Source: Granulosicoccus antarcticus IMCC3135 (GTDB lineage: Bacteria; Pseudomonadota; Gammaproteobacteria; Granulosicoccales; Granulosicoccaceae). From it: a stretch of DNA of 64,000 nucleotides. The stretch covers positions 6,506,501-6,570,500 of the forward strand of contig NZ_CP018632.1 of assembly GCF_002215215.1 (NCBI RefSeq), read 5' to 3'. The position numbers and the translations under genes are program-made. Below are positions 1 to 64,000 of the stretch, in pieces (the first letter of the stretch is position 1; every line of letters starts with the position of its first letter). The notes below the pieces were generated by a model that was not told where the DNA came from, made no database searches, and was given only the letters and a program-made list of their open reading frames with translations.

Positions 1-263
1 CCGGTTTCCGGGAAAAGGTTCTGGCCCAGTTTGCCACGCACACAAAACAGGCTCGCATGGAACCGGGGAACGTAGTCTTTGATCTCTACACCATCGAGGG
101 TAATGAGGATACGCTGATTGTTTATGAGCGCTGGAAAAACGAGGCGGCGCTGATGGAGAAGCATTTCGCCCATCCTTATGCACAGCAAACAGGTGCGCTG
201 CTGACTGAAGCAGTTCCCGGAGATCTGGTAGAGGCCATGCATTTTTCTACTGAAATTCGCTAG
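1..263 (+). CDS. Antibiotic biosynthesis monooxygenase (ABM) domain protein, 5' partial
   Basis: The frame is open from the left edge (codons from base 3) to TAG at 261-263, so the true start lies outside the window. The visible 86 residues have the pattern of the small dimeric alpha+beta barrel ABM/YgiN family: the stretch around EPGNVVFDLY, then YERW, then FAHPYAQ near the C-terminus. Family members are cofactor-free oxygenases or quinol monooxygenases, often used in detoxification. The substrate cannot be read from sequence. It is the last gene of whatever unit lies to the left; budA begins 63 bases downstream in the same direction, and no clear terminator separates them. Confidence 0.75.
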   Translation, partial: GFREKVLAQFATHTKQARMEPGNVVFDLYTIEGNEDTLIVYERWKNEAALMEKHFAHPYAQQTGALLTEAVPGDLVEAMHFSTEIR

Positions 264-326
264 ACGCCCTGTCACGCAATCAACGACCTGACACTCAATT
301 CGATCACCGACCACAGAATAATCTGC

Positions 327-1175
327 ATGATAATTGAACACAAGAATAGCCTGTTGGCGGCCGCCACAACTCTCGCTGCATTGCTCTCGATCAGTAATGC
401 AAGCGCACACGAGTCACACGAGCACAACGACACCCAAGCAACGGATAGTGTCGACGACAGAAAGGCCATAGAACAATATGGACTGCCTTTGACACTGATG
501 AACACCATTTACGAAGGTCAGATAACGGCAGCTGAAATGAAGTCCCTGGGTAACCTGGGCGTGGGCGTCAGTAATCACCTCAATGGCGAGCTGACAGCGG
601 TGGATGGCGTTGTCTACTCGATAGCGGCTGATGGCACAGCGACGGTTGCCCCCGATGATCTGCAAGCCCCCTATATGTCCATGATCGACTTCGAGCCCAC
701 CCGAACCATTACGATCTCGGACATCAACTCCTTCAAGGATCTGGAACAAGCAGTGCTGGCGAATATCACCTCAGCCAACACCTTACACGTATTCAAGGCA
801 AAGGGATTGTTCTCGTTCACTCGCCTCGCCTCCGCACACGGCGTCGAGGATGAGAACGTCGACTTCTTTGAATACCTGGGCAGTCGGCAGATGTACGATC
901 TGGAGCAAACCGAAGGCACGATTGTCGGGATCTATACACCGGCCTATCTGGGAACCGTCAGTATTCCCGGTTTGCATTTTCACTTTCAGAACGGCGACAA
1001 CACCATCGGCGGGCATATGGAAGACATTCGCTTTGACCAGCTACAGTTCGAGGTACAGGAAGTTGATCGCATCAATTTGGCGCTACCCAACGTGCAGAAG
1101 TTTCGCGATATCGACATGAAGATGATTCAACCGCCTTCAGGTGCTGGCGCCGGCGGTAGCGACAAAAAAGAATAA
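327..1175 (+). CDS. budA: Alpha-acetolactate decarboxylase, exported form
   Basis: This 282-residue protein matches the acetolactate decarboxylase family (2-acetolactate to acetoin plus CO2). The metal-ligand pattern is visible: LHFHF near residue 215, followed by GGH about ten residues later, giving the H-x-H and H ligands of the zinc site. The first ~28 residues are a hydrophobic signal peptide ending near SNASA, followed by a His/Glu-rich linker, so the enzyme is probably exported. No acetolactate synthase or LysR activator (as in bud operons) is adjacent, so it may use overflow acetolactate. It ends 15 bases before the convergent glpD. The start is the first ATG of the frame; its Shine-Dalgarno is weak. 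Confidence 0.9.
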   Translation: MIIEHKNSLLAAATTLAALLSISNASAHESHEHNDTQATDSVDDRKAIEQYGLPLTLMNTIYEGQITAAEMKSLGNLGVGVSNHLNGELTAVDGVVYSIAADGTATVAPDDLQAPYMSMIDFEPTRTITISDINSFKDLEQAVLANITSANTLHVFKAKGLFSFTRLASAHGVEDENVDFFEYLGSRQMYDLEQTEGTIVGIYTPAYLGTVSIPGLHFHFQNGDNTIGGHMEDIRFDQLQFEVQEVDRINLALPNVQKFRDIDMKMIQPPSGAGAGGSDKKE

Positions 1176-1190
1176 ATGCAGCTGTCGGTG

Positions 1191-2855
1191 TCAGTCTTTC
1201 AAGAACGCCGTAGCCGGACTGTCCAGCGGCGGGTGGCCCGCGGGTGTCGTTGGCTGATTCTCGAAGTATTCGTCGAATTTCGCTTGTGCCTGATCGCCGA
1301 ACAGAATCTGGCAGGCTTCGAGCAGCCCCGGTGATTTACGGATGTCATCTTGGCGTACCACCAGGGCAATCTTGGAACGACGACGCAGAAAATCTTCCAA
1401 CTTCGTGATCATCTCGCGGTGAGCGGCCTGCTGAATCTCGCAACGCGTGTACTCGGTGCCTTGGATCAGTATCTCGGCTTGACGTGGATCTTCACGGATA
1501 TTCTCAAGCAAGCCGATGGCCTCAAGGGCATAGCGCCGCCATAGTCGAGTACTGAGCTTCTCGGAGGATTCCGGTGCGGTATAGCTATCCAGATCCATCA
1601 ATCTGGCCTGATGAAAGAATTCTTCTTTGAGCGCCTCATGGGGTTCTCCGTACCACTTGTAGTTGGGGTACTCCATACTCACGCCCATGTCTTTTACTAT
1701 ATCGCAGACCTCATTACCCACATTCAGGCAGTCGGTCAGTTTGCCGCCAAAGATGCTGAGATGGGCCTGTGCCTGATCGCTATCGATGGCATGTTTTCGT
1801 GATAATTGCAGAAAATCACGGCCCTTGCCGCCCTCGGTTTGAATCGCCAGTGGCCTCACGCCACAACGGGTAGCGATGATGTCATCCTCGACCAGAGGCG
1901 TCTCCAACGTCAGTCGTTTATTGATATTGTCCAGCACGAAGCGGATATCCTCTTCGGTGACCTGAACATCAGCATCCTTGACCGGCGTATCGGTGGTGCC
2001 AATGCACGTTCTGGCCCCCATTGGTATGACGAAGAACAGTCGGCCGTCGTCCGCAAAAAACGCCAGAACCCGGCGATTAGGTGTGAGGCGATCCACGATC
2101 AAGTGGATACCTTTTGAAAACGCATGACGGTGCTCGGTCTGCTGCCCGGTCAAACCATTGTGCTGATCCACGTAAGGACCACAGGCGTTTACTACTATCC
2201 TGGCACTTATGTCGAACGTCCGGTCATTGATCACGTCTCTTGCCTGAACCGTCCATAGGCCATTGTCTCTTCGCGCGCCCAGAGACTCCACATAATTGGC
2301 AGCCACGCAGCCCCGGTTCAACGCGGTGCGAATGAAGTTGAAAACGAAACGTGCATCATTGTCATGCAGGTAGGCATCGGAGTACTCAAAACCGCCGATG
2401 CTATCGTCTGTATTGATGATGCTCTCTTCCTGTCGAATGCCCTTGCGTGAGAACAAGCGCGGAATCCTGGTGAAGCAATTACCAAAAAACCAGTACAACC
2501 AGGTGCCAGCCCAAAGATAGATCGGGTGGTAGCGAAAGCCCTTACCAATGGTGGTAAAAAAGCGTATCTCCTGCACCGTCGAGGGATAGCTTTTTATCAG
2601 ATGATTGCGGCTTTTGCACAGTTTTCTGACCAGCGCGAAGTCATAGGTTTCCATGTATTTAATGCCGCCCCAAGCCAGATTTGACGAGTGCATACTGGTC
2701 TGGCCGGCAAAATCCCCACGATCGATCAGCGCGGTCTTCAGACCTTTGCCTGCCAGTGCGGCTGCGGAGACCGCACCGTTGATACCACCGCCGATGATCA
2801 GCACGTCGTAAGTGGTTTGGGGAAGCTTGTCTATATTGCTTTCACGCAGTTGCAT
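1191..2855 (-). CDS. glpD: Aerobic glycerol-3-phosphate dehydrogenase
   Basis: The protein has 554 residues, close to the usual length of the FAD-dependent GlpD family, which oxidises sn-glycerol-3-phosphate to dihydroxyacetone phosphate at the inner membrane and feeds electrons to quinone. The N-terminal dinucleotide-binding motif IGGGINGA lies at residues 21-28, followed by the family stretch with SSNLAWGGIKYME. Further on are the NACGPYVD region and a GTTDTP motif typical of the substrate domain, then the C-terminal alpha-helical domain. No glpK or glpF is next to it. The 5' region to 3154 shows no gene and probably holds divergent promoters for glpD and the cyclase. Confidence 0.92.
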   Translation of the reverse strand: MQLRESNIDKLPQTTYDVLIIGGGINGAVSAAALAGKGLKTALIDRGDFAGQTSMHSSNLAWGGIKYMETYDFALVRKLCKSRNHLIKSYPSTVQEIRFFTTIGKGFRYHPIYLWAGTWLYWFFGNCFTRIPRLFSRKGIRQEESIINTDDSIGGFEYSDAYLHDNDARFVFNFIRTALNRGCVAANYVESLGARRDNGLWTVQARDVINDRTFDISARIVVNACGPYVDQHNGLTGQQTEHRHAFSKGIHLIVDRLTPNRRVLAFFADDGRLFFVIPMGARTCIGTTDTPVKDADVQVTEEDIRFVLDNINKRLTLETPLVEDDIIATRCGVRPLAIQTEGGKGRDFLQLSRKHAIDSDQAQAHLSIFGGKLTDCLNVGNEVCDIVKDMGVSMEYPNYKWYGEPHEALKEEFFHQARLMDLDSYTAPESSEKLSTRLWRRYALEAIGLLENIREDPRQAEILIQGTEYTRCEIQQAAHREMITKLEDFLRRRSKIALVVRQDDIRKSPGLLEACQILFGDQAQAKFDEYFENQPTTPAGHPPLDSPATAFLKD

Positions 2856-3154
2856 AGCTGGGGTACCTGATAAATCGTTGATTTGACCTGAATCGGTATG
2901 ACTCTGGACAACAGCGCCCTGACGGGCTGTTGTTTTAGGCAGCTACTATTGCCACGTGCTTTTGGAACATTGTTCCATTTTTGTCGTTCAGGTGCAATAC
3001 ACTTGAACACCCGTAACTTCAGGGGCTTGGGTGTCACACGACTCGCTAATAAGTGTGTACACGCCTGATGTCGCATTTTGTACACTGTAGATCGGCCAAT
3101 GTTGGTCTGCCTGGCGATTGCTGCTGCGCCTATAACCTGGCCATGTACTTGATC

Positions 3155-4954
3155 ATGACATTCCGCATCCCCATACGCCTTGTCACTGTATTTGGTGTTA
3201 CCACACTGGTAGCCGTGGCTGTTGGCATTGTGTTCTGGCTTGGTCTGGTCAGCGCCACGCAGAACACGCGCTTGCTGATGAGCGATCAGGCCCAGACTCT
3301 GATCAATGCCATGGAACGCGAGATCGATCTGTGGCTGAGCCCCATCCAGCAACAGGCAAACTGGATTGCTGCACATATCAATGCAAATGCCGGCCAACTC
3401 ACCGAGCTTGCCAGCTTTGACCCATTCATGCTGGGTACTCTGGCTGCCACTCCTCAGGTAGCGGGCGTGGCGCTTGTTACCCCGGATGCACAAAGTCAGC
3501 GCTGGCAGCGCGCTGATGGAAAATCCATCGCCGCGGACTGGTCGAATCGCCCGGGCATCAGAAAATGGATAGATACGGGTAGACAAAGACGTGATTCCTC
3601 ATGGATAGAGCCCTTCTTCACAGACACCATCAGCAAGACGATTCTTCTGCACGAGCTCCCTATCCACGCCGATGACGGCCAGCTACTGGTCATGCTGGCG
3701 CAGATCGTACCCGTCGAAGAACTCTCACGCCATATGATCGATTTGGCGCCGCGCGAAGGCATGACACCGTTCATCCTCTACGGTACTGATCATGTGCTGG
3801 CCCACCCCTCTCTGACCAAAGAGAGGACCGGGCATGATATTGCCGATTCACCATTGACTCGCCTTGACGAGCTGGATGATGAGGTATTGAAACGCATCTG
3901 GACACCGGATGAAGAGGAGCTGTTTTTCCTGTCCAGTGACGAGCAGCTTCACACCTCTGGCGTTTTCATCAAGGAACAAAAAAGGTTCTTCATATTCCTC
4001 TATCGATATATTCAAAAGTATGGCGAGGAGCCCTGGATCATTGGCGCCTACCTGAATACGGAAACGTATGGCGGTGCCGAGGGGGACCGACTGATGCGCA
4101 GTCTACTGGGCGGGCTTGCTGTGCTGCTGGCAGCCGTCGTCGGCGCATTCTTTCTTGGACGATATATAACGCGCCCCGTCACAGCCATTGCCCAGGCCGC
4201 ACGCCTGGTGGAAGCCAACAAACTGGAAGATGTGCCACTCTTGCAGTCCAGCCATATGCGGGAACTGGATGATGCTGCGCGCTCCTTCAATCAAATGGTT
4301 GTTGACCTACGTGAGCGTACCCTGATTCGCCAGACGCTCGGACAGTTTATACCCGAAGAGGTTGCCAGAAATCTGTTGTCCGATGGCGGTTCACTGAAGA
4401 CCGAAAATTCGGTTGCCACACTTCTGTACTCCGATATCGAGGGCTTTACTCGATTGACCGAGTCCCAGGGATCAACCAGGGTGGTTGCCATCCTGAACGC
4501 CTATTTTTCGGCTATGGTGGACATTCTGGAGCGTCATCAAGGTGTCGTGACTCAGTTTCATGGTGATGCCATTCTTGCCACCTTCAATGTTCCCATCAGC
4601 AATGATGAGCATGCCAGAAACGCCCTGCTGGCCGCATCACAAATGCTCAATTGCATCGATACTCAGACCTTCGCCGATCATTCACTGCGTATTCGCATAG
4701 GCATTGACACAGGCCCTGTCGTCGCCGGTGCAGTGGGTGCTGCCGGACGCCTGAGCTACACGGTGTACGGCAACTCTGTGAACCTTGCGGCCAGACTGGA
4801 AATGCTCAACAAGGAATTCGGAACCCGCCTGCTGATCTCCGACAATACCGCCAGACTTGCGGGTGATGTCATCCCCCTGCGTCTTGTCGGGGAGGTACCG
4901 ATCCGGGGCCAGGCGGACACGATCAGAGCCTTTACTGAAGGTAGCGCATCATAA
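3155..4954 (+). CDS. Membrane-bound class III adenylate/guanylate cyclase with periplasmic sensor and HAMP
   Basis: Starting at ATG 3155 gives 599 residues; a longer frame exists upstream (GTG 3053) but its N-terminus looks like non-coding translation. A first membrane segment (about residues 8-30) is followed by a ~290-residue extracytoplasmic sensor of the Cache/CHASE kind, then a second membrane segment ending in RYITRPVTAIAQAARLVE (HAMP). The C-terminus is a class III cyclase domain with metal-binding aspartates in YSDIEGF and HGDAILATF. The residue that binds adenine in many adenylate cyclases (Lys before xGD) is Gln here (TQFHGD), which is common in one bacterial subfamily, so ATP versus GTP use is not certain. 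Its 3' end overlaps the convergent ABC gene by six bases. Confidence 0.85.
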   Translation: MTFRIPIRLVTVFGVTTLVAVAVGIVFWLGLVSATQNTRLLMSDQAQTLINAMEREIDLWLSPIQQQANWIAAHINANAGQLTELASFDPFMLGTLAATPQVAGVALVTPDAQSQRWQRADGKSIAADWSNRPGIRKWIDTGRQRRDSSWIEPFFTDTISKTILLHELPIHADDGQLLVMLAQIVPVEELSRHMIDLAPREGMTPFILYGTDHVLAHPSLTKERTGHDIADSPLTRLDELDDEVLKRIWTPDEEELFFLSSDEQLHTSGVFIKEQKRFFIFLYRYIQKYGEEPWIIGAYLNTETYGGAEGDRLMRSLLGGLAVLLAAVVGAFFLGRYITRPVTAIAQAARLVEANKLEDVPLLQSSHMRELDDAARSFNQMVVDLRERTLIRQTLGQFIPEEVARNLLSDGGSLKTENSVATLLYSDIEGFTRLTESQGSTRVVAILNAYFSAMVDILERHQGVVTQFHGDAILATFNVPISNDEHARNALLAASQMLNCIDTQTFADHSLRIRIGIDTGPVVAGAVGAAGRLSYTVYGNSVNLAARLEMLNKEFGTRLLISDNTARLAGDVIPLRLVGEVPIRGQADTIRAFTEGSAS

Positions 4955-6334
4955 AGTCAGTGCCAAGGTCTCACTGGTCCACTTTTCGGCAATGGTACGA
5001 TCGTGCGTGACCAGCACCACGGCCGTCTTGCTCATCGCCGTCACCTCGGCAAGTAGCCGCATGGTCTGCTTCTGGGTGACAGGGTCGAGTCTTGAGGTCG
5101 GCTCGTCGGCCAGCAAAATCCTTGGCTTCACGCTCAGGGCTCTTGCTATGGCAATACGCTGAAGCTCACCGCCGGACACCGCATCCGGTTTGCGATCAAG
5201 CAAAGTGGTACTGACCCCGAGTCGTTCCAGAAAGTCCTCGATGACCTGCCATTTGACGCCGTGGAGTTTAGCGACATCTTTCAGGCTTTTTTGCAGAGTG
5301 ACATTGGCTGCAAACGCTGCCGGAGGGTCCTGGTACACTTTCTGAACATCTGTCCTGCCCAGTGCACCATCCTTGATCACCTTGCCCGATACAGGCTCTA
5401 TCAAGCCTGCCAGAGTGTCCAGAAACGTGGACTTGCCCACGCCACTGGGGCCTGTGATGGCAATGCGTTTGCCCGCAGTGATAGACAAGTCTATGGGCTG
5501 TGTCATGACCGCCTTGTGTCGGCCGACGACAAGGCCTTCGGTTCGCATCACAAACTGCCCACTGGTATCCGAGGGCGTCTTCTCCCAGTACGAGGGATCA
5601 GCTTCTATCAGGGACTTTGTATAACTGTGCTTGGGTGCCTGCAATACGGTGTGAGTTGCTCCAGCCTCTACGATGTCACCGCCTTTCAATACCAGCAGAT
5701 TGCCACCGATACGGTTGGCCACCATCGCGTCGTGAGTAATGACTATCAGTACGCCTCCCTTGCCCGGGACCTCGTTGAGCAGACTAACGACGGTACCGGT
5801 TCTGTCCGTATCCAACCCCTTGGTGGGCTCGTCCGCCAACAGTACCGGTGCGCCACCGGCTAACGCTGCCGCGAACGAGACACGCTGCCCCATTCCTCCT
5901 GACAGCTGATCGGGGCGCTTGAACTCTGCCCCTGTCAGCTCAAGATCATGAAAATTGGATTGTGTACATCGCTGAGATTCAGCCTTACTCAAGCCTGCGA
6001 CCAGCCGGTGTGATTCATGAACTTGCTGGTATGAGCGCATGAGAGGATCGAGTGAGCGCCAGGGCTCTTGCGGCAACATGGCTAATGAGTGTCCCCATAG
6101 TTGCTGTCGAACTGAGGGTGACAGTGTGTCTATTCGAGAACCATTGAGCCAGATCTTGCCACAGGCTTTGAGTGAGGCGGGCAATGCTCCCATGATTGCC
6201 TGAGCAATCAGACTCTTGCCAGCACCGGTTTCTCCCATGATCACCAGCGCATTACCTGCTTCCACGCTAAAGGATACCGGCCCAATCAGAGCCTGCTTGC
6301 CATGACTGACGACCAAGGATTCAACGATTAGCAT
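4949..6334 (-). CDS. ABC transporter ATPase, two fused nucleotide-binding domains (dipeptide/nickel type)
   Basis: Starting at ATG 6334 the protein has 461 residues and contains two complete ABC ATPase domains. The first has Walker A GETGAGKSL, signature LSGGMGQR and Walker B VLLADEPTKGLD; the second has GPSGVGKST, SGGELQR and ILLADEPTSRLD. It is a fused DppD/DppF (OppD/OppF, NikD/NikE, CntD/CntF) pair that would power the two permeases encoded just upstream. Its start overlaps the end of the preceding permease gene by 14 bases, so translation is probably coupled. The longer frame up to 6403 lies within that permease and is not used here. Confidence 0.88.
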   Translation of the reverse strand: MLIVESLVVSHGKQALIGPVSFSVEAGNALVIMGETGAGKSLIAQAIMGALPASLKACGKIWLNGSRIDTLSPSVRQQLWGHSLAMLPQEPWRSLDPLMRSYQQVHESHRLVAGLSKAESQRCTQSNFHDLELTGAEFKRPDQLSGGMGQRVSFAAALAGGAPVLLADEPTKGLDTDRTGTVVSLLNEVPGKGGVLIVITHDAMVANRIGGNLLVLKGGDIVEAGATHTVLQAPKHSYTKSLIEADPSYWEKTPSDTSGQFVMRTEGLVVGRHKAVMTQPIDLSITAGKRIAITGPSGVGKSTFLDTLAGLIEPVSGKVIKDGALGRTDVQKVYQDPPAAFAANVTLQKSLKDVAKLHGVKWQVIEDFLERLGVSTTLLDRKPDAVSGGELQRIAIARALSVKPRILLADEPTSRLDPVTQKQTMRLLAEVTAMSKTAVVLVTHDRTIAEKWTSETLALTL

Positions 6335-7124
6335 GAGACAAAGATCTTTTTGACTGGCCGGTGGCCAGGTGGACGGCCAGGACGGTGAGAACAAGGCAGG
6401 CAACGGGTTGCAATATGAGCCAGGGAGTTTCGCGCCAATAAGGCAGTAGTTCTGTCATCATGACTCCCCACTCAGCGGTGGGTGGTCGCACGCCGACACT
6501 GACGAAACCCAGCGCCGCCATGGCCGTTACGCTACTGGCAATACCGAACGCTGCCAGGGTCAGCAGCCCGGGCAACAAGTCGGGCAGCAGGTGACGTTTG
6601 ATGATATGCACAGGCCCGAAGCCAAGCAGCTTGGCCGCCTCTACCGCAGGACTGGCCAGCAAGGTTCTTGATCGCTGCCGGCTGTAGCGAAAGAACTCCA
6701 CCCACAGTGTCAGCGCTATCCCCACATACAAGGCCCACCAGCTGCCCGGCGCAATAGCGGCCATCATCAAGACCAGCAACAATCCTGGTAATGCAAGAAT
6801 GGAACTTGATAGTGCATTGGCAATATGCTCCACCCAGCCACCTCGCCAGGCGGCCAGGACACCCAGTGCCACACCCGGCAAAGCGGCAGTGAGTACGGCC
6901 AGCACAGCCAGAGAGAGTGATAATTGTGCGCCTGCCAGCAGTCGGGCAACCATATCCCGACCCAGGTGATCGGTTCCCAACAGATAATGAGAATCTGGTG
7001 GAGACAGAATGTTTCTTAGCGACTGCCTGGCAGGGTCCAGGCCAAACACATCTGGGCCCGCCAATGCCAGGATAAGCATGATCAACAGTAAAGTGACACC
7101 GATGAGACGAGATAGGGACATCAT
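6321..7124 (-). CDS. ABC transporter permease, DppC/OppC/NikC type
   Basis: The 267-residue protein starts at ATG 7124, overlapping the stop of the previous gene in an ATGA. It has an N-terminal membrane helix, the family stretch HYLLGTDHLGRDMVARLLAG, and about six membrane segments with the EAA-like loop (AAKLLGFGPVHIIKRHLLPDLLP) that docks onto the ATPase. It is the second permease of the four-gene importer. A longer frame upstream of 7124 overlaps the previous permease out of frame and was discarded. Confidence 0.88.
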   Translation of the reverse strand: MMSLSRLIGVTLLLIMLILALAGPDVFGLDPARQSLRNILSPPDSHYLLGTDHLGRDMVARLLAGAQLSLSLAVLAVLTAALPGVALGVLAAWRGGWVEHIANALSSSILALPGLLLVLMMAAIAPGSWWALYVGIALTLWVEFFRYSRQRSRTLLASPAVEAAKLLGFGPVHIIKRHLLPDLLPGLLTLAAFGIASSVTAMAALGFVSVGVRPPTAEWGVMMTELLPYWRETPWLILQPVACLVLTVLAVHLATGQSKRSLSHANR

Positions 7125-8071
7125 GATGCGGCCACTCTGTCGCGAGGATCGATCAGCTTGCACAACAGATCGACGCCGAAGTTCAGGGCAACGAACAACA
7201 GCCCGAGCGTCAAGGCGGCGCCTTGCACCATGGGCACATCTCGCTCGAAAATCGCATGCACCAGTGCATGACCAATCCCCGGCCAGGAAAACACCGACTC
7301 GATAATAACAACCCCTTCTATCAGTAATGCCAATTGCACACCGACGTAGGCCACCAGTGGTGCTGCCACATTTCTCGCCACGTGACGCCGCACAGTGGCG
7401 GCTTGTGAAAGCCCCTTGGTTCTGGAGAACTGAAACCATGGGCTGGCCACAGCCTCAACCACGATATCTCTCAATACGCGGTTGGAGACCGCGGCCAGAC
7501 TCAGAGCCAATGCCAGCGAGGGTAGTACCAGATGCCTGATCTCACCGTAGCCCGCCACCGGCAGCAGCTTGAATTGAACCGCCAGCAACAACATCAGAAC
7601 CACAGCCAGAGCAAAGGCCGGAATGGATCGCACCGAGACAGACAAAGCCATCGACAAGCGATCCATCTTGCCTCCCGGATTCAGACCCGATAGAACACCG
7701 ACCGGTATGGCGATCAGCAACGACATCACAATGGCGCTACAGGCCAACAGCAAGGATGCACCCAGCTGCCCTGAAATTTCCTGCCAGACCGGCTGACCAC
7801 TGACCAGAGAACGGCCCAGATCCAGCGTCGCCAATTGTGTCAGCCAACGACCCATTTGCTGGAGAACCGGCTGGTCCAGCCCCAATTCCAGCCTGACGGC
7901 TTCAGCAACCTGGGCATCCATGACATCGTAGCCATAGCGCCCAGCGGCAATCCGGTACGCAGAATCACCCGGCAAGGCCTGCATCATGGCAAAACTGGCA
8001 AGACCGATGACCAGGACCACCAGCAATGCCTGAACCAGACGGGCGCTGCTCATCTGCAGTATTGCGGACAC
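7121..8071 (-). CDS. ABC transporter permease, DppB/OppB/NikB type
   Basis: This 316-residue integral membrane protein starts at GTG 8071, five bases after the binding-protein stop and seven bases after a GGAG; an in-frame ATG at 8053 is the alternative. The N-terminal helix is followed by the DppB-family periplasmic segment (LPGDSAYRIAAGRYG ... VRLELGLDQPVLQQ), then five membrane segments and an EAA loop (RTKGLSQAATVRRHVARNVAAPLV). It is the first permease of the importer. Confidence 0.88.
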   Translation of the reverse strand: MSAILQMSSARLVQALLVVLVIGLASFAMMQALPGDSAYRIAAGRYGYDVMDAQVAEAVRLELGLDQPVLQQMGRWLTQLATLDLGRSLVSGQPVWQEISGQLGASLLLACSAIVMSLLIAIPVGVLSGLNPGGKMDRLSMALSVSVRSIPAFALAVVLMLLLAVQFKLLPVAGYGEIRHLVLPSLALALSLAAVSNRVLRDIVVEAVASPWFQFSRTKGLSQAATVRRHVARNVAAPLVAYVGVQLALLIEGVVIIESVFSWPGIGHALVHAIFERDVPMVQGAALTLGLLFVALNFGVDLLCKLIDPRDRVAAS

Positions 8072-8075
8072 CAGC

Positions 8076-9605
8076 CTACTCCGACCAGCTCAGGGCCTGG
8101 AGTCCATAAGTGCGTTCCAATGGGTCTACCACGACACCCTGCAGCCCCTTGGCAGTGGCGACGGTGTGCTGGTACCAGACCACGGGCGCAACCGGAAGAT
8201 CTTCATGTATCTGCGTGATGACCTGTCGGATCAGTTCATGGCGCTCCTTTGATTCGGCGGAGGCTGCAATGGTGCTGACAGCCTCTGCAACTTCAGGTGC
8301 CTGCCAGTTCATCGCGCCCCAGTCACCACCTCCAACGCCAAAATCTGATTGCACCGCACCGGTTGGATCGACGGTGGATGCATAGTTACGCGCATACAAA
8401 GCCACCGCGAGAGTGCCATCCTGATGACCTGCGGGTATCTCTGAAAAGTTCGACACGCTAACCTCCAGCTCAATCCCGATCTGGCGCCATTGATCCTGTA
8501 ATGCCGCGCCTACCAGCGGCAGTTCCGGCCTATCGGGAAAGGTTCGAAGTGTCAGGCTGAAGCGTTCACCCTCACGCACAAGAATGCCATCCTCTCCTGG
8601 CGTCCAGCCAAGGCTGGCTAGCATCTCGCTTGCTTTCTCCGGACTATACTGCAAGGCTGGCAATGTCTTGTCATACCACTGCTGCAGTGCCGGGGGGAAA
8701 AGCTGAGTGGCAGCCGACTCTGGTGCGCGCATGATACCCGCTGCAATGCCCTCCCTGTCGATGGCCAGACTCAATGCCCGGCGAGCCGTCGGCGTGTCCA
8801 GTAGCGGATGCGCAGCATTCATCTTCAGCAGCATGACTCTGGGAATGGCGACCGATTGTACTTGTACACTATCAACATCGCCAAGGCGCCTGTACCCTGA
8901 TGGATCGAGTGTGTGAACCATATCAGCGTCCCCACTCTCCGCCATCAAGGCCCTTGTTTCAGCGCGTTTCACGGCCAGGTAGCTGGCACCGGAGAGTTTC
9001 GCAGGCTCCCCCCAGTAGTCCTCGTATCGCGAGGTGGTCATCGATTGTGGAACAGACAGGGAGTCGACCTTGAAGGGGCCGGTGCCTATAAGGTTAAGCG
9101 ATTCACCGGTTTCATCCGCAGAAGTTGATGCGGGTATGACCGTAGAGGAATGCGTCAACACAGCGGGCAAGATGCCATAAGGTGAATCGAGTGTCACGAT
9201 CACATCATCCCCATCGGCACTGATCTGACTGATCGGCGCATCATTCAGTGGACCGGGGTTATCTGCAGCACGGGTTAGCGCCTCGGCGACATCGCCACTG
9301 CTCAGCACAGACCCGTCATGAAATGTGGCTTTTCGCAACGTGAATCGCCAGCTCAATCCATCCTCAGCCGCTTGCCAACTCAAGGCCAGCCCGGGTTGAA
9401 GCGTACCGTTCGCATCAGTACTGACCAGCGTTTCCATGACCCCCATTCTCAGGAAGATGAATCCGTCAGTGGCAGGATCAGATCCGGATATCTCCCAAGG
9501 CGTTGCGATGCGAATATCGGTACGTGCATCGGCGGCGTGCAGCGTGGTCGTTGTAATGCCAATGGCCAGGGCAATGAGCAGTTTTGGGAACATGATCTGA
9601 ATCAA
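8076..9605 (-). CDS. Periplasmic substrate-binding protein, oligopeptide/nickel (SBP_bac_5) family
   Basis: The protein has 509 residues with a signal peptide ending near LHA-ADA, then the family core: LQPGLALSW, the FHDGS loop, and IGTGPFKV. A TTG start at 9605 has an AGGA four bases upstream and is used here; ATG 9593 is the alternative. It heads the operon binding protein - permease - permease - fused ATPase. Members of this family carry peptides, nickel or metal-metallophore complexes (for example CntA). A Zur-like palindrome directly upstream suggests a zinc-related cargo, but that is inference; no metallophore synthesis genes are in view. Confidence 0.85.
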   Translation of the reverse strand: MIQIMFPKLLIALAIGITTTTLHAADARTDIRIATPWEISGSDPATDGFIFLRMGVMETLVSTDANGTLQPGLALSWQAAEDGLSWRFTLRKATFHDGSVLSSGDVAEALTRAADNPGPLNDAPISQISADGDDVIVTLDSPYGILPAVLTHSSTVIPASTSADETGESLNLIGTGPFKVDSLSVPQSMTTSRYEDYWGEPAKLSGASYLAVKRAETRALMAESGDADMVHTLDPSGYRRLGDVDSVQVQSVAIPRVMLLKMNAAHPLLDTPTARRALSLAIDREGIAAGIMRAPESAATQLFPPALQQWYDKTLPALQYSPEKASEMLASLGWTPGEDGILVREGERFSLTLRTFPDRPELPLVGAALQDQWRQIGIELEVSVSNFSEIPAGHQDGTLAVALYARNYASTVDPTGAVQSDFGVGGGDWGAMNWQAPEVAEAVSTIAASAESKERHELIRQVITQIHEDLPVAPVVWYQHTVATAKGLQGVVVDPLERTYGLQALSWSE

Positions 9606-9619
9606 TCCATCCTAATAAT

Positions 9620-9642
9620 GATATGTTGTAACATAACAATAC
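9620..9642 (-). promoter_or_regulatory. Candidate Zur operator upstream of the ABC importer
   Basis: The core TGTTGTAACATAACA at 9624-9638 is an imperfect palindrome. It differs at two positions from the TGTTATANTATAACA core known for proteobacterial Zur boxes, and the outer G and C positions of the 23-bp consensus also agree. It lies 15 bases or more upstream of the binding-protein start, where a repressor site would be expected. A left-half match to a Fur box (ATAATGATA at 9615-9623) overlaps it, so Fur is the alternative reading. Confidence 0.5.
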
Positions 9643-9771
9643 TATCACAAGAAACAGACATCGCGGCCCCCGTTATTTTTCATGAAGTACTGCCAACAGA
9701 GAGCAGACTTCCAAAAAGCACAAGCTGCAGGAAGCTGTCATCGCGCCTTGCAAACTGTGGTCAAAACTTAC

Positions 9772-9785
9772 AAGGAGATCTCCTT
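9772..9785. repeat. Perfect 14-bp palindrome upstream of the PQQ dehydrogenase
   Basis: AAGGAGATCTCCTT reads identically on both strands and lies about 150 bases before the dehydrogenase start. It may be an operator, or a fortuitous palindrome containing a Shine-Dalgarno-like AAGGAG; no convincing gene follows it at the right spacing. Confidence 0.3.
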
Positions 9786-9937
9786 CAAAACTGGGAAGCG
9801 TAGCCTGCTCACTGTAAATAAACGAACGCACTTTCCCGGCGTGTTCGAACAAGCAACTTGCAGAACGTCGTTCCACCTGCATGGCCGTGTTGTGCTTGCG
9901 CGTGGATTCTTCCAGTTACAAAAGCGGTGGCGATCCC

Positions 9938-12295
9938 ATGATTATCCTCCTACTCCTGTTCGTGATCCTCGGATTATCATTACTGGCTGGGGGGATATGG
10001 CTAGCTGTTCTCGGGGGCAGCCTCTACTACGCGATGGCTGGTGCGGCCTTGATAGTTGTCGCCTTGCTGATTCGCTCAAGGCGGGGCAAGGCGCAACTGG
10101 TGTATGCGCTGCTGCTGGCAGCCACTGCAGCCTGGGCAATCTGGGAGAGCGGCTATGACTGGTGGCCATTGGCGACTCGTCTGGGCTTGCTGATGTTGCT
10201 GGCGATACCCTTGCTATGGCCTGCCAGAGAGGCGAGCCGAAAACCGGCCATTGCTCTGCGGTGCATCTGGGCGTTAACCGGCGCCTTGCTGCTCGGCAGT
10301 CTCTTCAATGATGCTCATCGTATTGAGGGTGAACTGACGAACGAGTCCGTGGTAACCAACCCTCAACTCGGTGAGACTGGCGATAACAATGATTGGTCAA
10401 GTTATGGTCGCAGCAATTATGGTCAGCGCTATTCGCCACTGGAACAGATAACGCCTGACAATGTTGCCCAGTTGCAGCCGGCTTGGGAATACCAGACTGG
10501 GGATCTGAAAACACCGGACGATGTGACCGAGACCACCTACGAGGCAACGCCACTGAAAATCGGCAACCGCCTGTTCCTGTGTACACCTCACAACTGGCTG
10601 ATCGCCCTGGATGCTGATACCGGTGAAGAGCAATGGGTTTATGACGCTCAGGTACCAGCAGAGAGTCAACGTCAGCACCAGACCTGTCGCGGCGTCTCCT
10701 ATCTGCCAGCAGAAGGTGAACCAGACACAGACACTGCCGAGCCACTTTCTTCAAAGCCTGCCCGGACTCTGGCAGCCATGCGTTGCGACGCTCAACTGTA
10801 TATGCCGACCTCAGATGCACGCCTGATTGCGGTTGATCCAGTGAGCGGTGCACGCTGCAGCAACTTCGCTGAAGACGGTGTGCTCGACCTGATGCACAAC
10901 ATGCCTTTTGAACAAGCAGGCTACTACTACGCAACCTCGCCTCCCGTGGTGACACAGGACCTGATAGTGGTTGCAGGAGCCGTAAACGACAACTACGACA
11001 TCAATGCCCCCTCTGGCGTGATTCGCGCCTATGACGCCCGAACGGGGGAGTTGCGCTGGAATTGGGATTCAGCGAACCCTGATGACACCGCACCGATTGC
11101 CGAGGGCGATACCTACGCCACCAGTTCACCCAATAGCTGGTCGGTCGCCAGTGCAGATGAAGAGCTTGGACTGATCTACTTCCCCATGGGTAATCGCACC
11201 CCGGACCAGCTGGGCATGTATCGCACGCCAGCGGAAGAGAAATACGCAAGCTCCGTAGTGGCATTGAGTTTAGAGACAGGTGAAGCGCAATGGGTGCAGC
11301 AGTTTGTTCATCATGACTTGTGGGACATGGATACCCCAGCGCAACCGAGCCTGGTGGATATTGAAACTGAAGAAGGTCTGCAGCCAGGACTGGTTGTGCC
11401 AACCAAGCAAGGTGACGTCTACGTTCTGAACCGGGAAACCGGTGAGCCACTGCTACCCATTACCGAAGTGCCTGCTCCGCAAGGTACGGTAGAAGGTGAT
11501 TGGACATCCCCCACACAACCGGTTTCTGGACTTAGTTTCACCCCAGAGCCACTACAGTCCAAAGACATGTGGGGTGCCACCCTACTGGACCAGATGATGT
11601 GCCGTATTCAATTCCAGTCACTGCGATACGAAGGGCGCTACACCCCTCCTTCCGAACAAGGCACGCTGGTGTATCCCGGCAATTTCGGTGTTTTCAACTG
11701 GGGCGGCGTTGCGGTGGACCCCGAACGTCAAGTCATGTTCGGTATGCCTTTGTACCTGGCTTTCACCTCAAAACTGGTAGCCAAGCAGGACGACAAATCA
11801 CCCAGTGGAGAAACCAACCAGGGTGAACAAGGCCTGAACGAGAACGCCGGTGCCGACTACGCCGTGGCACTCAGCCCCTTCCTGTCGCCGCTGGGCATTC
11901 CTTGTCAGCAGCCACCTTGGGGCTACGTTGCAGGCGCTGACTTGCGTACTGGCAAGATTCACTGGAAACACAAGAACGGCACCATTGAAGATATGACCCC
12001 GCTTCCCCTGAAAGTGGAAATGGGCGTACCCGGTATCGGTGGCCCCATCATCACCCGAGGCGGTGTCGCCTTTCTGGCAGCCAGCGTCGACGACTACTTT
12101 CGCGCCTATCGTGTGACTGATGGCGAGCAACTGTGGGAGCAGCGTATCCCGGCTGGCGGTCAGGCCACACCGATGACTTACCTGAATAGCCAAGGTGAGC
12201 AGATGGTGGTTCTGGTGGCCGGTGGTCATGGGTCGATCGGGACAGCGGCCGGGGATTATGTGTTGGCTTACAAGTTGGGTGCCGTTGGGCTTTAG
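9938..12295 (+). CDS. gcd: Membrane-bound PQQ-dependent dehydrogenase, glucose dehydrogenase type
   Basis: From ATG 9938 the protein has 785 residues, close to E. coli Gcd (796). Five hydrophobic N-terminal segments (about residues 1-130) anchor it to the inner membrane. The rest is the periplasmic PQQ propeller, with family blocks including YGRSNYGQRYSPLEQI, TCRGVSY, HHDLWDMD, PPSEQGTLVYPGNFG and, near the end, GGQATPMTY. Gcd oxidises glucose to gluconolactone and passes electrons to ubiquinone; related enzymes act on quinate/shikimate or inositol, so the sugar is not certain. No PQQ synthesis genes are present here. A longer frame begins at 9881, but its extra residues do not resemble the family. 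Confidence 0.85.
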   Translation: MIILLLLFVILGLSLLAGGIWLAVLGGSLYYAMAGAALIVVALLIRSRRGKAQLVYALLLAATAAWAIWESGYDWWPLATRLGLLMLLAIPLLWPAREASRKPAIALRCIWALTGALLLGSLFNDAHRIEGELTNESVVTNPQLGETGDNNDWSSYGRSNYGQRYSPLEQITPDNVAQLQPAWEYQTGDLKTPDDVTETTYEATPLKIGNRLFLCTPHNWLIALDADTGEEQWVYDAQVPAESQRQHQTCRGVSYLPAEGEPDTDTAEPLSSKPARTLAAMRCDAQLYMPTSDARLIAVDPVSGARCSNFAEDGVLDLMHNMPFEQAGYYYATSPPVVTQDLIVVAGAVNDNYDINAPSGVIRAYDARTGELRWNWDSANPDDTAPIAEGDTYATSSPNSWSVASADEELGLIYFPMGNRTPDQLGMYRTPAEEKYASSVVALSLETGEAQWVQQFVHHDLWDMDTPAQPSLVDIETEEGLQPGLVVPTKQGDVYVLNRETGEPLLPITEVPAPQGTVEGDWTSPTQPVSGLSFTPEPLQSKDMWGATLLDQMMCRIQFQSLRYEGRYTPPSEQGTLVYPGNFGVFNWGGVAVDPERQVMFGMPLYLAFTSKLVAKQDDKSPSGETNQGEQGLNENAGADYAVALSPFLSPLGIPCQQPPWGYVAGADLRTGKIHWKHKNGTIEDMTPLPLKVEMGVPGIGGPIITRGGVAFLAASVDDYFRAYRVTDGEQLWEQRIPAGGQATPMTYLNSQGEQMVVLVAGGHGSIGTAAGDYVLAYKLGAVGL

Positions 12296-12378
12296 TATTA
12301 CCAATTCCGCTGCACTTGGGAGTTGAAACACTGTGAAACGCCCTGCCTCGTTATTGCAGGTAGGATGTCGCTTTCACG

Positions 12379-13299
12379 ATGAGTCCAAAACCTGAAACCA
12401 TGCGTCGGATATTTACAGCGGCAATCCTATTGCTGGTTGGATTGGGTGCCACCGGGTGCGGTTCCAGTCCAACCACGCTACCGAACCGTATCCCCGATAC
12501 TCTACGGATTGCCACCTACAACGTTCACTACATTGTGCTTGGCAAAGAGACCGGCGCCTGGTCTGTGGGTGACTGGGAACGCAGAAAGGGGCCACTGAAT
12601 ACCGCCTTCGGTGCACTGGACGCGGATATCGTCTCTTTTCAGGAGATGGAAAGCTTTTCCAGAGGCAGTGATGGCGGTGTCAATCTGACGCTGGACTGGC
12701 TGCTGGAGAAGAACCCGGGCTATGCGGCCGCAGCTGTCGGTGACTGGCGCGAGTTCCCATCCACCCAACCGATCTTCTACCGGAAAAGCCGTCTGAAGTT
12801 ATTACAGCAAGGGTGGTACTTCTTCTCGGATACCCCGGATATCATCTACTCACCTACCTACAACGGCTCCTACCCGGCGTTCGCATCCTGGGCACGTTTC
12901 GAGGATCTTGAGAGCGGCAATGCTTTCACTGTCGTGAATATGCACTTCGAGTTCAAGAGCTTCTCCAATCGCACCAAGTCCGCCGCGCTGGTGGCTGAAC
13001 GAACCGCACCGCTCATCGAGGCGGGAGAACACGTCCTGCTTGCAGGCGACTTGAATGCCTGGCACGGTATGCAGCCGCTCGAGACACTGGAGCAGATCGG
13101 GCTGAACTTCCTGCCGGTACGCGGTACCACCTACCATATGAATCACGGTATCAACCTCATGGGCGCCATCGATCATATCGCGCACACAGAGGGCCTACAA
13201 GCAGTCGGCGAGCCTGTGGTTCTTCGACAGAAGTTCGACGGCGAGTGGCCGACCGACCATTACCCGGTGATAGCGGACTTTCGATTTTCGATCAATTGA
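12379..13299 (+). CDS. Endonuclease/exonuclease/phosphatase-fold lipoprotein
   Basis: This 306-residue protein begins with a lipoprotein signal peptide (hydrophobic segment followed by ATGC, modified Cys at about residue 27). The mature part has the DNase I-like fold motifs: RIATYNVHY, then DIVSFQEME (metal-binding Glu), NMHFE, LLAGDLNAW (catalytic Asp/Asn), and TDHYPVIADF at the C-terminus (catalytic Asp-His). The family includes nucleases, sphingomyelinases and phosphoinositide phosphatases; an anchored extracytoplasmic form is probably a nuclease or phosphodiesterase. It follows gcd by 83 bases on the same strand. An in-frame ATG at 12400 would give a shorter signal peptide. Confidence 0.75.
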   Translation: MSPKPETMRRIFTAAILLLVGLGATGCGSSPTTLPNRIPDTLRIATYNVHYIVLGKETGAWSVGDWERRKGPLNTAFGALDADIVSFQEMESFSRGSDGGVNLTLDWLLEKNPGYAAAAVGDWREFPSTQPIFYRKSRLKLLQQGWYFFSDTPDIIYSPTYNGSYPAFASWARFEDLESGNAFTVVNMHFEFKSFSNRTKSAALVAERTAPLIEAGEHVLLAGDLNAWHGMQPLETLEQIGLNFLPVRGTTYHMNHGINLMGAIDHIAHTEGLQAVGEPVVLRQKFDGEWPTDHYPVIADFRFSIN

Positions 13300-13329
13300 G
13301 GCCGGCACACGCTACGAAATGGAGGCGCG

Positions 13330-14113
13330 CTAAGCCAGCATCGTCATCACCAGCCGAATAATCACCTCTTTCTGTTGAGGATCTGACTCGGCGATCAATA
13401 GCGTTAGCGCTGCCAGCCCTGTGTCATTGATTACAGGTTCGTCACGCTCGTTGAGCAGGCGAGCGTTTCGGTGCAAAAAATCCACAAACAGGAAGGCTCC
13501 ACAGTTCGACCAATCTTTCCATGGCATCACGTGGACTGGGAAGCTTACCTCCTGCCTGACCCTCAGGCTCTTCAAGCAGGCCCTCATCGTACTGTTGTAA
13601 CCACGAGAATGTCCGGGTATAGCGGCTGACGATACTGACAAGACCGCTGCCTGCCTCAGCCTTCAACTCAGGTGCACGTGCAGTTTTCTCGATCAGAACA
13701 AGGGCCTGGCGTAACACTGCCGCATTTTGCTCGAAATGATGTTGATCGACAGAATAGCCTTTTAACAAGTGCTCACGCAGAGTGTTGGTCGCCCACTGTC
13801 GAAACTGCACGCTTTGCTTGCTGTTGACCCGATAACCGACCGAAAGAATGGCATCCAGGTTGTAGTGCTGCAGATTCCTTTCCACCTGACGCTTGCCTTC
13901 AGTTTGAACTACCAAGAATTTCTTAGCAGTTGCCCGTTCCTCAAGCTCTTGTTCTTTGTAGATATTTTTCATGTGCATCAACACATTTTCCGGAGTAGTT
14001 GCAAACAACTCTCCCATTTGTCGTTGAGTCAACCACACGGTGTCCAGCTCATGGAGCACTCTGACACTGACTCTACCTTCTTCAGATTGGTAGATTTCTA
14101 CGTTGTTTTTCAT
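13330..14113 (-). pseudogene. rhuM: RhuM-family (Fic-related) protein, broken by internal deletion and frameshift
   Basis: The first 180 residues (ATG 14113) match the RhuM family: VWLTQRQMGELFATTPENV, then HYNLDAILSVGYRVNSKQSVQFRQWA, then YDEGLLEEP. Near 13520 the reading runs out, and another frame continues with GAFLFVDFLHRN ... VINDTGLAALTLLIAESDP to the normal C-terminus at 13330. Intact members have roughly 70 residues between these blocks, including the Fic motif HPFxDGNKR, and those are missing. The gene is therefore a remnant with the AMPylase motif deleted and the frame shifted. RhuM genes are often found in type I restriction-modification islands, which fits the island to the right. 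Confidence 0.8.
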
Positions 14114-14120
14114 ATTTTGT

Positions 14121-14276
14121 TCATCCGCTTACGGCATGTTCACCCTGAGGCTTTTCACGATGAACAAGCCGATTCCTGATCGAATGTAACACCTGGCCTT
14201 GCTGCCAAGCATCATGCAAAGGCTCATTCATCATGCTGATCAGTGCTTGTACCCACTCCCTGAGAATATTTTGCAT
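14121..14276 (-). CDS. Small 51-residue reading frame of unknown function, probably a 3' remnant
   Basis: A minus-strand frame ending in TGA at 14121-14123 lies seven bases before the rhuM start. It encodes a helical peptide (REWVQALISMMNEPL ... HSIRNRLVHREKPQGE) ending in AVSG. The frame stays open upstream of ATG 14276 to a TAA, so it may be the tail of a larger lost gene. A closely similar end (KPQ...GAVSG) occurs near 20016-20050 before another decayed minus-strand gene. I do not recognise the family. Confidence 0.3.
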   Translation of the reverse strand: MQNILREWVQALISMMNEPLHDAWQQGQVLHSIRNRLVHREKPQGEHAVSG

Positions 14277-14422
14277 CGCAATGCAGCGGTCAGTATCTGG
14301 CGTTAGGATGTGAACCAGTTATCACTAGCGGCAAGGATGTTTACGACAATTTTTTACAAGAATTACCGATCGTGGATATTGAAAAGCACTGCAACAGAAT
14401 ATCCACCTGAATTTGAAACAAT

Positions 14423-14527
14423 GGAGCTAAAGCAATGAGTTCAACACAACAGTCAGCCAACAAAAATTCAGCCAAAGCAAGTAACGGAGCTAAAGCCATG
14501 AGTTCAGCACAACAATCAGCCAAAAAG
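14423..14527 (+). repeat. 63-bp in-frame duplication covering ribosome binding site and start codon
   Basis: The block beginning GGAGCTAAAGCAATGAG at 14423 recurs 63 bases later as GGAGCTAAAGCCATGAG at 14486, with the following ~25 bases also nearly identical. Both ATGs (14435 and 14498) are in the phasin frame and both have the same GGAG at the same distance, so translation could begin at either. Confidence 0.8.
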
Positions 14528-15142
14528 CAGATCAATCAATTTTCCGAATTACAGTCCAAGTCAGTCCAGCCAATGCGAATCTTCGGCGGCCTGGCTGCTG
14601 ATGCGATAGAACAGCTCGTTCGCAAGAACTACGCGGTCATGGGAGACTTCCTCGATTTTTCCGTCAAGCAAGTGCAGCTTCCAATCAGTGGTAACAACCC
14701 ACAAGAGATCTTCTCTTCGCGCATGCAGGAATTCAGTGCCTTTGGCGAACTGATGAATAGCCGCGCATCAGAGTATGCAGAGTTGGTCAGCACGTTGTCT
14801 GATCGTACTCGGGAAACGACCAATGAGGCTGCCGAACAAGTTCGCGAAGTAGCCAACGATGCAACCGATCAGACAAAGCGACTTACTGATAGCGCCATCT
14901 CGCAGACAAAAGAGGCAATGAATGACGCTGCCGATCGTACCGAAGAGGCTGTTGAAGATGCCAGTAGCAATGCGAAGAAGGCTGCCAACGATGCGACTGA
15001 CAATGCAAAAAAAGCAGCTGACGATGCAACTGACAACGCCAAGAAAGCGACTGATAAAGCGGCTGACAATGCGAAGAGTGGTGCTGCCAAGGCTTCCAAC
15101 AGCGCGAAGAAGACTGCTTCCAAAGCAAAGACAAGCGCCTGA
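14435..15142 (+). CDS. Phasin-family protein with repetitive Ala/Lys/Asp-rich tail
   Basis: The 235-residue protein has a phasin-like central part (about residues 30-125: Gln/Ser-rich helix, then NYAVMGDFLDFSVKQVQ and the EFSAFGELMNSRASEYAEL helix). It has no cysteine and no signal peptide, as expected for a polyhydroxyalkanoate granule coat protein. The last ~110 residues are a low-complexity helix built from about 11-residue units of the form DATDNAKKAAD, ending in an AKKTASKAKTSA tail like histone H1 or LEA proteins; such tails could bind nucleoid DNA. The N-terminus carries an in-frame duplication with a second start at 14498. No PHA synthase is in the window. The strong antisense frames over the tail are repeat artefacts. 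Confidence 0.75.
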   Translation: MSSTQQSANKNSAKASNGAKAMSSAQQSAKKQINQFSELQSKSVQPMRIFGGLAADAIEQLVRKNYAVMGDFLDFSVKQVQLPISGNNPQEIFSSRMQEFSAFGELMNSRASEYAELVSTLSDRTRETTNEAAEQVREVANDATDQTKRLTDSAISQTKEAMNDAADRTEEAVEDASSNAKKAANDATDNAKKAADDATDNAKKATDKAADNAKSGAAKASNSAKKTASKAKTSA

Positions 15143-15199
15143 ACATAGGGCTTGCTGAAGATAATCACATTGCCGATATTGGCTACAGGAAATTCTTAC

Positions 15200-15535
15200 G
15201 TGAATAATAATAAATCAGAAAAATTTGTATCCGATGTGGCCAGCGTCATGGCCATGCGATTGGCGATGCTTCCCATGATGTGGGTGCTTGATCCTGCCAA
15301 GGCTGAAAAGGAGACCAAGAAGATGTTCTCTGAAAAAGAAGATGCCATGCAGGAGTCTATCCAACAGATGATAATTGCACCCATGATGTTCTCGTTCGAT
15401 GTCTGGCAAGGTCTTTTGAACGGCGACAAGGATGGCGGCATAGGACGAGCCCAAGAGCAGGCTGAAAAACGAATCTCGTCTCCCTACCTGTCACGCGTCA
15501 GTGCAAACCGTCGCAGACTGTCCAAGGGCGGCTAA
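15200..15535 (+). CDS. Conserved small protein of unknown function downstream of the phasin
   Basis: GTG 15200 has AGGA nine bases upstream and gives 111 residues; a TTG at 15152 lacks a ribosome binding site. The protein is rich in Met and has two moderately hydrophobic stretches (AVMAMRLAMLPMMWVL and QQMIIAPMMFSFDVWQGLL) separated by a charged segment, with a basic C-terminus. This amphipathic build would suit a granule- or membrane-associated protein. The position 57 bases after the phasin gene and before a shared terminator suggests a PHA-related role, which is inference. I do not recognise the family. Confidence 0.55.
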   Translation: MNNNKSEKFVSDVASVMAMRLAMLPMMWVLDPAKAEKETKKMFSEKEDAMQESIQQMIIAPMMFSFDVWQGLLNGDKDGGIGRAQEQAEKRISSPYLSRVSANRRRLSKGG

Positions 15536-15553
15536 CTTCGAGCTAAAGCTGAC

Positions 15554-15588
15554 TTGCCCGGGAGTCGTTCAGGAAGTCTCCCGGGCAA
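15554..15588 (+). terminator. Hairpin ending the phasin transcript
   Basis: TTGCCCGGGAG at 15554-15564 pairs perfectly with CTCCCGGGCAA at 15578-15588, an 11-bp GC-rich stem with a 13-base loop. No long T run follows, so termination may be imperfect. It lies 18 bases after the stop of the small protein gene. Confidence 0.7.
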
Positions 15589-15646
15589 CATTGAAGATCA
15601 TGTTTCGGTAGTTCCAAAGATTCGGGCAAGCGCAGGTCTCATCAGC

Positions 15647-15711
15647 TTTACAGCTACACTAATGGTCACTACAGTTACCATAATGTTCAATATTGGTAAC
15701 TGTAATGACCA
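15647..15711 (+). promoter_or_regulatory. Promoter and 17-bp inverted-repeat operator over the HTH gene start
   Basis: A -35 like TTTACA (15647-15652) is followed after 17 bases by TACAGT (15670-15675). The arm TGGTCACTACAGTTACC (15663-15679) covers the -10 and pairs with GGTAACTGTAATGACCA (15695-15711) at 16 of 17 positions across a 15-base spacer. The second arm contains the ATG at 15705. Such a site would block RNA polymerase when bound by the encoded regulator (autorepression); in RNA it would also sequester the start codon. Confidence 0.6.
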
Positions 15712-16031
15712 AAAAGGTTGCTGCCAAACGTAGTCCGGTGGTCTTTCCCAAAAATCGGAAAATTCTGGAACAGCTGGGAGAGAATATCAGGCTGGCCTGT
15801 AAACGCCGCGCTTATACACAAACCCTGATCTCTGAGCGGACCGGACTAGGCAGGTTGACCATTCGCAAGATAGAACAGGGAGATCCCACTGTTTCTATCG
15901 GCCACTATGTCGCTGTGCTCAGCGTTTTGGGACTGGTGGAAGATTTCGCACAGGTGGCCAATGACGATGAACTTGGCCGGAAGCTGCAGGACATAAAACT
16001 TCTGGGCGAACAGAAACGGCATTCGCAATGA
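15705..16031 (+). CDS. Small XRE/HipB-like helix-turn-helix regulator
   Basis: The 108-residue protein starts at ATG 15705 and has an HTH domain at about residues 20-80 (ENIRLACKRRAYTQTLISERTGLGRLTIRKIEQGDPTVSIGHYVAVLSVLGL), followed by the DDELGRKLQDIKL tail seen in antitoxin-like regulators next to HipA kinases. No Shine-Dalgarno precedes the ATG and the predicted transcript starts only ~20 bases upstream, so initiation may be nearly leaderless. A 22-codon frame overlaps its stop (ATGA at 16028), but no HipA follows: the next sequence is the LysR remnant, so the partner gene has probably been lost. Confidence 0.75.
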   Translation: MTKKVAAKRSPVVFPKNRKILEQLGENIRLACKRRAYTQTLISERTGLGRLTIRKIEQGDPTVSIGHYVAVLSVLGLVEDFAQVANDDELGRKLQDIKLLGEQKRHSQ

Positions 16032-16096
16032 GCACGAGGTTTTTAGCCGAAGCGAACAACAACTCATGGCTGGGGCGTTCAATAAGAGCTGAATAG

Positions 16097-16380
16097 TCAC
16101 GCGCTGGCGTCAAGTTCACTGAAGTGTTGTTCGAGAAAGTCCAGGCAGACACGAAGCTTCGCAAGATTGGCAGAGCGTGTCGAATAGACAGCCCAGACGT
16201 CGGCATTCTGGCTGTAGGCATCGAGCACTCTGACCAGCGTTTTCTCTTTCAGCATGGGGCCAACATCCCACATGGAGCGCAGCAGGATCCCGCGTCCGTG
16301 CAAGGCCCACTGCAGCACGATCTCGCCATTATTCGATGCCATTTGCAGGCCTCTACGAACAAGGTCGCGGGGTCTCCATG
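16097..16380 (-). pseudogene. LysR-family regulator, C-terminal fragment
   Basis: About 95 codons of the effector-binding domain remain: SNNGEIVLQWALHGRGILLRS, then WAVYSTR, then LRVCLDFLEQHF at the C-terminus, a pattern typical of LysR regulators. The N-terminal HTH domain and most of the core are absent. The reading runs straight into the 5'-truncated leuC on the other strand, so one deletion appears to have removed the 5' halves of both divergent genes together with their promoter. Confidence 0.75.
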
Positions 16381-17506
16381 CCAGAACAGAATGTGGCAGT
16401 TGTCAGCCACATCATACCCACGCATCCGGTGCCTACACGCATCATCGCAGACCCCACCTCGGCCCTGCAGGCACGTAACCTGAAAAAGAACTGCGAGCAT
16501 TTTGGCATCCCGTTGTTCGACACCAATGATCCCTTGCAGGGTATCGAGCATGTAGTGGCCACACAGACGCTGGTTTACCGTGTCGCCAGCAACATGCGAA
16601 TTTGTATAGACGGCACACTACCGCCGGGGACGACTGCCAAGGACCTGGTGCTTGCAGTCATCGGTCGCATTGGTGCACAAGGTGCCTGCGGGTTTGCAGT
16701 CGAATACTGCGGCAGCGCGATTGAGACCCTGTCAATTGAAGCACGATTCACACTGTGCAACATGACGCTTGAGGCGGGCGCTCGCGGTGCGCTGGTGGCA
16801 CCCGATCAGAAAGTCTTTGATTACGTCTTGTCACGTGCACCGGACATCATCGATAACCATGGAGAGGCGGCACTGGCACAGTGGCGTGAGTTGTACTCCG
16901 ATGCGGATGCCCTGTTTGATGTTGAACATCGCTTCGATGCCGGCGACGTTGCGCCCCAGGTCACCTGGGGCACCAGTCCCGATCGGTGCGCCTATCGATG
17001 GACGCATTCCGGCACTCAGCGAGCTTCCGGACGGCCCGGTGCGCAGCAGCGCCAAGCGTGCCTTGCATTACACCGGACTGGCCGCCGGATCACCCATCGA
17101 AGGCATCCCCATACAACACGTTTTTATCGGCTCTTGTACCAACGGCCGGATCGAAGACCTGCGTGCCGCTGCCAGCATAGCCCGTGGCCGTCATGTGGCT
17201 GATGGTGTCCGTGACATGGTGGTGCCCGGATCAGGAGCCGTGAAGCTGGCGGTGGAGGCCGAAGGGCTTGATCAGGTATTCATCCAGGCGGGGTTCGAGT
17301 GGCGTAATGCCGGCTGTTCGATGTGTCTGGCGATGAACGACGAAGTGCTCGAAGCTGGCGTACGCTGCGCTTCAACCACCAATCGAAATTTTGAGGGCCG
17401 CCAGGGTAGAGGCGCAATCACCCACCTTCTGAGTCCGGCGATGGCCGCTGCCGCTGCCGTCACTGGGTACCTGACCGATAGTCGTCAACTGGATATCCTG
17501 CCATGA
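16378..17506 (+). pseudogene. leuC: 3-isopropylmalate dehydratase large subunit, decayed
   Basis: The similarity to LeuC is clear ([89 protein letters not shown]). Three lesions are visible. The first ~60 residues are missing. Some 40 residues between QGI and EHV, containing the catalytic CGDSHTSTHG block with the first cluster cysteine, are deleted. A frameshift near 16985 moves the reading from the first to the second frame. The product could not bind a complete 4Fe-4S cluster. It overlaps leuD by four bases, as in functional leuCD operons. Confidence 0.88.
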
Positions 17507-18150
17507 ACACGCATACCCACATCGAGGGGCATGCCGCTGCCCTGCGTATAGTGAACCTGGACACGGATCAAATCATGCCCAAGCAGTTCCTGCGCGGCAT
17601 CGACAAGTCAGGGCTGGAACAGGGTCTACTGCATGATCTTCGCTTCGACGCCCTCGGTCAGGCAAGGCCGGATTTCGTATTGAACTAGACTGTACATGCC
17701 AACACGTCGATCCTGATTGGCGGCTCCAATTTTGGCTGCGGGTCGAGCCGGGAACATGCAGTGTGGGGTTTGCAGCAGTACGGCATACATGCAGTGATCG
17801 CTACCAGTTTTGCCGAGATCTTTCATGGCAATGCGATGAACAATCAACTTCTGCTGGTGACTCTGCCACCAGACCAGGTAGAGCAATTGATGGATGAGTC
17901 GGACGATGCAAATGGCCTCTCGATCAAGATAGACATCGCTGCACAGACACTGCATAGCTCACATGTTCAGGCTTGCTTTGAACTGATGCCACGCCATCGC
18001 AAGATGTTTCTTGAAAACCTGGACAGCATCGGACTCTCTCTGACCTACCAGGATCAGATCACACGCCTTGCTCAGAAGCACTGGTCACAACAACCCTGGC
18101 TACACAATGTGGCGGAGTTTTGCACACGGACTGGGAATGAACCATCATGA
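17503..18150 (+). pseudogene. leuD: 3-isopropylmalate dehydratase small subunit with internal stop
   Basis: The frame encodes a full-length LeuD of about 215 codons (LDTDQIMPKQFLRGIDKSG, SILIGGSNFGCGSSREHAVWGLQQYG, FAEIFHGNAMNN) but is interrupted by TAG at 17686-17688, just before the conserved GGSNFGCGSSR block. No shift is needed to read on, so this is one nonsense mutation. With leuC also broken, this leuCD copy cannot make isopropylmalate isomerase; the strain either has another copy or is a leucine auxotroph. Confidence 0.88.
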
Positions 18151-18347
18151 GATCTGACAAGTGCTCTTTGGGGACCAGGAAGTCATCTACATGCGCCTTT
18201 CAATTGAGCATATCTACCCTGTTTTCAACAAACTTCTGCACGGCCAAAACGCCACACAGCACCTTCAACAGGGCGAGTAGCGCTTGGGATGCTAGCTGAG
18301 GACTGCACCGCAAAATTGTCACTAATATTACAAATCAGCCTACTGAC

Positions 18348-18377
18348 TTCATTTCCTCCCAGGTTTGACGCTATACT
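18348..18377 (+). promoter_or_regulatory. Promoter of the abiF-type ncRNA
   Basis: TTCATT (18348-18353) and TATACT (18372-18377) are separated by 18 bases, which puts transcription start near 18384-18386, a few bases before the RNA hairpin's left arm. Confidence 0.5.
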
Positions 18378-18384
18378 TGATGTA

Positions 18385-18443
18385 ACAACACCCGCCAAGG
18401 CTATGTTCTTCTTAGATCACCCTCAAACTGGCGGGTTTTTTTT
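18385..18443 (+). ncRNA. Short terminator-ended RNA upstream of the Abi gene (abiF RNA type)
   Basis: About 59 bases run from the predicted start to a T8 tract. CCCGCCA (18391-18397) pairs with TGGCGGG (18429-18435) directly before the T tract, enclosing a 31-base internal segment (AGGCTATGTTCTTC...CCTCAAAC) that could form further pairs or a pseudoknot. The Abi ribosome binding site begins 12 bases after the T tract, so most transcripts would end before the gene. Conserved RNAs in this position are known upstream of AbiF-family genes (the abiF RNA motif), and AbiF systems have been described as ncRNA-dependent toxin-antitoxin or defence systems related to Cas13. The assignment here is by position and shape, not by covariance search. 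Confidence 0.6.
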
Positions 18444-18474
18444 GCATGAAATTTGAGAGGAGCTCTTTTTTCAT

Positions 18475-19398
18475 ATGGATTATTCCAAGCCTGCACTATC
18501 TTTCAAGCAGCAAGTAGCTCTTTTGAGCGACAGAGGACTGACGATTGGCGACAGTCGTAAAGCTGAGATTTTCCTTTCTCACACCAACTACTACCGACTG
18601 GCAGCGTATACGATCCCCTACCAGATCGGAAATGGGAATCATCAATTTGTTCAAGGCACTCATCTCGACCGAATCATTGCCGACTATGAGTTCGATCGCT
18701 CCCTGAGATTATTGTTGCTGGATGCCATTGAGCGTATGGAAGTGTCGCTCCGTGCGCATTGGGCTTATTTCATGGGTCACAAATTTGGAGCTCATGGCTA
18801 CGCTCAATACCACAAACGAATATACAAAAACCAACACAGACTGAACCAAAGCCTCAGTGAGCTAGAGGCTCAAGTAGACAGAAGCAGTGAGCCATTTATC
18901 GCCCACTACAAAAACACGTACAGCGAATCATTACCACCCGCTTGGGTTGTTTGCGAGGTCATGTCACTGGGTCTGCTATCGAAGATGTACAGTAACCTCA
19001 GTGCCTATACTGTTCGCCGTGAGATCTCTGCAATTTACAAAATGGATGAAGGCTTCCTGGAAGGGTTTCTTGAACATTTATCTTACGTCCGAAATGTCTG
19101 TGCTCACCATGGTCGCGTGTGGAACCGGCACCTGATGAAGAAAATGCCCTTGCCTAGAGGCAAACCAGCAGGCCTGAGGGACAATATCAATGTCGAAGCT
19201 GAAACTGAACACAAGATTTACAATACGCTCGTCTTGCTCATGCACTGTATATCTGTTGTATCAATGCCCTGTAGCCACTGGTGTCAAAAGCTGGAAAGCC
19301 TTTTGGATGATTTTGACATGGATATCACCGCAATGGGGTTTCCGCCAGATTGGAAAGATCGGCCATTGTGGAAACTTCATTTGAATGGCGACTTATAG
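18475..19398 (+). CDS. AbiF/AbiD-like abortive infection protein (Abi_2, HEPN)
   Basis: The 307-residue protein matches the Abi_2 family: KPALSFKQQVALLSDRGL at the N-terminus, then NYYRLAAYTIPYQ, YEFDRSLRLLLLDAIERMEVSLRAHWAYFM, and a second helical block. The HEPN RNase motif R-x4-H is present as R206-N-V-C-A-H211, within YVRNVCAHHGRVWNR. GAGAGGAG lies 12 bases before ATG 18475. HEPN Abi proteins cleave RNA and arrest the infected cell; in the AbiF group the upstream ncRNA is thought to restrain the protein. It stands alone apart from that RNA, at the left border of the defence island. No lesions are visible, so it may be functional. Confidence 0.85.
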   Translation: MDYSKPALSFKQQVALLSDRGLTIGDSRKAEIFLSHTNYYRLAAYTIPYQIGNGNHQFVQGTHLDRIIADYEFDRSLRLLLLDAIERMEVSLRAHWAYFMGHKFGAHGYAQYHKRIYKNQHRLNQSLSELEAQVDRSSEPFIAHYKNTYSESLPPAWVVCEVMSLGLLSKMYSNLSAYTVRREISAIYKMDEGFLEGFLEHLSYVRNVCAHHGRVWNRHLMKKMPLPRGKPAGLRDNINVEAETEHKIYNTLVLLMHCISVVSMPCSHWCQKLESLLDDFDMDITAMGFPPDWKDRPLWKLHLNGDL

Positions 19399-19622
19399 CG
19401 CTCAGGTGGTAGCACCTTTGGTAGAGACAATCTACTAACCTCTCTACCAGTTACCTGGACTGCCTTCTTGCGTCATTTTACAGAATTCCTGGAACCACTC
19501 GAACTCTCACAATCAATTTTCACCGCCCGTGTCCTTTGTGATTGCACACAGACTCTGTGCACGTTTGGAGAAAGGCGATAATGAGAATAGAGTCGATTTC
19601 TGATGCCTGTCACTAAAAACAG

Positions 19623-19999
19623 CTACCCGCCCAACTGCGCCAGTTCAAATGCATACTTCTGCCTTTCCCGCCTGCCCTGCTCAGAGGAACCATTGATCAA
19701 AGCCTCCAGCCGCTCCAGATTCACCGGGCACATACGCACCTCCGCGATCACATTGCCATATACAGGGTCTGTGACTTCTATTCGAGTTTCACCTGCAGCG
19801 GGTTGTGCCGCGTCATGCACTTCAGATTGTGCTCATCGATAACGCTATAGTCCAGCAGGTTCTCTCGCAGGAACCGTGATAGCAGGGCCTGAGAGAAAGC
19901 ATTCATCTCAAACAGATAGCCTGGTATACGATTGGTGACCGCCTCGCCTTCAAGCGCGACACCTTGCGACTCAACCAGTAAGCTACAGAACGTCCTCAT
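19623..19999 (-). pseudogene. Decayed minus-strand gene, weakly McrC-like
   Basis: Two overlapping frames appear to be one broken gene. Residues from 19999 read [20 protein letters not shown] ... [24 protein letters not shown] ... IDEHNL, which recalls the central part of McrC subunits of methyl-dependent restriction enzymes. The other frame continues from 19820 with DPVYGNVIAEVRMCPVNLERLEAL and ends at 19623. The frame before 19999 is open to about 20070 and carries the same KPQ...AVSG peptide seen before rhuM, here without its stop. The family assignment is weak; that this is a remnant is clearer. Confidence 0.4.
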
Positions 20000-20167
20000 T
20001 CTGCTCGTAATGACACATCCGCTTACGGCGCCCCCATGCTGAGGCTTTACGTGAATCCTTCCTCATTGAGCTGGTCAGAGATGCTTTCTCGCACTAGCAC
20101 CGCACTCAGTTCCAGTCTTTACTGTGAGAGAATTCTTTCATCAGTCCAAACAGCTGGCAGGACGGCA

Positions 20168-21010
20168 ATGACTCAGATTGGCAAGACGATTCAGATATTC
20201 CTGCCGGATGGAAATCCCAGAGGACTACGCGTTGCTGAAATCACCAGTCGCACGGTAAGTGCAGTCCAGATTCCGCGTTCCAAGCTTGATCAGGCGGCCT
20301 TGAGAGCCGAGCTTTCAGGTGTTGGGGTATATCTGCTCTTCGGTTCAGACGCGGCCAAACCCAGGGTATACATTGGTGAGGCAGAAAATTGTCTCAGCCG
20401 ACTCAAGCAACACAACAAGCAGAAAGACTTCTGGGCACAGGCGATAGCGTTCATATCAAAAACTCAGCATTTCACGAAAACCCATATCAAGTATCTTGAA
20501 TGGCTTTGCTGCGATACTGCGCAACGGGTTAACCGGTTTACCCTTGAGAACGGCAACACGCCCAGCAAGCCTCATGTTCAAGAATCAGTGGAAGCGGATC
20601 TTCTGGACAACTTCGACTCAATGCAATTACTGGTGTCCACCCTTGGCTACCCAGTCTTTGATGAAATAAAAAAACCCGACAATGCGCATCTTGTTTTCTG
20701 CAAAGGCAAGAGCGCGGATGCCGAAGGGGAGTATTCCGAAGAAGGACTTACAGTGTTCAAGGGATCGACCTGCAATCTTATAGGGACTCCTAGTCTGGGA
20801 AATTGGGCAGTCAGTGCTCGTGCCGAATTAGTTGATTCCGGAACGCTGTCTGAACAAGATGGTCTACTAGTGTTTCAGGAAGATCATGTCTTCACATCAC
20901 CAAGTACCGCCGCTGTTGTAGTTTTGGCAAGACAGGCAAACGGGTGGTTAGAGTGGAAGTACAAATCCGGGAAGACCTTGGATGAAGTCGTCCGGCAATC
21001 ACCGCGTTAG
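20168..21010 (+). CDS. GIY-YIG nuclease-family protein with DUF4357-type C-terminus
   Basis: ATG 20168 follows AGGA by six bases and gives 280 residues; the longer frame from 20036 overlaps the decayed gene on the other strand and is not used. A GIY-YIG module lies at about residues 50-130 (GVGVYLLFGSD...RVYIGEAENCLSRLKQHNKQKDFW, with the GIY-YIG strands as GVY and YIG and the following Arg). The C-terminal ~80 residues (GLTVFKGSTCNLIG...LDEVVRQSPR) resemble the DUF4357 domain that often follows GIY-YIG. Proteins of this build occur in defence islands; the target is unknown. Confidence 0.75.
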   Translation: MTQIGKTIQIFLPDGNPRGLRVAEITSRTVSAVQIPRSKLDQAALRAELSGVGVYLLFGSDAAKPRVYIGEAENCLSRLKQHNKQKDFWAQAIAFISKTQHFTKTHIKYLEWLCCDTAQRVNRFTLENGNTPSKPHVQESVEADLLDNFDSMQLLVSTLGYPVFDEIKKPDNAHLVFCKGKSADAEGEYSEEGLTVFKGSTCNLIGTPSLGNWAVSARAELVDSGTLSEQDGLLVFQEDHVFTSPSTAAVVVLARQANGWLEWKYKSGKTLDEVVRQSPR

Positions 21011-22087
21011 AACAGCACGATCTGCCCGTATTGAACTCCCGGAAAATGCAGGCTCCCGAAAGCCTGATATTACACGGACCAAATCTGTCCGGCTTCCTAC
21101 CCAATCGGCTTGTTTATCAAGAGGCCTGTCTCGCGACACACTGGGCAGCTAGTGGTGTAACCGCTTGATAAATTCCAGTTATAGTCTAACTTCATAATAG
21201 TACTTTGCAACCTGTTGAAGTGATTGAGAATGCCTAAGCGTCATGTGGTTAAGTTGTCCGAAGAAGAGCGCCATGCTCTGGAGCAGATCTGTAAAACGGG
21301 ACGCATAGCGGCGCAGAAGCGACGACATGCACAGATTTTGTTACTGGTTGATCAAGGAGAGCATGGTCCTTCGATGACCGATGCCGAGGTTGCTGAGCGA
21401 ATGGAACTGACCACCCGTTGCATCGCAAAGACACGCCAGCGATGTGTGGAAGAAGGATTGGAACTGGCGCTGCAGCGTAAGAGACGCAGTCGAGAGCGAA
21501 CGGCAAGATTGGATGGCGATGCGGAGGCCAGGCTAGTAAGCCTGGCTTGCAGTGATGCGCCAGAAGGCCAGGTGCGTTGGACGTTGAAGCTGTTGAGCGA
21601 GCGTCTGATTGAGCTGGAAATTGTCGAAAGCGTGGCTTATGAAACGGTGCGTCAAGTTTTAAAAAAACATCATAAAACCTTGGCAGAAACGCATGTGGTG
21701 CATAGCGCCTAAAGAGGACGCGGGGTTTGTCTGCCAGATGGAGGCTGTACTGGATGTGTATAAAAGACCTTTTGATGCAGAGTATCCTGTGGTTTGTATG
21801 GACGAGACAACCAAACAATGCACGCGTGAGGTACAAAAACCGATCCCGGCATCGCCTGGCCAAAGTGAGCGCTACGACGGAGAGTACGAGCGCAATGGAG
21901 TTGCCCACCTGATGGTGTTCTATACGCCATTGGAGAGTCGACGCACGGTGCGTATTGCCGACAATCATGCGTCGGGCGAATGGGCCGAAGGCGTCCGTGA
22001 CCTGGTGGAGAATCAATACCCCCACGCGAAAAAGATCACGCTGGTTATGGACAACCTGAGCACTCATAGCGGAGCCTCCCTATACAG

Positions 22088-23571
22088 CAATGGCACTCGG
22101 ATAAGCAATCACTGCTCGTACATATGACAGCAAGTTCGCGCGGCTGATCGCGGAATATCCAACAATTTGCGCGATTTGGGCCTTCGTTTAATGGCTCTTG
22201 GTTCTCGTCGTCCTGGGCGATTTGCGACCCGAGGTCCTGCAACCGCTCGTAGTAAATAAGTCCAACCTTGAGCATCAAGTTGCTGGCCACACTGGGACCA
22301 GGCGCTCCACAGTTGCACGGTATGTCGGAAGCTGATTGAGCGCGGCTCCCGATGTGTCAGAGTCGCGGCTTCACTCATCAATAACCGTGTCAAATTGTAA
22401 GCAAGCAGGTGCACCCAGAGTTCCTTCCTGATCATCTCGGCACTGAGACAACTCAGTATCCCTGCGTCCAGAGCGCATTTGAGCGAGCGAAAATCTGTCT
22501 CCACATTCCATCGACGTAGGTACAGTGCAACAATACCTTTAGCGCTGACCTCACGTTGGTCAGTGAATGAGGTAATGTAAAAGGTATCCTGATATCCACG
22601 ACGACGGCTGATCACCTGACGAACTCTGATTTTCCTGGGGCACGATTCGTAAGTCTCGGCATCCATCCATTCAGGCCTGACCGGACGATTCAGCGTCAGG
22701 TAGGCGCGTCTTTTTTCGGGGCGAGAGCGACTGCCGTTGATTTCGAAAACCCCATCGCAGCCGATATTCTGCAGCATCACAAATGTCCAGTAGGTCTCGT
22801 AGATCGCGTCGCCGACCAGAACGTCCCCTTGCGTCAAACTGCGAGCCAGAGTCCTCATTTGCGACAGCTCCCCCGTGGTTTTACCCTTGGCTGGTGCTAT
22901 CAACGCATCAATGATCGCACCCGTGGCCGCGCACGACAATGCAACCATGCGAGCTTCGGGAAAACCAACCCCTTTTTTCTGACTGGAGGGCTGCGGAAAC
23001 TCTCGCTGGTTGTCGGGCGTGTCCGGCATCGAGAGCCCAGTGCCATCGATGAAATAGACAGAACGCCCACGCCAGAGCCACTCGGGCGAGGCGTTATCAC
23101 TGACTTGTTGGCCAACTGCTTTGAAGAGCGTTTCGACCAGCACTACGGGCAAGCGGGCGCGCGCCTCACAATAAGCTGCTGTCGATGTTCCCGGCGGACG
23201 CAGTCCGTGGTTCAGACAACGGATGATGCGATCGTTGACCGCCCGTTGGCAGGAGCTATCGTCGTTTAGCACCTGTGCGACGAACATCGCCAGAGTCTCA
23301 GTCGGGGGATAGGTGCGCTCTCGATGCGCAGGAAGCTGAGCCTCGATGGTGGCCAGGAAGCGATCATCGGTAATCAAATTGAAGACACCGACAGAGTCGA
23401 GTCTGGCACGAAGGTGTTGCTCTGAGGGCAACTCACAGGTAGGCTGCATGGTGGCTGGTTCCGGTTACGTTGATTGTTTCGCAACCTGAAACGTACTCGC
23501 CGGAACCGGCCACTGCAACCTTCAAAAATCGCTTTTAGATTAGAGCTTTGGATCTAAACCGAGTGCCATTG
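22088..23571 (-). mobile_element. IS4-family insertion sequence nested in the IS630 element
   Basis: The ends are inverted repeats: CAATGGCACTCGGATAAG on the left and, read on the other strand, CAATGGCACTCGGTTTAG on the right. A perfect 10-bp target duplication CCCTATACAG flanks it (22078-22087 and 23572-23581). The element is 1484 bp with one transposase gene. The target duplication shows simple transposition without later rearrangement, so this is one of the younger events in the island. Confidence 0.92.
22109..23449 (-). CDS. IS4-family transposase
   Basis: The 446-residue protein is an intact DDE transposase of the IS4 group. Visible blocks are the N-terminal DUF4372-like region, YFIDGTGLSMPD (first Asp), LVGDAIYETYWTFVMLQ (second Asp), and YLRRWNVETDFRSLKCALDAG, the Y-(2)-R-(3)-E-(6)-K signature with the catalytic Glu. 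The gene nearly fills the element, starting about 120 bases from its right end. It is apparently functional. Confidence 0.92.
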   Translation of the reverse strand: MQPTCELPSEQHLRARLDSVGVFNLITDDRFLATIEAQLPAHRERTYPPTETLAMFVAQVLNDDSSCQRAVNDRIIRCLNHGLRPPGTSTAAYCEARARLPVVLVETLFKAVGQQVSDNASPEWLWRGRSVYFIDGTGLSMPDTPDNQREFPQPSSQKKGVGFPEARMVALSCAATGAIIDALIAPAKGKTTGELSQMRTLARSLTQGDVLVGDAIYETYWTFVMLQNIGCDGVFEINGSRSRPEKRRAYLTLNRPVRPEWMDAETYESCPRKIRVRQVISRRRGYQDTFYITSFTDQREVSAKGIVALYLRRWNVETDFRSLKCALDAGILSCLSAEMIRKELWVHLLAYNLTRLLMSEAATLTHREPRSISFRHTVQLWSAWSQCGQQLDAQGWTYLLRAVAGPRVANRPGRREPRAIKRRPKSRKLLDIPRSAARTCCHMYEQ

Positions 23572-23857
23572 CCCTATACAGAACGTTCGAACCCGCCGTG
23601 GCACATGCGCTTATGCAGAAGCTTGAGTTTGTCTTTACACCCAAGCATGGCAGTTGGTTGAATATGGCTGAATGTGAGTTCAGCGTTCTGGCCAGGCAAT
23701 GTTTGGATCGACGCATTGCCGACGTGCCTACGCTGACCAAGGAGATAGCCGCATGGCAGACCCATCGCAACGAGAACGCCAAGCCTGCCGACTGGCGCTT
23801 TACAACCGACGATGCTCGTATCAAACTCAAAAGGCTTTACCCGAAAGTATCATGCAG

Positions 23858-24892
23858 TTAACCTACTAGTTCACTGCAGTGAAATCTGGAGTAGATCGTT
23901 CCCCTCTTTCTCATCAGCTGCAAATTCAACTGAGCAGAGGCCTTCTGAACGCGTTTGTCTTGTATCAGCTTTAGCAGACTGTTGGCGCTGAGCGCATATA
24001 GGGTCATTTGATGCTGGCCAGCGTCCTGATATTTCCCTTTTTTGATGAAGACCAAAGGAAATGATAACCAGAAACGAAGCCGTTCGATCCAGCCTCCCTT
24101 CGGAAACAATTCATTGGAGGCAACGTTTACATGCCCACGTAGTTTGTTGTTCGCCCCCTTCGGGTGCCATAGCACAAGAACTTCCATGACACTCATGTTA
24201 ATAACAGCTAGTCGAGGCGCGAAATAGCTATTGGTCGACGGCATACAACTCATTGACCAGAGCGAATGTTCAGTCCTTCTTGGCATAGGCACGCAGTTTT
24301 TCAGGTATGTTCTCAATATCTCCAAGGCCATGTCGGATTGACCGTGCTCCAGAAACCTGGTGTACCTTCCTTTGGTACGTTGAACGAATTCTTCCGGAAA
24401 TTCCTTTTTTGGTGACTGATCCAACTGGTTTTCCATTTCGGGGTTCAGCAGCCATAGGTCTTGCTCTTCCTGAGAAATAACAAGATCCAGTTTCGTCTCG
24501 CCGCTGACTTTGCTCACATGAACAATATTCGACAGCTTCATTCCCAGGCCTTCAGCTGCATTAATTCTTCTCTGCTCTTCTGCGTTGAGATTTTTCCTGG
24601 CGACTCTGGAGAACGTGAAACCGACGATATTTCCGTGCTTTCTTCGATGTTGACCGAAGCGACTGCGAACATCCACGGATTGCCCGATATAGAAGGTTGA
24701 ATCATCGAACTCAAGCAGATAGATACCGCACCTGCGCTTTGCACGTCCGATCAAGCGGGCAGTCGTCTGAAGCGAGGTTACCGGTTTCAACGGTGGATAA
24801 CCCAGTGATTGAACCCAACTTGCCTTGTTTTTCCATTCCTTTGAAACTCGTGAATTTTCAGGAGATACAAGCCGGTAAAAATTTACCGGCAC
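23858..24892 (-). CDS. GIY-YIG domain protein, 3' end altered by IS630
   Basis: The 344-residue protein starts at GTG 24892. A GIY-YIG module lies at about residues 55-100 (CGIYLLEFDDSTFYIGQSVDVRSRFGQHRRKH), and the following helices carry LNAEEQRRINAAEGLG with the expected Glu. The remaining ~220 residues are a basic domain without recognisable motifs. The last codons and TAA lie inside the IS630 right end, so the original C-terminus has been replaced by a few IS-encoded residues. Whether it still works is unknown. It lies 38 bases downstream of another GIY-YIG gene on the same strand. Confidence 0.65.
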   Translation of the reverse strand: MPVNFYRLVSPENSRVSKEWKNKASWVQSLGYPPLKPVTSLQTTARLIGRAKRRCGIYLLEFDDSTFYIGQSVDVRSRFGQHRRKHGNIVGFTFSRVARKNLNAEEQRRINAAEGLGMKLSNIVHVSKVSGETKLDLVISQEEQDLWLLNPEMENQLDQSPKKEFPEEFVQRTKGRYTRFLEHGQSDMALEILRTYLKNCVPMPRRTEHSLWSMSCMPSTNSYFAPRLAVINMSVMEVLVLWHPKGANNKLRGHVNVASNELFPKGGWIERLRFWLSFPLVFIKKGKYQDAGQHQMTLYALSANSLLKLIQDKRVQKASAQLNLQLMRKRGTIYSRFHCSELVG

Positions 24893-24930
24893 CGGGGAGC
24901 ATCAACACCGCATGCGTTGGCCTGGACTGT

Positions 24931-25665
24931 TCAGAAATTCACATAGCTGAACGAGCTAGCGTTGCCTCGCTTGAAGTATTTTCGGACATCGGCATTCATG
25001 TATTTTTCGCGGATATCGTCCGAGGCTACTTTGCCTGTGAACTCCACCCTATCGCTCAGTGACATTGTTCGAAATTCATAAGGAATTGTGCCACCTTGAT
25101 GCCATTTTTCAATCTCATAAACTTCCTTCGTGACACCCTGAAAAACCGGAAGTGCATACCGAGCCTTTTCTCTTCGACTGCCCATGACCCAAGTTCCCCG
25201 AGTCGCTTCGTATAACTCCTTTGCTGGCATATTATGTCGATACGTCTGGTTGATGCGTATCAAGATCACATTGTCTTCAAACACCACCTCTTTGGCAGCG
25301 TAGTGTCCTATCACTTGTTGAACTGTCATTCTTCCGAAATCCTTGCTGCCACTACCACGGGTAATGTTAGTCAGATTCTCTATACCAATCAGATCAATGG
25401 CTGCAGCCTCAACATCAAAGGCTGCCTTCTCATCCCGTAGGTTATGCGCGAGAATCTCGATCTCCGGCAGACGAGAGCTGTCGCGGATCTCCTGTATCTT
25501 GGCGATCTTGGCCGATTCCCCAGTCTCCGACAAATGATCCAGTACACGGCTCTTGACGCCCTTGCCGATGTAGAACGGCTTTCTGGTGTCAGGGTCGATA
25601 TACAAATAGACATAATTCCCCAGAAGTTCTTGAATATGAGGGGGTAGATCAATGTAAGTGTCCAT
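24931..25665 (-). CDS. GIY-YIG protein of the LEM-3-like type
   Basis: The 244-residue protein begins with NYVYLYIDPDTRKPFYIGKGVKSRVLDHLSE (residues 17-47), a LEM-3-like GIY-YIG core, followed by EIEILAHNLRDEKAAFDVEAAAIDLIG with the metal-binding Glu. A C-terminal EVE/WYL-like beta domain follows (ATRGTWVMGSRREKARYALPVFQGVTKEVYEIEKWH). Proteins of this architecture are common, mostly uncharacterised, and frequent in genomic islands. It is probably cotranscribed with the next GIY-YIG gene downstream (38-base gap). No defects are visible. Confidence 0.75.
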   Translation of the reverse strand: MDTYIDLPPHIQELLGNYVYLYIDPDTRKPFYIGKGVKSRVLDHLSETGESAKIAKIQEIRDSSRLPEIEILAHNLRDEKAAFDVEAAAIDLIGIENLTNITRGSGSKDFGRMTVQQVIGHYAAKEVVFEDNVILIRINQTYRHNMPAKELYEATRGTWVMGSRREKARYALPVFQGVTKEVYEIEKWHQGGTIPYEFRTMSLSDRVEFTGKVASDDIREKYMNADVRKYFKRGNASSFSYVNF

Positions 25666-26384
25666 TACTATTTCTCCGTTTTCATCCTATAACGTGAATT
25701 TGGCCTTGGCTTAAGCATGAGCAATTCTTGCCACGCGTAATTTACTTCTGCCAATCCAACTCGATTCCTTCCTTGCGATCCGGTTTGCTGCCTACCGGGC
25801 CCCACCAAACGCAATCAAATCATAAACCAGCCGCGAAAACTCCTTCGCCTTATCTGGATTAGATAACAGCTGCATCATCTGATTCCGATTAGCCTCATTG
25901 CTCTCAATCACCGCATCATCCACCGCCTTGGGAAAATCGCCCAGCATGGCCTGCTCACGGGTGTTGGTGCGTAGCTGCATCATGGCGCGCTCGTTTTCGC
26001 TGACCTTGTCGGCAACGGTGTGAGCAAAGTTGACGCAATCCTTGTCGCTCAACTCATCCATCAAAAAGATCTCATTCAACCGCGAGATAATCTGCGACAG
26101 AAATTCCTCTTTCGGGTCCTTCGCTTTGGCAGTACCAGCTCCCTCACTCGGATCCAGCTCATAGCCTTCGGCATCTTCACTGAGCTTCAGGTTCTGCTGT
26201 TTCAGCTTCGATAATCGGTAATGACTCAGCACCACGTTGTCCAGATCAACTTCATCCTCGGCCACATTGGTTTCTCTGAGCATGGGGCGTAGCTTGCGGG
26301 CGAAGAGGCTGAGCTTTTCCAGTTCCAGGTCATCGAAGGGCACGATCTGAGAGATGAATTCGTAGAAGCGCACGAAGGTGCCTA

Positions 26385-27248
26385 GGGCCTGTCATCAATT
26401 AAAAGATAGATATTTTGACTTGTCGACCCGTTATAGTTGACGCCTACAGAGAACAGGCGTCGATGGGGCTCCAAACCATGGTTGGACGATACGGGCTTTC
26501 CGACAGACAATGGCAGCAACTTGGCCCGTTGTTACCTGGTCGTGCTGACACGGTCGGTGTCACTGCCAAGGACAACCGACTATTTGTCGATGCCGTACTT
26601 TATCGCTACCGTGCCGGTATTCCCTGGCGGGATCTGCCAGCTCGTTTTGGTGACTTTCGTGTCATCCATACTCGCCATTGTCGGTGGTCGAAAAAAGGGA
26701 TATGGGAGCTTGTTTTCAAGGTATTAAGCGAAGACGTAGACAATGAATACGTGATGCTTGACAGTACGATTGTAAGAGCACATCAGCACAGTGCTGGGGC
26801 GGCTGGGAGCGAAAAAAAATAGAGTGCCTCGGGTTGTCGCGAGGGGGAATAAGTACCAAAATTCATGCACTGTGCGATGCATTGGGAAATCCGATCAGCT
26901 TCAAGCTCACACCCGGACAAGCATCGGATCTAGAGGGCGCTGACGCACTGCTGCCAGGACTCACGGCCGGTGCGCTGCTGGCCGATCGAGCTTATGATGT
27001 CGAGGAACGCGTGCGTAAGCGATTGCGAGAGGCGAACACTGAGGCCGTTATTCCCAGTAAGAAGTCTCGCCTTGTAAAGATCGAACATGACCGTGATTTG
27101 TACAAAGCTCGACATCTGATCGAAAATTTCTTCGCTAAAATCAAGCAGTACCGTGCGATTGCGACGCGTTACGACAAGCGAGCATGCAATTTTCTGGGAG
27201 CGATTCACTTGGTTGCCGCCATTGAATGGCTTAATTGATGACAGGCCC
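26385..27248 (+). mobile_element. IS5-family (IS427 group) insertion sequence in hsdR
   Basis: The 864-bp element has perfect 18-bp inverted repeats (GGGCCTGTCATCAATTAA) and sits in a CTAG-type target with TA duplicated (26383-26384 and 27249-27250). Length, ends and target fit the IS427 group of IS5. Confidence 0.93.
26463..27238 (+). CDS. IS5/IS427-group transposase made from two frames
   Basis: The first frame (ATG 26463 to TAG at 26820) has the N-terminal part (GLSDRQWQQLGPLLPG, IPWRDLP, VMLDSTIVRAHQHSAGA with the first catalytic Asp). The second frame runs to 27238 with SRGGISTKIHALCDALGNP, LLADRAYDVEERV and HLIENFFAKIKQYRAIATRYDK. The switch lies at a run of eight A (26812-26819) just before the stop; a -1 shift there joins the halves. 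Programmed -1 shifting at A runs is normal for IS427-group elements, so the transposase is probably intact. Confidence 0.88.
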
Positions 27249-30169
27249 TAGGTCTTTCTTGAAGATTTCCAGTGCATCCTTTGCCGTTCGGCATTCCTTC
27301 AAGTGATTGTCAGCGTTGCCGATCAGTACCGCGTCCCCGGTCTTGCGATTGCGCTCCATCATCTCCAGAGAAACCTTGTAGGCATCCACTGCCATCTCAT
27401 AGCGTTTCGCCCAACGGTCCACCGCAGGTTTGCAGATACTGGCCAGGGCCTTGTCGCTCTTGCCCTTCTGGTAGAAGGCGGTAACGAACTGTTCCACCTC
27501 AGCCCATTGAAAGACACCGAAGCCGCGCAGCTTTTCGAACAAGTCGTAGACCATCTGCGGGTCAGACACATCGGTCAGTTCCGCTATCTGATAGTACGGC
27601 TGAAACGCTGCCAGTACATCGTCCGGGTCATTGAAGAAATCCAGCACGAAGGTGCCGCTGGCTTTCTTGCCAGCATAGTCCCGATTCAATCGTGACAGGG
27701 TCTGTACACACTCCACACCACCGAGCTTCTTGTCCACGTACATGGCACACAGTTTAGGCTGATCGAATCCTGTCTGGAACTTGTTGGCCACGATCATGAC
27801 CTGATAGTCGTCAGTATCAAATGCCTTGCGCATGTCCCGTCCTTTCAGGTTCGGGTTCATGTTGGTTTCAGTGAATTTCTCGCCCAGCAGGTCGGTTGCT
27901 CCCGGGTCTTTCTCCGTGAATTCCACCTCACCCGAGAAGGCCGCCATGGCATGAATGCCGGTATAGCCCTTCTCCGTGATGTAGCGATCAAAACTGATCT
28001 TGTAGCGCACCGCCTCCTTGCGAGAGCTGGTCACCACCATGGCTTTGGCCTGGTTTCCCAGCAGGCCCATGACGTTGTCCTTGAAGTGCTCGACAATCAC
28101 CTGCACCTTCTGCGAGATGTTGTAGTCATGCAGGCGCACCCACTGGTTCAGCTTCACCTTGGCCTTCTTGCTATCTACCTCCTTGTCCACATCCTGCATT
28201 TTCAGGGCAAGGTTATAGGCCACCTTGTAGCTGGTGTAGTTCTTCAGCACATCCAGAATGAAGCCTTCCTCGATGGCCTGTCGCATGCTGTACACATGGA
28301 ACGATACCGGCTTGTTGGTTTTGGATGCAGGTTCACTCGGGTCTGGCCTGCGACCAAAGAGTTCCAGTGTCTTGGCCTTGGGCGTGGCGGTGAAGGCAAA
28401 GTAGCTCAGGTTCGGGGAGGCACGACGCGAGGCGATGATCTCGTTCAACACATCGTCAGCGCTCTGCGGCGCATCCGGGTCCGCATCGCTGTCACTGGCA
28501 TCAGTCATCAGCACTTCCTTCAACTGACGCGCTGTGGAGCCTGTCTGTGAGGAATGCGCCTCATCGGCAATGATGGCGTAGTTGCGCTCCTTCAGGCTCA
28601 CCGTATTCTCGATGGCCTTGAGTACATGCGGAAACGTCTGGATCGTGACAATGATGATCGGCTGAGACTGCTCCAGAGCAGATGCCAGCTTGTCAGACTT
28701 CGATCCTTCCCCCTCCCGGCGATTGATACGCCCTACCACCCCATCGACATGTTCCAGCTGATAGATGGTGTCCTGCAACTGATCATCCAGCACCGTGCGG
28801 TCCGTGACGATAATCACCGAATGAAACTGCTTGTTGCCCTTGTCGTCATACAAAGACGAGAGCTGATGCGCGGTCCAGGCAATGGAGTTGGACTTGCCAG
28901 AACCGGCACTGTGCTGAATCAGATACGACTGTCCCGGCCCCTCACTACGCGCTGACGACAACAGCTTGTTGACCACATCCCACTGATGGTAGCGCGGGAA
29001 CATCATGGTCTCTTTCTTGGATTTACGCCCCTCCCAATCCTCTACCTCCTTGATCTCAAGGTGCATGAAGCGCTGAAAGATACGCAGCAGGTTCTGTGGC
29101 AACAGCACCTCGTTCCACAGATAGCTTGTCGGATCACTGCCATCTTCCGGTATATCGTTACCCTTGCCACCCTCAGCCGTACCCTTGTTGAACGGCAAGA
29201 AGAAGGTCTTGTCGCCCTTCAACTGCGTGCTCATCCATACGTCATACTGACTGACTGCGAAATGCACCAGAGCGCCGCGCTTGAACGTCAGCAAAGGCTC
29301 AGGCTTGCGGGTAACCGGGTCTATCGGCAGCCTCGTCTTCTGATACTGCTCCTTCGCATTATTGAACGCCTGCTTGAATTCAGACTTCAGCTCCATCGTC
29401 ACCACTGGCAGACCATTGACAAACAGCACCAGATCAATGCGCAGCTTCTGCGCCATCAAACCGGTTTCTGCCAGATGCTTTTCTGTCGCCCAGGGGCTGT
29501 ACACCAGTTCGGGCACTACCCGCAGTCGATTCATGCCATAACGAATCAGGGTATCCGGATTCAGATCGTGCTCCGGCTTGAACTGACACAGACTGAAGCG
29601 TGTACCGCGATCCTTGATCTCATGGCGCAAGACACCCAAAGTGCCAAAGGTCCGAAGCTCCTTGTCCGCCGCATTCGGATCAGCCTTGTTCAACTGCGAA
29701 GCCACCTTCTCCAGAAACTTCTCTTCCGGATTATTCGGATAGATACCGCAATACTTCTCCCACTGATCCGGCTGACTTTCCTTCACAAACGCCAGCGTAT
29801 CCTCTGAATACAAAGCCAGCTCGCGGTTGTATTTGGAGGGCGATCCCCGCAGCCACCCATGGCCCACCAGGCACTCGACGATGTGGTTCTGTAAAGCGTA
29901 TTCGGCTGATTTATCGGGATGATGACTCATGGAGAATCCGTTTTCTGATGAGAACTAAAACTCTCGTGTAATCGATGGTACAGATCAACTATGGTCAAGC
30001 ACATGATTGCAATGCGAGCCATATCGTTGTCGACAAATGCTTGACGTTGTCCGAGTATGCAGCAGAGAGTTTAGCAAATTGTAGAGAGTGCTGACGACAG
30101 TGACGAGGTTTTACTGCTCTGCCATGATCAATGATGGTAGATAAGCGGCATTTTCGGATAAAAATACAA

Positions 30170-30204
30170 TAATACCTCGTGTATTAGCGGTTTTTCTGTA
30201 TAAT
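30170..30204 (+). promoter_or_regulatory. Promoter and operator of the HigB2/HTH toxin-antitoxin pair
   Basis: A perfect -10 TATAAT lies at 30199-30204, 25 bases before the toxin ATG. The inverted repeat TAATAC-CTCGT-GTATTA (30170-30186) covers the -35 region, a typical antitoxin operator position for autoregulation. Confidence 0.55.
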
Positions 30205-30229
30205 ATTTTGTACAACTATCGGAGCCCTT

Positions 30230-30565
30230 ATGAAGGAGCTATTTTGGTATCCGGCAAGCAAATCTGCGTTGAATGATTTTCCTACTGAGGCAAAGCAATA
30301 TTTAGGTTATCAGTTGCATTTACTGCAATCAGGAGCGTCACCAGATGATTTCAAGCCCTTAAAGGATCTTGGTAAAGGGATTAGCGGTGTGTATGAACTG
30401 CGTTTTCGTGACGAGAGCAATATTTTCCGTGTTGCCTATGTTGCGAAGTTCGAGGATGCTATCGTGGTTTTACACAGTTGGCAGAAGAAAACACAGAAAA
30501 CGGCTCAAAGTGACCTTACGTTAATCGCTAAACGATTTCGAGAAGTTAAAGAGGAATTGACATGA
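30230..30565 (+). CDS. RelE/HigB-like toxin (phage Gp49-like family)
   Basis: The 111-residue protein belongs to the Gp49/HigB2 branch of RelE mRNA interferases: FWYPASKSALNDFPTEAKQYLGYQLHLLQSG, then FKPLKDLGKGISGVYELRFRDESNIFRVAYVAKFEDAIVVLHSWQKKTQKT, where the basic C-terminal residues form the active site. Such toxins cut mRNA on the ribosome. GGAG lies before ATG 30230. Its stop overlaps the antitoxin start, toxin first, which is the usual order of this branch. Confidence 0.88.
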   Translation: MKELFWYPASKSALNDFPTEAKQYLGYQLHLLQSGASPDDFKPLKDLGKGISGVYELRFRDESNIFRVAYVAKFEDAIVVLHSWQKKTQKTAQSDLTLIAKRFREVKEELT

Positions 30566-30837
30566 ATCTGCATAAATCTAAAGGCACTGTATGGGATGAC
30601 ATTGCAGAAGATCCCGCTGAGGCTGCTCAGCTTAAAATCAAGGCAGCATTGTTTGATGCTATCAGAGCCTATATCGAGAAACACCAACTTACCCAAGAGG
30701 AAGCTGCAGAACGCATGGGGGTTCAGCGTTCCCGCATTGGTGATATCAGTCGTGGCAAGCTCGGTGGTTTCACCATCGACTATCTTGTGCTGATGGCCGA
30801 GCGTGTTGGTGTCAACCCTTTGAGAATTGCCGGTTAG
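30562..30837 (+). CDS. HTH antitoxin of the HigB2-like pair
   Basis: This 91-residue XRE-family protein has an HTH at about residues 38-75 (QLTQEEAAERMGVQRSRIGDISRGKLGGFTIDYLVLMAERVG) with a short N-terminal toxin-binding segment (GTVWDDIAEDPAEAAQLKIKAAL). It overlaps the toxin gene by four bases. It neutralises the toxin and probably binds the TAATAC inverted repeat upstream. The pair lies between two copies of the hsdR 5' end. Confidence 0.88.
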   Translation: MNLHKSKGTVWDDIAEDPAEAAQLKIKAALFDAIRAYIEKHQLTQEEAAERMGVQRSRIGDISRGKLGGFTIDYLVLMAERVGVNPLRIAG

Positions 30838-30906
30838 ATTAACATCTCAATGCTTACGTTCAATAGGCGCCAGTATGGTGCTGCGGATCGATGAATGCTC
30901 AGCGTT

Positions 30907-30939
30907 CATGTCCGAAGCGCACTACAAATTTCGGACATG
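30907..30939. repeat. Inverted repeat between the two toxin-antitoxin units
   Basis: CATGTCCGAA (30907-30916) pairs perfectly with TTCGGACATG (30930-30939) over 13 bases. It could be an operator of the second, decayed higBA unit; no T run follows, so a terminator is less likely. Confidence 0.45.
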
Positions 30940-30971
30940 CGTGTGCCTGTCACTAGCGTGCCACAGGTACG

Positions 30972-31163
30972 GCGCGACTTGTTCGACGCAGCCGGATCAG
31001 CCTTGTGCAACTGCGAAAGTCGCCACCTGGAAACAGATTGGAAAAACTAACAGGGGACCTGGAAGGCTTTCATAGCATCCGCATCAATCAACAATGGCGA
31101 TTGATTTTCAGATGGATAGATGGAAGTCCTGAGGATGTTGAAATCGTTGATTACCATAGGTGA
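30972..31163 (+). pseudogene. higB: HigB-type toxin, truncated and frameshifted
   Basis: The C-terminal ~55 codons are typical HigB (LRKSPPGNRLEKLTGDLEGFHSIRINQQWRLIFRW ... DVEIVDYHR), ending in TGA at 31161. Upstream, LFDAAGSAL fits the expected preceding helix but lies in another frame, and the first ~35 residues are missing. At the frame change (30993-31017) 24 of 25 bases are identical to a piece of hsdR, which points to recombination. The toxin is inactive. Confidence 0.75.
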
Positions 31164-31168
31164 ACTGC

Positions 31169-31450
31169 ATGCTACCCAATAAAAGAACATCAACGCACCC
31201 AGGAAAAATTCTACTGCATGAGTTTCTGGAGCCACTGGAGCTATCGCAGTCCGAATTCGCTCGTCATTTGAGCATCCCCATACAACGCGTTAACGAATTA
31301 ATCAAAGGCAAGCGCGGAATTACGCCTGACACAGCGTGGTTACTCTCAACAGCACTTGGCACGACACCGGAGTTCTGGATGAACTTGCAGACAAGCTACG
31401 AATTGTCGTCGATCGAGCCTCCCAAGGGCATTAAACGTTTGGTGGCTTAG
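31169..31450 (+). CDS. higA: HigA-family antitoxin
   Basis: ATG 31169 is preceded by AGGTGA five bases upstream (the end of higB), giving 93 residues. The sequence is typical HigA/VapI: THPGKILLHEFLEPLELSQSEFARHLSIPIQRVNELIKGKRGITPDTAWLLSTALGTTPEFWMNLQTSYEL. It is intact although its toxin is broken, so it is an orphan antitoxin that could still repress its own promoter or neutralise a related toxin elsewhere. Confidence 0.85.
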   Translation: MLPNKRTSTHPGKILLHEFLEPLELSQSEFARHLSIPIQRVNELIKGKRGITPDTAWLLSTALGTTPEFWMNLQTSYELSSIEPPKGIKRLVA

Positions 31451-31573
31451 CGCTGGACCGCCAACTATTCCATGGGTGCCGTGGTAACGCCAGTCGCTCA
31501 AGAGATTTTTGTATAGGAGAGTCATCCGAGCCGGTAGAAAAAACTTGCCTAATCTACCCGACAAACACGGAGG

Positions 31574-31618
31574 ATAAGCGAAGGTATTTTCAGAGTACAG
31601 GGCCAATTCGCGGTTTTA
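31574..31618 (-). pseudogene. Very short hsdR 5'-end scrap
   Basis: About 14 codons (RELALYSENTFAY) match residues 36-48 of HsdR (RELALYSEDTLAF), then the sequence diverges. It directly adjoins the end of the longer hsdR fragment at 31616, so at least two recombination joints lie here. Confidence 0.55.
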
Positions 31619-31996
31619 TGCATCCATGCTGGCAGTCAATGCTGGTTCTGCGGCTTGGCTAATAAAGTCATCCTGCGTCCAAGCGAGCTGATGGGCCTGT
31701 TCGATGCGCGCCTGGCTGGCGGTAGGGATTTCCGCCGCATTCGGATCAGCCTTGTTCAACTGCGAGGCCACTTTCTCCAGAAACTTCTCTTCCGGATTAT
31801 TCGGATAGATACCGCAATACTTCTCCCACTGATCCGGCTGACTTTCCTTTACAAATGCCAGCGTATCTTCTGAATACAAGGCCAGTTCACGGTTGTATTT
31901 GGAAGGCGATCCCAGCATCCACCCATGCCCCACCAGGCACTCAACGATGTGATTCTGAAAAGCGTATTCGGCTGACTTATCGGGGTGGTGACTCAT
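31616..31996 (-). pseudogene. hsdR: hsdR 5' fragment, second copy
   Basis: Residues 1-88 match the HsdR N-terminus almost perfectly, ending at ADPNAA near 31735. The remaining ~38 codons (EIPTASQARIEQAHQLAWTQDDF...) are unrelated. The 25 bases before its ATG are also shared with full-length hsdR (the stretch ending CAGAAAACGGATTCTCC), so leader and start were duplicated together. The nuclease and helicase domains are missing. Confidence 0.88.
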
Positions 31997-32153
31997 GGAG
32001 AATCCGTTTTCTGAAGAGAACTGGCTGAAATACCTGAAGGCACAATTATAGTATGGACACCAGAACCTGATGGTGCTGAAGGATTTTTCGCAAGGTAACT
32101 CGCTCTACGAACCGGCAAGGCCCAGCGCATCCCGGTGCAAGCGCTCCTCACGA

Positions 32154-33530
32154 TCATGTTTGGAATGTCGATTGAGCATCCCACAAGGTCTTCCAGCGAG
32201 TGAATTCGGAGAGTCTTAATCGATATCTCGCATAGTTGCCCTCATGCAAAGAGAGAATCTCAACCTCAGCAACATCTCTGAATCTGTGTCGATCATCAAT
32301 AGGTATATTGTCTGTCACCCACGCCTTGATGAACTTGCCAATCTCCTGCCGAGGCACAGGCTGCATGACAAGCTCTCTGACAAGCACTTGCAAGGCATCC
32401 CGATACTTCATCCGAAACGGATCCGGGGCTCCGAGCTGTTGACGTACCGTGCGGTAGTGTTGCGCCGACCTTCCATAGGCCCATATAAACAACTCTCTCA
32501 TCATGGATGCGTCGCCGCACTCATAAAAACCGACAAGCGCTTTTGAATAGGCATCTTCTGGCACTTCGATGAACGAGATGGGAATAAGGTTTTTCTTGAT
32601 GAACGGAATATTGGCGGCCATTCGCGAAACTCGTTTATTCACATCATCGAACGGTTGAAGATAGGGCAAAAACAACAGTGCCATGAAGGCCTGCTCAAAG
32701 GGGTTATCTATCTCGGTGATCTTTCTCAAGGTCACTTGAAAGTAGGCCTCGATCCGATGTGGATCATCCAGCGGCAAATACGTGGAACCAGCAATGCCAA
32801 CCGGAATCATTCTCAACCGACCGGCGGACATGGGGTCTGGCAACAGGTTGTTGGCCAACAAGGCGTGCAGGTTCAGCAGGGTATGACGATTAAATTCGAT
32901 GTCCATCGCGTTCTCAACCAGAAACTCGATAGCATCCTTATGATTGCGAATCATCTGGGCGTCAATGGCCGCAGCACCCTCCACTTCTTCATCAAAGGCA
33001 ATGAGCCTACGCGTATCCAATAGCGAATACGTATTGCCTTCCAGACGACTGGAATTCCATGACAGATCGATAAGCAGCCGATCCATGATCCTTCTGGCAT
33101 AGGTACCCGCAGGCAACTCATCGACAGAATCAGTCCCGATAGCTTCCAGATTTCGCTGATCTTCAATGGAGAGATAACGACTGATGTTGGGTTCGTAAGA
33201 TTCGATCAGGGCACCATCGTATGAGGCCGGCTCTCGGTTTGATGTTGGCCGATTCATACGCCGAACCAGCTCACGTGACTTTGGTGACTGAAACAGTTCT
33301 ATCGAGCCACTACCAACAGGCAAATACCTGGCCCAGCGACGTGCCCCCTGCATGCTCACGCGCCCGCTGTCCACGAGGGCTTTGAGACGATACTTCAGCG
33401 CATCATCACCCACGGCAAGGCTGGAACTCAGCGCCGCCTTCAACTCCGGAAAAGAGATGCCTTCTGGGTGTTTTTTGATGACCTCAAGTAAAGGGGCAAG
33501 CCGAGCTTCACCAGATTCGGACTGTGACAT
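32154..33530 (-). CDS. Fic-family protein of the inhibitory-helix type with degenerate active-site motif
   Basis: ATG 33530 follows AAGGGGA by nine bases, giving 458 residues. The N-terminal ~75 residues form a winged helix (LLEVIKKHPEGISFPELKAALSSSL). Then come the Fic inhibitory helix motif S-x3-E-G (NSSRLEGNTYS) and the Fic core, whose active-site loop reads LQPFDDVNKRVSRMAANIPF where classical enzymes have HPFxxGNGRxxR. The catalytic His is Gln and a Gly is Val, so AMPylation is doubtful; this variant recurs in related Fic proteins and may act on other substrates. The C-terminal domain is unassigned. The gene lies between hsdR 5' copies two and three, on the same strand. Confidence 0.82.
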   Translation of the reverse strand: MSQSESGEARLAPLLEVIKKHPEGISFPELKAALSSSLAVGDDALKYRLKALVDSGRVSMQGARRWARYLPVGSGSIELFQSPKSRELVRRMNRPTSNREPASYDGALIESYEPNISRYLSIEDQRNLEAIGTDSVDELPAGTYARRIMDRLLIDLSWNSSRLEGNTYSLLDTRRLIAFDEEVEGAAAIDAQMIRNHKDAIEFLVENAMDIEFNRHTLLNLHALLANNLLPDPMSAGRLRMIPVGIAGSTYLPLDDPHRIEAYFQVTLRKITEIDNPFEQAFMALLFLPYLQPFDDVNKRVSRMAANIPFIKKNLIPISFIEVPEDAYSKALVGFYECGDASMMRELFIWAYGRSAQHYRTVRQQLGAPDPFRMKYRDALQVLVRELVMQPVPRQEIGKFIKAWVTDNIPIDDRHRFRDVAEVEILSLHEGNYARYRLRLSEFTRWKTLWDAQSTFQT

Positions 33531-33637
33531 CGACAATGATCCCCTTGAAGCCATGAAACGAGAGCATGCTGTGAGCGCCATAAAACGTCACAATAACGCC
33601 AAAAAGCGCTTTACACGATTCAATATAGCAGTTGAGC

Positions 33638-33669
33638 GGCCAAAATGACCCTTTACGCGGTATTTTGCC
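33638..33669. promoter_or_regulatory. Bulged inverted repeat upstream of the Fic gene
   Basis: GGCCAAAATGACC (33638-33650) faces GGTATTTTGCC (33659-33669); the arms match when two bulged bases are allowed. It lies ~110 bases before the Fic start and could bind the protein's own winged-helix domain. This is inference. Confidence 0.3.
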
Positions 33670-33764
33670 ACTTTATAGGCGTCGATGACGTTTGAAACAC
33701 TGGAAACCCGCTTTTGATTACTGAGATAACGTAATGGGAGGGGTGCTCGTCGCATGCCCTGCAT

Positions 33765-34100
33765 TCAGATAAGCATTGCAGACGAACCGGCGTGTAGAAC
33801 GTTGATCAAAGTACCAAAGGTCCGAAACTCCTCATCCGCCGCATTCGGATCAGCCTTGTTCAACTGTGAAGCCACCTTCTCCAGAAACTTCTCTTCCGGG
33901 TTATTTGGATAGATACCGCGATACTTCTCCCACTGATCCGGCTGACTTTCCTTCACATACGCCAGCGTATCTTCTGGATATAAAGCCAGCTCGCGGTTGT
34001 ATTTTGAAGGTGATCCCAGCAGCCACCCATGGCCCACCAGGCACTCAACAATGTGATTCTGGAAAGCGTATTCGGCTGATTTATCGGGATGGAAGGCCAT
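33765..34100 (-). pseudogene. hsdR: hsdR 5' fragment, third copy, adjoining hsdS
   Basis: From ATG 34100 (MAFHPDKSAEYAF) about 98 residues match the HsdR N-terminus, up to the block EFRTFGTL near 33806; then the frame diverges (INVLHAG...) and stops. It overlaps the end of hsdS by 20 bases, the expected hsdS-hsdR arrangement, so this is probably the original start of hsdR, cut off when the Fic cassette and the further copies came in. Confidence 0.85.
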
Positions 34101-34416
34101 AGGGGTTTGCATCCATGCTGGAGGTTGATGTGGACTCTGGGGCTTGCCAGTTGCGGACATCTATTTTGCCGGTGACGGCGGCGGAGATTAGGGCTGTGCG
34201 GCGTTCTTTGAGCAATTCGGCTGCCTTACCAGCAGATTGTATTATCTGGTTGAAACTACCTGATATTTCAGATACAAAATTCAAAATGTGGCGCTGTTCC
34301 TCTTTAGGCGGTATCTGCAATGGAATGCGGCCAAGTGTTTCTGTATTGAGGTTGTCCATCGTTGACCCCTTTGATTCCAAAGCAAGTTCGGCAACTGCTC
34401 CAGCTGAAGTAACAAG

Positions 34417-36029
34417 GTAACCGTTCACGGCCCCGCATGCGGGGTGTAGGAACCGCAGCTGATTCTTTCAGCTAGTCGCTAACCGAGGCGTATCAAACGG
34501 AAAGCGCACTTTCACCTCGCCCTCAATCATCGACTGGTGACACGCGATGCGGATAAACTGATAGCTTGAGATCCCTATCCGTTGTGCAGTGCCCACGATG
34601 CTCAGTATCAAGGGACGAAACTGATCGCCTTGATACGATTGGGTGGCAAAGCTCAACTTGCGCCAGATCACATAGGGCCGAAGCGCACGCTCAGCGCTAT
34701 TGTTGTCTAGCGGGATCCTGTGATCTTTGAGAAAGGTCCAACACATCGATTCTCGCTTGAGAAGATGTTGGCATTGACGTTTGGTTCGTCCATCGATTCG
34801 TAGCCGGGCACCTCGCTCCAGCGTCTGGTGAAAGCTGCGGCGTAGTCGCTGCATTCGCCGGTAATAAACAGCCTCGTTGATGAGTTGATCTTGCCATCGA
34901 TGCCGGGTGCGGATAACCGCGTGGGCAAGTAATAAAAGTCGGCGTCCGATCTTGCCGCCATTGCTTACCCGTCCAGCAATATCGATGAATTTTCGAATCA
35001 GGTGCGGCCAACACAGTTGACGACGACTTTCCGGTACACGGTTATAACCCACGTAGTCATCAGTGACCAAATACCCTGTGAATTCGCCTAACAGCCTATC
35101 GGCAGCCTCTTTGCCGCGCGAGGCCTGTGTCAGGAAATAGCAAGCTTGGACACACACTAACGACCACAGCCAACGGCACTCATTGCCGCGAAAATGCCGT
35201 GTTTCATCGGCATGCGCCACGGGTTGTTGGCGAACAAAATCGCCAATCTGTCGGTACGGGTCGCCTAATGCGCTCGTCGCTTTTGCCTGAGCCTGAGAGA
35301 GGGCACCGAGACTGAAATGCAACTGCCAGTGCTCAACCAGATAATCCTGAATATTACGAATCGACAAATGATAACGCCCGGACAGATGAGCGATAAGTGC
35401 CACCAGATTGGGGCCCATCTGCCCCGAAGGCACGCTATCGGGAGTCTGGGCGCAATGATGTTTGCCACACCCGTTGCATTGCCCACCGAACAGCTGATGC
35501 TCAATCACTGAAAAACGCACCACCGGGATATCAAACACCTGGTGACGACAGCGTGGCTCGGGATCGACAAAAATAGAGCCACCACAGCCACAGGCCGCGG
35601 TCGGAAAATAGCGCTGAATCTGATCGACATCACTTTCGGGTACCAGCGGGCGTTCGTGCTTTTCATGACCCGGCTGCGCACCCTTTCGTTTTGTAGATTT
35701 GGGTTTCTTTTTTCGGTTGACTCGTTGCGAGGTGGAGTCTGAAGAGGGTGGACGGGAGGAGTTACGCGAGCTTTTGCCCATGCGTTCGTTCAGCTCTCGA
35801 ACCTGTTCAACAAGCTCCTCATTCTGCGCTTTAAGATCTGAGGCTATCGATTCTAACTGACCAACCACATCCCACAATTGCTCGATCTGAGTGCGAGCCT
35901 CATCAAGCGTTTGGGGTGGATTTGATAGATGAGGATCGGGCACGATGATGGCTAATAAACTCGCGGGGCCTTTTCTTCAGAATAGCCTACATAGTCAGAA
36001 AACGCTATTGCAACGCCGTGAACGCTTAC
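34417..36029 (-). mobile_element. IS66-family, single-ORF element in hsdS
   Basis: The ends GTAACCGTTCACGGC (left) and GTAAGCGTTCACGGC (right, complementary strand) are inverted repeats of a 1613-bp element. AGTAACAAG flanks both sides (34408-34416 and 36030-36038); IS66 elements duplicate 8 bp, so one of the nine bases is shared by chance. A CCCCGCATGCGGGG palindrome lies just inside the left end. Confidence 0.9.
34468..35943 (-). CDS. IS66-family transposase (TnpC type)
   Basis: The 491-residue protein starts at GTG 35943. It has an N-terminal coiled coil (DVVGQLESIASDLKAQNEELVEQVRELNERM), the SSRNSSRPPSSD block, a zinc-binding region (CGCGGS... CNGCGKHHC), and the DDE core (AHADETRHFRGN, VTDDYVGYN, HRIPLDNNSAERALRPYVIWRK). 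There are no tnpA/tnpB genes, as in the single-gene branch of the family. It appears intact. Confidence 0.9.
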   Translation of the reverse strand: MPDPHLSNPPQTLDEARTQIEQLWDVVGQLESIASDLKAQNEELVEQVRELNERMGKSSRNSSRPPSSDSTSQRVNRKKKPKSTKRKGAQPGHEKHERPLVPESDVDQIQRYFPTAACGCGGSIFVDPEPRCRHQVFDIPVVRFSVIEHQLFGGQCNGCGKHHCAQTPDSVPSGQMGPNLVALIAHLSGRYHLSIRNIQDYLVEHWQLHFSLGALSQAQAKATSALGDPYRQIGDFVRQQPVAHADETRHFRGNECRWLWSLVCVQACYFLTQASRGKEAADRLLGEFTGYLVTDDYVGYNRVPESRRQLCWPHLIRKFIDIAGRVSNGGKIGRRLLLLAHAVIRTRHRWQDQLINEAVYYRRMQRLRRSFHQTLERGARLRIDGRTKRQCQHLLKRESMCWTFLKDHRIPLDNNSAERALRPYVIWRKLSFATQSYQGDQFRPLILSIVGTAQRIGISSYQFIRIACHQSMIEGEVKVRFPFDTPRLATS

Positions 36030-37084
36030 AGTAACAAGCAGGTACGCATACTCTGAACTTAACCGACTTTTTAGAGTAGCCCTTAAGCTACCAGTCCCGC
36101 ATAGCCAGCCTTCTTCTTCCGTTCCAACGACAGCGCATCTACCAAGCTCGCCACGACGAGCAAAGATCAAATCTCCAGCACGAAGTACATGACGTGACAG
36201 CTTTTCGGCTGTTTCATCATCAACTGAAACCTTACTTTCGGGAACTAGCTTGCCCTCTATCATATGAACTGGGTTAATTATCGGTGTTCCGTTCTCAACA
36301 TATTCTTCGGAGTGCAGCTGGCTTCCAAACGGTCCCGTTTGCATTTCTAATGTGCAGAATTTTAACTGTGACACAGTCCAATGCTCCGGCACCTCCCCCA
36401 ACCACTCAACCCCAGAATCCTTCATCGGCGCATCCGGATTCAATCCCTTCGTCACCGCATGACTGATCACCGCCTGACGTTTTTCCTTCAACAGCTTGAT
36501 CAGTTGTTGTTGCTTTTCGATCAGCGTGTCTATTTGGGCGGTTTCGTGGTCGAGGAAACTCACTATGTTCTGCATTTCTCTCGGCTCACTTATTCCGATC
36601 GCTATTCCCGCAACAGTCTCTGTGTTCAGGTTAAGCTGAGTTCCGAACTTCCCCAATCCTTTGTAGGCTTGTTCGCCAGCAAATACATAAAACAGCAATT
36701 TGGGAGGGATCTTCAGCTGCGGGAAATATACAAATCCATCGTGAATACACGCCTTCACCGCAGTAATACAGGGTTTGCCCACTGTTCCGGCAATACTCAG
36801 GAAAATTGCCCCTGGCTCTAGCTTGACGCTCAATGAACTCCCGATATCCGACAAGCGTTGAATCGACCCTTCCAAGTACATCTTTGAAGCTGAAACATCA
36901 GCAATGCGAGTCCAACAATACTCACCTTCGTCATCGAAATATATGGGGTCCTCGATCGGTCGGGGTGAAGCACCTCTCTTTACCGAAGCCAAGTGGCCAA
37001 TTTTTACTGCTTCCCAGTTACTGGGAATATTCCCCAACCACTCAACACCACTATCCCGATACTCCGGATAAGCCTCATACCTAC

Positions 37085-38276
37085 TCACACCCCCACCTCA
37101 CCCAACAACCCCATTATCTCCCGCGACACTTCCGCCAACTCCGCATCAATCACACTCAAATCCCGCGGTGGCACATACTCATAAAAATGCCGATTAAACG
37201 GAATCTCATACCCCACAATCCCGATATCCCCATCCTTGTCATCCCGCTTTGATGCATCAATCCACGCATCCGGTACATGCGGCTGCACCTCCTTGGCAAA
37301 GTACGCCTCATTCACTTCATTGACACTACGGCTTGGGTCCAGTGGCACATTCTCGTTATCCCGAAGATCACTGTCCGGCGTGTATTCCACTACCTGTGCT
37401 TTGCCCTTCGCATCCGTGGTTTCAAACAGTCCATACACCGGATCAGCCTCTGCCTTGTGCACCTTCTTGACAACCTTCTCCGCCTCCGGATTGGTCCAGC
37501 AGATCGCACTCAGTAATTGCTTCTTCTCCGCCGTCTCCAGCTTGATATCCAAGGTCTTGCAGGCGGTCTTCAACACACAATCCAGCGGATTCACATCATC
37601 ATGCTGCTCATTGCCAATCTCGCCCTGCAAGGCGCGGGCTTTGAGTAACAAGGCTTTCTGATTCAGCCAGGTCTTCTCATTCAACAGGTCCTTGATATCC
37701 TTTTCCTTCATGGCACTGAGGTTGGCCTTGATATGCACACGAATCTCGGTCTCGTAGTCAATCAACTGCCCATACTGTTCACAGTCCTCTTCATCGGACC
37801 AGTAAGTCTCCCCGTATTCTGCATACACCCACTTCATCGCCGTATTGATGGCACGACTACTAGAGAAGCGCAGTTCGCTCAATAGCTCATCACTGAACTG
37901 CCAGGATTGTCGCAAGGGGCGTTCGATGGTCAGGCGTCGATACCCGAATTCATGGCTGGCAAACAACTTGGCAGCGAAGGTCTTGGCTACCGCCTCCTTG
38001 GCATTGGCAGACTGGCGTCCGCGATTGCTTTTCTGCTCGGCGGGTTTGTCCAGGGCTTGTCGTTCCACCGCCTCATAGTTACCAAAGCAGCGAACAATGG
38101 TAGCCACATCTTTCTCGCTCATCTCATTGCGCTTGGACCCCAAGGACTTTCTCATCTTGCCGTAGAGGTTCACGCCATTGATCAGCAGTACCTGGCCTTT
38201 TTGTTCTTCTCGTTTCTTGTTCGACAGCACCCACACATAGGTGGCAATGCCAGTGTTGTAAAACATATCCGTAGGT
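37085..38276 (-). pseudogene. hsdM: Type I modification methyltransferase, 3' part
   Basis: The roughly 395 codons begin at the conserved [21 protein letters not shown] segment of HsdM and run through [23 protein letters not shown] to the normal C-terminal domain, ending in an overlap with hsdS. The methylation motifs lie in the 5' part, 9 kb away. An in-frame GTG lies just upstream of the junction (38287), but a product from it would lack the catalytic domain. Confidence 0.92.
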
Positions 38277-38284
38277 TTTCCGGT

Positions 38285-38764
38285 CACCCTGTTCCGAGGT
38301 GTTTTCGCTATGGTTCTACCAATTCTAAAACAGAACTAAACACTAATAATTCACATTAGCATTTAACAATTATAGTGATTTTATCTTGATTCTAATGATC
38401 ATTGCTTCGGAGTACATTTATGGGACTTGTAGGAAATGTGAGCATGTGATGCTGCTCTGCCTGACAACTGGTTGCTATATTGGTCACCGTACAAACTATC
38501 TGGTGCAGTATTCGCAGTAGTAACGACAGGCAGATTTGTCCTCAAAGGAGACGGTCACGGGTGCCGGAATTTCACCGAGATCACCTTCTACACTATTTTA
38601 TTTGGTGAGCGTGAGACACGTTTACCTGCAACCGTCACGGGTATATACACAAAATGATTTACAGTTTCGGTGAATGGACTTGAAGAAATATTTTGTACCT
38701 ATTTACTGTGTCTTAAAGACCACTATCGCGAAAAAATACGGTGTACAGCGGTAGTTCCTCGGAA
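38285..38764. other. 480-base AT-rich stretch without a convincing gene
   Basis: No frame with recognisable similarity was found. Two near-identical dodecamers, ACGGTCACGGGT (about 38550) and ACCGTCACGGGT (about 38633), and the pair TTTCACCGA / TCGGTGAA nearby look like debris of an IS end. It separates the kinase gene from the hsdM junction and may also contain that operon's terminator. Confidence 0.4.
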
Positions 38765-39349
38765 TCAAATCACTTTCTCCAACTTAGCCTCAACAACAAC
38801 GAACAATTCCTCTGCAATTTTCTGAGCCGTCTTCGTCGTGCAGTCAATTGTTACAAGGCCAAGTTCCTCGTATGCTTTTTCAACTGTATCCATATAACTG
38901 CCTTTAGTTTTAATGAGTCGATCAGAGACAGACCGTTGTGCACGATTATTCAATCGCTCTTGTCTGATGGACTCATCACTTACGCTTAGGTAAAATGTAA
39001 AATCGGGTTGCACTAATTCCAATGTAGAAATATCAACTGAGACACTCAATTCACTGGTCGGATGGTAGGCGATTGTGCTGTAAATGTATCTGTCACAAAC
39101 TACGTTACCATGGGCCAATTTTTTCTCTATCGTGTCTGAGCAATGTTTTACAGAAGATAGAAAATATAAGTAATGTGCATCTACTCCACAATTGTCATTA
39201 ACATATTTTGCAGATGTCAAAAATCCTTCAAACACTGACGACATATTTATTGTTGAATATTCTCTATTATTTAGCAATTTGCTTAGCAGACCCGAAACAG
39301 TTGACTTGCCAGCTCCGTCCATCCCTTCTATGACAATAAGTTTTCCCAC
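38765..39349 (-). CDS. Thymidylate-kinase-like P-loop nucleotide kinase
   Basis: The 194-residue protein has the thymidylate kinase layout: Walker A GMDGAGKST at residues 9-17, an acceptor region with CDRYIYSTIAYH (the DRY/DR-Y motif, about 86-97), FYLSVSDESIRQERLNNR (LID-like region), and a C-terminal IDCTTKTAQKIAEEL helix typical of Tmk. Tmk phosphorylates dTMP to dTDP; a defence-island relative may use a modified nucleotide. It starts 16 bases after the stop of the large methyltransferase gene and is surely cotranscribed with it. It is markedly more AT-rich than the flanks. The genome's housekeeping tmk is expected elsewhere. Confidence 0.8.
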   Translation of the reverse strand: MGKLIVIEGMDGAGKSTVSGLLSKLLNNREYSTINMSSVFEGFLTSAKYVNDNCGVDAHYLYFLSSVKHCSDTIEKKLAHGNVVCDRYIYSTIAYHPTSELSVSVDISTLELVQPDFTFYLSVSDESIRQERLNNRAQRSVSDRLIKTKGSYMDTVEKAYEELGLVTIDCTTKTAQKIAEELFVVVEAKLEKVI

Positions 39350-39364
39350 TTCGTCGCCCCCCCA

Positions 39365-41848
39365 CTAGGCATCCCTTGATGCAGATATCTTTTTCAACAC
39401 GATTATCATCCTGTCAGAATTATCATCAAATGCAGAATTGGTTGAGTAATCTCCATAAACATGCTCTATAGAAAAGCTTCTTGAAAAGGCTATTCTAATA
39501 TCCTCTAATTCATATTTTTTGTTAATTTCTTGGTCGGTAACATAAACACTTTCACCTGTTTGCAAATTTTTTATATCGTATGTGTATATTGCATTTAAAA
39601 CATTTTTGTTTATTACTTTTTTATCGATTTTTAAATTAATTTCATACGGATAGGAGTATGACCTCCTTTTGTAAGATTTATTTATAACCTTTGTTGGATT
39701 TTTCAAATCTAATACAAGGACTCCCGTGTCATCCATATTCCTATTGCAACTATCTATAAATTTGTCTAAGTCATTTGCAGTACTTAGATAGTTTAATGTT
39801 GACCACATACAGATAACCAAGTCAGGCTTTTCTGCAGTGTCCCAATCACGTATGTCGCCAACTTGGAAAATCGCTCCTTTAGTTTTAGAGGCTATTTCTA
39901 TTTCAGTCTCAGAAATGTCAATGGCGGTTACCTTGTAGTATGCAGACAATATCGTCGCGTGTCTTCCAACTCCACATCCTAAATCCACTATGTATTCGAC
40001 TGCTTCACCACGAACGTGCTCCATACTTCTGATGAATTCGATCTCCTTTTTCGTGTTTCTAGATGAAGCCTGCAGGAAAAGTGGAGCTAGTTCATTGTAA
40101 AGAAGTTTGTGTTTTGCATGATCGACAAATGACCCATAATTTTCCACAATCTCTTCTGGTTTGAATTTGTATCTTCTACGCTTACGCAAAGACTGAATCA
40201 AACAACCTCGATCGTTAAAACTATGCAGAATGTGCGTATCTATTGCAGACTGCGAAAAATTCAAACTCGCCCATAGATCATCAAAATATCTATTAAATTT
40301 ATCGTACGGCTTGTCTTCCTTCTCGAAAACCATGGTGGTGTTATCATCGCTATTGTTAACTAACGATGGGCTATAGAATATTGTGTCATCGACAATCATA
40401 ATCGCTCCGACCGGCAAAGAGGAATAAAATCTCAACTCAATCAATTTTTCTCCCCCTTCCTTTAGTATTTTCAGATTTTCTTCAAATACCCAATCTTGTA
40501 GGTATTTAGAATCATTCTGAGCCTTGCCACCGTTCCCAGATTCAAAGTCTTTCCACCCCAATAGAGAATAGAACTGATTTTCAAAATATATCTGAAATAT
40601 TTCTTCTCTCGGGCTAAGGGATAATATTTTGACATCCACACCTTCGCGTATTTTCTTTTGAATTAGCTCACGATACTCCCCTGCAAAACCACCCAAGCCA
40701 ACACCATAAACGTAGAAACGTGATTTAACCCCTTCAATATTATCTCTATAATAATTTCTTATATCCGTTCTATTTGAAATAGTGTTAATTTCACTTTTCT
40801 GCTTTTCATTTTTTTCCCGTCTCTTCGAGCGTCTGGAAATTTTTGATATATCATTTGGCAGTTGCTTATTAATAGAGATTGCCACAATACGGGCATGTGT
40901 ATTTGGGAAGGACAGTTGGCTACCATGTTCGTCCTTTACATCAACTTCATGTAATCTCCAAGCTTCCTTGAACCCTTCGGTTACTGTAGGTTCAATTGTT
41001 ACAGTTGCTGCTCCTAAATGACTCTCAATGGTCTTTTGAAGAATTGCTGTGTCTATACTTGTTAGCTGCTCACCCAATTCATATTTGAAATTATTGACAC
41101 TATTTGATCTTATTAATTTATGCAGAAGCTCGACTGCCAAAGTCGAATCGATATTAATATACCCATTGGCAATAGCAGTGGTTTCGAGTTCAGCAATTGA
41201 TAGTTTGTCATTAATTATATTGGCTAACTTTACCAGATCTCCAGAAGTAGCATTCCCAACCTTTACTTCAACAATTTCTGGCCATCGCTCCACTCTGATA
41301 GGCTCTCTAGCGAAAAACACATTTTTATTGAACACACTAAATATTTGACCAAAAAAAACACTAAGTCGAAATCCTGGACTTCTTTTAGGAAGTTCATGCA
41401 AAACTGCTTGCATAGACAATACTAGTCCTGGATTATTTGCAGTATTTTTGAAATCATTCATCTCTCGTATAAGCTCTTCAAGGCGTTGGGTTAGATCACC
41501 TTGCATTACACGTAGCTCTTTCCCATATTTATCCAGAATTTCCTTTGACTTCTCTTTAGCTGCATTAGCAGCGGAATCACTTATTTCTACTAGAATGGCT
41601 TTTTTTATTTTAGTGGATTTCAACAAATGCTCCGCTTCAGAGCCGTCCGCTCCACCTATACTAACTAATAAATATTCACTAAAATCTTCCTTGGCAGTTT
41701 CGTTGTTTGAAGATAAAATATTTAGGATATACTCTGACTTCCGCAAGCCTTCGTTTTCAAATGTTTTTTGATACTCTTTATCAAACGAAATGTCTTCATT
41801 TTCCAAATTATATGCAATTAGGGATTTTATTTTTTGGCTGACGTCCAT
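39365..41848 (-). CDS. Methyltransferase - PLD-like - methyltransferase fusion protein
   Basis: ATG 41848 is preceded by AGGAAACC at good spacing, giving 827 residues; the open frame upstream belongs to the neighbouring IS. Residues ~1-330 look like a Rossmann methyltransferase variant: VSIGGADGSE (62-71), LVEIS (86-90) as the acidic strand, GDLTQ, and VLSMQAVLHELP (143-154). A basic linker (SRRSKRREKNEKQK, ~338-351) leads to a phospholipase-D-like region (~363-530: YVYGVGLGGFAGEYRELIQKKIREGVDVKILSLSP ... MIVDDTIFYSPSL) lacking the HxK motif. Residues ~600-827 are a second, canonical class I methyltransferase (VDLGCGVGRHATIL at 620-633, VTAIDIS, FQVGDIRDW). It is the first of two genes; the kinase follows. 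I know of no characterised system of this make-up. Confidence 0.65.
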   Translation of the reverse strand: MDVSQKIKSLIAYNLENEDISFDKEYQKTFENEGLRKSEYILNILSSNNETAKEDFSEYLLVSIGGADGSEAEHLLKSTKIKKAILVEISDSAANAAKEKSKEILDKYGKELRVMQGDLTQRLEELIREMNDFKNTANNPGLVLSMQAVLHELPKRSPGFRLSVFFGQIFSVFNKNVFFAREPIRVERWPEIVEVKVGNATSGDLVKLANIINDKLSIAELETTAIANGYINIDSTLAVELLHKLIRSNSVNNFKYELGEQLTSIDTAILQKTIESHLGAATVTIEPTVTEGFKEAWRLHEVDVKDEHGSQLSFPNTHARIVAISINKQLPNDISKISRRSKRREKNEKQKSEINTISNRTDIRNYYRDNIEGVKSRFYVYGVGLGGFAGEYRELIQKKIREGVDVKILSLSPREEIFQIYFENQFYSLLGWKDFESGNGGKAQNDSKYLQDWVFEENLKILKEGGEKLIELRFYSSLPVGAIMIVDDTIFYSPSLVNNSDDNTTMVFEKEDKPYDKFNRYFDDLWASLNFSQSAIDTHILHSFNDRGCLIQSLRKRRRYKFKPEEIVENYGSFVDHAKHKLLYNELAPLFLQASSRNTKKEIEFIRSMEHVRGEAVEYIVDLGCGVGRHATILSAYYKVTAIDISETEIEIASKTKGAIFQVGDIRDWDTAEKPDLVICMWSTLNYLSTANDLDKFIDSCNRNMDDTGVLVLDLKNPTKVINKSYKRRSYSYPYEINLKIDKKVINKNVLNAIYTYDIKNLQTGESVYVTDQEINKKYELEDIRIAFSRSFSIEHVYGDYSTNSAFDDNSDRMIIVLKKISASRDA

Positions 41849-41901
41849 TGAAGGTTTCCTATTGCACCAATTGATTAAACGAATTATTTGTACTACAATT
41901 T

Positions 41902-43396
41902 GTAACTGCTCAGCCCACTGATACAATAGCTGGATTGAAGGCTTGGCCTTGGATGCTTTTACGCAGGGAATTAAGTACTTTACGGCCCTGTTTTTTCGCT
42001 GAGGAAATATAGCCACAAGTCCGGCAAAAGATGTCAGCACCTTGCTCGGAGCGAAAGCAGCCCGATATCTTTAGTTTGGCCTTGATCATTCGCACATCAT
42101 GCTCGGTAAAATTATTGTCAAAAGGCAGAGTCAAATCATAGAGAAAGGCCAACGTTTCAACCTTGTATCTGAATAGCCGGTCATGCAGGTTCTTCGCCTT
42201 GTGTTGTTTGGCTCGCCCTCGCTTCTTTGTCGTTGATATAGGCATCACCGGCAGTTCGGCGCGTCCCTGGCGCAGTATCCGACTGTAGCGTCGATCGTAG
42301 TGGTTGATGCGAGACTCATCAAGCATTGACGCTCCCTTGGTCCGAGCCTCTTCGGTCTCCTTATTGGCATTCAGCAGGCAAGTGATCAACTTCTCGGCCC
42401 AGCTCTGTTGATGCTGCTCATGAGCATGGATCAGCTCACGCAGAAAGTGAGCGCCACACAGCACATGAAGGATGGCGAAGCGAAAATAGCTGGCCCAGCA
42501 ATCATGTACAGCGTATCCCTTGAACCCCTCAAGAATGCCCATCGCCATCATGGCTCCATATCAGCGTTTGACTTGTCGACAGTAATTGGTAGTCTGCTCG
42601 GTGGCAGCCACTGCAGCTGGTTGCCCACGCGCAGAGCGCTTTCGTCAAAGCGGGCCACCTTGCTGTCAATGACCATGGCTTTGACCCTGGTATCGAACTC
42701 CGCCAGATGATGGTAGGCACGGATCAAAATATTGTTCACAGTTCCTTGGCTAAGACGAATCTGGGACAGGTCCGCCACCCCCTCTTTGAGTCGTGCGTAG
42801 GGCAGCATCTGATACTTTCTCAGATAGCCACGCACTGAACCTCTGTGTGACTGGTTGACGTGTGTTGGAAAGGCGGCCTTGTTGCGGCTCTGGCAACACG
42901 GGCATGCCTTGATCTGTGCACGATGCTCGGTCGCCTCATTCTTGATCGGCGGGATATCGAATACCTGGCGCGCTTCGAAGCCGGGTACGGGTACGGGTAC
43001 CGTGCTCAAATCCAGCCCACAGCGGGTGCAGGCTTCCACTGCATGATCCACGATGTGATCCGGATGAGCCGTCGCCTTCAACGTCTTGCCGGGATGACCC
43101 GGTTGCACTCCAGGGCGCTTACTACTCTTAGCACGGGTACTTTTCGATTTACGCTTTTTGTAGCCGTCACTTGACGGTGGCTTACTGCTGTTGCGGCTGT
43201 TCAGTTTGAGCTGCGCTTGTACCCCCTGAACCTGTCTGGTTAGTGCAACGACTTTCTCCAACAGTTGCACGATCAACGCATCTTTCTGCGCTAAGGTGAG
43301 TGTGCTGAAGTCGACGGGGGTGAGCATGATCTGAGTTATAAAAGGATACTGGGCGGCTGTCTAGTACTTTCGTGCATCGGCAGGCTGAGTAGTTAC
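41902..43396 (-). mobile_element. Degenerate IS66-family element
   Basis: The ends GTAACTGCTCAGCCCACTG (left) and, complementary, GTAACTACTCAGCCTGCCG (right) are related inverted repeats bounding 1495 bp. The flanks show no 8-bp target duplication. The left end lies 53 bases before the methyltransferase start, so this element may have cut off upstream genes of that operon. Confidence 0.75.
41910..43327 (-). pseudogene. IS66-family transposase, frameshifted
   Basis: The N-terminal half (from GTG or ATG near 43327) has the leucine-zipper start, LKLNSRNSSKPPSSDGYKKRKSKS, the CTRCG and CPCCQSRN zinc ligands, and IDSKVARFDESALRVGNQLQWL. The reading then leaves the family, passes a stop in the expected frame near 42560, and another frame resumes with MGILEGFKGYAVHDCWASYF and LPFDNNFTEHDVRMIKAKLKISGCFRSEQGA to 41910. 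A frameshift plus a nonsense codon make it inactive. Confidence 0.85.
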
Positions 43397-43647
43397 CTTC
43401 AGTCAAGCTATTGCAAGAAAGAAGGATCGTTTAGATTAACGTGTGGCGTATATTTCACTATAATGGTTCGGATGAATTTAAATATCCGAATGATACGGGT
43501 AACTTGCGCTGGTGTCCAACGGAACGCGTATAGCTAGCATTGGGCCCAAGCCTCACTGCCTATGTCTGCGCCATCAAATGTAGCGCTCTAATTACCGCTC
43601 AGAAGCTGCGATGTTTGACGTCGAGCCCCCAAGTTTTCGGAAATATG
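43397..43647. other. 251-base remnant between two IS66-family elements
   Basis: No gene is recognisable. A TATAAT (43459-43464) and an inverted repeat TTCGGAT / ATCCGAA (43467-43473, 43484-43490) just after it look like a promoter with operator that has lost its gene. It differs from the flanks of both elements and may be a scrap of the inserted island. Confidence 0.35.
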
Positions 43648-43700
43648 GTGAGCTTCCGGCAGCCCAGTAAAATTCGAGGCTCAACTGTGCTACGTCAGAA

Positions 43701-45416
43701 TCACTTTTGCTGGCTGGGGTAGTTCCAGGGCATCCAGTTCTGCGGGGCGGCACGCACGGCTAGCTGATTTCTCTGTACCGCTATCAAGTAGGCTAAGGCA
43801 TCGACATTTGACTCCATACAGGTGGCCAGTATCGAGGTGATGGTGTCTGAGACTTGCGCGCCGTTCTCTGTCTTAAAGAATTGAGAATTCTTGCGGCCTC
43901 TGACCATCAACTTGATGATTCTTTCGCACTCGTTGTTATCCAATGCCGCCCCGGGGGTATGGCAGAAAGCACACAATCCGTCGTAGTGTCGATCAAAGTA
44001 CGCCATGGCACGGCCCAGATTGCTGTTTGGCTCCACCGGACCACCCTCTACGGTCTGTGCCTGGCACCACTGTCTGATCTGAGCCATCAATGGAAGTGAA
44101 TGCGCGTGATGATAGGCCTGGCGCTGCTGGGGATCGAACACCTGTTCTTTGCAATGATCGTCGTTGACCCATATTCCGGCGTAAAGCTCCAGTGCAAACA
44201 GGCTCTCCTCGGGGCATTGCAAGGCCAGCTCGGCAAAGCCCCTTCGACCATGCGAGTTACAAAGTGAGACCACAAAGTCCTTGTCAGTCACGTGATTGGA
44301 GCTCAAGGCATCGCTCATCAGAATGGGCACCGGCAATCCGGATTCTCGTTTACCCAGAATCTCATCGAACCATTCGCCAGCGTGACCCACGCTGGTTTGA
44401 TACAGCACCAATCGTTGTGCCGGCATTAGTGTCGGAGGATCCGTGGTTGCACTATTTCCCTCTTTTGGCAAAATAGCCAGACAGGCCGAGCTGTAAACCC
44501 CTGAGCGGTGTTCGCGCCCCTTGGGTGCTGCCTGTTTAATCAGAATTCGGTGCGTCGTGTCATCCAGATAGAACAACTCAGCGTTGGCTGCCATCGATAT
44601 CATGGCCACAAACACCGGCGTCAAGTGATCGGCCAGCTTCTGGCACTGATCGAAGATCGTGGAGGCGCTCAGGTGTGAGCCGAGCAACCCTTGCAGTGTC
44701 TCCTGGCGGTAGAACGGGGTAGCGGCAAAGTACCGGTAGATCGCCATCAGGGCGCAGGCCGAGTAGCCATACATCTGATCGGGCCGTCCATCGGCACGCA
44801 CCTCAGGTGGCAGTTCGGCAGTAAAAATTTCATGACAGGCCGAGCATCTTAATTGGTCGCTCACATGCTGCTCGGCACTGAAGGGCGAGTGCCCGACAAT
44901 GCGCAGCAACTGGGCTGGATGGTACTTGTACACCTTGCCAGCCTGACAACTGGGGCAACCATCACCCTTGTTCAAGCCCTCGATGCCATGATGATGGACC
45001 GTGGGTTTGATGGCAGGCTTCTTGTCCTTCTTCTTGCGCCTGTCCTTCTTGTCGGTGCCGGTACGCGGGCGTGCTGTGTCGGGCTGTCCGTCAGCATCGG
45101 CTTTCGTGTTGCCATCGGCACCGTTGCTTTTCTTCTTACCGGGATGGTTTTTCAACTGCTCGGACGGATTAATCATGCCCAGCAGCTTTCGCAACTTCAC
45201 AATGGTGAGATCGTTGTGACTGATGCGCTCTTGCAAGCTGGCCAGTGTCAACATGGCACTGCTAAGCAGGTCATAGTCATCGGCACTAAGCGCCATGCCA
45301 TGCTCGCGCGCCTCGGTAATGCGTGCCATCAGCTCATCGAGCTGGGCCTCGCTCAGGTCGATGAAACCGGTGGTTTTCTCACCCTTGGCTGGGGACTTGG
45401 GGGCTTGCACGCTCAT
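43701..45416 (-). CDS. tnpC: IS66 transposase TnpC
   Basis: Starting at ATG 45416, which overlaps the tnpB stop (ATGA), the protein has 571 residues. It contains an N-terminal helical part (DLSEAQLDELMARITEAREHGMALSADDYDLL), a Lys/Asp-rich linker, zinc ligands (CPSCQAG, CSACHEIF), and the catalytic region (ELFYLDDTTHRIL, PILMSDALSSN, GAALDNNECERIIKLMVRGRKNSQFFKT). This is the long-linker branch of TnpC and looks intact. Confidence 0.9.
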   Translation of the reverse strand: MSVQAPKSPAKGEKTTGFIDLSEAQLDELMARITEAREHGMALSADDYDLLSSAMLTLASLQERISHNDLTIVKLRKLLGMINPSEQLKNHPGKKKSNGADGNTKADADGQPDTARPRTGTDKKDRRKKKDKKPAIKPTVHHHGIEGLNKGDGCPSCQAGKVYKYHPAQLLRIVGHSPFSAEQHVSDQLRCSACHEIFTAELPPEVRADGRPDQMYGYSACALMAIYRYFAATPFYRQETLQGLLGSHLSASTIFDQCQKLADHLTPVFVAMISMAANAELFYLDDTTHRILIKQAAPKGREHRSGVYSSACLAILPKEGNSATTDPPTLMPAQRLVLYQTSVGHAGEWFDEILGKRESGLPVPILMSDALSSNHVTDKDFVVSLCNSHGRRGFAELALQCPEESLFALELYAGIWVNDDHCKEQVFDPQQRQAYHHAHSLPLMAQIRQWCQAQTVEGGPVEPNSNLGRAMAYFDRHYDGLCAFCHTPGAALDNNECERIIKLMVRGRKNSQFFKTENGAQVSDTITSILATCMESNVDALAYLIAVQRNQLAVRAAPQNWMPWNYPSQQK

Positions 45417-45850
45417 GGTCGAGGGGATTGGGGAGCACGGGGTGTTGTTGCGGGAGTGGGACAAAGCATAGCGGATACCTGTGAAGACGCAAGGGGCGTT
45501 GCATGACAATCACCGGGTTCTGACGTGGGTTGACCCGCTGAGAACCACTCGCCGCTGAGCAACAAGCGCAGTTGCCGGGCACTGGCCGGTGACAGGGCTT
45601 CATGGCCAGTAGGCCAGCCGGTGAACTTGCCACGCGAGAGTCTTTTCGTCATCAGCCAATAGCCAGTACCGTCATAACTCAAGGCTCTAATCATGGTCCT
45701 TGCGCGATTGATAAACACGAAAATCGTTCCATCACTTGGATCTTGTTCCAGCGTGTTCCGGCACTGAGCAACGAAGCCGTCAATTCCGCGCCTGAAATCC
45801 GAAGGAGCCACCCCAAGCAGTATCGGGCTTTGATGGGTAAGCAGAATCAT
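45413..45850 (-). CDS. tnpB: IS66 accessory protein TnpB
   Basis: The 145-residue protein shows the TnpB/Orf2 pattern: PSDFRRGIDGFVAQCRNTLEQDPSDGTIFVFINRARTMIRALSYDGTGYWLMTKRLSRGKF. It overlaps both neighbours by four bases (ATGA). TnpB helps TnpC in transposition in this family. The C-terminal ~45 residues are a Pro/Ser-rich extension beyond the usual end. Confidence 0.9.
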   Translation of the reverse strand: MILLTHQSPILLGVAPSDFRRGIDGFVAQCRNTLEQDPSDGTIFVFINRARTMIRALSYDGTGYWLMTKRLSRGKFTGWPTGHEALSPASARQLRLLLSGEWFSAGQPTSEPGDCHATPLASSQVSAMLCPTPATTPRAPQSPRP

Positions 45851-46290
45851 CAGCAGGCCCTCGTGTTGCCGCCAACCCGGGCGGCCGCCTGGAACACCTC
45901 GTCGAGCGTGAATGCACGATGGATATGAATCACGGCCTTGTTAGGTAGCTCGATGATCAGACTTTCAGTGATTGGCGGAGCCGGCTCAACCAAAGCCTTT
46001 TCAACGTGGGGTAACCGAACGAAGCCAGCTGGATGCTCGGCATCAACAGGACACTCCGGGGAAGTACTATGGGGTGCAGGCTGCGTACCAGACCATTGTT
46101 TGAGTGCATTGGCGTTAATGCGCAATGCCCGACAAACATGGAAGGCACAGTGTTGCTCAAGCAACGCCACCGCACAGTGGCGCAATGCCATCGGTGTCGG
46201 TCCACGTCGTGTCCGGCTGCTGCGCCATTGTTCGAAAGCGTGCTGAGCGCTTCTCAGTGAAGGTTTGAAATCAACTACGGCTGCGTTCAT
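45850..46290 (-). CDS. tnpA: IS66 accessory protein TnpA
   Basis: From ATG 46290 the protein has 146 residues. The N-terminal half is a Trp/Arg-rich helical DNA-binding region (FEQWRSSRTRRGPTPMALRHCAVALLEQH), and the C-terminal half carries the TnpA-like strand ESLIIELPNKAVIHIHRAFTLDEVFQAAARVGG. It is the first gene of the tnpABC unit. Confidence 0.82.
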   Translation of the reverse strand: MNAAVVDFKPSLRSAQHAFEQWRSSRTRRGPTPMALRHCAVALLEQHCAFHVCRALRINANALKQWSGTQPAPHSTSPECPVDAEHPAGFVRLPHVEKALVEPAPPITESLIIELPNKAVIHIHRAFTLDEVFQAAARVGGNTRAC

Positions 46291-46377
46291 CGACTGTCTC
46301 CAAAGAATCGGTTGCTGGTGGAGACACAGTGAACCAGACAATCAGGGTGAAATTTTACTGGGCTGCCGGAAGCTCAC

Positions 46378-47014
46378 GATGTTCGTGTATGTATTCGCTG
46401 GCACCGACTAAAAAACCTGCGGTGCCACTTGATGGATCGCATATGGTGTCTTCAGCAGTAGGCTGTGTCATTTCTACCATCATTTTAATGATATGACGCG
46501 GTGTACGAAACTGACCGTTAGTACCTGCGGTGGCAATTTTTGACAGCAGGTACTCATACAAATCACCTTTAGTGTCCCGATCATCCATTGCAATTTTGTC
46601 GATCATTTGAACAACTTGATCGAGCAATCTTGCCGTGGGTATCATGAAGGTCGCGCCCTTCATATATTGCGCAAATGCACCAGCTTTAGAACCAAGCTGC
46701 TTCATCAGCTCAAACGCAGTCAGATTATCCATGTCTTTTTGCGGCTGAGTAAATAGCGCATATAACGCCTCAGGATCTTCATCGACAAAACTGTGCCAAC
46801 GCAGCTTTGTATATTCAGCGCTATAGATCGGATTTTTGAGTTCGCTGCCAATCAAGTTGGCTTTCTTTTCTTCAAGCTGTTGCTTTTCGTCAAGACGACG
46901 TAGAAACAGCAGGTAGGTAAATTGCTCGATAACCGTGAGAGGGTTAGAGATACCGCCAGTCCAGAAAGCTGTCCAGATTTTATCGACCTGGCTCTTTATT
47001 TCACCGGTAATCAT
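46378..47014 (-). pseudogene. hsdM: 5' part of a second, different hsdM, cut by IS66
   Basis: About 212 residues from ATG 47014 match the N-terminus of type I M subunits of another subfamily (TGEIKSQVDKIWTAFWTGGISNPLTVIEQFTYLLFLRRLDE, then GQFRTPRHIIKMMVEMTQP, then DPSSGTAGFLVGASEYIHEH), ending at the IS66 boundary just after the SAM-binding motif DPSSGTAGFL. It differs clearly from the resident hsdM, so it came with the insertion. Confidence 0.9.
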
Positions 47015-47155
47015 TTTTTATTATTATTGCCTATCTTTTATTGGAGATTGAGCGGAATTTTGCACCAAAATATGGGAATTCGACACCACGTTTTCCCAAT
47101 ATCGTTTTCACTGGCTGACAAAATACTGACATCTAAGCGCTAGCTCGTTCAGTCA

Positions 47156-47169
47156 TCATAGCGCTATGA
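47156..47169. repeat. Perfect 14-bp palindrome near the right end of the hsdM insertion
   Basis: TCATAGCGCTATGA is self-complementary and lies ~70 bases inside the right junction. It could be a protein-binding site of the inserted segment; nothing else supports a role. Confidence 0.35.
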
Positions 47170-47243
47170 TCAGAATGCTCGCGAATATGCACGTATAGTA
47201 GCTTTTCTGCGGAAAAGGCGTTCGCTATGCCGGAAAACGCCTG

Positions 47244-48395
47244 CAGAGCCACGATGCTTTCAAGAAGATCGGCTTCCAGAATATAGCGGCGTATCTCGGA
47301 CTCGCCAGAACCGGCACCGCCAGTAAACAATGGTGAGCCATTCAGGATGATGCCGATACGGCCACCGCCCTCCTTGGCATCGCGCAGTTTGCTGATCAGG
47401 TGCATCAGGAACAACAGGGAGCCATCGGACTTGCGCGGCAAGCCGGGGCCGAAGCGGCCATCAAAGCCCTTCTCCCGTTGCTCGGTTTCCACATCCTTCT
47501 CGATCTTCTTCCAGTCCACGCCAAATGGCGGGTTGGATAGCATGTAGTCGAACTGCATGGCATAGAGCTGATCGTTGGACAGGGTATTGCCCAGCTTGAT
47601 GTTGTTCACTTCCTGCCCCTTGATGAGCATGTCCGCCTTGCAGATGGCGTAGCTTTCGGGGTTCAGCTCCTGGCCAAAGGCGCGCATCACGGCATTGGGG
47701 TTCAGCTCGTGTACGTATTCCATACCCGAGGACAGGAAACCACCGGTACCCGCTGTGGGGTCATAGATGGTGCGGATGATGCCGGGCTTGGTCAGGGCAT
47801 CATCGTCTTCCATGAACACCAGTGCAGTAGTCAGGCGCACGATATCGCGTGGGGTGAAATGCTCACCGGCCGTCTCGTTGGAGCCTTCTGCAAAACGGCG
47901 GATCAGTTCTTCGAAGACCAGCCCCATGTCATGGTTGGAGACCACCTTGGGGTCCAGGTTGATCTGGCGTACCCGCTGCACCACCTGATACAACAGATTG
48001 GCATCCCCTAACTGACCAATGAATTCTGCGAAGTTGAAATACTCGAAGATCTCACGGGCATCTCTGGAGAACGCCTGCATGTAGGAGATCAGGTTGGCCT
48101 GTATGCCAGACTCCCCCAGCTTCGACAGATCCATCTTCGAGGTATTGACGAAGTTCAGCCCATTGGTGGCCCGAATCAGCAACTGTTCGGCAGCCTCTTC
48201 CGGCAGGCCCATAGCCTCCACTTTATCGACCTGAGCCAGCACCGCCTCCTTGCTCTCCTCCAGTACGCATTCCAGCCGACGCAGCAGAGCAAACGGCAGG
48301 ATGATCCGCCCATACTGACTTTGCTTGAAATCGCCGCGCAACAGATCAGCTATTGCCCAGGAGTCCGAGGCAAGATTGGTGGAGGTTGACGACAT
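47244..48395 (-). pseudogene. hsdM: Type I modification methyltransferase, 5' part
   Basis: From ATG 48395, 384 codons match Hsd[38 protein letters not shown], then [21 protein letters not shown] motif [17 protein letters not shown], and catalytic NPPFGVDW (NPPF). After [10 protein letters not shown] the native sequence stops; the reading goes on for ~36 foreign codons to a stop at 47133. With the 3' part (37085-38276) a normal subunit of about 780 residues results. Split as it is, specific methylation should be lost. Confidence 0.93.
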
Positions 48396-48518
48396 TCTTC
48401 AGGGCATCCGTATATGAAAATTATCACTCTGGTTTTAGCACAATCGGCAGCTTATTGCCCCTTTTTGGGGCCAGGCCGGTATTCATACCGTCGAGGATTG
48501 CCGTAAACCTTAAATTCC

Positions 48519-48536
48519 ACTCTACACGTGTAGAGT
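48519..48536. repeat. Perfect palindrome, copy 1
   Basis: ACTCTACACGTGTAGAGT is an 18-bp self-complementary sequence about 125 bases upstream of hsdM. The same 18 bases recur at 51751-51768, with related flanking bases (AGT...CCCCT). It resembles the dyads bound by MerR-family regulators, but no such gene is here. Confidence 0.75.
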
Positions 48537-48678
48537 CAGTCCCCTGTCCCGATCCATGCATGCGTTTATCAACCCATCCTGACTATATCTTTGGTTAACC
48601 CTGGTAGAACGCACAAATACAGTGGTTTTTCCCACATGTGAGCAGGATCTTCGCAGCTCAACGGCGTAGGCTGTTTGC

Positions 48679-49707
48679 ATGTATTACTGGATACGTTTGT
48701 CTTTGATATGCCTGTTCGTCGCTTGCTCCTCGCCAGCACTGTTGGCTGAAGGAGTCCAATGGCGCATGAACAGTTTGCTACACCCTCAACTCTTTGGTGA
48801 GTCCGCACGAATCTTTGCCGACGAAGTCGACGCGTCGACAAACGGGGTGTTCAACGTTAATGTACATGACCAGCTTGTTATGGATGTTGATGCTTTTGAA
48901 GCGCTCCGTTCAGGCTTGGTGGACGCGATCTGGGGGTCACCCGGACATCATCACCGCGAAGATCCGGCACTGACCATTTTCGGCGGTTTTCCGTTCGGGC
49001 CGAATCCGGATGAATTTTCCGAATGGATGTTGCAGGGCGGAGGCTCCAAGGCACTCAATAAGATATACGCGCGCCACGGACTGCACAGCTTGTACTGCGG
49101 TGTTTTGCCTGAAGAAGGCGGAGGATGGTTCCGGTCTCCTATCGAGACTGTCGAGGACTTGGATGGGCTTGCCATGCGAAGCTTTGGATACGGCGCCCAG
49201 ACCTTGAGAAATCTTGGGGTCACGACCTACGAGCTCCCAGCGAGCGATATTCGCCCGGCGTTTGAAAGTGGCGTAATCGATGCGGCTGAATTCGCAATGC
49301 CATCAATCGACATCCTGCTCGGGTTTCCGGAGTTCGCGCCATATCTCTACTTTCCGGGCTGGCAGCAACCTTCCACCGCGCTTGAACTACTTATCCTTGA
49401 AAAGACATGGCTTGCGCTATCCGAAAGCCAGCGTGCTGCCATCATGCACGCATGCGACGAATCTCTTCGCTGGACCCGCGATGTTGCAGCTGCCCGCCAG
49501 GATGTTGTGATCGCAGATTTTCGCGCTCAAGGGGTTCAAATTCTTGAGTGGCCCGATCAGCTCCTTGGCAGGCTGAAGCAATCATGGGCACAAGTGATCG
49601 AGACTGAAATTACCGCCGACCCTGGCATTGCCGCGACTTGGTTGAGCTACCTGGACTTTAAAGCTGGAAAAGTCGAACCCACGGCCGATGTGGTCGAGCG
49701 AGACTAA
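48679..49707 (+). CDS. TRAP-type solute-binding protein (DctP family), orphan
   Basis: The 342-residue protein has a signal peptide (CLFVACSSPALLAEG) and the DctP fold: WRMNSLLHPQLFGESARIFADEV, then DAIWGSPGHH, then LDGLAMRSFGYGAQTLRNLGVTTYELPASDIRPAFESGVIDAAEF, where the conserved Arg for carboxylate binding would lie in GLAMRSFG. The substrate is unknown; the family binds organic acids. No dctQ/dctM membrane genes are adjacent, so it either feeds a transporter elsewhere or acts as a sensor partner for the regulator facing it. Confidence 0.85.
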   Translation: MYYWIRLSLICLFVACSSPALLAEGVQWRMNSLLHPQLFGESARIFADEVDASTNGVFNVNVHDQLVMDVDAFEALRSGLVDAIWGSPGHHHREDPALTIFGGFPFGPNPDEFSEWMLQGGGSKALNKIYARHGLHSLYCGVLPEEGGGWFRSPIETVEDLDGLAMRSFGYGAQTLRNLGVTTYELPASDIRPAFESGVIDAAEFAMPSIDILLGFPEFAPYLYFPGWQQPSTALELLILEKTWLALSESQRAAIMHACDESLRWTRDVAAARQDVVIADFRAQGVQILEWPDQLLGRLKQSWAQVIETEITADPGIAATWLSYLDFKAGKVEPTADVVERD

Positions 49708-50933
49708 CCCGGCATTCCCGCCAGCCTCAGACCCTCCAGCACCAATTCCAGAATTTTCTGACCGTCCAAGCTGTCAAGCGATACCGCAACACCGTCCAAA
49801 GTGCGTTCGGGCCGTGAAATCTGTGCTTGCCGAATCACCGCTGACGCCTCTTCGATCCGGCCCGCATGCGCCAGGCTCGCTGCCAGAAACCATCCTTTGT
49901 AGTCGCGCATTCCCGAGAACGTACCGGCGCCGTGAAGGCGTCCAAACTCTTCGACGGCCTTGGCCGGCTCGCCCTCCACGAGATAGATCAGCCCGGCTAT
50001 TTCCCGGTAGCGGTCCGGAGGCGCTGCGACCGCTGCGATCGCCTGTTCGATAAGTGGAACCGCCTCTTCTGCATAGCCGTTGGCCAGGAGAGCATCGGCA
50101 AGGATAGCCAGGCCGTCAGGATCTGTGGGGGCTAACAGGACCGCCGCCTGCGCAGCCGCAAGCGCATCCACCAGTGAGCGCGCATCTTTGAACGGTGCAT
50201 CGAGCCGCACTTCAGCAAGCACTCGATACGCAACGGCTCCTCCGCCGAGGATAAGTGAACGCTCAAGCGCTCCAAGAGATTGGCCAAGCTCTCGGCGACC
50301 ACCTCCCCAGGCGCTGTACTTGACTTCCAGCCAGTATGTCTGGCCCAGCTCCGCCCATGCATCAGCATCTTGGGGATCAGACGCAAGGATCTCATTCAGC
50401 TTTGCACGCAACTCATCATTGGCATCCCTCTCGCGCCAATCCTGACTCCCTGATGTCGGCAGCCGGACGCCTACACTGGCAACAGAGTCCTCGATTGCCG
50501 CACCTGTCGCCTCGTGCTCCGGACTTCCGGAGAGAAACAAGATCGCAAGTGCGGCTGCAGCCATACTCAATACCACCGTCCCCACCCGAATGCCCCATGC
50601 TGATGACTCGGGACTGTCGGCGTGAGTTTCCTGCGCTTTGAGAACGTAGCCGCGCCGTGGCACTGTGCGCAGCAGTTTTGCATCCTCTTTGCCAAGAACC
50701 CGGCGGATATCACTGATGCATTGCGACAGCGATTCGTCTGTTACCGTCAGATCGTTCCACGCCCCTGCGGCGAGGTCGTCTTTTGACACCAGCGTGCCCC
50801 TGCGCTCGATGAGTAATTCAAGCACGCGGTAGGATTTGGGCCGAAGGTGCTGCGCATTGCCCCGGCCATCCTCCAGACACCCGAGACGCCGGTTCAACGT
50901 GTACTGACCGATGCTGGTTGTGGACGCGTTCAT
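49704..50933 (-). CDS. CadC/ToxR-like winged-helix membrane regulator with TPR domain
   Basis: The 409-residue protein begins with an OmpR-type winged helix (about residues 8-100: LRPKSYRVLELLIERRGTLVSKDDLAAGAWNDLTVTDESLSQCISDIRRVLG, LLRTVPRRGYVL). A single membrane helix (about 113-136) follows, then a periplasmic part of TPR-like helices (DPDGLAILADALLANGYAEEAVPLIEQAI, AVEEFGRLH). Such proteins sense outside conditions and bind DNA from the membrane. Its 3' end overlaps the convergent DctP gene by four bases. Confidence 0.85.
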   Translation of the reverse strand: MNASTTSIGQYTLNRRLGCLEDGRGNAQHLRPKSYRVLELLIERRGTLVSKDDLAAGAWNDLTVTDESLSQCISDIRRVLGKEDAKLLRTVPRRGYVLKAQETHADSPESSAWGIRVGTVVLSMAAAALAILFLSGSPEHEATGAAIEDSVASVGVRLPTSGSQDWRERDANDELRAKLNEILASDPQDADAWAELGQTYWLEVKYSAWGGGRRELGQSLGALERSLILGGGAVAYRVLAEVRLDAPFKDARSLVDALAAAQAAVLLAPTDPDGLAILADALLANGYAEEAVPLIEQAIAAVAAPPDRYREIAGLIYLVEGEPAKAVEEFGRLHGAGTFSGMRDYKGWFLAASLAHAGRIEEASAVIRQAQISRPERTLDGVAVSLDSLDGQKILELVLEGLRLAGMPG

Positions 50934-51057
50934 CTCCGATTACCCCGACATTCAGAAGAAATTCAGCAAAATCTCCAACTTTTTTCAGGCTTCTCTCAAG
51001 ACTCCACTCTAGCAGTATCCGATTCTTGTGACGACTATTCGTTCTCATGAGGTTCGC

Positions 51058-51561
51058 ATGAAAATTGTAAGGGTTCTCATCTTCTCAACCGTCTGCGTTC
51101 TTGGAATCACCTCCTCCATCGCAGCCGCGGAACAGCGCGCCAAGCCGACGTTTCTTGATTTTGTAGTCCTTTGGCTGAACTCGCAGTATCAGCTTGAAGT
51201 CCCGGCATCTCATCCCGACATAATCGCAATGCCGCTGGCTGAGCTGGTCGCACGGCGATATGGCCCAGGCGCATCCGCAACGCCCGGCGACGTGGTAGCC
51301 CTCTACGACAAAGAGGCGCACGCTATTCTGGTTTCCGACGACTGGACAGGAGGCTCACTCGCCCAGCTTTCCGTTCTCGTTCACGAAATGGTCCATCATT
51401 CACAAGACGTGTCTGGCACTATATTCGCTTGCCCGGCAGAGAGGGAAAAGCTAGCCTATCGTGCACAAAACGAATGGCTGAAGCTCTTTGACGAAGACCT
51501 TGAAGGTGCTTTTGGTATCGATCCAGCTCTGATCCTTGTTGCCACCGCCTGTGTTCACTGA
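51058..51561 (+). CDS. Small exported protein with HExxH metallopeptidase motif (DUF6647-like)
   Basis: ATG 51058 gives 167 residues with a signal peptide (ISSIAAAE-like cleavage near residue 22). The central helix carries VLVHEMVHHSQD, an H-E-x-x-H zinc motif, in a short protein of which the remainder (DFVVLWLNSQYQLEVPASHPDIIAM, ACPAEREKLAYRAQNEWL) recalls small proteins annotated DUF6647. It is divergent from the CadC-like gene (125-base gap), which may regulate it. Peptidase activity is inferred only from the motif. Confidence 0.65.
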   Translation: MKIVRVLIFSTVCVLGITSSIAAAEQRAKPTFLDFVVLWLNSQYQLEVPASHPDIIAMPLAELVARRYGPGASATPGDVVALYDKEAHAILVSDDWTGGSLAQLSVLVHEMVHHSQDVSGTIFACPAEREKLAYRAQNEWLKLFDEDLEGAFGIDPALILVATACVH

Positions 51562-51749
51562 CACCAGATGCCGAGCTTATACGCCATCTGAATGAGGACA
51601 ATTCAGCTATACCTATCAAGATAGGCTGATACCTCGACGGCCAGACTCTGACTTATGACCTGTTAAGGATATCGGTAAACATTTGGAGCACTGCAGATGC
51701 AGCAGACCTGGATCAGTAAACCCTGCAACGACTGCAGGTAATGAACAGT

Positions 51750-51769
51750 CACTCTACACGTGTAGAGTG
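51750..51769. repeat. Perfect palindrome, copy 2
   Basis: The core ACTCTACACGTGTAGAGT is identical to copy 1; here one more base pair on each side (C...G) extends the palindrome to 20. With copy 1 it brackets a 3.2-kb segment holding the DctP, CadC-like and HExxH genes. Confidence 0.75.
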
Positions 51770-51800
51770 AACTGCCCCTCCCTCTCTCCGCTCCAACCGC

Positions 51801-52694
51801 TCACAATTGCGGATCACTCTGCGACAACAGCCATTGCCGCACGATGTCAACCGCTGGCTGTCGCTCTCCTGCATGGCGTGCGAGCAGGTAGAAGTCGTTG
51901 TGCCCCTTTAACATGCCGTCAACGACCTGAACCAGCCGGCCTAATTCAAGATCGCGAGCTACCAGAAATCGACTGACCAGTGCCACACCCTGACCGGCCA
52001 GCGCCGCCTCTATGCTCAGGCTGGTCTGGCTGAAGTGAAGATTTCGCTGTTTGTGCGCGTCGGTACCGGCACACCTTAGTCGTAGAAACTCGGGCCAGAG
52101 GTTGTGCGTGTCGTGAAGCAACGGAAGCTGGGTGAGGTCGCAATTCGCCAGCGGTAGGGTCTTTCGTCCCACCAGTTCCGGGGCTGCCACGGCAATATTC
52201 GATCGTCTGAACAACAGGTCGACATCGAACTGCGCGCCGAACGGTGGCTTGCCTTGCCGAATGGCAAGATCGATGCCGTCACTGTGGAAGCTGAGTACAC
52301 GTTCGGTAGAGAGTATCCGGAAATCGATGTCCGGATTCTTGCTTGTGAATGCAGGCAGGTTCGGGATCAACCAACGCGAGGTAAACGTCGGCGTAGCGCT
52401 GACAGTCACCTTGGAGCTTTCCGGCCTCAACGATCCGGTGGCCTCTCGCAGGCGATCGAACGCATCGCTGACCGCTTGATGATAGCCGCGCCCGGCGGAT
52501 GTGAACGACACACCTCTGGCACCGCGCTCGAACAGCCGGACTCCCAGCGCAGACTCAAGTCCTCGCACCTGCTGCGCAATCGCCGCCTGCGTGACGCCCA
52601 GCTCGTCTGCCGCTACGCGGAAGTTCAAGTGTCTCCCGGCCACCTCAAAGGCACGCAGACCGTTCATGGGTGGGAGTTCGAGTCGATTAGCCAA
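51801..52694 (-). CDS. LysR-family regulator, GcvA-like
   Basis: The 297-residue protein has the HTH at residues ~9-68 (LPPMNGLRAFEVAGRHLNFRVAADELGVTQAAIAQQVRGLESALGVRLFERGARGVSFT) and a GcvA-type effector domain (LRPESSKVTVSATPTFTSRWLIPNLPAF, DGIDLAIRQGKPPF, LAGQGVALVSRFLVARDLELGRL). It is complete. It is divergently oriented to a gene of which only the first 18 codons of an SDR dehydrogenase remain, so it has lost its likely target. Confidence 0.9.
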   Translation of the reverse strand: MANRLELPPMNGLRAFEVAGRHLNFRVAADELGVTQAAIAQQVRGLESALGVRLFERGARGVSFTSAGRGYHQAVSDAFDRLREATGSLRPESSKVTVSATPTFTSRWLIPNLPAFTSKNPDIDFRILSTERVLSFHSDGIDLAIRQGKPPFGAQFDVDLLFRRSNIAVAAPELVGRKTLPLANCDLTQLPLLHDTHNLWPEFLRLRCAGTDAHKQRNLHFSQTSLSIEAALAGQGVALVSRFLVARDLELGRLVQVVDGMLKGHNDFYLLARHAGERQPAVDIVRQWLLSQSDPQL

Positions 52695-52798
52695 TAGAAA
52701 TTCTTTCTTCAGGTGATAGCGTATCAGCGTTGTAGGGGGCGCCCAATCGCTTTATATTCTCGGAACTCTACAGCACTTCACTTCTTTGAGAATACATC

Positions 52799-52852
52799 AT
52801 GGCTATGGCAAAAGTAGCGCTTGCCACCGCCAGTGGATCGGGAATGGGCGCC
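52799..52852 (+). pseudogene. Short-chain dehydrogenase, only the first 18 codons
   Basis: ATG 52799 encodes MAMAKVALATASGSGMGA, the beta-strand and Gly-rich cofactor loop (TGxxxGxG-like) of SDR enzymes, then the sequence changes to an unrelated leader. The position opposite a LysR gene is typical for SDR genes. The rest was lost, presumably when the EamA gene segment joined. Confidence 0.5.
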
Positions 52853-52966
52853 GTTGACGTTCATCGTAAACCGCAGATCCTCGATACTGGCAATTTTTTC
52901 AGTACGATCGCGCGGCAGCAGGCTGTGTGTTCACTACAGCAATTTTTTCTAATCCAGAGATTTTCA

Positions 52967-53836
52967 ATGAATTGGTTTTTTTACGCACTTTTAGCTGCTT
53001 TGTGTTTCGGGTTGCGCGGTATCTTCTATCAATGGACATCGCAAAAAACAACGAATCGCAATTTGATGTTGTGCGGTGTATTTTTCACTGGCTTTCTGGT
53101 GAGTATTATTTTTATCCTCTTTCAAAAATCATCATTGAAAATATCGACAAATCATATTTTGGTCGGTAGCAGTATGGGCGTTTTATCATTCTTGGCTAAC
53201 GCCTCCTTATTCAAGGGTTATGCGGTTGGCAAAGCCTCGCTCGTCACCGTCCTGGCTAGTTTGCCACCATTGATTGTCGTTATCCTGGCTTTTCTAGTGT
53301 GGAATGAAACACTCACTGCCATTCAATTGTGGTCTTTCCTGATCATTTTTATCGGCATCTACCTCATTCGCTATTCCAACGACCTCAGTTTCACTGATTT
53401 GAAAGGTGCGCAATGGGGTCTGCTTGCGGCGTTGTTTTTCGGTTTAAACGATATCATGGGCAAGCAATCCACCCGTGTTGAATCGGATATGTTCATCACA
53501 TTGGTGTTGATGTTTGGCGTCGGCAGTTTGCTTTTCATGATTGGGTGGTTGGTGAGCAAAGGTAGCCGCATCCAAAGTACGACAGAACCAACATGGTCTG
53601 CCTCTCGAACGTTCACAACTGGAATGCTCGTCGGATTAACCAATATCGGTGGCATGGTGGCTATCTTGACTGCCTTTACGACAGGCCCAACAGGCATGGT
53701 CTCTGCGATTTCAGCACTGAACCTGGTAGTCATATTGCTTTATACGCGCTTTTTCTTGCGGGTACCGTTCCGCCGTATTGAGTTATTGGGGATCGGATTT
53801 GCCTTGGCTGGCCTGATTCTATTAAGATTATTTTAA
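52967..53836 (+). CDS. EamA-family (DMT) membrane transporter
   Basis: ATG 52967 gives 289 residues with about ten hydrophobic segments in two EamA halves (NWFFYALLAALCFGLRGIFYQW ... LVGSSMGVLSFLANASLFKGYAVGKASLVTVLASLPPLIVVILAFLVWNETL; AQWGLLAALFFGLNDIMGKQSTRV ... GPTGMVSAISALNLVVILLYTRFFLRVPFRRIELLGIGFALAGLILL). The family exports or imports metabolites; the substrate is unknown. The sequence is more AT-rich than its neighbours. The frame extends upstream into the SDR remnant, but that part is not transporter sequence. Confidence 0.85.
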   Translation: MNWFFYALLAALCFGLRGIFYQWTSQKTTNRNLMLCGVFFTGFLVSIIFILFQKSSLKISTNHILVGSSMGVLSFLANASLFKGYAVGKASLVTVLASLPPLIVVILAFLVWNETLTAIQLWSFLIIFIGIYLIRYSNDLSFTDLKGAQWGLLAALFFGLNDIMGKQSTRVESDMFITLVLMFGVGSLLFMIGWLVSKGSRIQSTTEPTWSASRTFTTGMLVGLTNIGGMVAILTAFTTGPTGMVSAISALNLVVILLYTRFFLRVPFRRIELLGIGFALAGLILLRLF

Positions 53837-54090
53837 TCGTCAAGAAGTGGTAGTCCGTAGTCGAATATGCCAATGACAGTTGCCGCCTGTTTGAATCTGA
53901 ACTCAGTAATGCCTACGATGCGGGTCATTAACTGGACCCGCCCCTGCTCTTGAGCGGCGACTGCCCAGACAAGCGCACTGATTGCGCATCTGGACGGGAA
54001 AGCGCTGGAATTCACCAGCATCGATGCCACCACATCGGCAGAGCGACGTGTGAGCTGCCAGGGTTGAGCTTGCAACACAGATCACCTTGA
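53837..54090. other. Spacer between the EamA gene and the DnaA-box repeat
   Basis: No gene is visible. A plus-strand reading around 53880-54065 has protein-like composition (LDGKALEFTSIDATTSAERRVSCQG) with an internal stop and may be a remnant that I do not recognise. Confidence 0.3.
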
Positions 54091-54199
54091 AGAAATATCG
54101 GTCATTTTTTGAACAATATTTTACGAGCGTTACCTAACCCCCGTTACATCAATCTATACGCATTCTGCCCACAGGGTTATCCACAGGATTTGTGGATAA
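54091..54199. repeat. 109-bp direct repeat with paired DnaA boxes, copy 1
   Basis: This sequence recurs at 63143-63251 with about ten differences over equal length. It ends in TTATCCACA (54177-54185), five bases, then TGTGGATAA (54191-54199): two perfect consensus DnaA boxes head to head. In this copy the palindrome extends to GGGTTATCCACA / TGTGGATAACCC, 12-bp arms. It lies 200 bases before yjjJ. Confidence 0.85.
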
Positions 54200-54307
54200 C
54201 CCGGGCCAGCCTCCGGTTTGTGGGTAGCAATGCTGGCGTACTTATTGCCGCAAGTCATGCAGAACAAGTATGATTATCTATGCATTAAACTATGAAATAA
54301 CTCACCA

Positions 54308-54369
54308 TTAAACAATCTATATTGTTGTTTAAAATACATAATTAGTAAAATATAAGTATTACCAATACT
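54308..54369 (+). promoter_or_regulatory. Two palindromes in the yjjJ upstream region
   Basis: TTAAACAA and TTGTTTAA (54308-54315, 54325-54332) form 8-bp arms over nine bases, and AGTATT-ACC-AATACT (54355-54369) is a second perfect dyad 30 bases before the ATG. The kinase's own N-terminal helix-turn-helix is a candidate binder. The region is strongly AT-rich. Confidence 0.4.
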
Positions 54370-54398
54370 ATGCACTTTTCAGATTCAGGAGCAGGTAC

Positions 54399-55724
54399 AT
54401 GGCCAAAAACGCGCTCGGCGTGGCTCAATGCCTCGAATCTGACATCCTCACCTCCAAACAGCTTCAGCTCGCAACCGGATTAGGCCAGCCTGCGGTCTCT
54501 CGCCAGATCGGATCGCTGGGCGATCGGGTCGTCAAACTGCCTAACGGCAGAAGCCCGAAATACGCACTGACCCGCAATGCCTTCGGATCGGGCGACAAGA
54601 TTCCACTATTTGTCGTCGATGCTGATGGCAACAATACGATAGCGGCTTACATTCGGCCATTGTTGATACGCGGCTTCTTTGTCGAGCTTTGCCCTGGAGG
54701 CTCCCCATTGCTGCTGGGTGTCAATGGTTCTGGCGTGTTTGACGATCTGCCCTACTACATACAAGGCTTGAGGCCCCAAGGTTTTCTAGGCCGACAAATA
54801 GTGAGCGAACTAGCGGCACGCTCCACAACGTTTCCGAACGACCCTATTCGCTGGCAAACAAGCCATTTAGGCAGATATCTAATAGCCAACGGTGAAGACT
54901 TGCCGGGTAACTTTCAATTCGGTGAAGCAGGCTTGGTGCGGACTCGGCGAGCTCCGACAACCTACTGGCGAGATGACTATCCCGCCATTGCCGATGCCGT
55001 CCTGTCAGGCGAACTGGCAGGCTCATCCGCAGGCGGCGAACAACCCAAGTTCACGGTCTACTCAGAAGAAAAATCAAGCTATGTGATCGTGAAATTTTCA
55101 CCTGCAGGACACGAAGCTGATGCAAGTCGCTGGCGTGACATTCTTATCACTGAATACCATGCTACTGAAACCTTGCATGCGGGTTCGGTAGCAGCTGCAA
55201 ACGTGAAGCTTGTGGAGAAAGATGACAGACTATTTCTGGAGTCTGAACGATTTGATCGCACCGGGCATTACGGGCGATCCTCCATGATATCCCTGCAAAT
55301 GATCGACGCAGAATTCGTCGGTGATGGTGCTGATTGGCCAACGGTCATGACCCGACTTGCAGACAAGAACCTGATCAGCTCTGAGCATCTCCAGCATGCG
55401 CGCCTGCTCTGGGAGTTCGGCTATCTGATCAACAATACAGACATGCATCTGGGAAATATGAGCCTTGGCATGCTCGATGACAAATTCAACCTTCTCCCCT
55501 CGTATGACATGTGCTCCATGGGCTTTGCTCCCATGCGTGGTTTGATCAAGCCGTTATCCTTCTCTCCCAAGGGCCATAGCAGGCTTGACTGCTTGAGTGG
55601 GAACGTGCCGATGTACGAAAAGGTTCGACTCCTTGCTATGGATTTCTGGGAGCGAGTCGCAAATGACGACAGAATATCGGGTGAGTTTCGGAAGTTTCTC
55701 ACCCAAGGCAATCCGATCCTTTAG
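54399..55724 (+). CDS. yjjJ: HipA-family kinase with fused N-terminal HTH (YjjJ/HipH type)
   Basis: The 441-residue protein matches YjjJ in length and layout. A winged-helix domain (about 1-60: SKQLQLATGLGQPAVSRQIGSLGDRVVKLPNGRSPKYALTR) replaces a separate HipB antitoxin. The HipA kinase follows, with the Gly-rich ATP loop SSAGGEQPKF, a VKFSPAG segment with the ATP lysine, NNTDMHLGNMSL (catalytic Asp/Asn) and LLPSYDMCSM (metal-binding Asp). HipA kinases phosphorylate translation factors or aminoacyl-tRNA synthetases and induce growth arrest; the YjjJ target is less clear. AGGAGCAGGT lies before the ATG. Confidence 0.88.
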   Translation: MAKNALGVAQCLESDILTSKQLQLATGLGQPAVSRQIGSLGDRVVKLPNGRSPKYALTRNAFGSGDKIPLFVVDADGNNTIAAYIRPLLIRGFFVELCPGGSPLLLGVNGSGVFDDLPYYIQGLRPQGFLGRQIVSELAARSTTFPNDPIRWQTSHLGRYLIANGEDLPGNFQFGEAGLVRTRRAPTTYWRDDYPAIADAVLSGELAGSSAGGEQPKFTVYSEEKSSYVIVKFSPAGHEADASRWRDILITEYHATETLHAGSVAAANVKLVEKDDRLFLESERFDRTGHYGRSSMISLQMIDAEFVGDGADWPTVMTRLADKNLISSEHLQHARLLWEFGYLINNTDMHLGNMSLGMLDDKFNLLPSYDMCSMGFAPMRGLIKPLSFSPKGHSRLDCLSGNVPMYEKVRLLAMDFWERVANDDRISGEFRKFLTQGNPIL

Positions 55725-56317
55725 GCTATTTACCTGGGCCGGAAAAAGTCAGCTTGCAGTGTGCTTCTGGACTCTGCCAGTTTTTCGGTAGGCTTTGCCA
55801 CGACAGGATTCTCTCCAGGTTTTTTGGCCATACTGCTTTTAGGTTAATGTGTCTCGCAGTAATTAGGTTATTGTGTCAATCTCGACTCTCCGGGAGCTTC
55901 CCCATCAAGGCTGACACCCTGGACCATTGGATTGCGCTCTCAATATCGACAGTCTTGTGCCACGGACGACCAAATAAGCGGGATTGGACTGGCCACCGGA
56001 CATTCACCCAAGCTGAACCAGCGCCGCCACACCCAGATGCGCGTTCAAAACGGGTTTCAAGGCATCAGGATCAAGATCCAATGATCGTGTGACTACGTAC
56101 CGCCCACATATGCCGCGGAATTGACATCGGAAGCCAAAAGGCTGCACAATGGCCTGTTCATCGTCACGGTGCTCCGATCGGCCGGTAATCTTGTCCCGGT
56201 AAGGGCAGAAGCCTGGCTCCGGCGACATCCTTTGCTTGGTGAGTGGCAGCCTTCGGTTGAAATGAGTGGCCGCTATCACTACTAAATGCAGAGCGATATC
56301 AGATGTACAAGAACTCC
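55725..56317. other. 590-base region without a convincing gene
   Basis: Only frames without recognisable similarity occur, on both strands. It must contain the suf promoter near its right end. No IscR-type or Fur-type consensus was evident by eye. Confidence 0.4.
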
Positions 56318-56354
56318 AATATTCAGACACCGAGAGATACTCTCAATGAATATT
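56318..56354 (+). promoter_or_regulatory. Nested inverted repeat in the suf leader
   Basis: AATATTCA (56318-56325) pairs with TGAATATT (56347-56354), and inside it GAGAG-ATA-CTCTC (56332-56344) forms a second perfect stem. It ends 22 bases before the sufB start. It could be an operator or a leader hairpin controlling the suf genes; it is not a standard IscR site. Confidence 0.4.
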
Positions 56355-56376
56355 CATTTGTGTAAAGGATCCCGAT

Positions 56377-57813
56377 ATGATTGACGAACTTGATCTGGCG
56401 CTTGACAGAAAATACGAAGCAGGCTTTGTAACGGATATCCAATCTGAGACGTTTGAACCTGGTTTGGATGAATCTGTCATTCGTCGTTTATCCACGATGA
56501 AAGACGAGCCAGAATGGCTACTGGAATGGCGCCTGAAAGCCTACCGTAGCTGGTTGGAAATGGAAGCCCCTGATTGGGCAAATCTTGATCTTGAGCCAAT
56601 CGATTACCAGTCCATCTCCTACTACTCTGCTCCCAAGAGCATGAAGGACAGGCCTCAATCCCTGGATGAGGTTGATCCGGAGCTGATCCGCACCTACGAG
56701 AAACTCGGCATTCCCTTACACGAGCAGCAAATGCTGGCCGGAGTCGCTGTCGATCTTGTCTTTGACTCTGTCTCCGTCGTGACGACTTTTCGTGAAAAGC
56801 TCTCTGAAGCGGGCGTGATCTTCTGTCCCATCTCCGAAGCGGTACGAAATCATCCCGAGCTGGTCAAGAAGTACCTGGGCTCGGTGGTCGCAAGGAACGA
56901 TAACTACTTCTCTGCCTTGAACAGCGCCGTGTTCACCGATGGCTCTTTTGTGTATATCCCAAAAGGCGTCACCTGCCCGATGGAACTATCTACCTATTTC
57001 AGGATCAATGAACTCAATACAGGGCAGTTTGAACGCACCTTGATTGTTGCCGATGAAGGCAGTCAACTAAGCTACCTGGAAGGCTGTACCGCACCACAGC
57101 GAGATGAGAACCAGTTACACGCAGCCGTCGTAGAACTAGTAGCTCTGGACGATGCCAAGATAAAATACTCAACCGTACAGAACTGGTACCCGGGCGATGA
57201 AAATGGCAAGGGCGGCATCTACAACTTCGTCACAAAACGAGGCATAGCTCACACCAATGCGAGAATATCCTGGACGCAAGTAGAGACAGGGTCTGCAATC
57301 ACGTGGAAGTACCCAAGCTGCATACTCAAAGGTGACAACTCTGTCGGTGAATTCTATTCCGTTGCTCTGACTCGTGGTCGTCAACAGGCAGACACCGGTA
57401 CCAAGATGATTCACATAGGCAAGAATACCCGCTCCACCATCATCACCAAAGGCATCTCGGCAGGCAGAAGTAGCAACGCTTATCGCGGCTTGGTGAAAAT
57501 GGGTCCCAGAGCAGACAATGCCCGTAATTTTACCGAATGTGATTCTCTATTGATTGGCGACAAATGTGGAGCACATACGTTTCCCTACATAGAAAGCCGT
57601 AACCCGACTGCCATTGTCGAGCACGAAGCGACAACGTCAAAGGTCAGTGATGAACAAATGTTCTTGTGCCAGCAGCGTGGCCTGGATCCGGAAAAAGCGG
57701 TTTCCATGATCGTTAACGGCTTCTGCAAGGAAGTATTCAAACAATTACCGATGGAGTTCGCTGTCGAAGCTGGCAAACTTCTCGAAATAAGCCTTGAGGG
57801 GTCAGTAGGTTAA
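56377..57813 (+). CDS. sufB: Fe-S cluster scaffold subunit SufB
   Basis: The 478-residue protein is full-length SufB: N-terminal [30 protein letters not shown], and the beta-helix core with [23 protein letters not shown]. The conserved cysteine needed for cluster assembly lies in [23 protein letters not shown]. SufB forms the SufBC2D scaffold in which new clusters are built. AAAGGAT precedes ATG 56377. It heads sufBCDSATE, all on the plus strand with gaps of at most 12 bases or overlaps. Confidence 0.96.
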
Positions 57814-57815
57814 GT

Positions 57816-58577
57816 ATGTTATCCATTCAAAATTTACATGCCGGCATAGAAGACAAAAGTATCATCAAGGGGATAGATCTAACGATCAACCCTGGTGAAG
57901 TCCACGCCATCATGGGGCCCAATGGCTCAGGAAAAAGCACCTTAGGCTATGTACTGTCTGGTCGCGATGGCTACGAAGTCACCGAAGGGTCAGCCACTCT
58001 CAATGGCGAAGATCTACTGGACATGGACATTGAGGAACGTGCTGTAGCAGGCTTTTTCCTCGCCTTTCAGTACCCTGTTGAAATCCCGGGCGTGAGCAAC
58101 ATGGTCTTCATGAAAGAGGCGGTCAACGCTGCACGTGACGCCAAAAAACAAGCGCCTTACACCGCGGGTGAATTTCTCAAATTGGCGAAAGAGGCCTGCA
58201 AGCAAGTGCAGCTGCCACTGGATTTTCTCAAACGAGGTGTTAACGAAGGCTTTTCGGGCGGCGAGAAAAAGCGTAATGAGATCATGCAGATGATCCTGTT
58301 ACAACCAACCATCTGTTTTCTGGATGAGACCGACTCAGGTCTGGACATCGACGCCTTGCAAACTGTTGCCAACGGCGTAAATAGCCAACGTGATGCAAAC
58401 CGATCGTTTGTGGTCGTGACTCATTACCAGCGTTTGCTGGATTTCATTGAACCCGATTTCGTGCACATACTGGCCGATGGAAAAATCGTGCAAAGTGGTG
58501 ATGCCTCCCTGGCTCTGAAAGTCGAGAAGGAAGGCTATGGATTTTTGGGCATCAACTATAAAGAGGAAGATGTATGA
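57816..58577 (+). CDS. sufC: Fe-S assembly ATPase SufC
   Basis: The 253-residue ABC ATPase has Walker A GPNGSGKST, Q-loop region AFQYPVEIPG, signature FSGGEKKRNEIMQM and Walker B ICFLDETDSGLDIDAL, all typical of SufC. It powers conformational change of SufBC2D. ATG 57816 is two bases after the sufB stop, with its ribosome binding site inside sufB. The length is standard. Confidence 0.96.
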   Translation: MLSIQNLHAGIEDKSIIKGIDLTINPGEVHAIMGPNGSGKSTLGYVLSGRDGYEVTEGSATLNGEDLLDMDIEERAVAGFFLAFQYPVEIPGVSNMVFMKEAVNAARDAKKQAPYTAGEFLKLAKEACKQVQLPLDFLKRGVNEGFSGGEKKRNEIMQMILLQPTICFLDETDSGLDIDALQTVANGVNSQRDANRSFVVVTHYQRLLDFIEPDFVHILADGKIVQSGDASLALKVEKEGYGFLGINYKEEDV

Positions 58578-59857
58578 ACCAATGGCTTGAAGGTGTCATT
58601 GCTCATGCAGATACCCAGGCGGCTGCTCATGCAGGGGCCACATGGTTTTCCGAACAGCGAGCTTCATCACTGGGCAAGCTGAAGAAGGACAACGCCTGGC
58701 CAACACGCAGAACAGAAGCATGGCGAAATACGCCACTCAAGCCAATTGAGTCGCGCCCTGCCCTGCTCTCGCCAATGGCTATATCCACCTGGCAAGAGCC
58801 TGCTATTCCTGAGTTTGAAAGCATCGACATATACATGGTTGGTGGTGAGCTGAAAACAGATCTCAGCACACTGAGCTTGCCAACAGGCATCAGCATCTAT
58901 TCATTGCATGATGAGAAAGCTGCAGCGCTAGCTAGTCAGTTCATGGGCAAGATCAAGCCTGAGAGGCATGTTTTCGGTCTGGTCAATGATGTGATTGCTG
59001 ATGCCGGTATCATCATTGATGTAGCAGAAGATGCCCTCATCGATACACCGGTGCGAATCATTCATGCAGCCACTGAGGGTGTTGAAAACCACTCCAGATT
59101 ATTGGTGAATGTTGCGAAGAATGCCAAAGTAACGATTCTGGAACACGGTATTGGCGAGCAGGAAAGCATGAACACCAGTGTCAGTGAGTTCAACATTGCT
59201 GACAACGCCACCTTGTATCACTATCGCTTTGCCTTCTTCACGCAAAAAGCATTGCACGTGGGCGGCTGTCATTTTCAGATAGGTGAATCGTCTTATCTCA
59301 ATAGCACTATTGTTGCTTTTGGCAGCGAGCTGTCCAAATTGAATGTGGATGTCAATTACCTGGGTGAGCATGCCAAAGTCGATATGAACGCCATGTATCT
59401 GCTTGCCGAAGGTGAGAATTTCGACCTGCAGAGCGTTATCGAACATGCCGTACCTAATGGTACGACTGATGAGAAAGTGCGAGGCATCATAGGTGATCGA
59501 GCTAGCGCCAACTTTGGCGGCCGAATTCATATCCATCCTGATGCACAGAAGACCCTGGCTGAACTGAACAACCGTAACTTGTTGTTATCTCGTCGTTCTC
59601 TGGTTAATACCAAGCCTGAACTGGAAATTTACGCTGATGATGTGCGCTGCGCTCATGGTGCAACCATCGCCGAAATTGACGAGACATCATTATATTATCT
59701 GCTGACTCGCGGAATTCCTCGTTCTAAAGCACTGGTGATGTTGAATTTCGGTTTTATCCAGGAGTTGATCAATGCTATCGAAGATGAATCAATTCGAAAC
59801 TGGTTAAACGATATGCTAAGCAATCGCTTCCAGTCCATGGAAGTGCAAGTGTCGTGA
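58574..59857 (+). CDS. sufD: Fe-S assembly protein SufD
   Basis: The 427-residue protein has the SufD build: a variable N-terminal helical domain (WPTRRTEAWRNTPLKPIE) and the beta-helix shared with SufB (LYHYRFAFFTQKALHVGGCHFQIGESSYLN, ASANFGGRIHIHPDAQKTLAELNNRNLLLS, PELEIYADDVRCAHGATI). The invariant His of SufD lies in CAHGA. It pairs with SufB and is needed for iron acquisition. Its start overlaps the sufC stop by four bases. Confidence 0.95.
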   Translation: MNQWLEGVIAHADTQAAAHAGATWFSEQRASSLGKLKKDNAWPTRRTEAWRNTPLKPIESRPALLSPMAISTWQEPAIPEFESIDIYMVGGELKTDLSTLSLPTGISIYSLHDEKAAALASQFMGKIKPERHVFGLVNDVIADAGIIIDVAEDALIDTPVRIIHAATEGVENHSRLLVNVAKNAKVTILEHGIGEQESMNTSVSEFNIADNATLYHYRFAFFTQKALHVGGCHFQIGESSYLNSTIVAFGSELSKLNVDVNYLGEHAKVDMNAMYLLAEGENFDLQSVIEHAVPNGTTDEKVRGIIGDRASANFGGRIHIHPDAQKTLAELNNRNLLLSRRSLVNTKPELEIYADDVRCAHGATIAEIDETSLYYLLTRGIPRSKALVMLNFGFIQELINAIEDESIRNWLNDMLSNRFQSMEVQVS

Positions 59858-61074
59858 GCTTTGATGTTCAGACATTGCGTGCGCAATTTCCAATATTAAG
59901 CACGCAGGTCAATGGCAAGCCTCTGATCTACCTGGATAATGCGGCCACCACTCAAAAGCCACAGGTGATGATTGATGCCTTGGTGGGGTTCTATACTCAA
60001 TGTAACGCCAATGTACATCGAGGTGCCCACGCATTATCTGACGAGGCGACTCGCCGATTCGAGAATGCACGCAATAGCGTCTTGACGTTCATGAACGCGA
60101 CCCGGCGTGAAGAAGTCATATGGACCAAAGGCACTACCGAGGCTCTTAACCTGGTGGCCAATGGTTTATCGAAAAAACTGGAAAAGAACGACGAAATCGT
60201 TGTGACCGAAATGGAGCACCATGCCAATCTGGTCACCTGGCAACAAGCCTGTGAAGCGAGTGGCGCCCTACTGAAAGTGGCAAGAATCAGCGACTCTGGC
60301 GAGCTCGACATGGAGCATTTCGAATCATTGTTGAGCGAACGCACCCGTTTTGTTGCCTTTCCACATGCCTCCAATGCACTCGGTACGCTGAACCCCATCA
60401 CTGCCATGACGGCAATGGTCAAATCCCGTGGTGATGCTCTCGTACTGGTTGATGGCGCACAAGGTATTGCTCATTGCGAAGTTGATGTACAAGCGATCGG
60501 CTGTGACTTCTACGCCTTTTCGGGTCACAAGCTGTTTGGCCCTACCGGTATTGGTGTGCTCTGGGGCCGTTACGATGTGCTCGAAACCTGGCCTGTTTGG
60601 CAAACGGGTGGCGAAATGATCAGCACTGTTGATTATCAACACGCCACTTGGGGAGAACTGCCCTACAGGCTTGAGGCAGGTACGCCAAATATTGCGGGTG
60701 CCATTGGCTTGGGTGCGGCGGTGGAATGGTTCACGAAACAGGATTTTGCCGCGTTAAGACAGCATGAAAGTGAAGTGCTGAAGTACGCGATGGAACTTGG
60801 TAGTGAATTTCCAGGAATGACTCTTGTTGGTACTGCCAGGGAAAAAGTCGGAGTGATGAGCTTTCTTGTCGATGGCACACACCCCGGTGATCTGGGATTT
60901 ATTCTGGACCAGCAAGGTGTTGCCATCCGTACTGGTGATCATTGTGCACAACCTTTGATGAAACGCCTGGGCGTTGGTGGTACCGCACGCGTGTCACTGT
61001 CTATCTATAATACTGTTGAAGATATTGACGCATTATTTGTTGCGCTGAAAAAAGCCCAACAAATGCTGACATAA
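59854..61074 (+). CDS. sufS: Cysteine desulfurase SufS
   Basis: The 406-residue PLP enzyme starts at GTG 59854, overlapping the sufD stop (GTGA). Motifs are YLDNAATTQKP, TEMEHHANLVTWQ, the PLP lysine in FSGHKLFGPTGIGVLWG, and the active cysteine in IRTGDHCAQPLM. It releases sulfur from cysteine as a persulfide and passes it to SufE, encoded downstream. Confidence 0.96.
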   Translation: MSFDVQTLRAQFPILSTQVNGKPLIYLDNAATTQKPQVMIDALVGFYTQCNANVHRGAHALSDEATRRFENARNSVLTFMNATRREEVIWTKGTTEALNLVANGLSKKLEKNDEIVVTEMEHHANLVTWQQACEASGALLKVARISDSGELDMEHFESLLSERTRFVAFPHASNALGTLNPITAMTAMVKSRGDALVLVDGAQGIAHCEVDVQAIGCDFYAFSGHKLFGPTGIGVLWGRYDVLETWPVWQTGGEMISTVDYQHATWGELPYRLEAGTPNIAGAIGLGAAVEWFTKQDFAALRQHESEVLKYAMELGSEFPGMTLVGTAREKVGVMSFLVDGTHPGDLGFILDQQGVAIRTGDHCAQPLMKRLGVGGTARVSLSIYNTVEDIDALFVALKKAQQMLT

Positions 61075-61086
61075 GGAAGAATAGCC

Positions 61087-61443
61087 ATGACTGTAGAAAA
61101 ATTCGTCCCGAACACCGCGCTGATTACTCTCACGCCACGTGCAATTGCACATTTTGAAAAGCAGCTTGCCGATAAGCCAGGCTCGTTGGTACGTTTGTCT
61201 ACAAAAGTGAGTGGTTGTACGGGTTTCGCCTACGTCATCGAAATCACCGATAGTGCTGTGGAGAAGGATGAGGTGCTCAAATTTTCTGACGCCTTATCTA
61301 TCGCCGTGGCCGAACAAGCTCATGACCTTATCCGCAACACAGAAATCGATTACGTGATGGAGGGTGTCAACGGCTTGATCAAGTACAACAACCCTAACGT
61401 CGTAAACGCGTGTGGTTGCGGAGAAAGCTTTAGCGTGGGATAG
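61087..61443 (+). CDS. sufA: A-type Fe-S carrier SufA
   Basis: The 118-residue protein belongs to the HesB/IscA/SufA family. The three cysteines are present: one in VSGCTGFAY and two in VNACGCGESF near the C-terminus. A-type carriers hand clusters to apo-targets. AAGGAAG lies eight bases before ATG 61087. Its position after sufS, rather than at the head as in E. coli, matches the sufBCDS-A-T-E order of other gammaproteobacteria. Confidence 0.93.
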   Translation: MTVEKFVPNTALITLTPRAIAHFEKQLADKPGSLVRLSTKVSGCTGFAYVIEITDSAVEKDEVLKFSDALSIAVAEQAHDLIRNTEIDYVMEGVNGLIKYNNPNVVNACGCGESFSVG

Positions 61444-61446
61444 ATC

Positions 61447-61986
61447 ATGTTACAGAAAATCGTGGTTACCAAGCGCGAATGTCGCGCGAGGCGTGTTCCC
61501 ACCGGCGAACCTCAAATAATTCCTGCCAATCAATTTGTCACTATTACCCAGGATCTGGGTGGTAGCTTCACGGTCACCTGGCGTGGCAACATGCTGCGAA
61601 TAGACGGAATTGATGCCGATGTTCTGGGCCGTGAAATGTTGACGGCGCCGGCTTTCGATGAAGACAATGAAGGAACGGATGTAAGCGAAAAGAACGTCTG
61701 GTTGGCGTTGGAAAGCGTATTTGATCCTGAAATCCCTATCAACCTCGTTGAATTGGGCCTTATTTATGATGTGGCGATTGAGCAAACCACCGGCATTGTC
61801 ACCATTCAAATGACACTGACGGCACCGGGTTGCGGCATGGGCCCTGTTTTAGTGAGTGATGTGGAAGACCGGGTAAGCACTGTACCCAATGTCAAGAAAG
61901 TCGTTGTCGAGTTAATCTTTGACCCACCGTGGTCTCGCGAAATGATGTCTGAAGAAGCTCAACTGGAAGCTGGATTATTCTTTTAG
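61447..61986 (+). CDS. sufT: Fe-S assembly/maturation protein SufT
   Basis: The 179-residue protein has an N-terminal domain specific to SufT (ITQDLGGSFTVTWRGNMLRIDGIDADVLG) followed by a MIP18/DUF59 domain (LESVFDPEIPINLVELGLIYDV, then MTLTAPGCGMGPVLVSDVEDRV with the conserved cysteine). SufT is an auxiliary maturation factor needed under high demand for Fe-S proteins. It begins three bases after the sufA stop. Confidence 0.92.
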   Translation: MLQKIVVTKRECRARRVPTGEPQIIPANQFVTITQDLGGSFTVTWRGNMLRIDGIDADVLGREMLTAPAFDEDNEGTDVSEKNVWLALESVFDPEIPINLVELGLIYDVAIEQTTGIVTIQMTLTAPGCGMGPVLVSDVEDRVSTVPNVKKVVVELIFDPPWSREMMSEEAQLEAGLFF

Positions 61987-61987
61987 C

Positions 61988-62404
61988 ATGGCAAAACTAC
62001 CTTCAAGTACGGAAATCATTGACGACCTGGCCTTCTTCGATGATTGGGAAGAGCGCTATCAATACATTATCGATCTGAGCAAACAGCTGCCAGTATTGAG
62101 CGATGCAGATCGCACTGACGACAGGTTGGTCAAAGGTTGCCAGAGCAGTGTCTGGTTGAAAACCAATACGAACACAAACCAGGACAAACTGCATTTCTCC
62201 GCTGACAGCGATGCCATCATTGTCAAAGGCTTGTTGGTGCTGGTATTAGCGGCCTATCAAGACAAAAGCGCTCAGGAAATCCTGGAGTTCGATATGGATG
62301 GCTACTTCAAGGAACTGGATCTGGAACGGCATATCACAGTCGCTCGGGGTAACGGATTGCGCTCTATTGTTGGCAAGATCAGACAAGAAGCAACACAAGC
62401 CTGA
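61988..62404 (+). CDS. sufE: Sulfur acceptor SufE
   Basis: The 138-residue protein matches SufE: FDDWEERYQYIIDLSKQLP, then the persulfide cysteine in RLVKGCQSSVWL, and a C-terminal helix (ARGNGLRSIVGKIRQEA). It accepts persulfide from SufS and delivers it to SufB. It starts one base after the sufT stop and ends 24 bases from the convergent iscR. Confidence 0.95.
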   Translation: MAKLPSSTEIIDDLAFFDDWEERYQYIIDLSKQLPVLSDADRTDDRLVKGCQSSVWLKTNTNTNQDKLHFSADSDAIIVKGLLVLVLAAYQDKSAQEILEFDMDGYFKELDLERHITVARGNGLRSIVGKIRQEATQA

Positions 62405-62428
62405 ACCCAAGCTCTTTGGACGCTCTCC

Positions 62429-62887
62429 CTACACAGAGGGTCTTTGTACCAATATTCTGTCCTGACGTAGTGAGGTGCTCTGTACTCTCTGCTGGTCTAT
62501 CATGTCCTGCAATGAAACACTGCTGAGAAAATCCTCGATCTGCGCACTAAGCCCCTCCCACAAATCGTGAGTAAGGCACCGTCCGTGGCTGTGACAATTC
62601 TCCTTGCCTGCGCACTGCGTGGCATCGACCGACTCATTGACTGCGCCAATGATCTCTGAGACGGAAACCAGATGTAAATCCCTGGCGATGCGATAACCAC
62701 CGCCCGGCCCTCTTGTACTGTTGACCAGCCCTTTACGCCGCAGCTTGGAAAACAACTGTTCAAGATAGGACAGGGAAATCTCCTGACGAGTGGAAATATC
62801 CGCCAGAGAAACCGGCCCGGAATCACCATGCAACGACAGATCAAGCATGGCTGTAACGGCGTATCGTCCCTTGGTAGTCAGTTTCAT
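62429..62887 (-). CDS. iscR: Rrf2-family Fe-S regulator IscR
   Basis: From ATG 62887 the protein has 152 residues. The winged helix is complete (KLTTKGRYAVTAMLDLSLHGDSGPVSLADISTRQEISLSYLEQLFSKLRRKGLV). The cluster-binding cysteines occur as CAGKENCHSHGRC, spaced as in E. coli IscR (Cys92, 98, 104). IscR senses Fe-S status and in other bacteria represses isc and activates or represses suf. Here it is convergent to suf, not its first gene, so it must act from a separate promoter. Confidence 0.93.
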   Translation of the reverse strand: MKLTTKGRYAVTAMLDLSLHGDSGPVSLADISTRQEISLSYLEQLFSKLRRKGLVNSTRGPGGGYRIARDLHLVSVSEIIGAVNESVDATQCAGKENCHSHGRCLTHDLWEGLSAQIEDFLSSVSLQDMIDQQRVQSTSLRQDRILVQRPSV

Positions 62888-62941
62888 GGTTACTGCATTC
62901 TGTAAAAATCCATGGCAGAATTTTCCCATAACCAAGTAAAG

Positions 62942-62964
62942 CAATCAAGTATTGTGCTTGACTG
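62942..62964 (-). promoter_or_regulatory. Inverted repeat upstream of iscR
   Basis: CAATCAAG (62942-62949) faces CTTGACTG (62957-62964) over seven bases, 7 of 8 positions matching, 55-77 bases before the iscR start. The half-site TTGACT also occurs in IscR type 1 sites but in the opposite relative orientation, so autoregulation by IscR is possible but not demonstrated by the motif. Confidence 0.35.
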
Positions 62965-63142
62965 TACTTTCAGGAAAACCTGATGGACAGCCGCCGAGAA
63001 CCGGGCATGAAAGCCCAGCCTATCCTGAATCTCTCAGGTGCAACCTACGCACTTATCTGCACGTTTGTACGCGTTGCGGTAATGCCCTATTGCGCCCTTA
63101 CAACCTATCAACAACGACCCATCAGCTGGCCTTTAGCGGGTC

Positions 63143-63251
63143 AGAAATATCGGTCATTTTTTGAACAATATTTCACAAACGTTACTTAACCCCCGTCACA
63201 GCGATCTATACGCATTCCACCCACAGGGTTATCCACAGTATTTGTGGATAA
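63143..63251. repeat. 109-bp direct repeat with paired DnaA boxes, copy 2
   Basis: This copy has the same length and about 91% identity by eye with 54091-54199. The boxes are TTATCCACA (63229-63237) and TGTGGATAA (63243-63251). The changes cluster in the middle, while the first 31 bases and the boxes are conserved. It lies 51 bases before the DUF3291 gene, in the place where copy 1 precedes yjjJ. Confidence 0.85.
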
Positions 63252-63302
63252 AGTTCATAGTCATTACCATGCACACTCCGAACATCTGAAAGGCTTGTAC
63301 AA

Positions 63303-63755
63303 ATGAACTACCAACTGGCTCAACTCAATATCGCCAGATTTCGGGTGCAGCAAAATGATCCTGTAAACAAGGGGTTTGTCGACAATCTGGATCGCATTAA
63401 TGCCATAGCAGAGAGCCAGCCCGGATTTCTCTGGCGGCTCAAGGGCGATGGCAATAACGCCCTGGATGTTGCAGCGTTTGAGGATCCCAATGTCATTGTC
63501 AACTTGTCGGTGTGGACGAATACCGAGTCACTGTTCAATTTCGTCTACAAGAACAGTGAGCACACGGGCATCATGCGCAACCGCAAACAGTGGTTCGACA
63601 GGCTGGAGTTCTTCATGGTGCTGTGGTGGGTGGAAGAAGGTCGCAGGCCTGGTGTTGAAGAGGCGAAAATGCGTCTCGATCTCCTGCAGCGAATCGGACC
63701 TACTTATTCGGCCTTCACTTTCAAGAAACCATTTGCCGCCCCGTCTGGCGAGTAG
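63303..63755 (+). CDS. DUF3291 family protein
   Basis: The 150-residue protein matches DUF3291, a ferredoxin-like/ABM-related domain: YQLAQLNIARFR at the start, FVDNLDRINAIAESQPGFLWRLKGDGNNA, and the aromatic WFDRLEFFMVLWWVEEGRRPGVEEAKMRLDLLQRIGPT block. Function is unknown; the fold suggests a small-molecule enzyme. AAAGG lies 11 bases before ATG 63303. Confidence 0.88.
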   Translation: MNYQLAQLNIARFRVQQNDPVNKGFVDNLDRINAIAESQPGFLWRLKGDGNNALDVAAFEDPNVIVNLSVWTNTESLFNFVYKNSEHTGIMRNRKQWFDRLEFFMVLWWVEEGRRPGVEEAKMRLDLLQRIGPTYSAFTFKKPFAAPSGE

Positions 63756-63761
63756 GAGGAA

Positions 63762-64000
63762 CTGACGCTATCTCTGGAGCTCCAGTTATTGCTCTGGCCT
63801 TGTAGCGATAGTGATGGCGGTGGCAACACGCCAGCTGATGACGATGTGGTCTTTGCAGGCTCCCTCATGGCTCCGGAGATCACAACGGGTGTAGAGAAAA
63901 TGCTCGATAGTCAGTTGAAAACTCAGCTTCGAATAGCTGACGATTGCCCGGCAATCCCCGCTGGTTATTCACCCTTGGCCGATGCCAGTATCACTTTTGT
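63762..64000 (+). CDS. Partial reading frame, possibly a lipoprotein
   Basis: The frame is open from just after the DUF3291 stop to the right window edge. It has a short Leu-rich stretch followed by CSDSDGGGNTPADDD, like the Cys plus Gly/Ser/Asp linker of lipoproteins, then an unrecognised domain. No ATG is available at the start (CTG 63762 or 63774 only), so it may be degraded or begin unusually. Confidence 0.35.
   Translation, partial: MTLSLELQLLLWPCSDSDGGGNTPADDDVVFAGSLMAPEITTGVEKMLDSQLKTQLRIADDCPAIPAGYSPLADASITF

Follow-up and report, generated by a model that had tools for sequence, protein, structure and literature searches.

A methyltransferase-domain fusion protein and a thymidylate-kinase-like neighbour inserted in a defence island of Granulosicoccus antarcticus: a candidate immune-type cassette

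The 64,000-nucleotide stretch of Granulosicoccus antarcticus IMCC3135 analysed here (the window) carries, inside a broken type I restriction-modification operon, a gene pair for an 827-aa protein with a methyltransferase-fold domain at either end and a 194-aa thymidylate-kinase-like (Tmk-like) protein. The N-terminal domain of the larger protein (the N-domain) is common to four other proteins, and in two of these it stands in the swapped N-terminal position of NACHT- or MoxR-type effectors. We read the pair as a horizontally acquired immune-type cassette with a methyltransferase effector, at a probability of slightly under one half (about 0.48). The parts of this reading differ in strength: the N-domain is probably an effector-slot enzyme, a role of the pair as a defence cassette is an even call, and a nucleotide as the substrate is a doubtful suggestion.

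Results

The insertion and its two genes

The fusion gene (39365..41848, minus strand) starts with ATG downstream of an SD-like AGGAAA and is followed on the same strand by the kinase gene (38765..39349), which starts with GTG; both reading frames are intact. The fusion consists of a class I SAM-methyltransferase-fold domain (residues 1–335; 40844..41848), a central orphan region (about residues 336–595; 40064..40843) and a canonical SAM-methyltransferase domain (about residues 596–827; with the stop codon, 39365..40063). The preliminary description had the genes as AT-rich and 16 bases apart; the composition stands, with a GC content of 36.0% and 38.6% versus 51.5% for the whole window and a GC3 of 0.32 and 0.35 versus 0.46–0.71 in six neighbouring hsd and IS genes, while the printed spacer is 15 nt. 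Scans for promoters (11 sites, 13.2 expected) and terminators (3, with 2.3 expected) were uninformative.

That this low-GC, low-GC3 pair is a foreign insertion in a restriction-modification island, as first proposed, agrees with its place within the broken type I operon. The insertion splits hsdM into a 5′ piece (46355..47014, minus strand; HsdM_N and N6_Mtase positions 2–72) and a 3′ piece (37085..38287, minus strand; N6_Mtase positions 214–282), so that the middle of the 311-position N6_Mtase domain is missing. Two IS66-family elements, also on the minus strand, lie upstream of the pair. One (41902..43396) encodes its transposase as two overlapping ORFs and has the ends GTAACTACTCAGCC and GGGCTGAGCAGTTAC; its terminal-repeat-like sequence at 41902 is indeed 53 nt before the fusion start codon. 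The other (43642..46383) has three tnp-like ORFs, the large one matching DDE_Tnp_IS66, and inverted-repeat arms of 33 nt that are 94% complementary. The flanking genes of the pair are IS66 transposases, hsdM and hsdS, and the matches to AbiD, PDC-S14 and PD-T4-3 models, together with HsdR, mark the window, judged by its genes, as a defence island.

The N-domain is a predicted methyltransferase

The motifs GGADGSE and SMQAVLHELP were found at residues 65 and 145, and the Rossmann domain described there is modelled as a class I SAM-methyltransferase fold: the AlphaFold prediction (pLDDT 84) returned 50 listed structure matches with Z scores of 14.4–15.8 and rmsd of 2.9–6.6, nearly all of them methyltransferases by title or SAM/SAH-bound. 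The motifs SxGGxxGxE, SxxAVxHEL and REP are invariant across the family, the SAM-binding glycine motif in 5/5 proteins, and from these conserved residues the N-domain is predicted to transfer methyl groups. Cap methyltransferases and spermidine synthases appear as well in the Foldseek PDB and viral lists, which single out no function. The N- and C-terminal methyltransferases of the 827-aa protein have no significant similarity of the kind left by internal duplication. One alignment (A4), which placed the methyltransferases onto the N-domain, was dropped.

Relatives of the N-domain and the effector slot

The four other N-domain proteins are 27–31% identical to the window copy in this domain (E 1.8e-32 to 1.9e-49), each with an unrelated remainder; no significant mutual similarity was found among the remainders of the five. 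Among 398 Pseudomonadota genomes, the domain occurs besides the window's own copy only in G149 and G065, the phylum search having matched 4/398, the own genome and G137 included. The G137 match (19.5 bits), which is also one of three genomes matched among 48 Magnetococcia, looks false, since the protein reads as a periplasmic binding protein. A wider search of 192 relatives returned only the window's own copy, and the search of a further class matched 1/385, at 18.7 bits over 64 positions. Two N-domain peptide patterns located four loci in genome contigs, three of them already known from the Pseudomonadota search, and none in viral contigs; the L039 copy had no match in plasmids.

In the Afipia-labelled locus L036, the N-domain is followed in one protein by a NACHT-type NTPase, and it is this relative that resembles the bacterial NACHT (NLR-like) proteins; the window protein, in contrast, has no NTPase domain. 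Plasmid records matching the NTPase part are annotated NACHT in seven of nine cases, its Pfam NACHT score is 20.9 bits, under the curated cut-off of 26.7, no PDB sequence matches it better than E 0.33, and PADLOC gives a weak mad8 match only. Upstream of this NACHT version lies an HD-type, YfbR-like gene, which hints weakly at a connection with nucleotides.

In a second relative (L032/L039), the N-domain stands ahead of an adaptor, with an AAA_5/MoxR-type ATPase gene 2 nt later; the operon also encodes a protein with two FGE-sulfatase stretches. A diversity-generating retroelement at this locus is unsupported, because a search of G065 for a PF00078 reverse transcriptase found none. The adaptor gave 17 matches in 13 of the 48 Magnetococcia genomes, with E values from 3.2e-194 for its own sequence to 2.8e-6, and 15 of the 17 have a MoxR-like Walker A motif 163–215 nt downstream, these ATPases being called by motif alone except at L032. 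Ten adaptor N-termini were scanned: three TIR and two Metallophos domains scored above cut-off, one PNP_UDP_1 and one bDLD3 below it, and three had no match. What precedes the adaptor is thus swapped, as judged by profile for TIR and the calcineurin-like phosphoesterase and by weak match or visual reading for the others, and the N-domain occupies an effector slot, a position it has in two of its four relatives (L039/L100 and L036). By ORF reading, the remaining two loci (L002/L037 and L031/L038) have no obvious conflict neighbours.

The resemblance to the MoxR-centred ternary conflict systems (Kaur et al. 2020, PMC7159879; MoxR/CLec variants, PMC10907252) is that an N-domain relative takes the place held elsewhere by TIR, phosphoesterase or other domains, ahead of an adaptor and a MoxR-like gene. 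Kaur et al. describe TIR, calcineurin-like, PNPase and peptidase effectors, and the word “methyltransferase” occurs in the main text of neither paper. The window protein, unlike these systems, comes without a MoxR, vWA or adaptor partner, and the window locus as a whole lacks their combination of a MoxR ATPase gene beside an adaptor or effector with a vWA or CLec protein.

The central region and the C-terminal methyltransferase

The PLD-like character earlier given to the central region was seen by eye and gains no support from profiles or structure: neither Pfam, PHROGs nor PDB sequences match at a meaningful E, and HxK(x)4D is absent. There is, as described, no HxK in residues 360–560; the single one, at 577, has no D of HxKxxxxD. 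The model is mostly below pLDDT 50 and unreliable as a fold across this region, and in the second half of the protein its trustworthy stretches are confined to parts of the methyltransferase. The region may be an inactive, diverged PLD fold; it was matched nowhere in 274 genomes besides its own, in plasmids or in viral contigs.

The C-terminal domain is, as proposed, a canonical SAM methyltransferase, with DLGCGVGRHA at residue 622 and Pfam Methyltransf_25 above cut-off over residues 620–707 (6.8e-15). It has the fold and motifs of small-molecule SAM methyltransferases of the PsmD, TylM1/DesVI and glycine N-methyltransferase types, from which it is set apart by its place in a fusion, after a first methyltransferase and the orphan region. 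Residues 610–820 also match positions 285–445 of the 492-position mad2 model with 57 bits. MADS is a multi-gene system that includes the mad2 protein, and the open-licence literature searched yielded no paper on it. The flanks of the pair are IS66 and hsd genes, and the match was set aside as evidence of membership.

The kinase and its pairing

The Tmk motifs reported for the second protein, a P-loop and DRY, are present, and by its sequence the protein falls in the thymidylate kinase family (Pfam Thymidylate_kin, 8e-23, 81.5 bits versus a cut-off of 27; NCBIfam DTMP_kinase, 86.9 bits versus 83.25). It is a divergent extra copy: the genome has a housekeeping-type tmk elsewhere, next to mltG-like and holB-like genes by ORF reading, with AYQ where the window kinase has AYH. 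In related genomes, the 19 top-ranking foreign matches have identities of 28–34%. The kinase also matches PDC-M51B (8.8e-26), a model that fires in 13/14 control genomes as well, and we set the match aside as evidence of membership; the 827-aa protein matches no other PDC-M51 model among the matches listed, and the name PDC-M51 is absent from the open-licence literature searched.

The “two-gene module” of the preliminary description stands as an intact adjacent pair and is weakened as a recurring unit. A tblastn search of the stretches surrounding the four other N-domain genes returned nothing Tmk-like, and a full-length homologue of the 827-aa protein turned up neither in the 398 Pseudomonadota genomes nor in 72,556 plasmids or the viral contigs, which leaves the window as the sole instance of the kinase pairing. 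This goes part of the way towards the refutation set out in the preliminary description. Of the Pseudomonadota genomes, 55 matched the protein; apart from the window's own match and the N-domain hits, every match starts no earlier than residue 503 and lies around the C-terminal methyltransferase (the one from 503, in G066, has four stop codons); 16 plasmid records match residues 584–721 only. The open-licence literature likewise yielded no Tmk/methyltransferase antiphage system.

Discussion

The antiviral system first suggested for the pair gains support from context: the N-domain at the N-terminus of a NACHT-type protein and in the MoxR slot, and the defence island. The N-domain would be a catalytically competent SAM methyltransferase acting as a portable effector, a role that TIR, phosphoesterase and nucleosidase domains have in NACHT and MoxR-type systems. 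The window protein has no NTPase switch attached to this domain; what follows instead is the central region, which we take to be regulatory or sensory, and then the second methyltransferase. As for the extra kinase, it would most likely supply or consume a (deoxy)nucleoside phosphate that the methyltransferases use or from which they are kept away, and the response to infection may be the methylation of a nucleotide, of some other essential small molecule or of RNA. The cassette reading is weakened by the kinase not having been found beside the other N-domain genes, by the 2/5 N-domain loci with no obvious conflict neighbours, by the lack of a recognisable NTPase switch, by the L036 NACHT and PDB scores, and by the solved structures closest in fold to the two methyltransferase domains, which are largely biosynthetic small-molecule enzymes.

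These folds are also where the best-surviving alternative begins, an unlikely one in our estimate: the pair as what is left of a biosynthetic cluster, whose two small-molecule methyltransferases and nucleotide kinase, now severed from their partners by IS66 activity, would formerly have contributed to a nucleotide-activated or methylated metabolite. The C-terminal domain ranks beside antibiotic and dTDP-aminosugar methyltransferases (PsmD, Z 19.2; TylM1, Z 16.8), and the N-domain has mostly biosynthetic methyltransferases as its nearest folds (DsyB, BpumL, RedM) and, by sequence, resembles spermidine synthases weakly (E 0.036 and 0.019). The IS66-family end near the fusion gene has no matching duplication, so neighbouring genes may be lost. 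Tmk-like proteins match 14 plasmid records, and a radical SAM gene adjoins the Tmk-like gene at three of four plasmid loci inspected; the three Tmk-like proteins concerned are, however, only 27–32% identical. Also against this reading stand the repeated occurrence of the N-domain in NACHT and MoxR contexts, the fusion of the two methyltransferases and the lack of any biosynthetic gene next to the pair in the window.

Chance neighbourhood, in which IS-driven rearrangement joined an effector-like fusion gene to an unrelated moved kinase gene with no joint function, seems to us likewise improbable. It would suit the kinase being unlinked to other N-domain genes and the upstream side of the insertion being scarred by two IS66-family elements, but the shared strand, the 15-nt spacing and the similarly low GC and GC3, unlike those of the surrounding genes, fit one operon acquired together. 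It is very improbable that the pair represents nucleotide or DNA modification genes, of a hypermodified pyrimidine pathway, that a mobile element or phage left behind in the island: Tmk homologues occur in 32 of 50,697 phage records, the C-terminal domain has a 32-bit match to phrog_4752, a phage family annotated tRNA methyltransferase, and the insertion is AT-rich and foreign, but pattern scans of viral contigs found no relative of the large protein, the L036 N-domain copy (used as query in place of the window protein) had no match in phage records, and no DNA-methyltransferase family is among the listed profile matches.

The immune-type cassette can be taken one step further, to a reading that we regard as rather unlikely: a rare family of SAM-methyltransferase domains would provide swappable killing or signalling effectors to bacterial NLR-like and MoxR-type immune systems, and the window pair would be a self-contained version whose two methyltransferases, with a nucleotide kinase dedicated to them, make a methylated nucleotide toxin or second messenger.

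The known effectors of NLR-like and MoxR systems break or make something, being nucleases, NADases, phosphoesterases, nucleosidases, peptidases or pores. If a methyltransferase does occupy that effector slot, methylation would add a new type of weapon and a new chemistry to it, and a methyltransferase effector predicts a methylated target, which would be directly searchable by mass spectrometry.

The gene pair and its surroundings

The pair consists of an intact 827-codon fusion gene (39365-41848, minus strand) and, across a gap of 15 nt, an intact 194-codon kinase gene with a GTG start (38765-39349, minus strand), and genes of a type I restriction-modification operon lie on both sides of it. 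Both genes are AT-rich, as the preliminary description had it, at 36.0% and 38.6% GC against a window average of 51.5%, and with GC3 values of 0.32 and 0.35 against 0.46-0.71 in six neighbouring genes. The large protein has a single occurrence across the 7.78-Mb genome.

HsdR is encoded at 27231-29930 and HsdS at 35952-37088. Over 33765-48395 the operon is broken: one hsdM piece (37085-38287) covers positions 214-282 and the other (46355-47014) positions 2-72 of the 311 in N6_Mtase, so that the centre of the gene is lost, and a second, shortened HsdM (47133-48395) matches only up to position 213. Two insertion elements lie between the pieces: an IS66 at 43642-46383, whose terminal arms measure 33 nt, and an IS66-family element ending at 41902, which leaves 53 nt to the fusion gene's start codon; the flanking 8 nt differ at each element, and neither therefore shows target duplication. 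The hsdS region, read by eye, contains one more IS66-like transposase at 34468-35943. Further along the island are a Fic protein and, on one side of the operon (18475-25665), proteins matching the AbiD (4.9e-71), PDC-S14 (2.7e-109) and PD-T4-3 (2.3e-41) models. The earlier description as a foreign insertion in a restriction-modification island is borne out. The SspA and DndA model matches at 59854-61074 were not counted as defence because by our reading this gene is SufS, the last of a Suf operon.

The kinase

The 194-residue kinase, P0002, in which Tmk motifs had been noticed, indeed passes both Pfam Thymidylate_kin and NCBIfam DTMP_kinase at their curated cut-offs. It is an extra copy, since another tmk lies elsewhere in the genome between genes read as mltG-like and holB-like. 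Matches to P0002 occur in 107 of 192 genomes at E 0.001 (its own counted), and the best foreign match among them is only 34% identical (3.4e-11), so there is no close relative. The PADLOC PDC-M51B model matches P0002, but also fires in 13 of 14 control genomes and is thus not diagnostic. Distant Tmk-like genes on two Streptomycetaceae plasmids (L063, L065) and an Acinetobacter plasmid (L064) each lie beside a radical SAM gene and a small gene of unknown function; L065 (annotated) and L063 (by reading) additionally carry a NUDIX gene and one for a sulfatase-like hydrolase. These plasmid loci are possibly another nucleotide-related cassette.

Domains of the fusion protein

The C-terminal part is the canonical SAM methyltransferase first proposed: residues 620-707 match Methyltransf_25 (6.8e-15), and the top structural neighbours are small-molecule methyltransferases, among them PsmD (Z 19.2, rmsd 2.7, 182 aligned) and TylM1 (Z 16.8, rmsd 2.9, 177 aligned). 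The central region gave no meaningful match in searches and its structural model was unusable; the “PLD-like” label is a call by eye that these searches do not back up, and HxK is, as stated, missing from 360-560, the one at 577 lacking the remaining PLD motif.

Residues 1-335, the N-domain, had been described as a Rossmann domain. Pfam and NCBIfam give nothing above cut-off for them, and the best profile match among five N-domain members is to an NCBIfam class I SAM-methyltransferase model (8.6e-4, one member). The model built with four relatives (pLDDT 84) resembles this class, which refines the earlier assignment to a predicted class I SAM-methyltransferase fold; with rows at most 1 Z apart treated as tied, DsyB (Z 15.8, rmsd 5.0, 214 aligned) and BpumL (Z 15.7, rmsd 3.1, 203 aligned) rank equally. 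The glycine motif SxGGxxGxE, the glutamate E88 that ends the following strand, SxxAVxHEL and REP are conserved in all five sequences, and this argues for an active enzyme.

A shared N-terminal module

The N-domain recurs in four other proteins, two from one Magnetococcales genome, one from another and one from an Afipia-labelled MAG, at 27-31% identity to the window copy (pairwise BLASTP, E 1.9e-49 to 1.8e-32). Behind residue 340 the five proteins share no significant similarity (best BLASTP cross-match E 0.09); on sequence comparison, the N-domain is a module.

In the MAG contig (L036) a NACHT-type NTPase comes next in the protein; NACHT is its top Pfam match, though at 20.9 bits this falls short of the 26.7-bit cut-off. 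Walker A and a DGLDE box can be read directly from the sequence, and 7 of 9 matching plasmid records are annotated NACHT; a PDB-sequence search reached only E 0.33. The surrounding row (L036:3239-9088) is operon-like, with an HD, YfbR-like gene 31 nt upstream of the fusion gene, a B12-binding/radical SAM gene overlapping it by 10 nt downstream, a cupin gene and, further downstream, a Phage_integrase protein.

In the Magnetococcia locus L032/L039, the N-domain is followed by an adaptor of about 290 residues, an AAA_5/MoxR-type ATPase gene 2 nt past the stop codon, and a gene whose protein contains two FGE-sulfatase stretches; a further FGE-like gene completes the row (L032:9283-16677). The FGE C-termini resemble one another but vary, in the manner of retroelement-diversified lectins; a search of that genome for a reverse transcriptase found none. 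A search with the adaptor alone gave 17 matches (L100-L116) in 13 of 48 Magnetococcia genomes, with a Walker A in RPLLVRGEPGxGKSQ context 163-215 nt downstream in 15 and none downstream in L114 and L115. These 17 include the N-domain protein and two fragments cut off by contig ends. Ten N-termini of the other 14 were scanned with Pfam: TIR (3) and the calcineurin-like phosphoesterase family Metallophos (2) scored above cut-off, PNP_UDP_1 (1) and the death-like bDLD3 (1) below it, and three had no match; the remaining four were judged by eye as TIR-like (three) and nucleotide-cyclase-like (one). Across the whole set, the N-termini noted by eye include EAL-, cyclase- and trypsin-like ones. As read from their genes, these loci are a small conflict-system family with conserved adaptor and MoxR-like gene and swapped N-termini, the same pattern as the swapped effectors described for MoxR ternary systems (PMC7159879, PMC10907252).

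A probable effector methyltransferase

We consider the N-domain a probable methyltransferase effector of immune-type proteins, with a probability of roughly three in four. That NACHT/MoxR conflict proteins carry enzymes as N-terminal effectors is already known. “Methyltransferase” has zero occurrences in the main texts of PMC7159879 and PMC10907252, and no NACHT/STAND-type methyltransferase effector was found in the available text of PMC10907252, PMC8195603 and PMC12839542; within these portions of the literature we found no precedent for a methyltransferase in the effector slot, nor for two fused methyltransferases with a nucleotide kinase as partner.

By extension from the N-domain, the window pair would be an immune-type cassette, a reading we hold to be evenly balanced. 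Against it, the genomes, plasmids and viral contigs searched yielded no full-length relative of the large protein by which conservation of the pair could be judged, and two of the four other N-domain loci are, by reading, without conflict neighbours. The solved folds closest to both methyltransferases are mostly biosynthetic enzymes, which also speaks against a cassette and favours a truncated biosynthetic cluster, an explanation we regard as unlikely. The two genes of the proposed module are intact and adjoining; no Tmk-like gene lies in the stretches covered around the four other N-domain loci, which counts against the cassette and for a chance pairing of fusion and kinase genes, in our view about as unlikely. 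As an immune-type cassette, the pair might tentatively be divided such that the central region would regulate and the kinase would share its substrate, perhaps a nucleotide, with the second methyltransferase.
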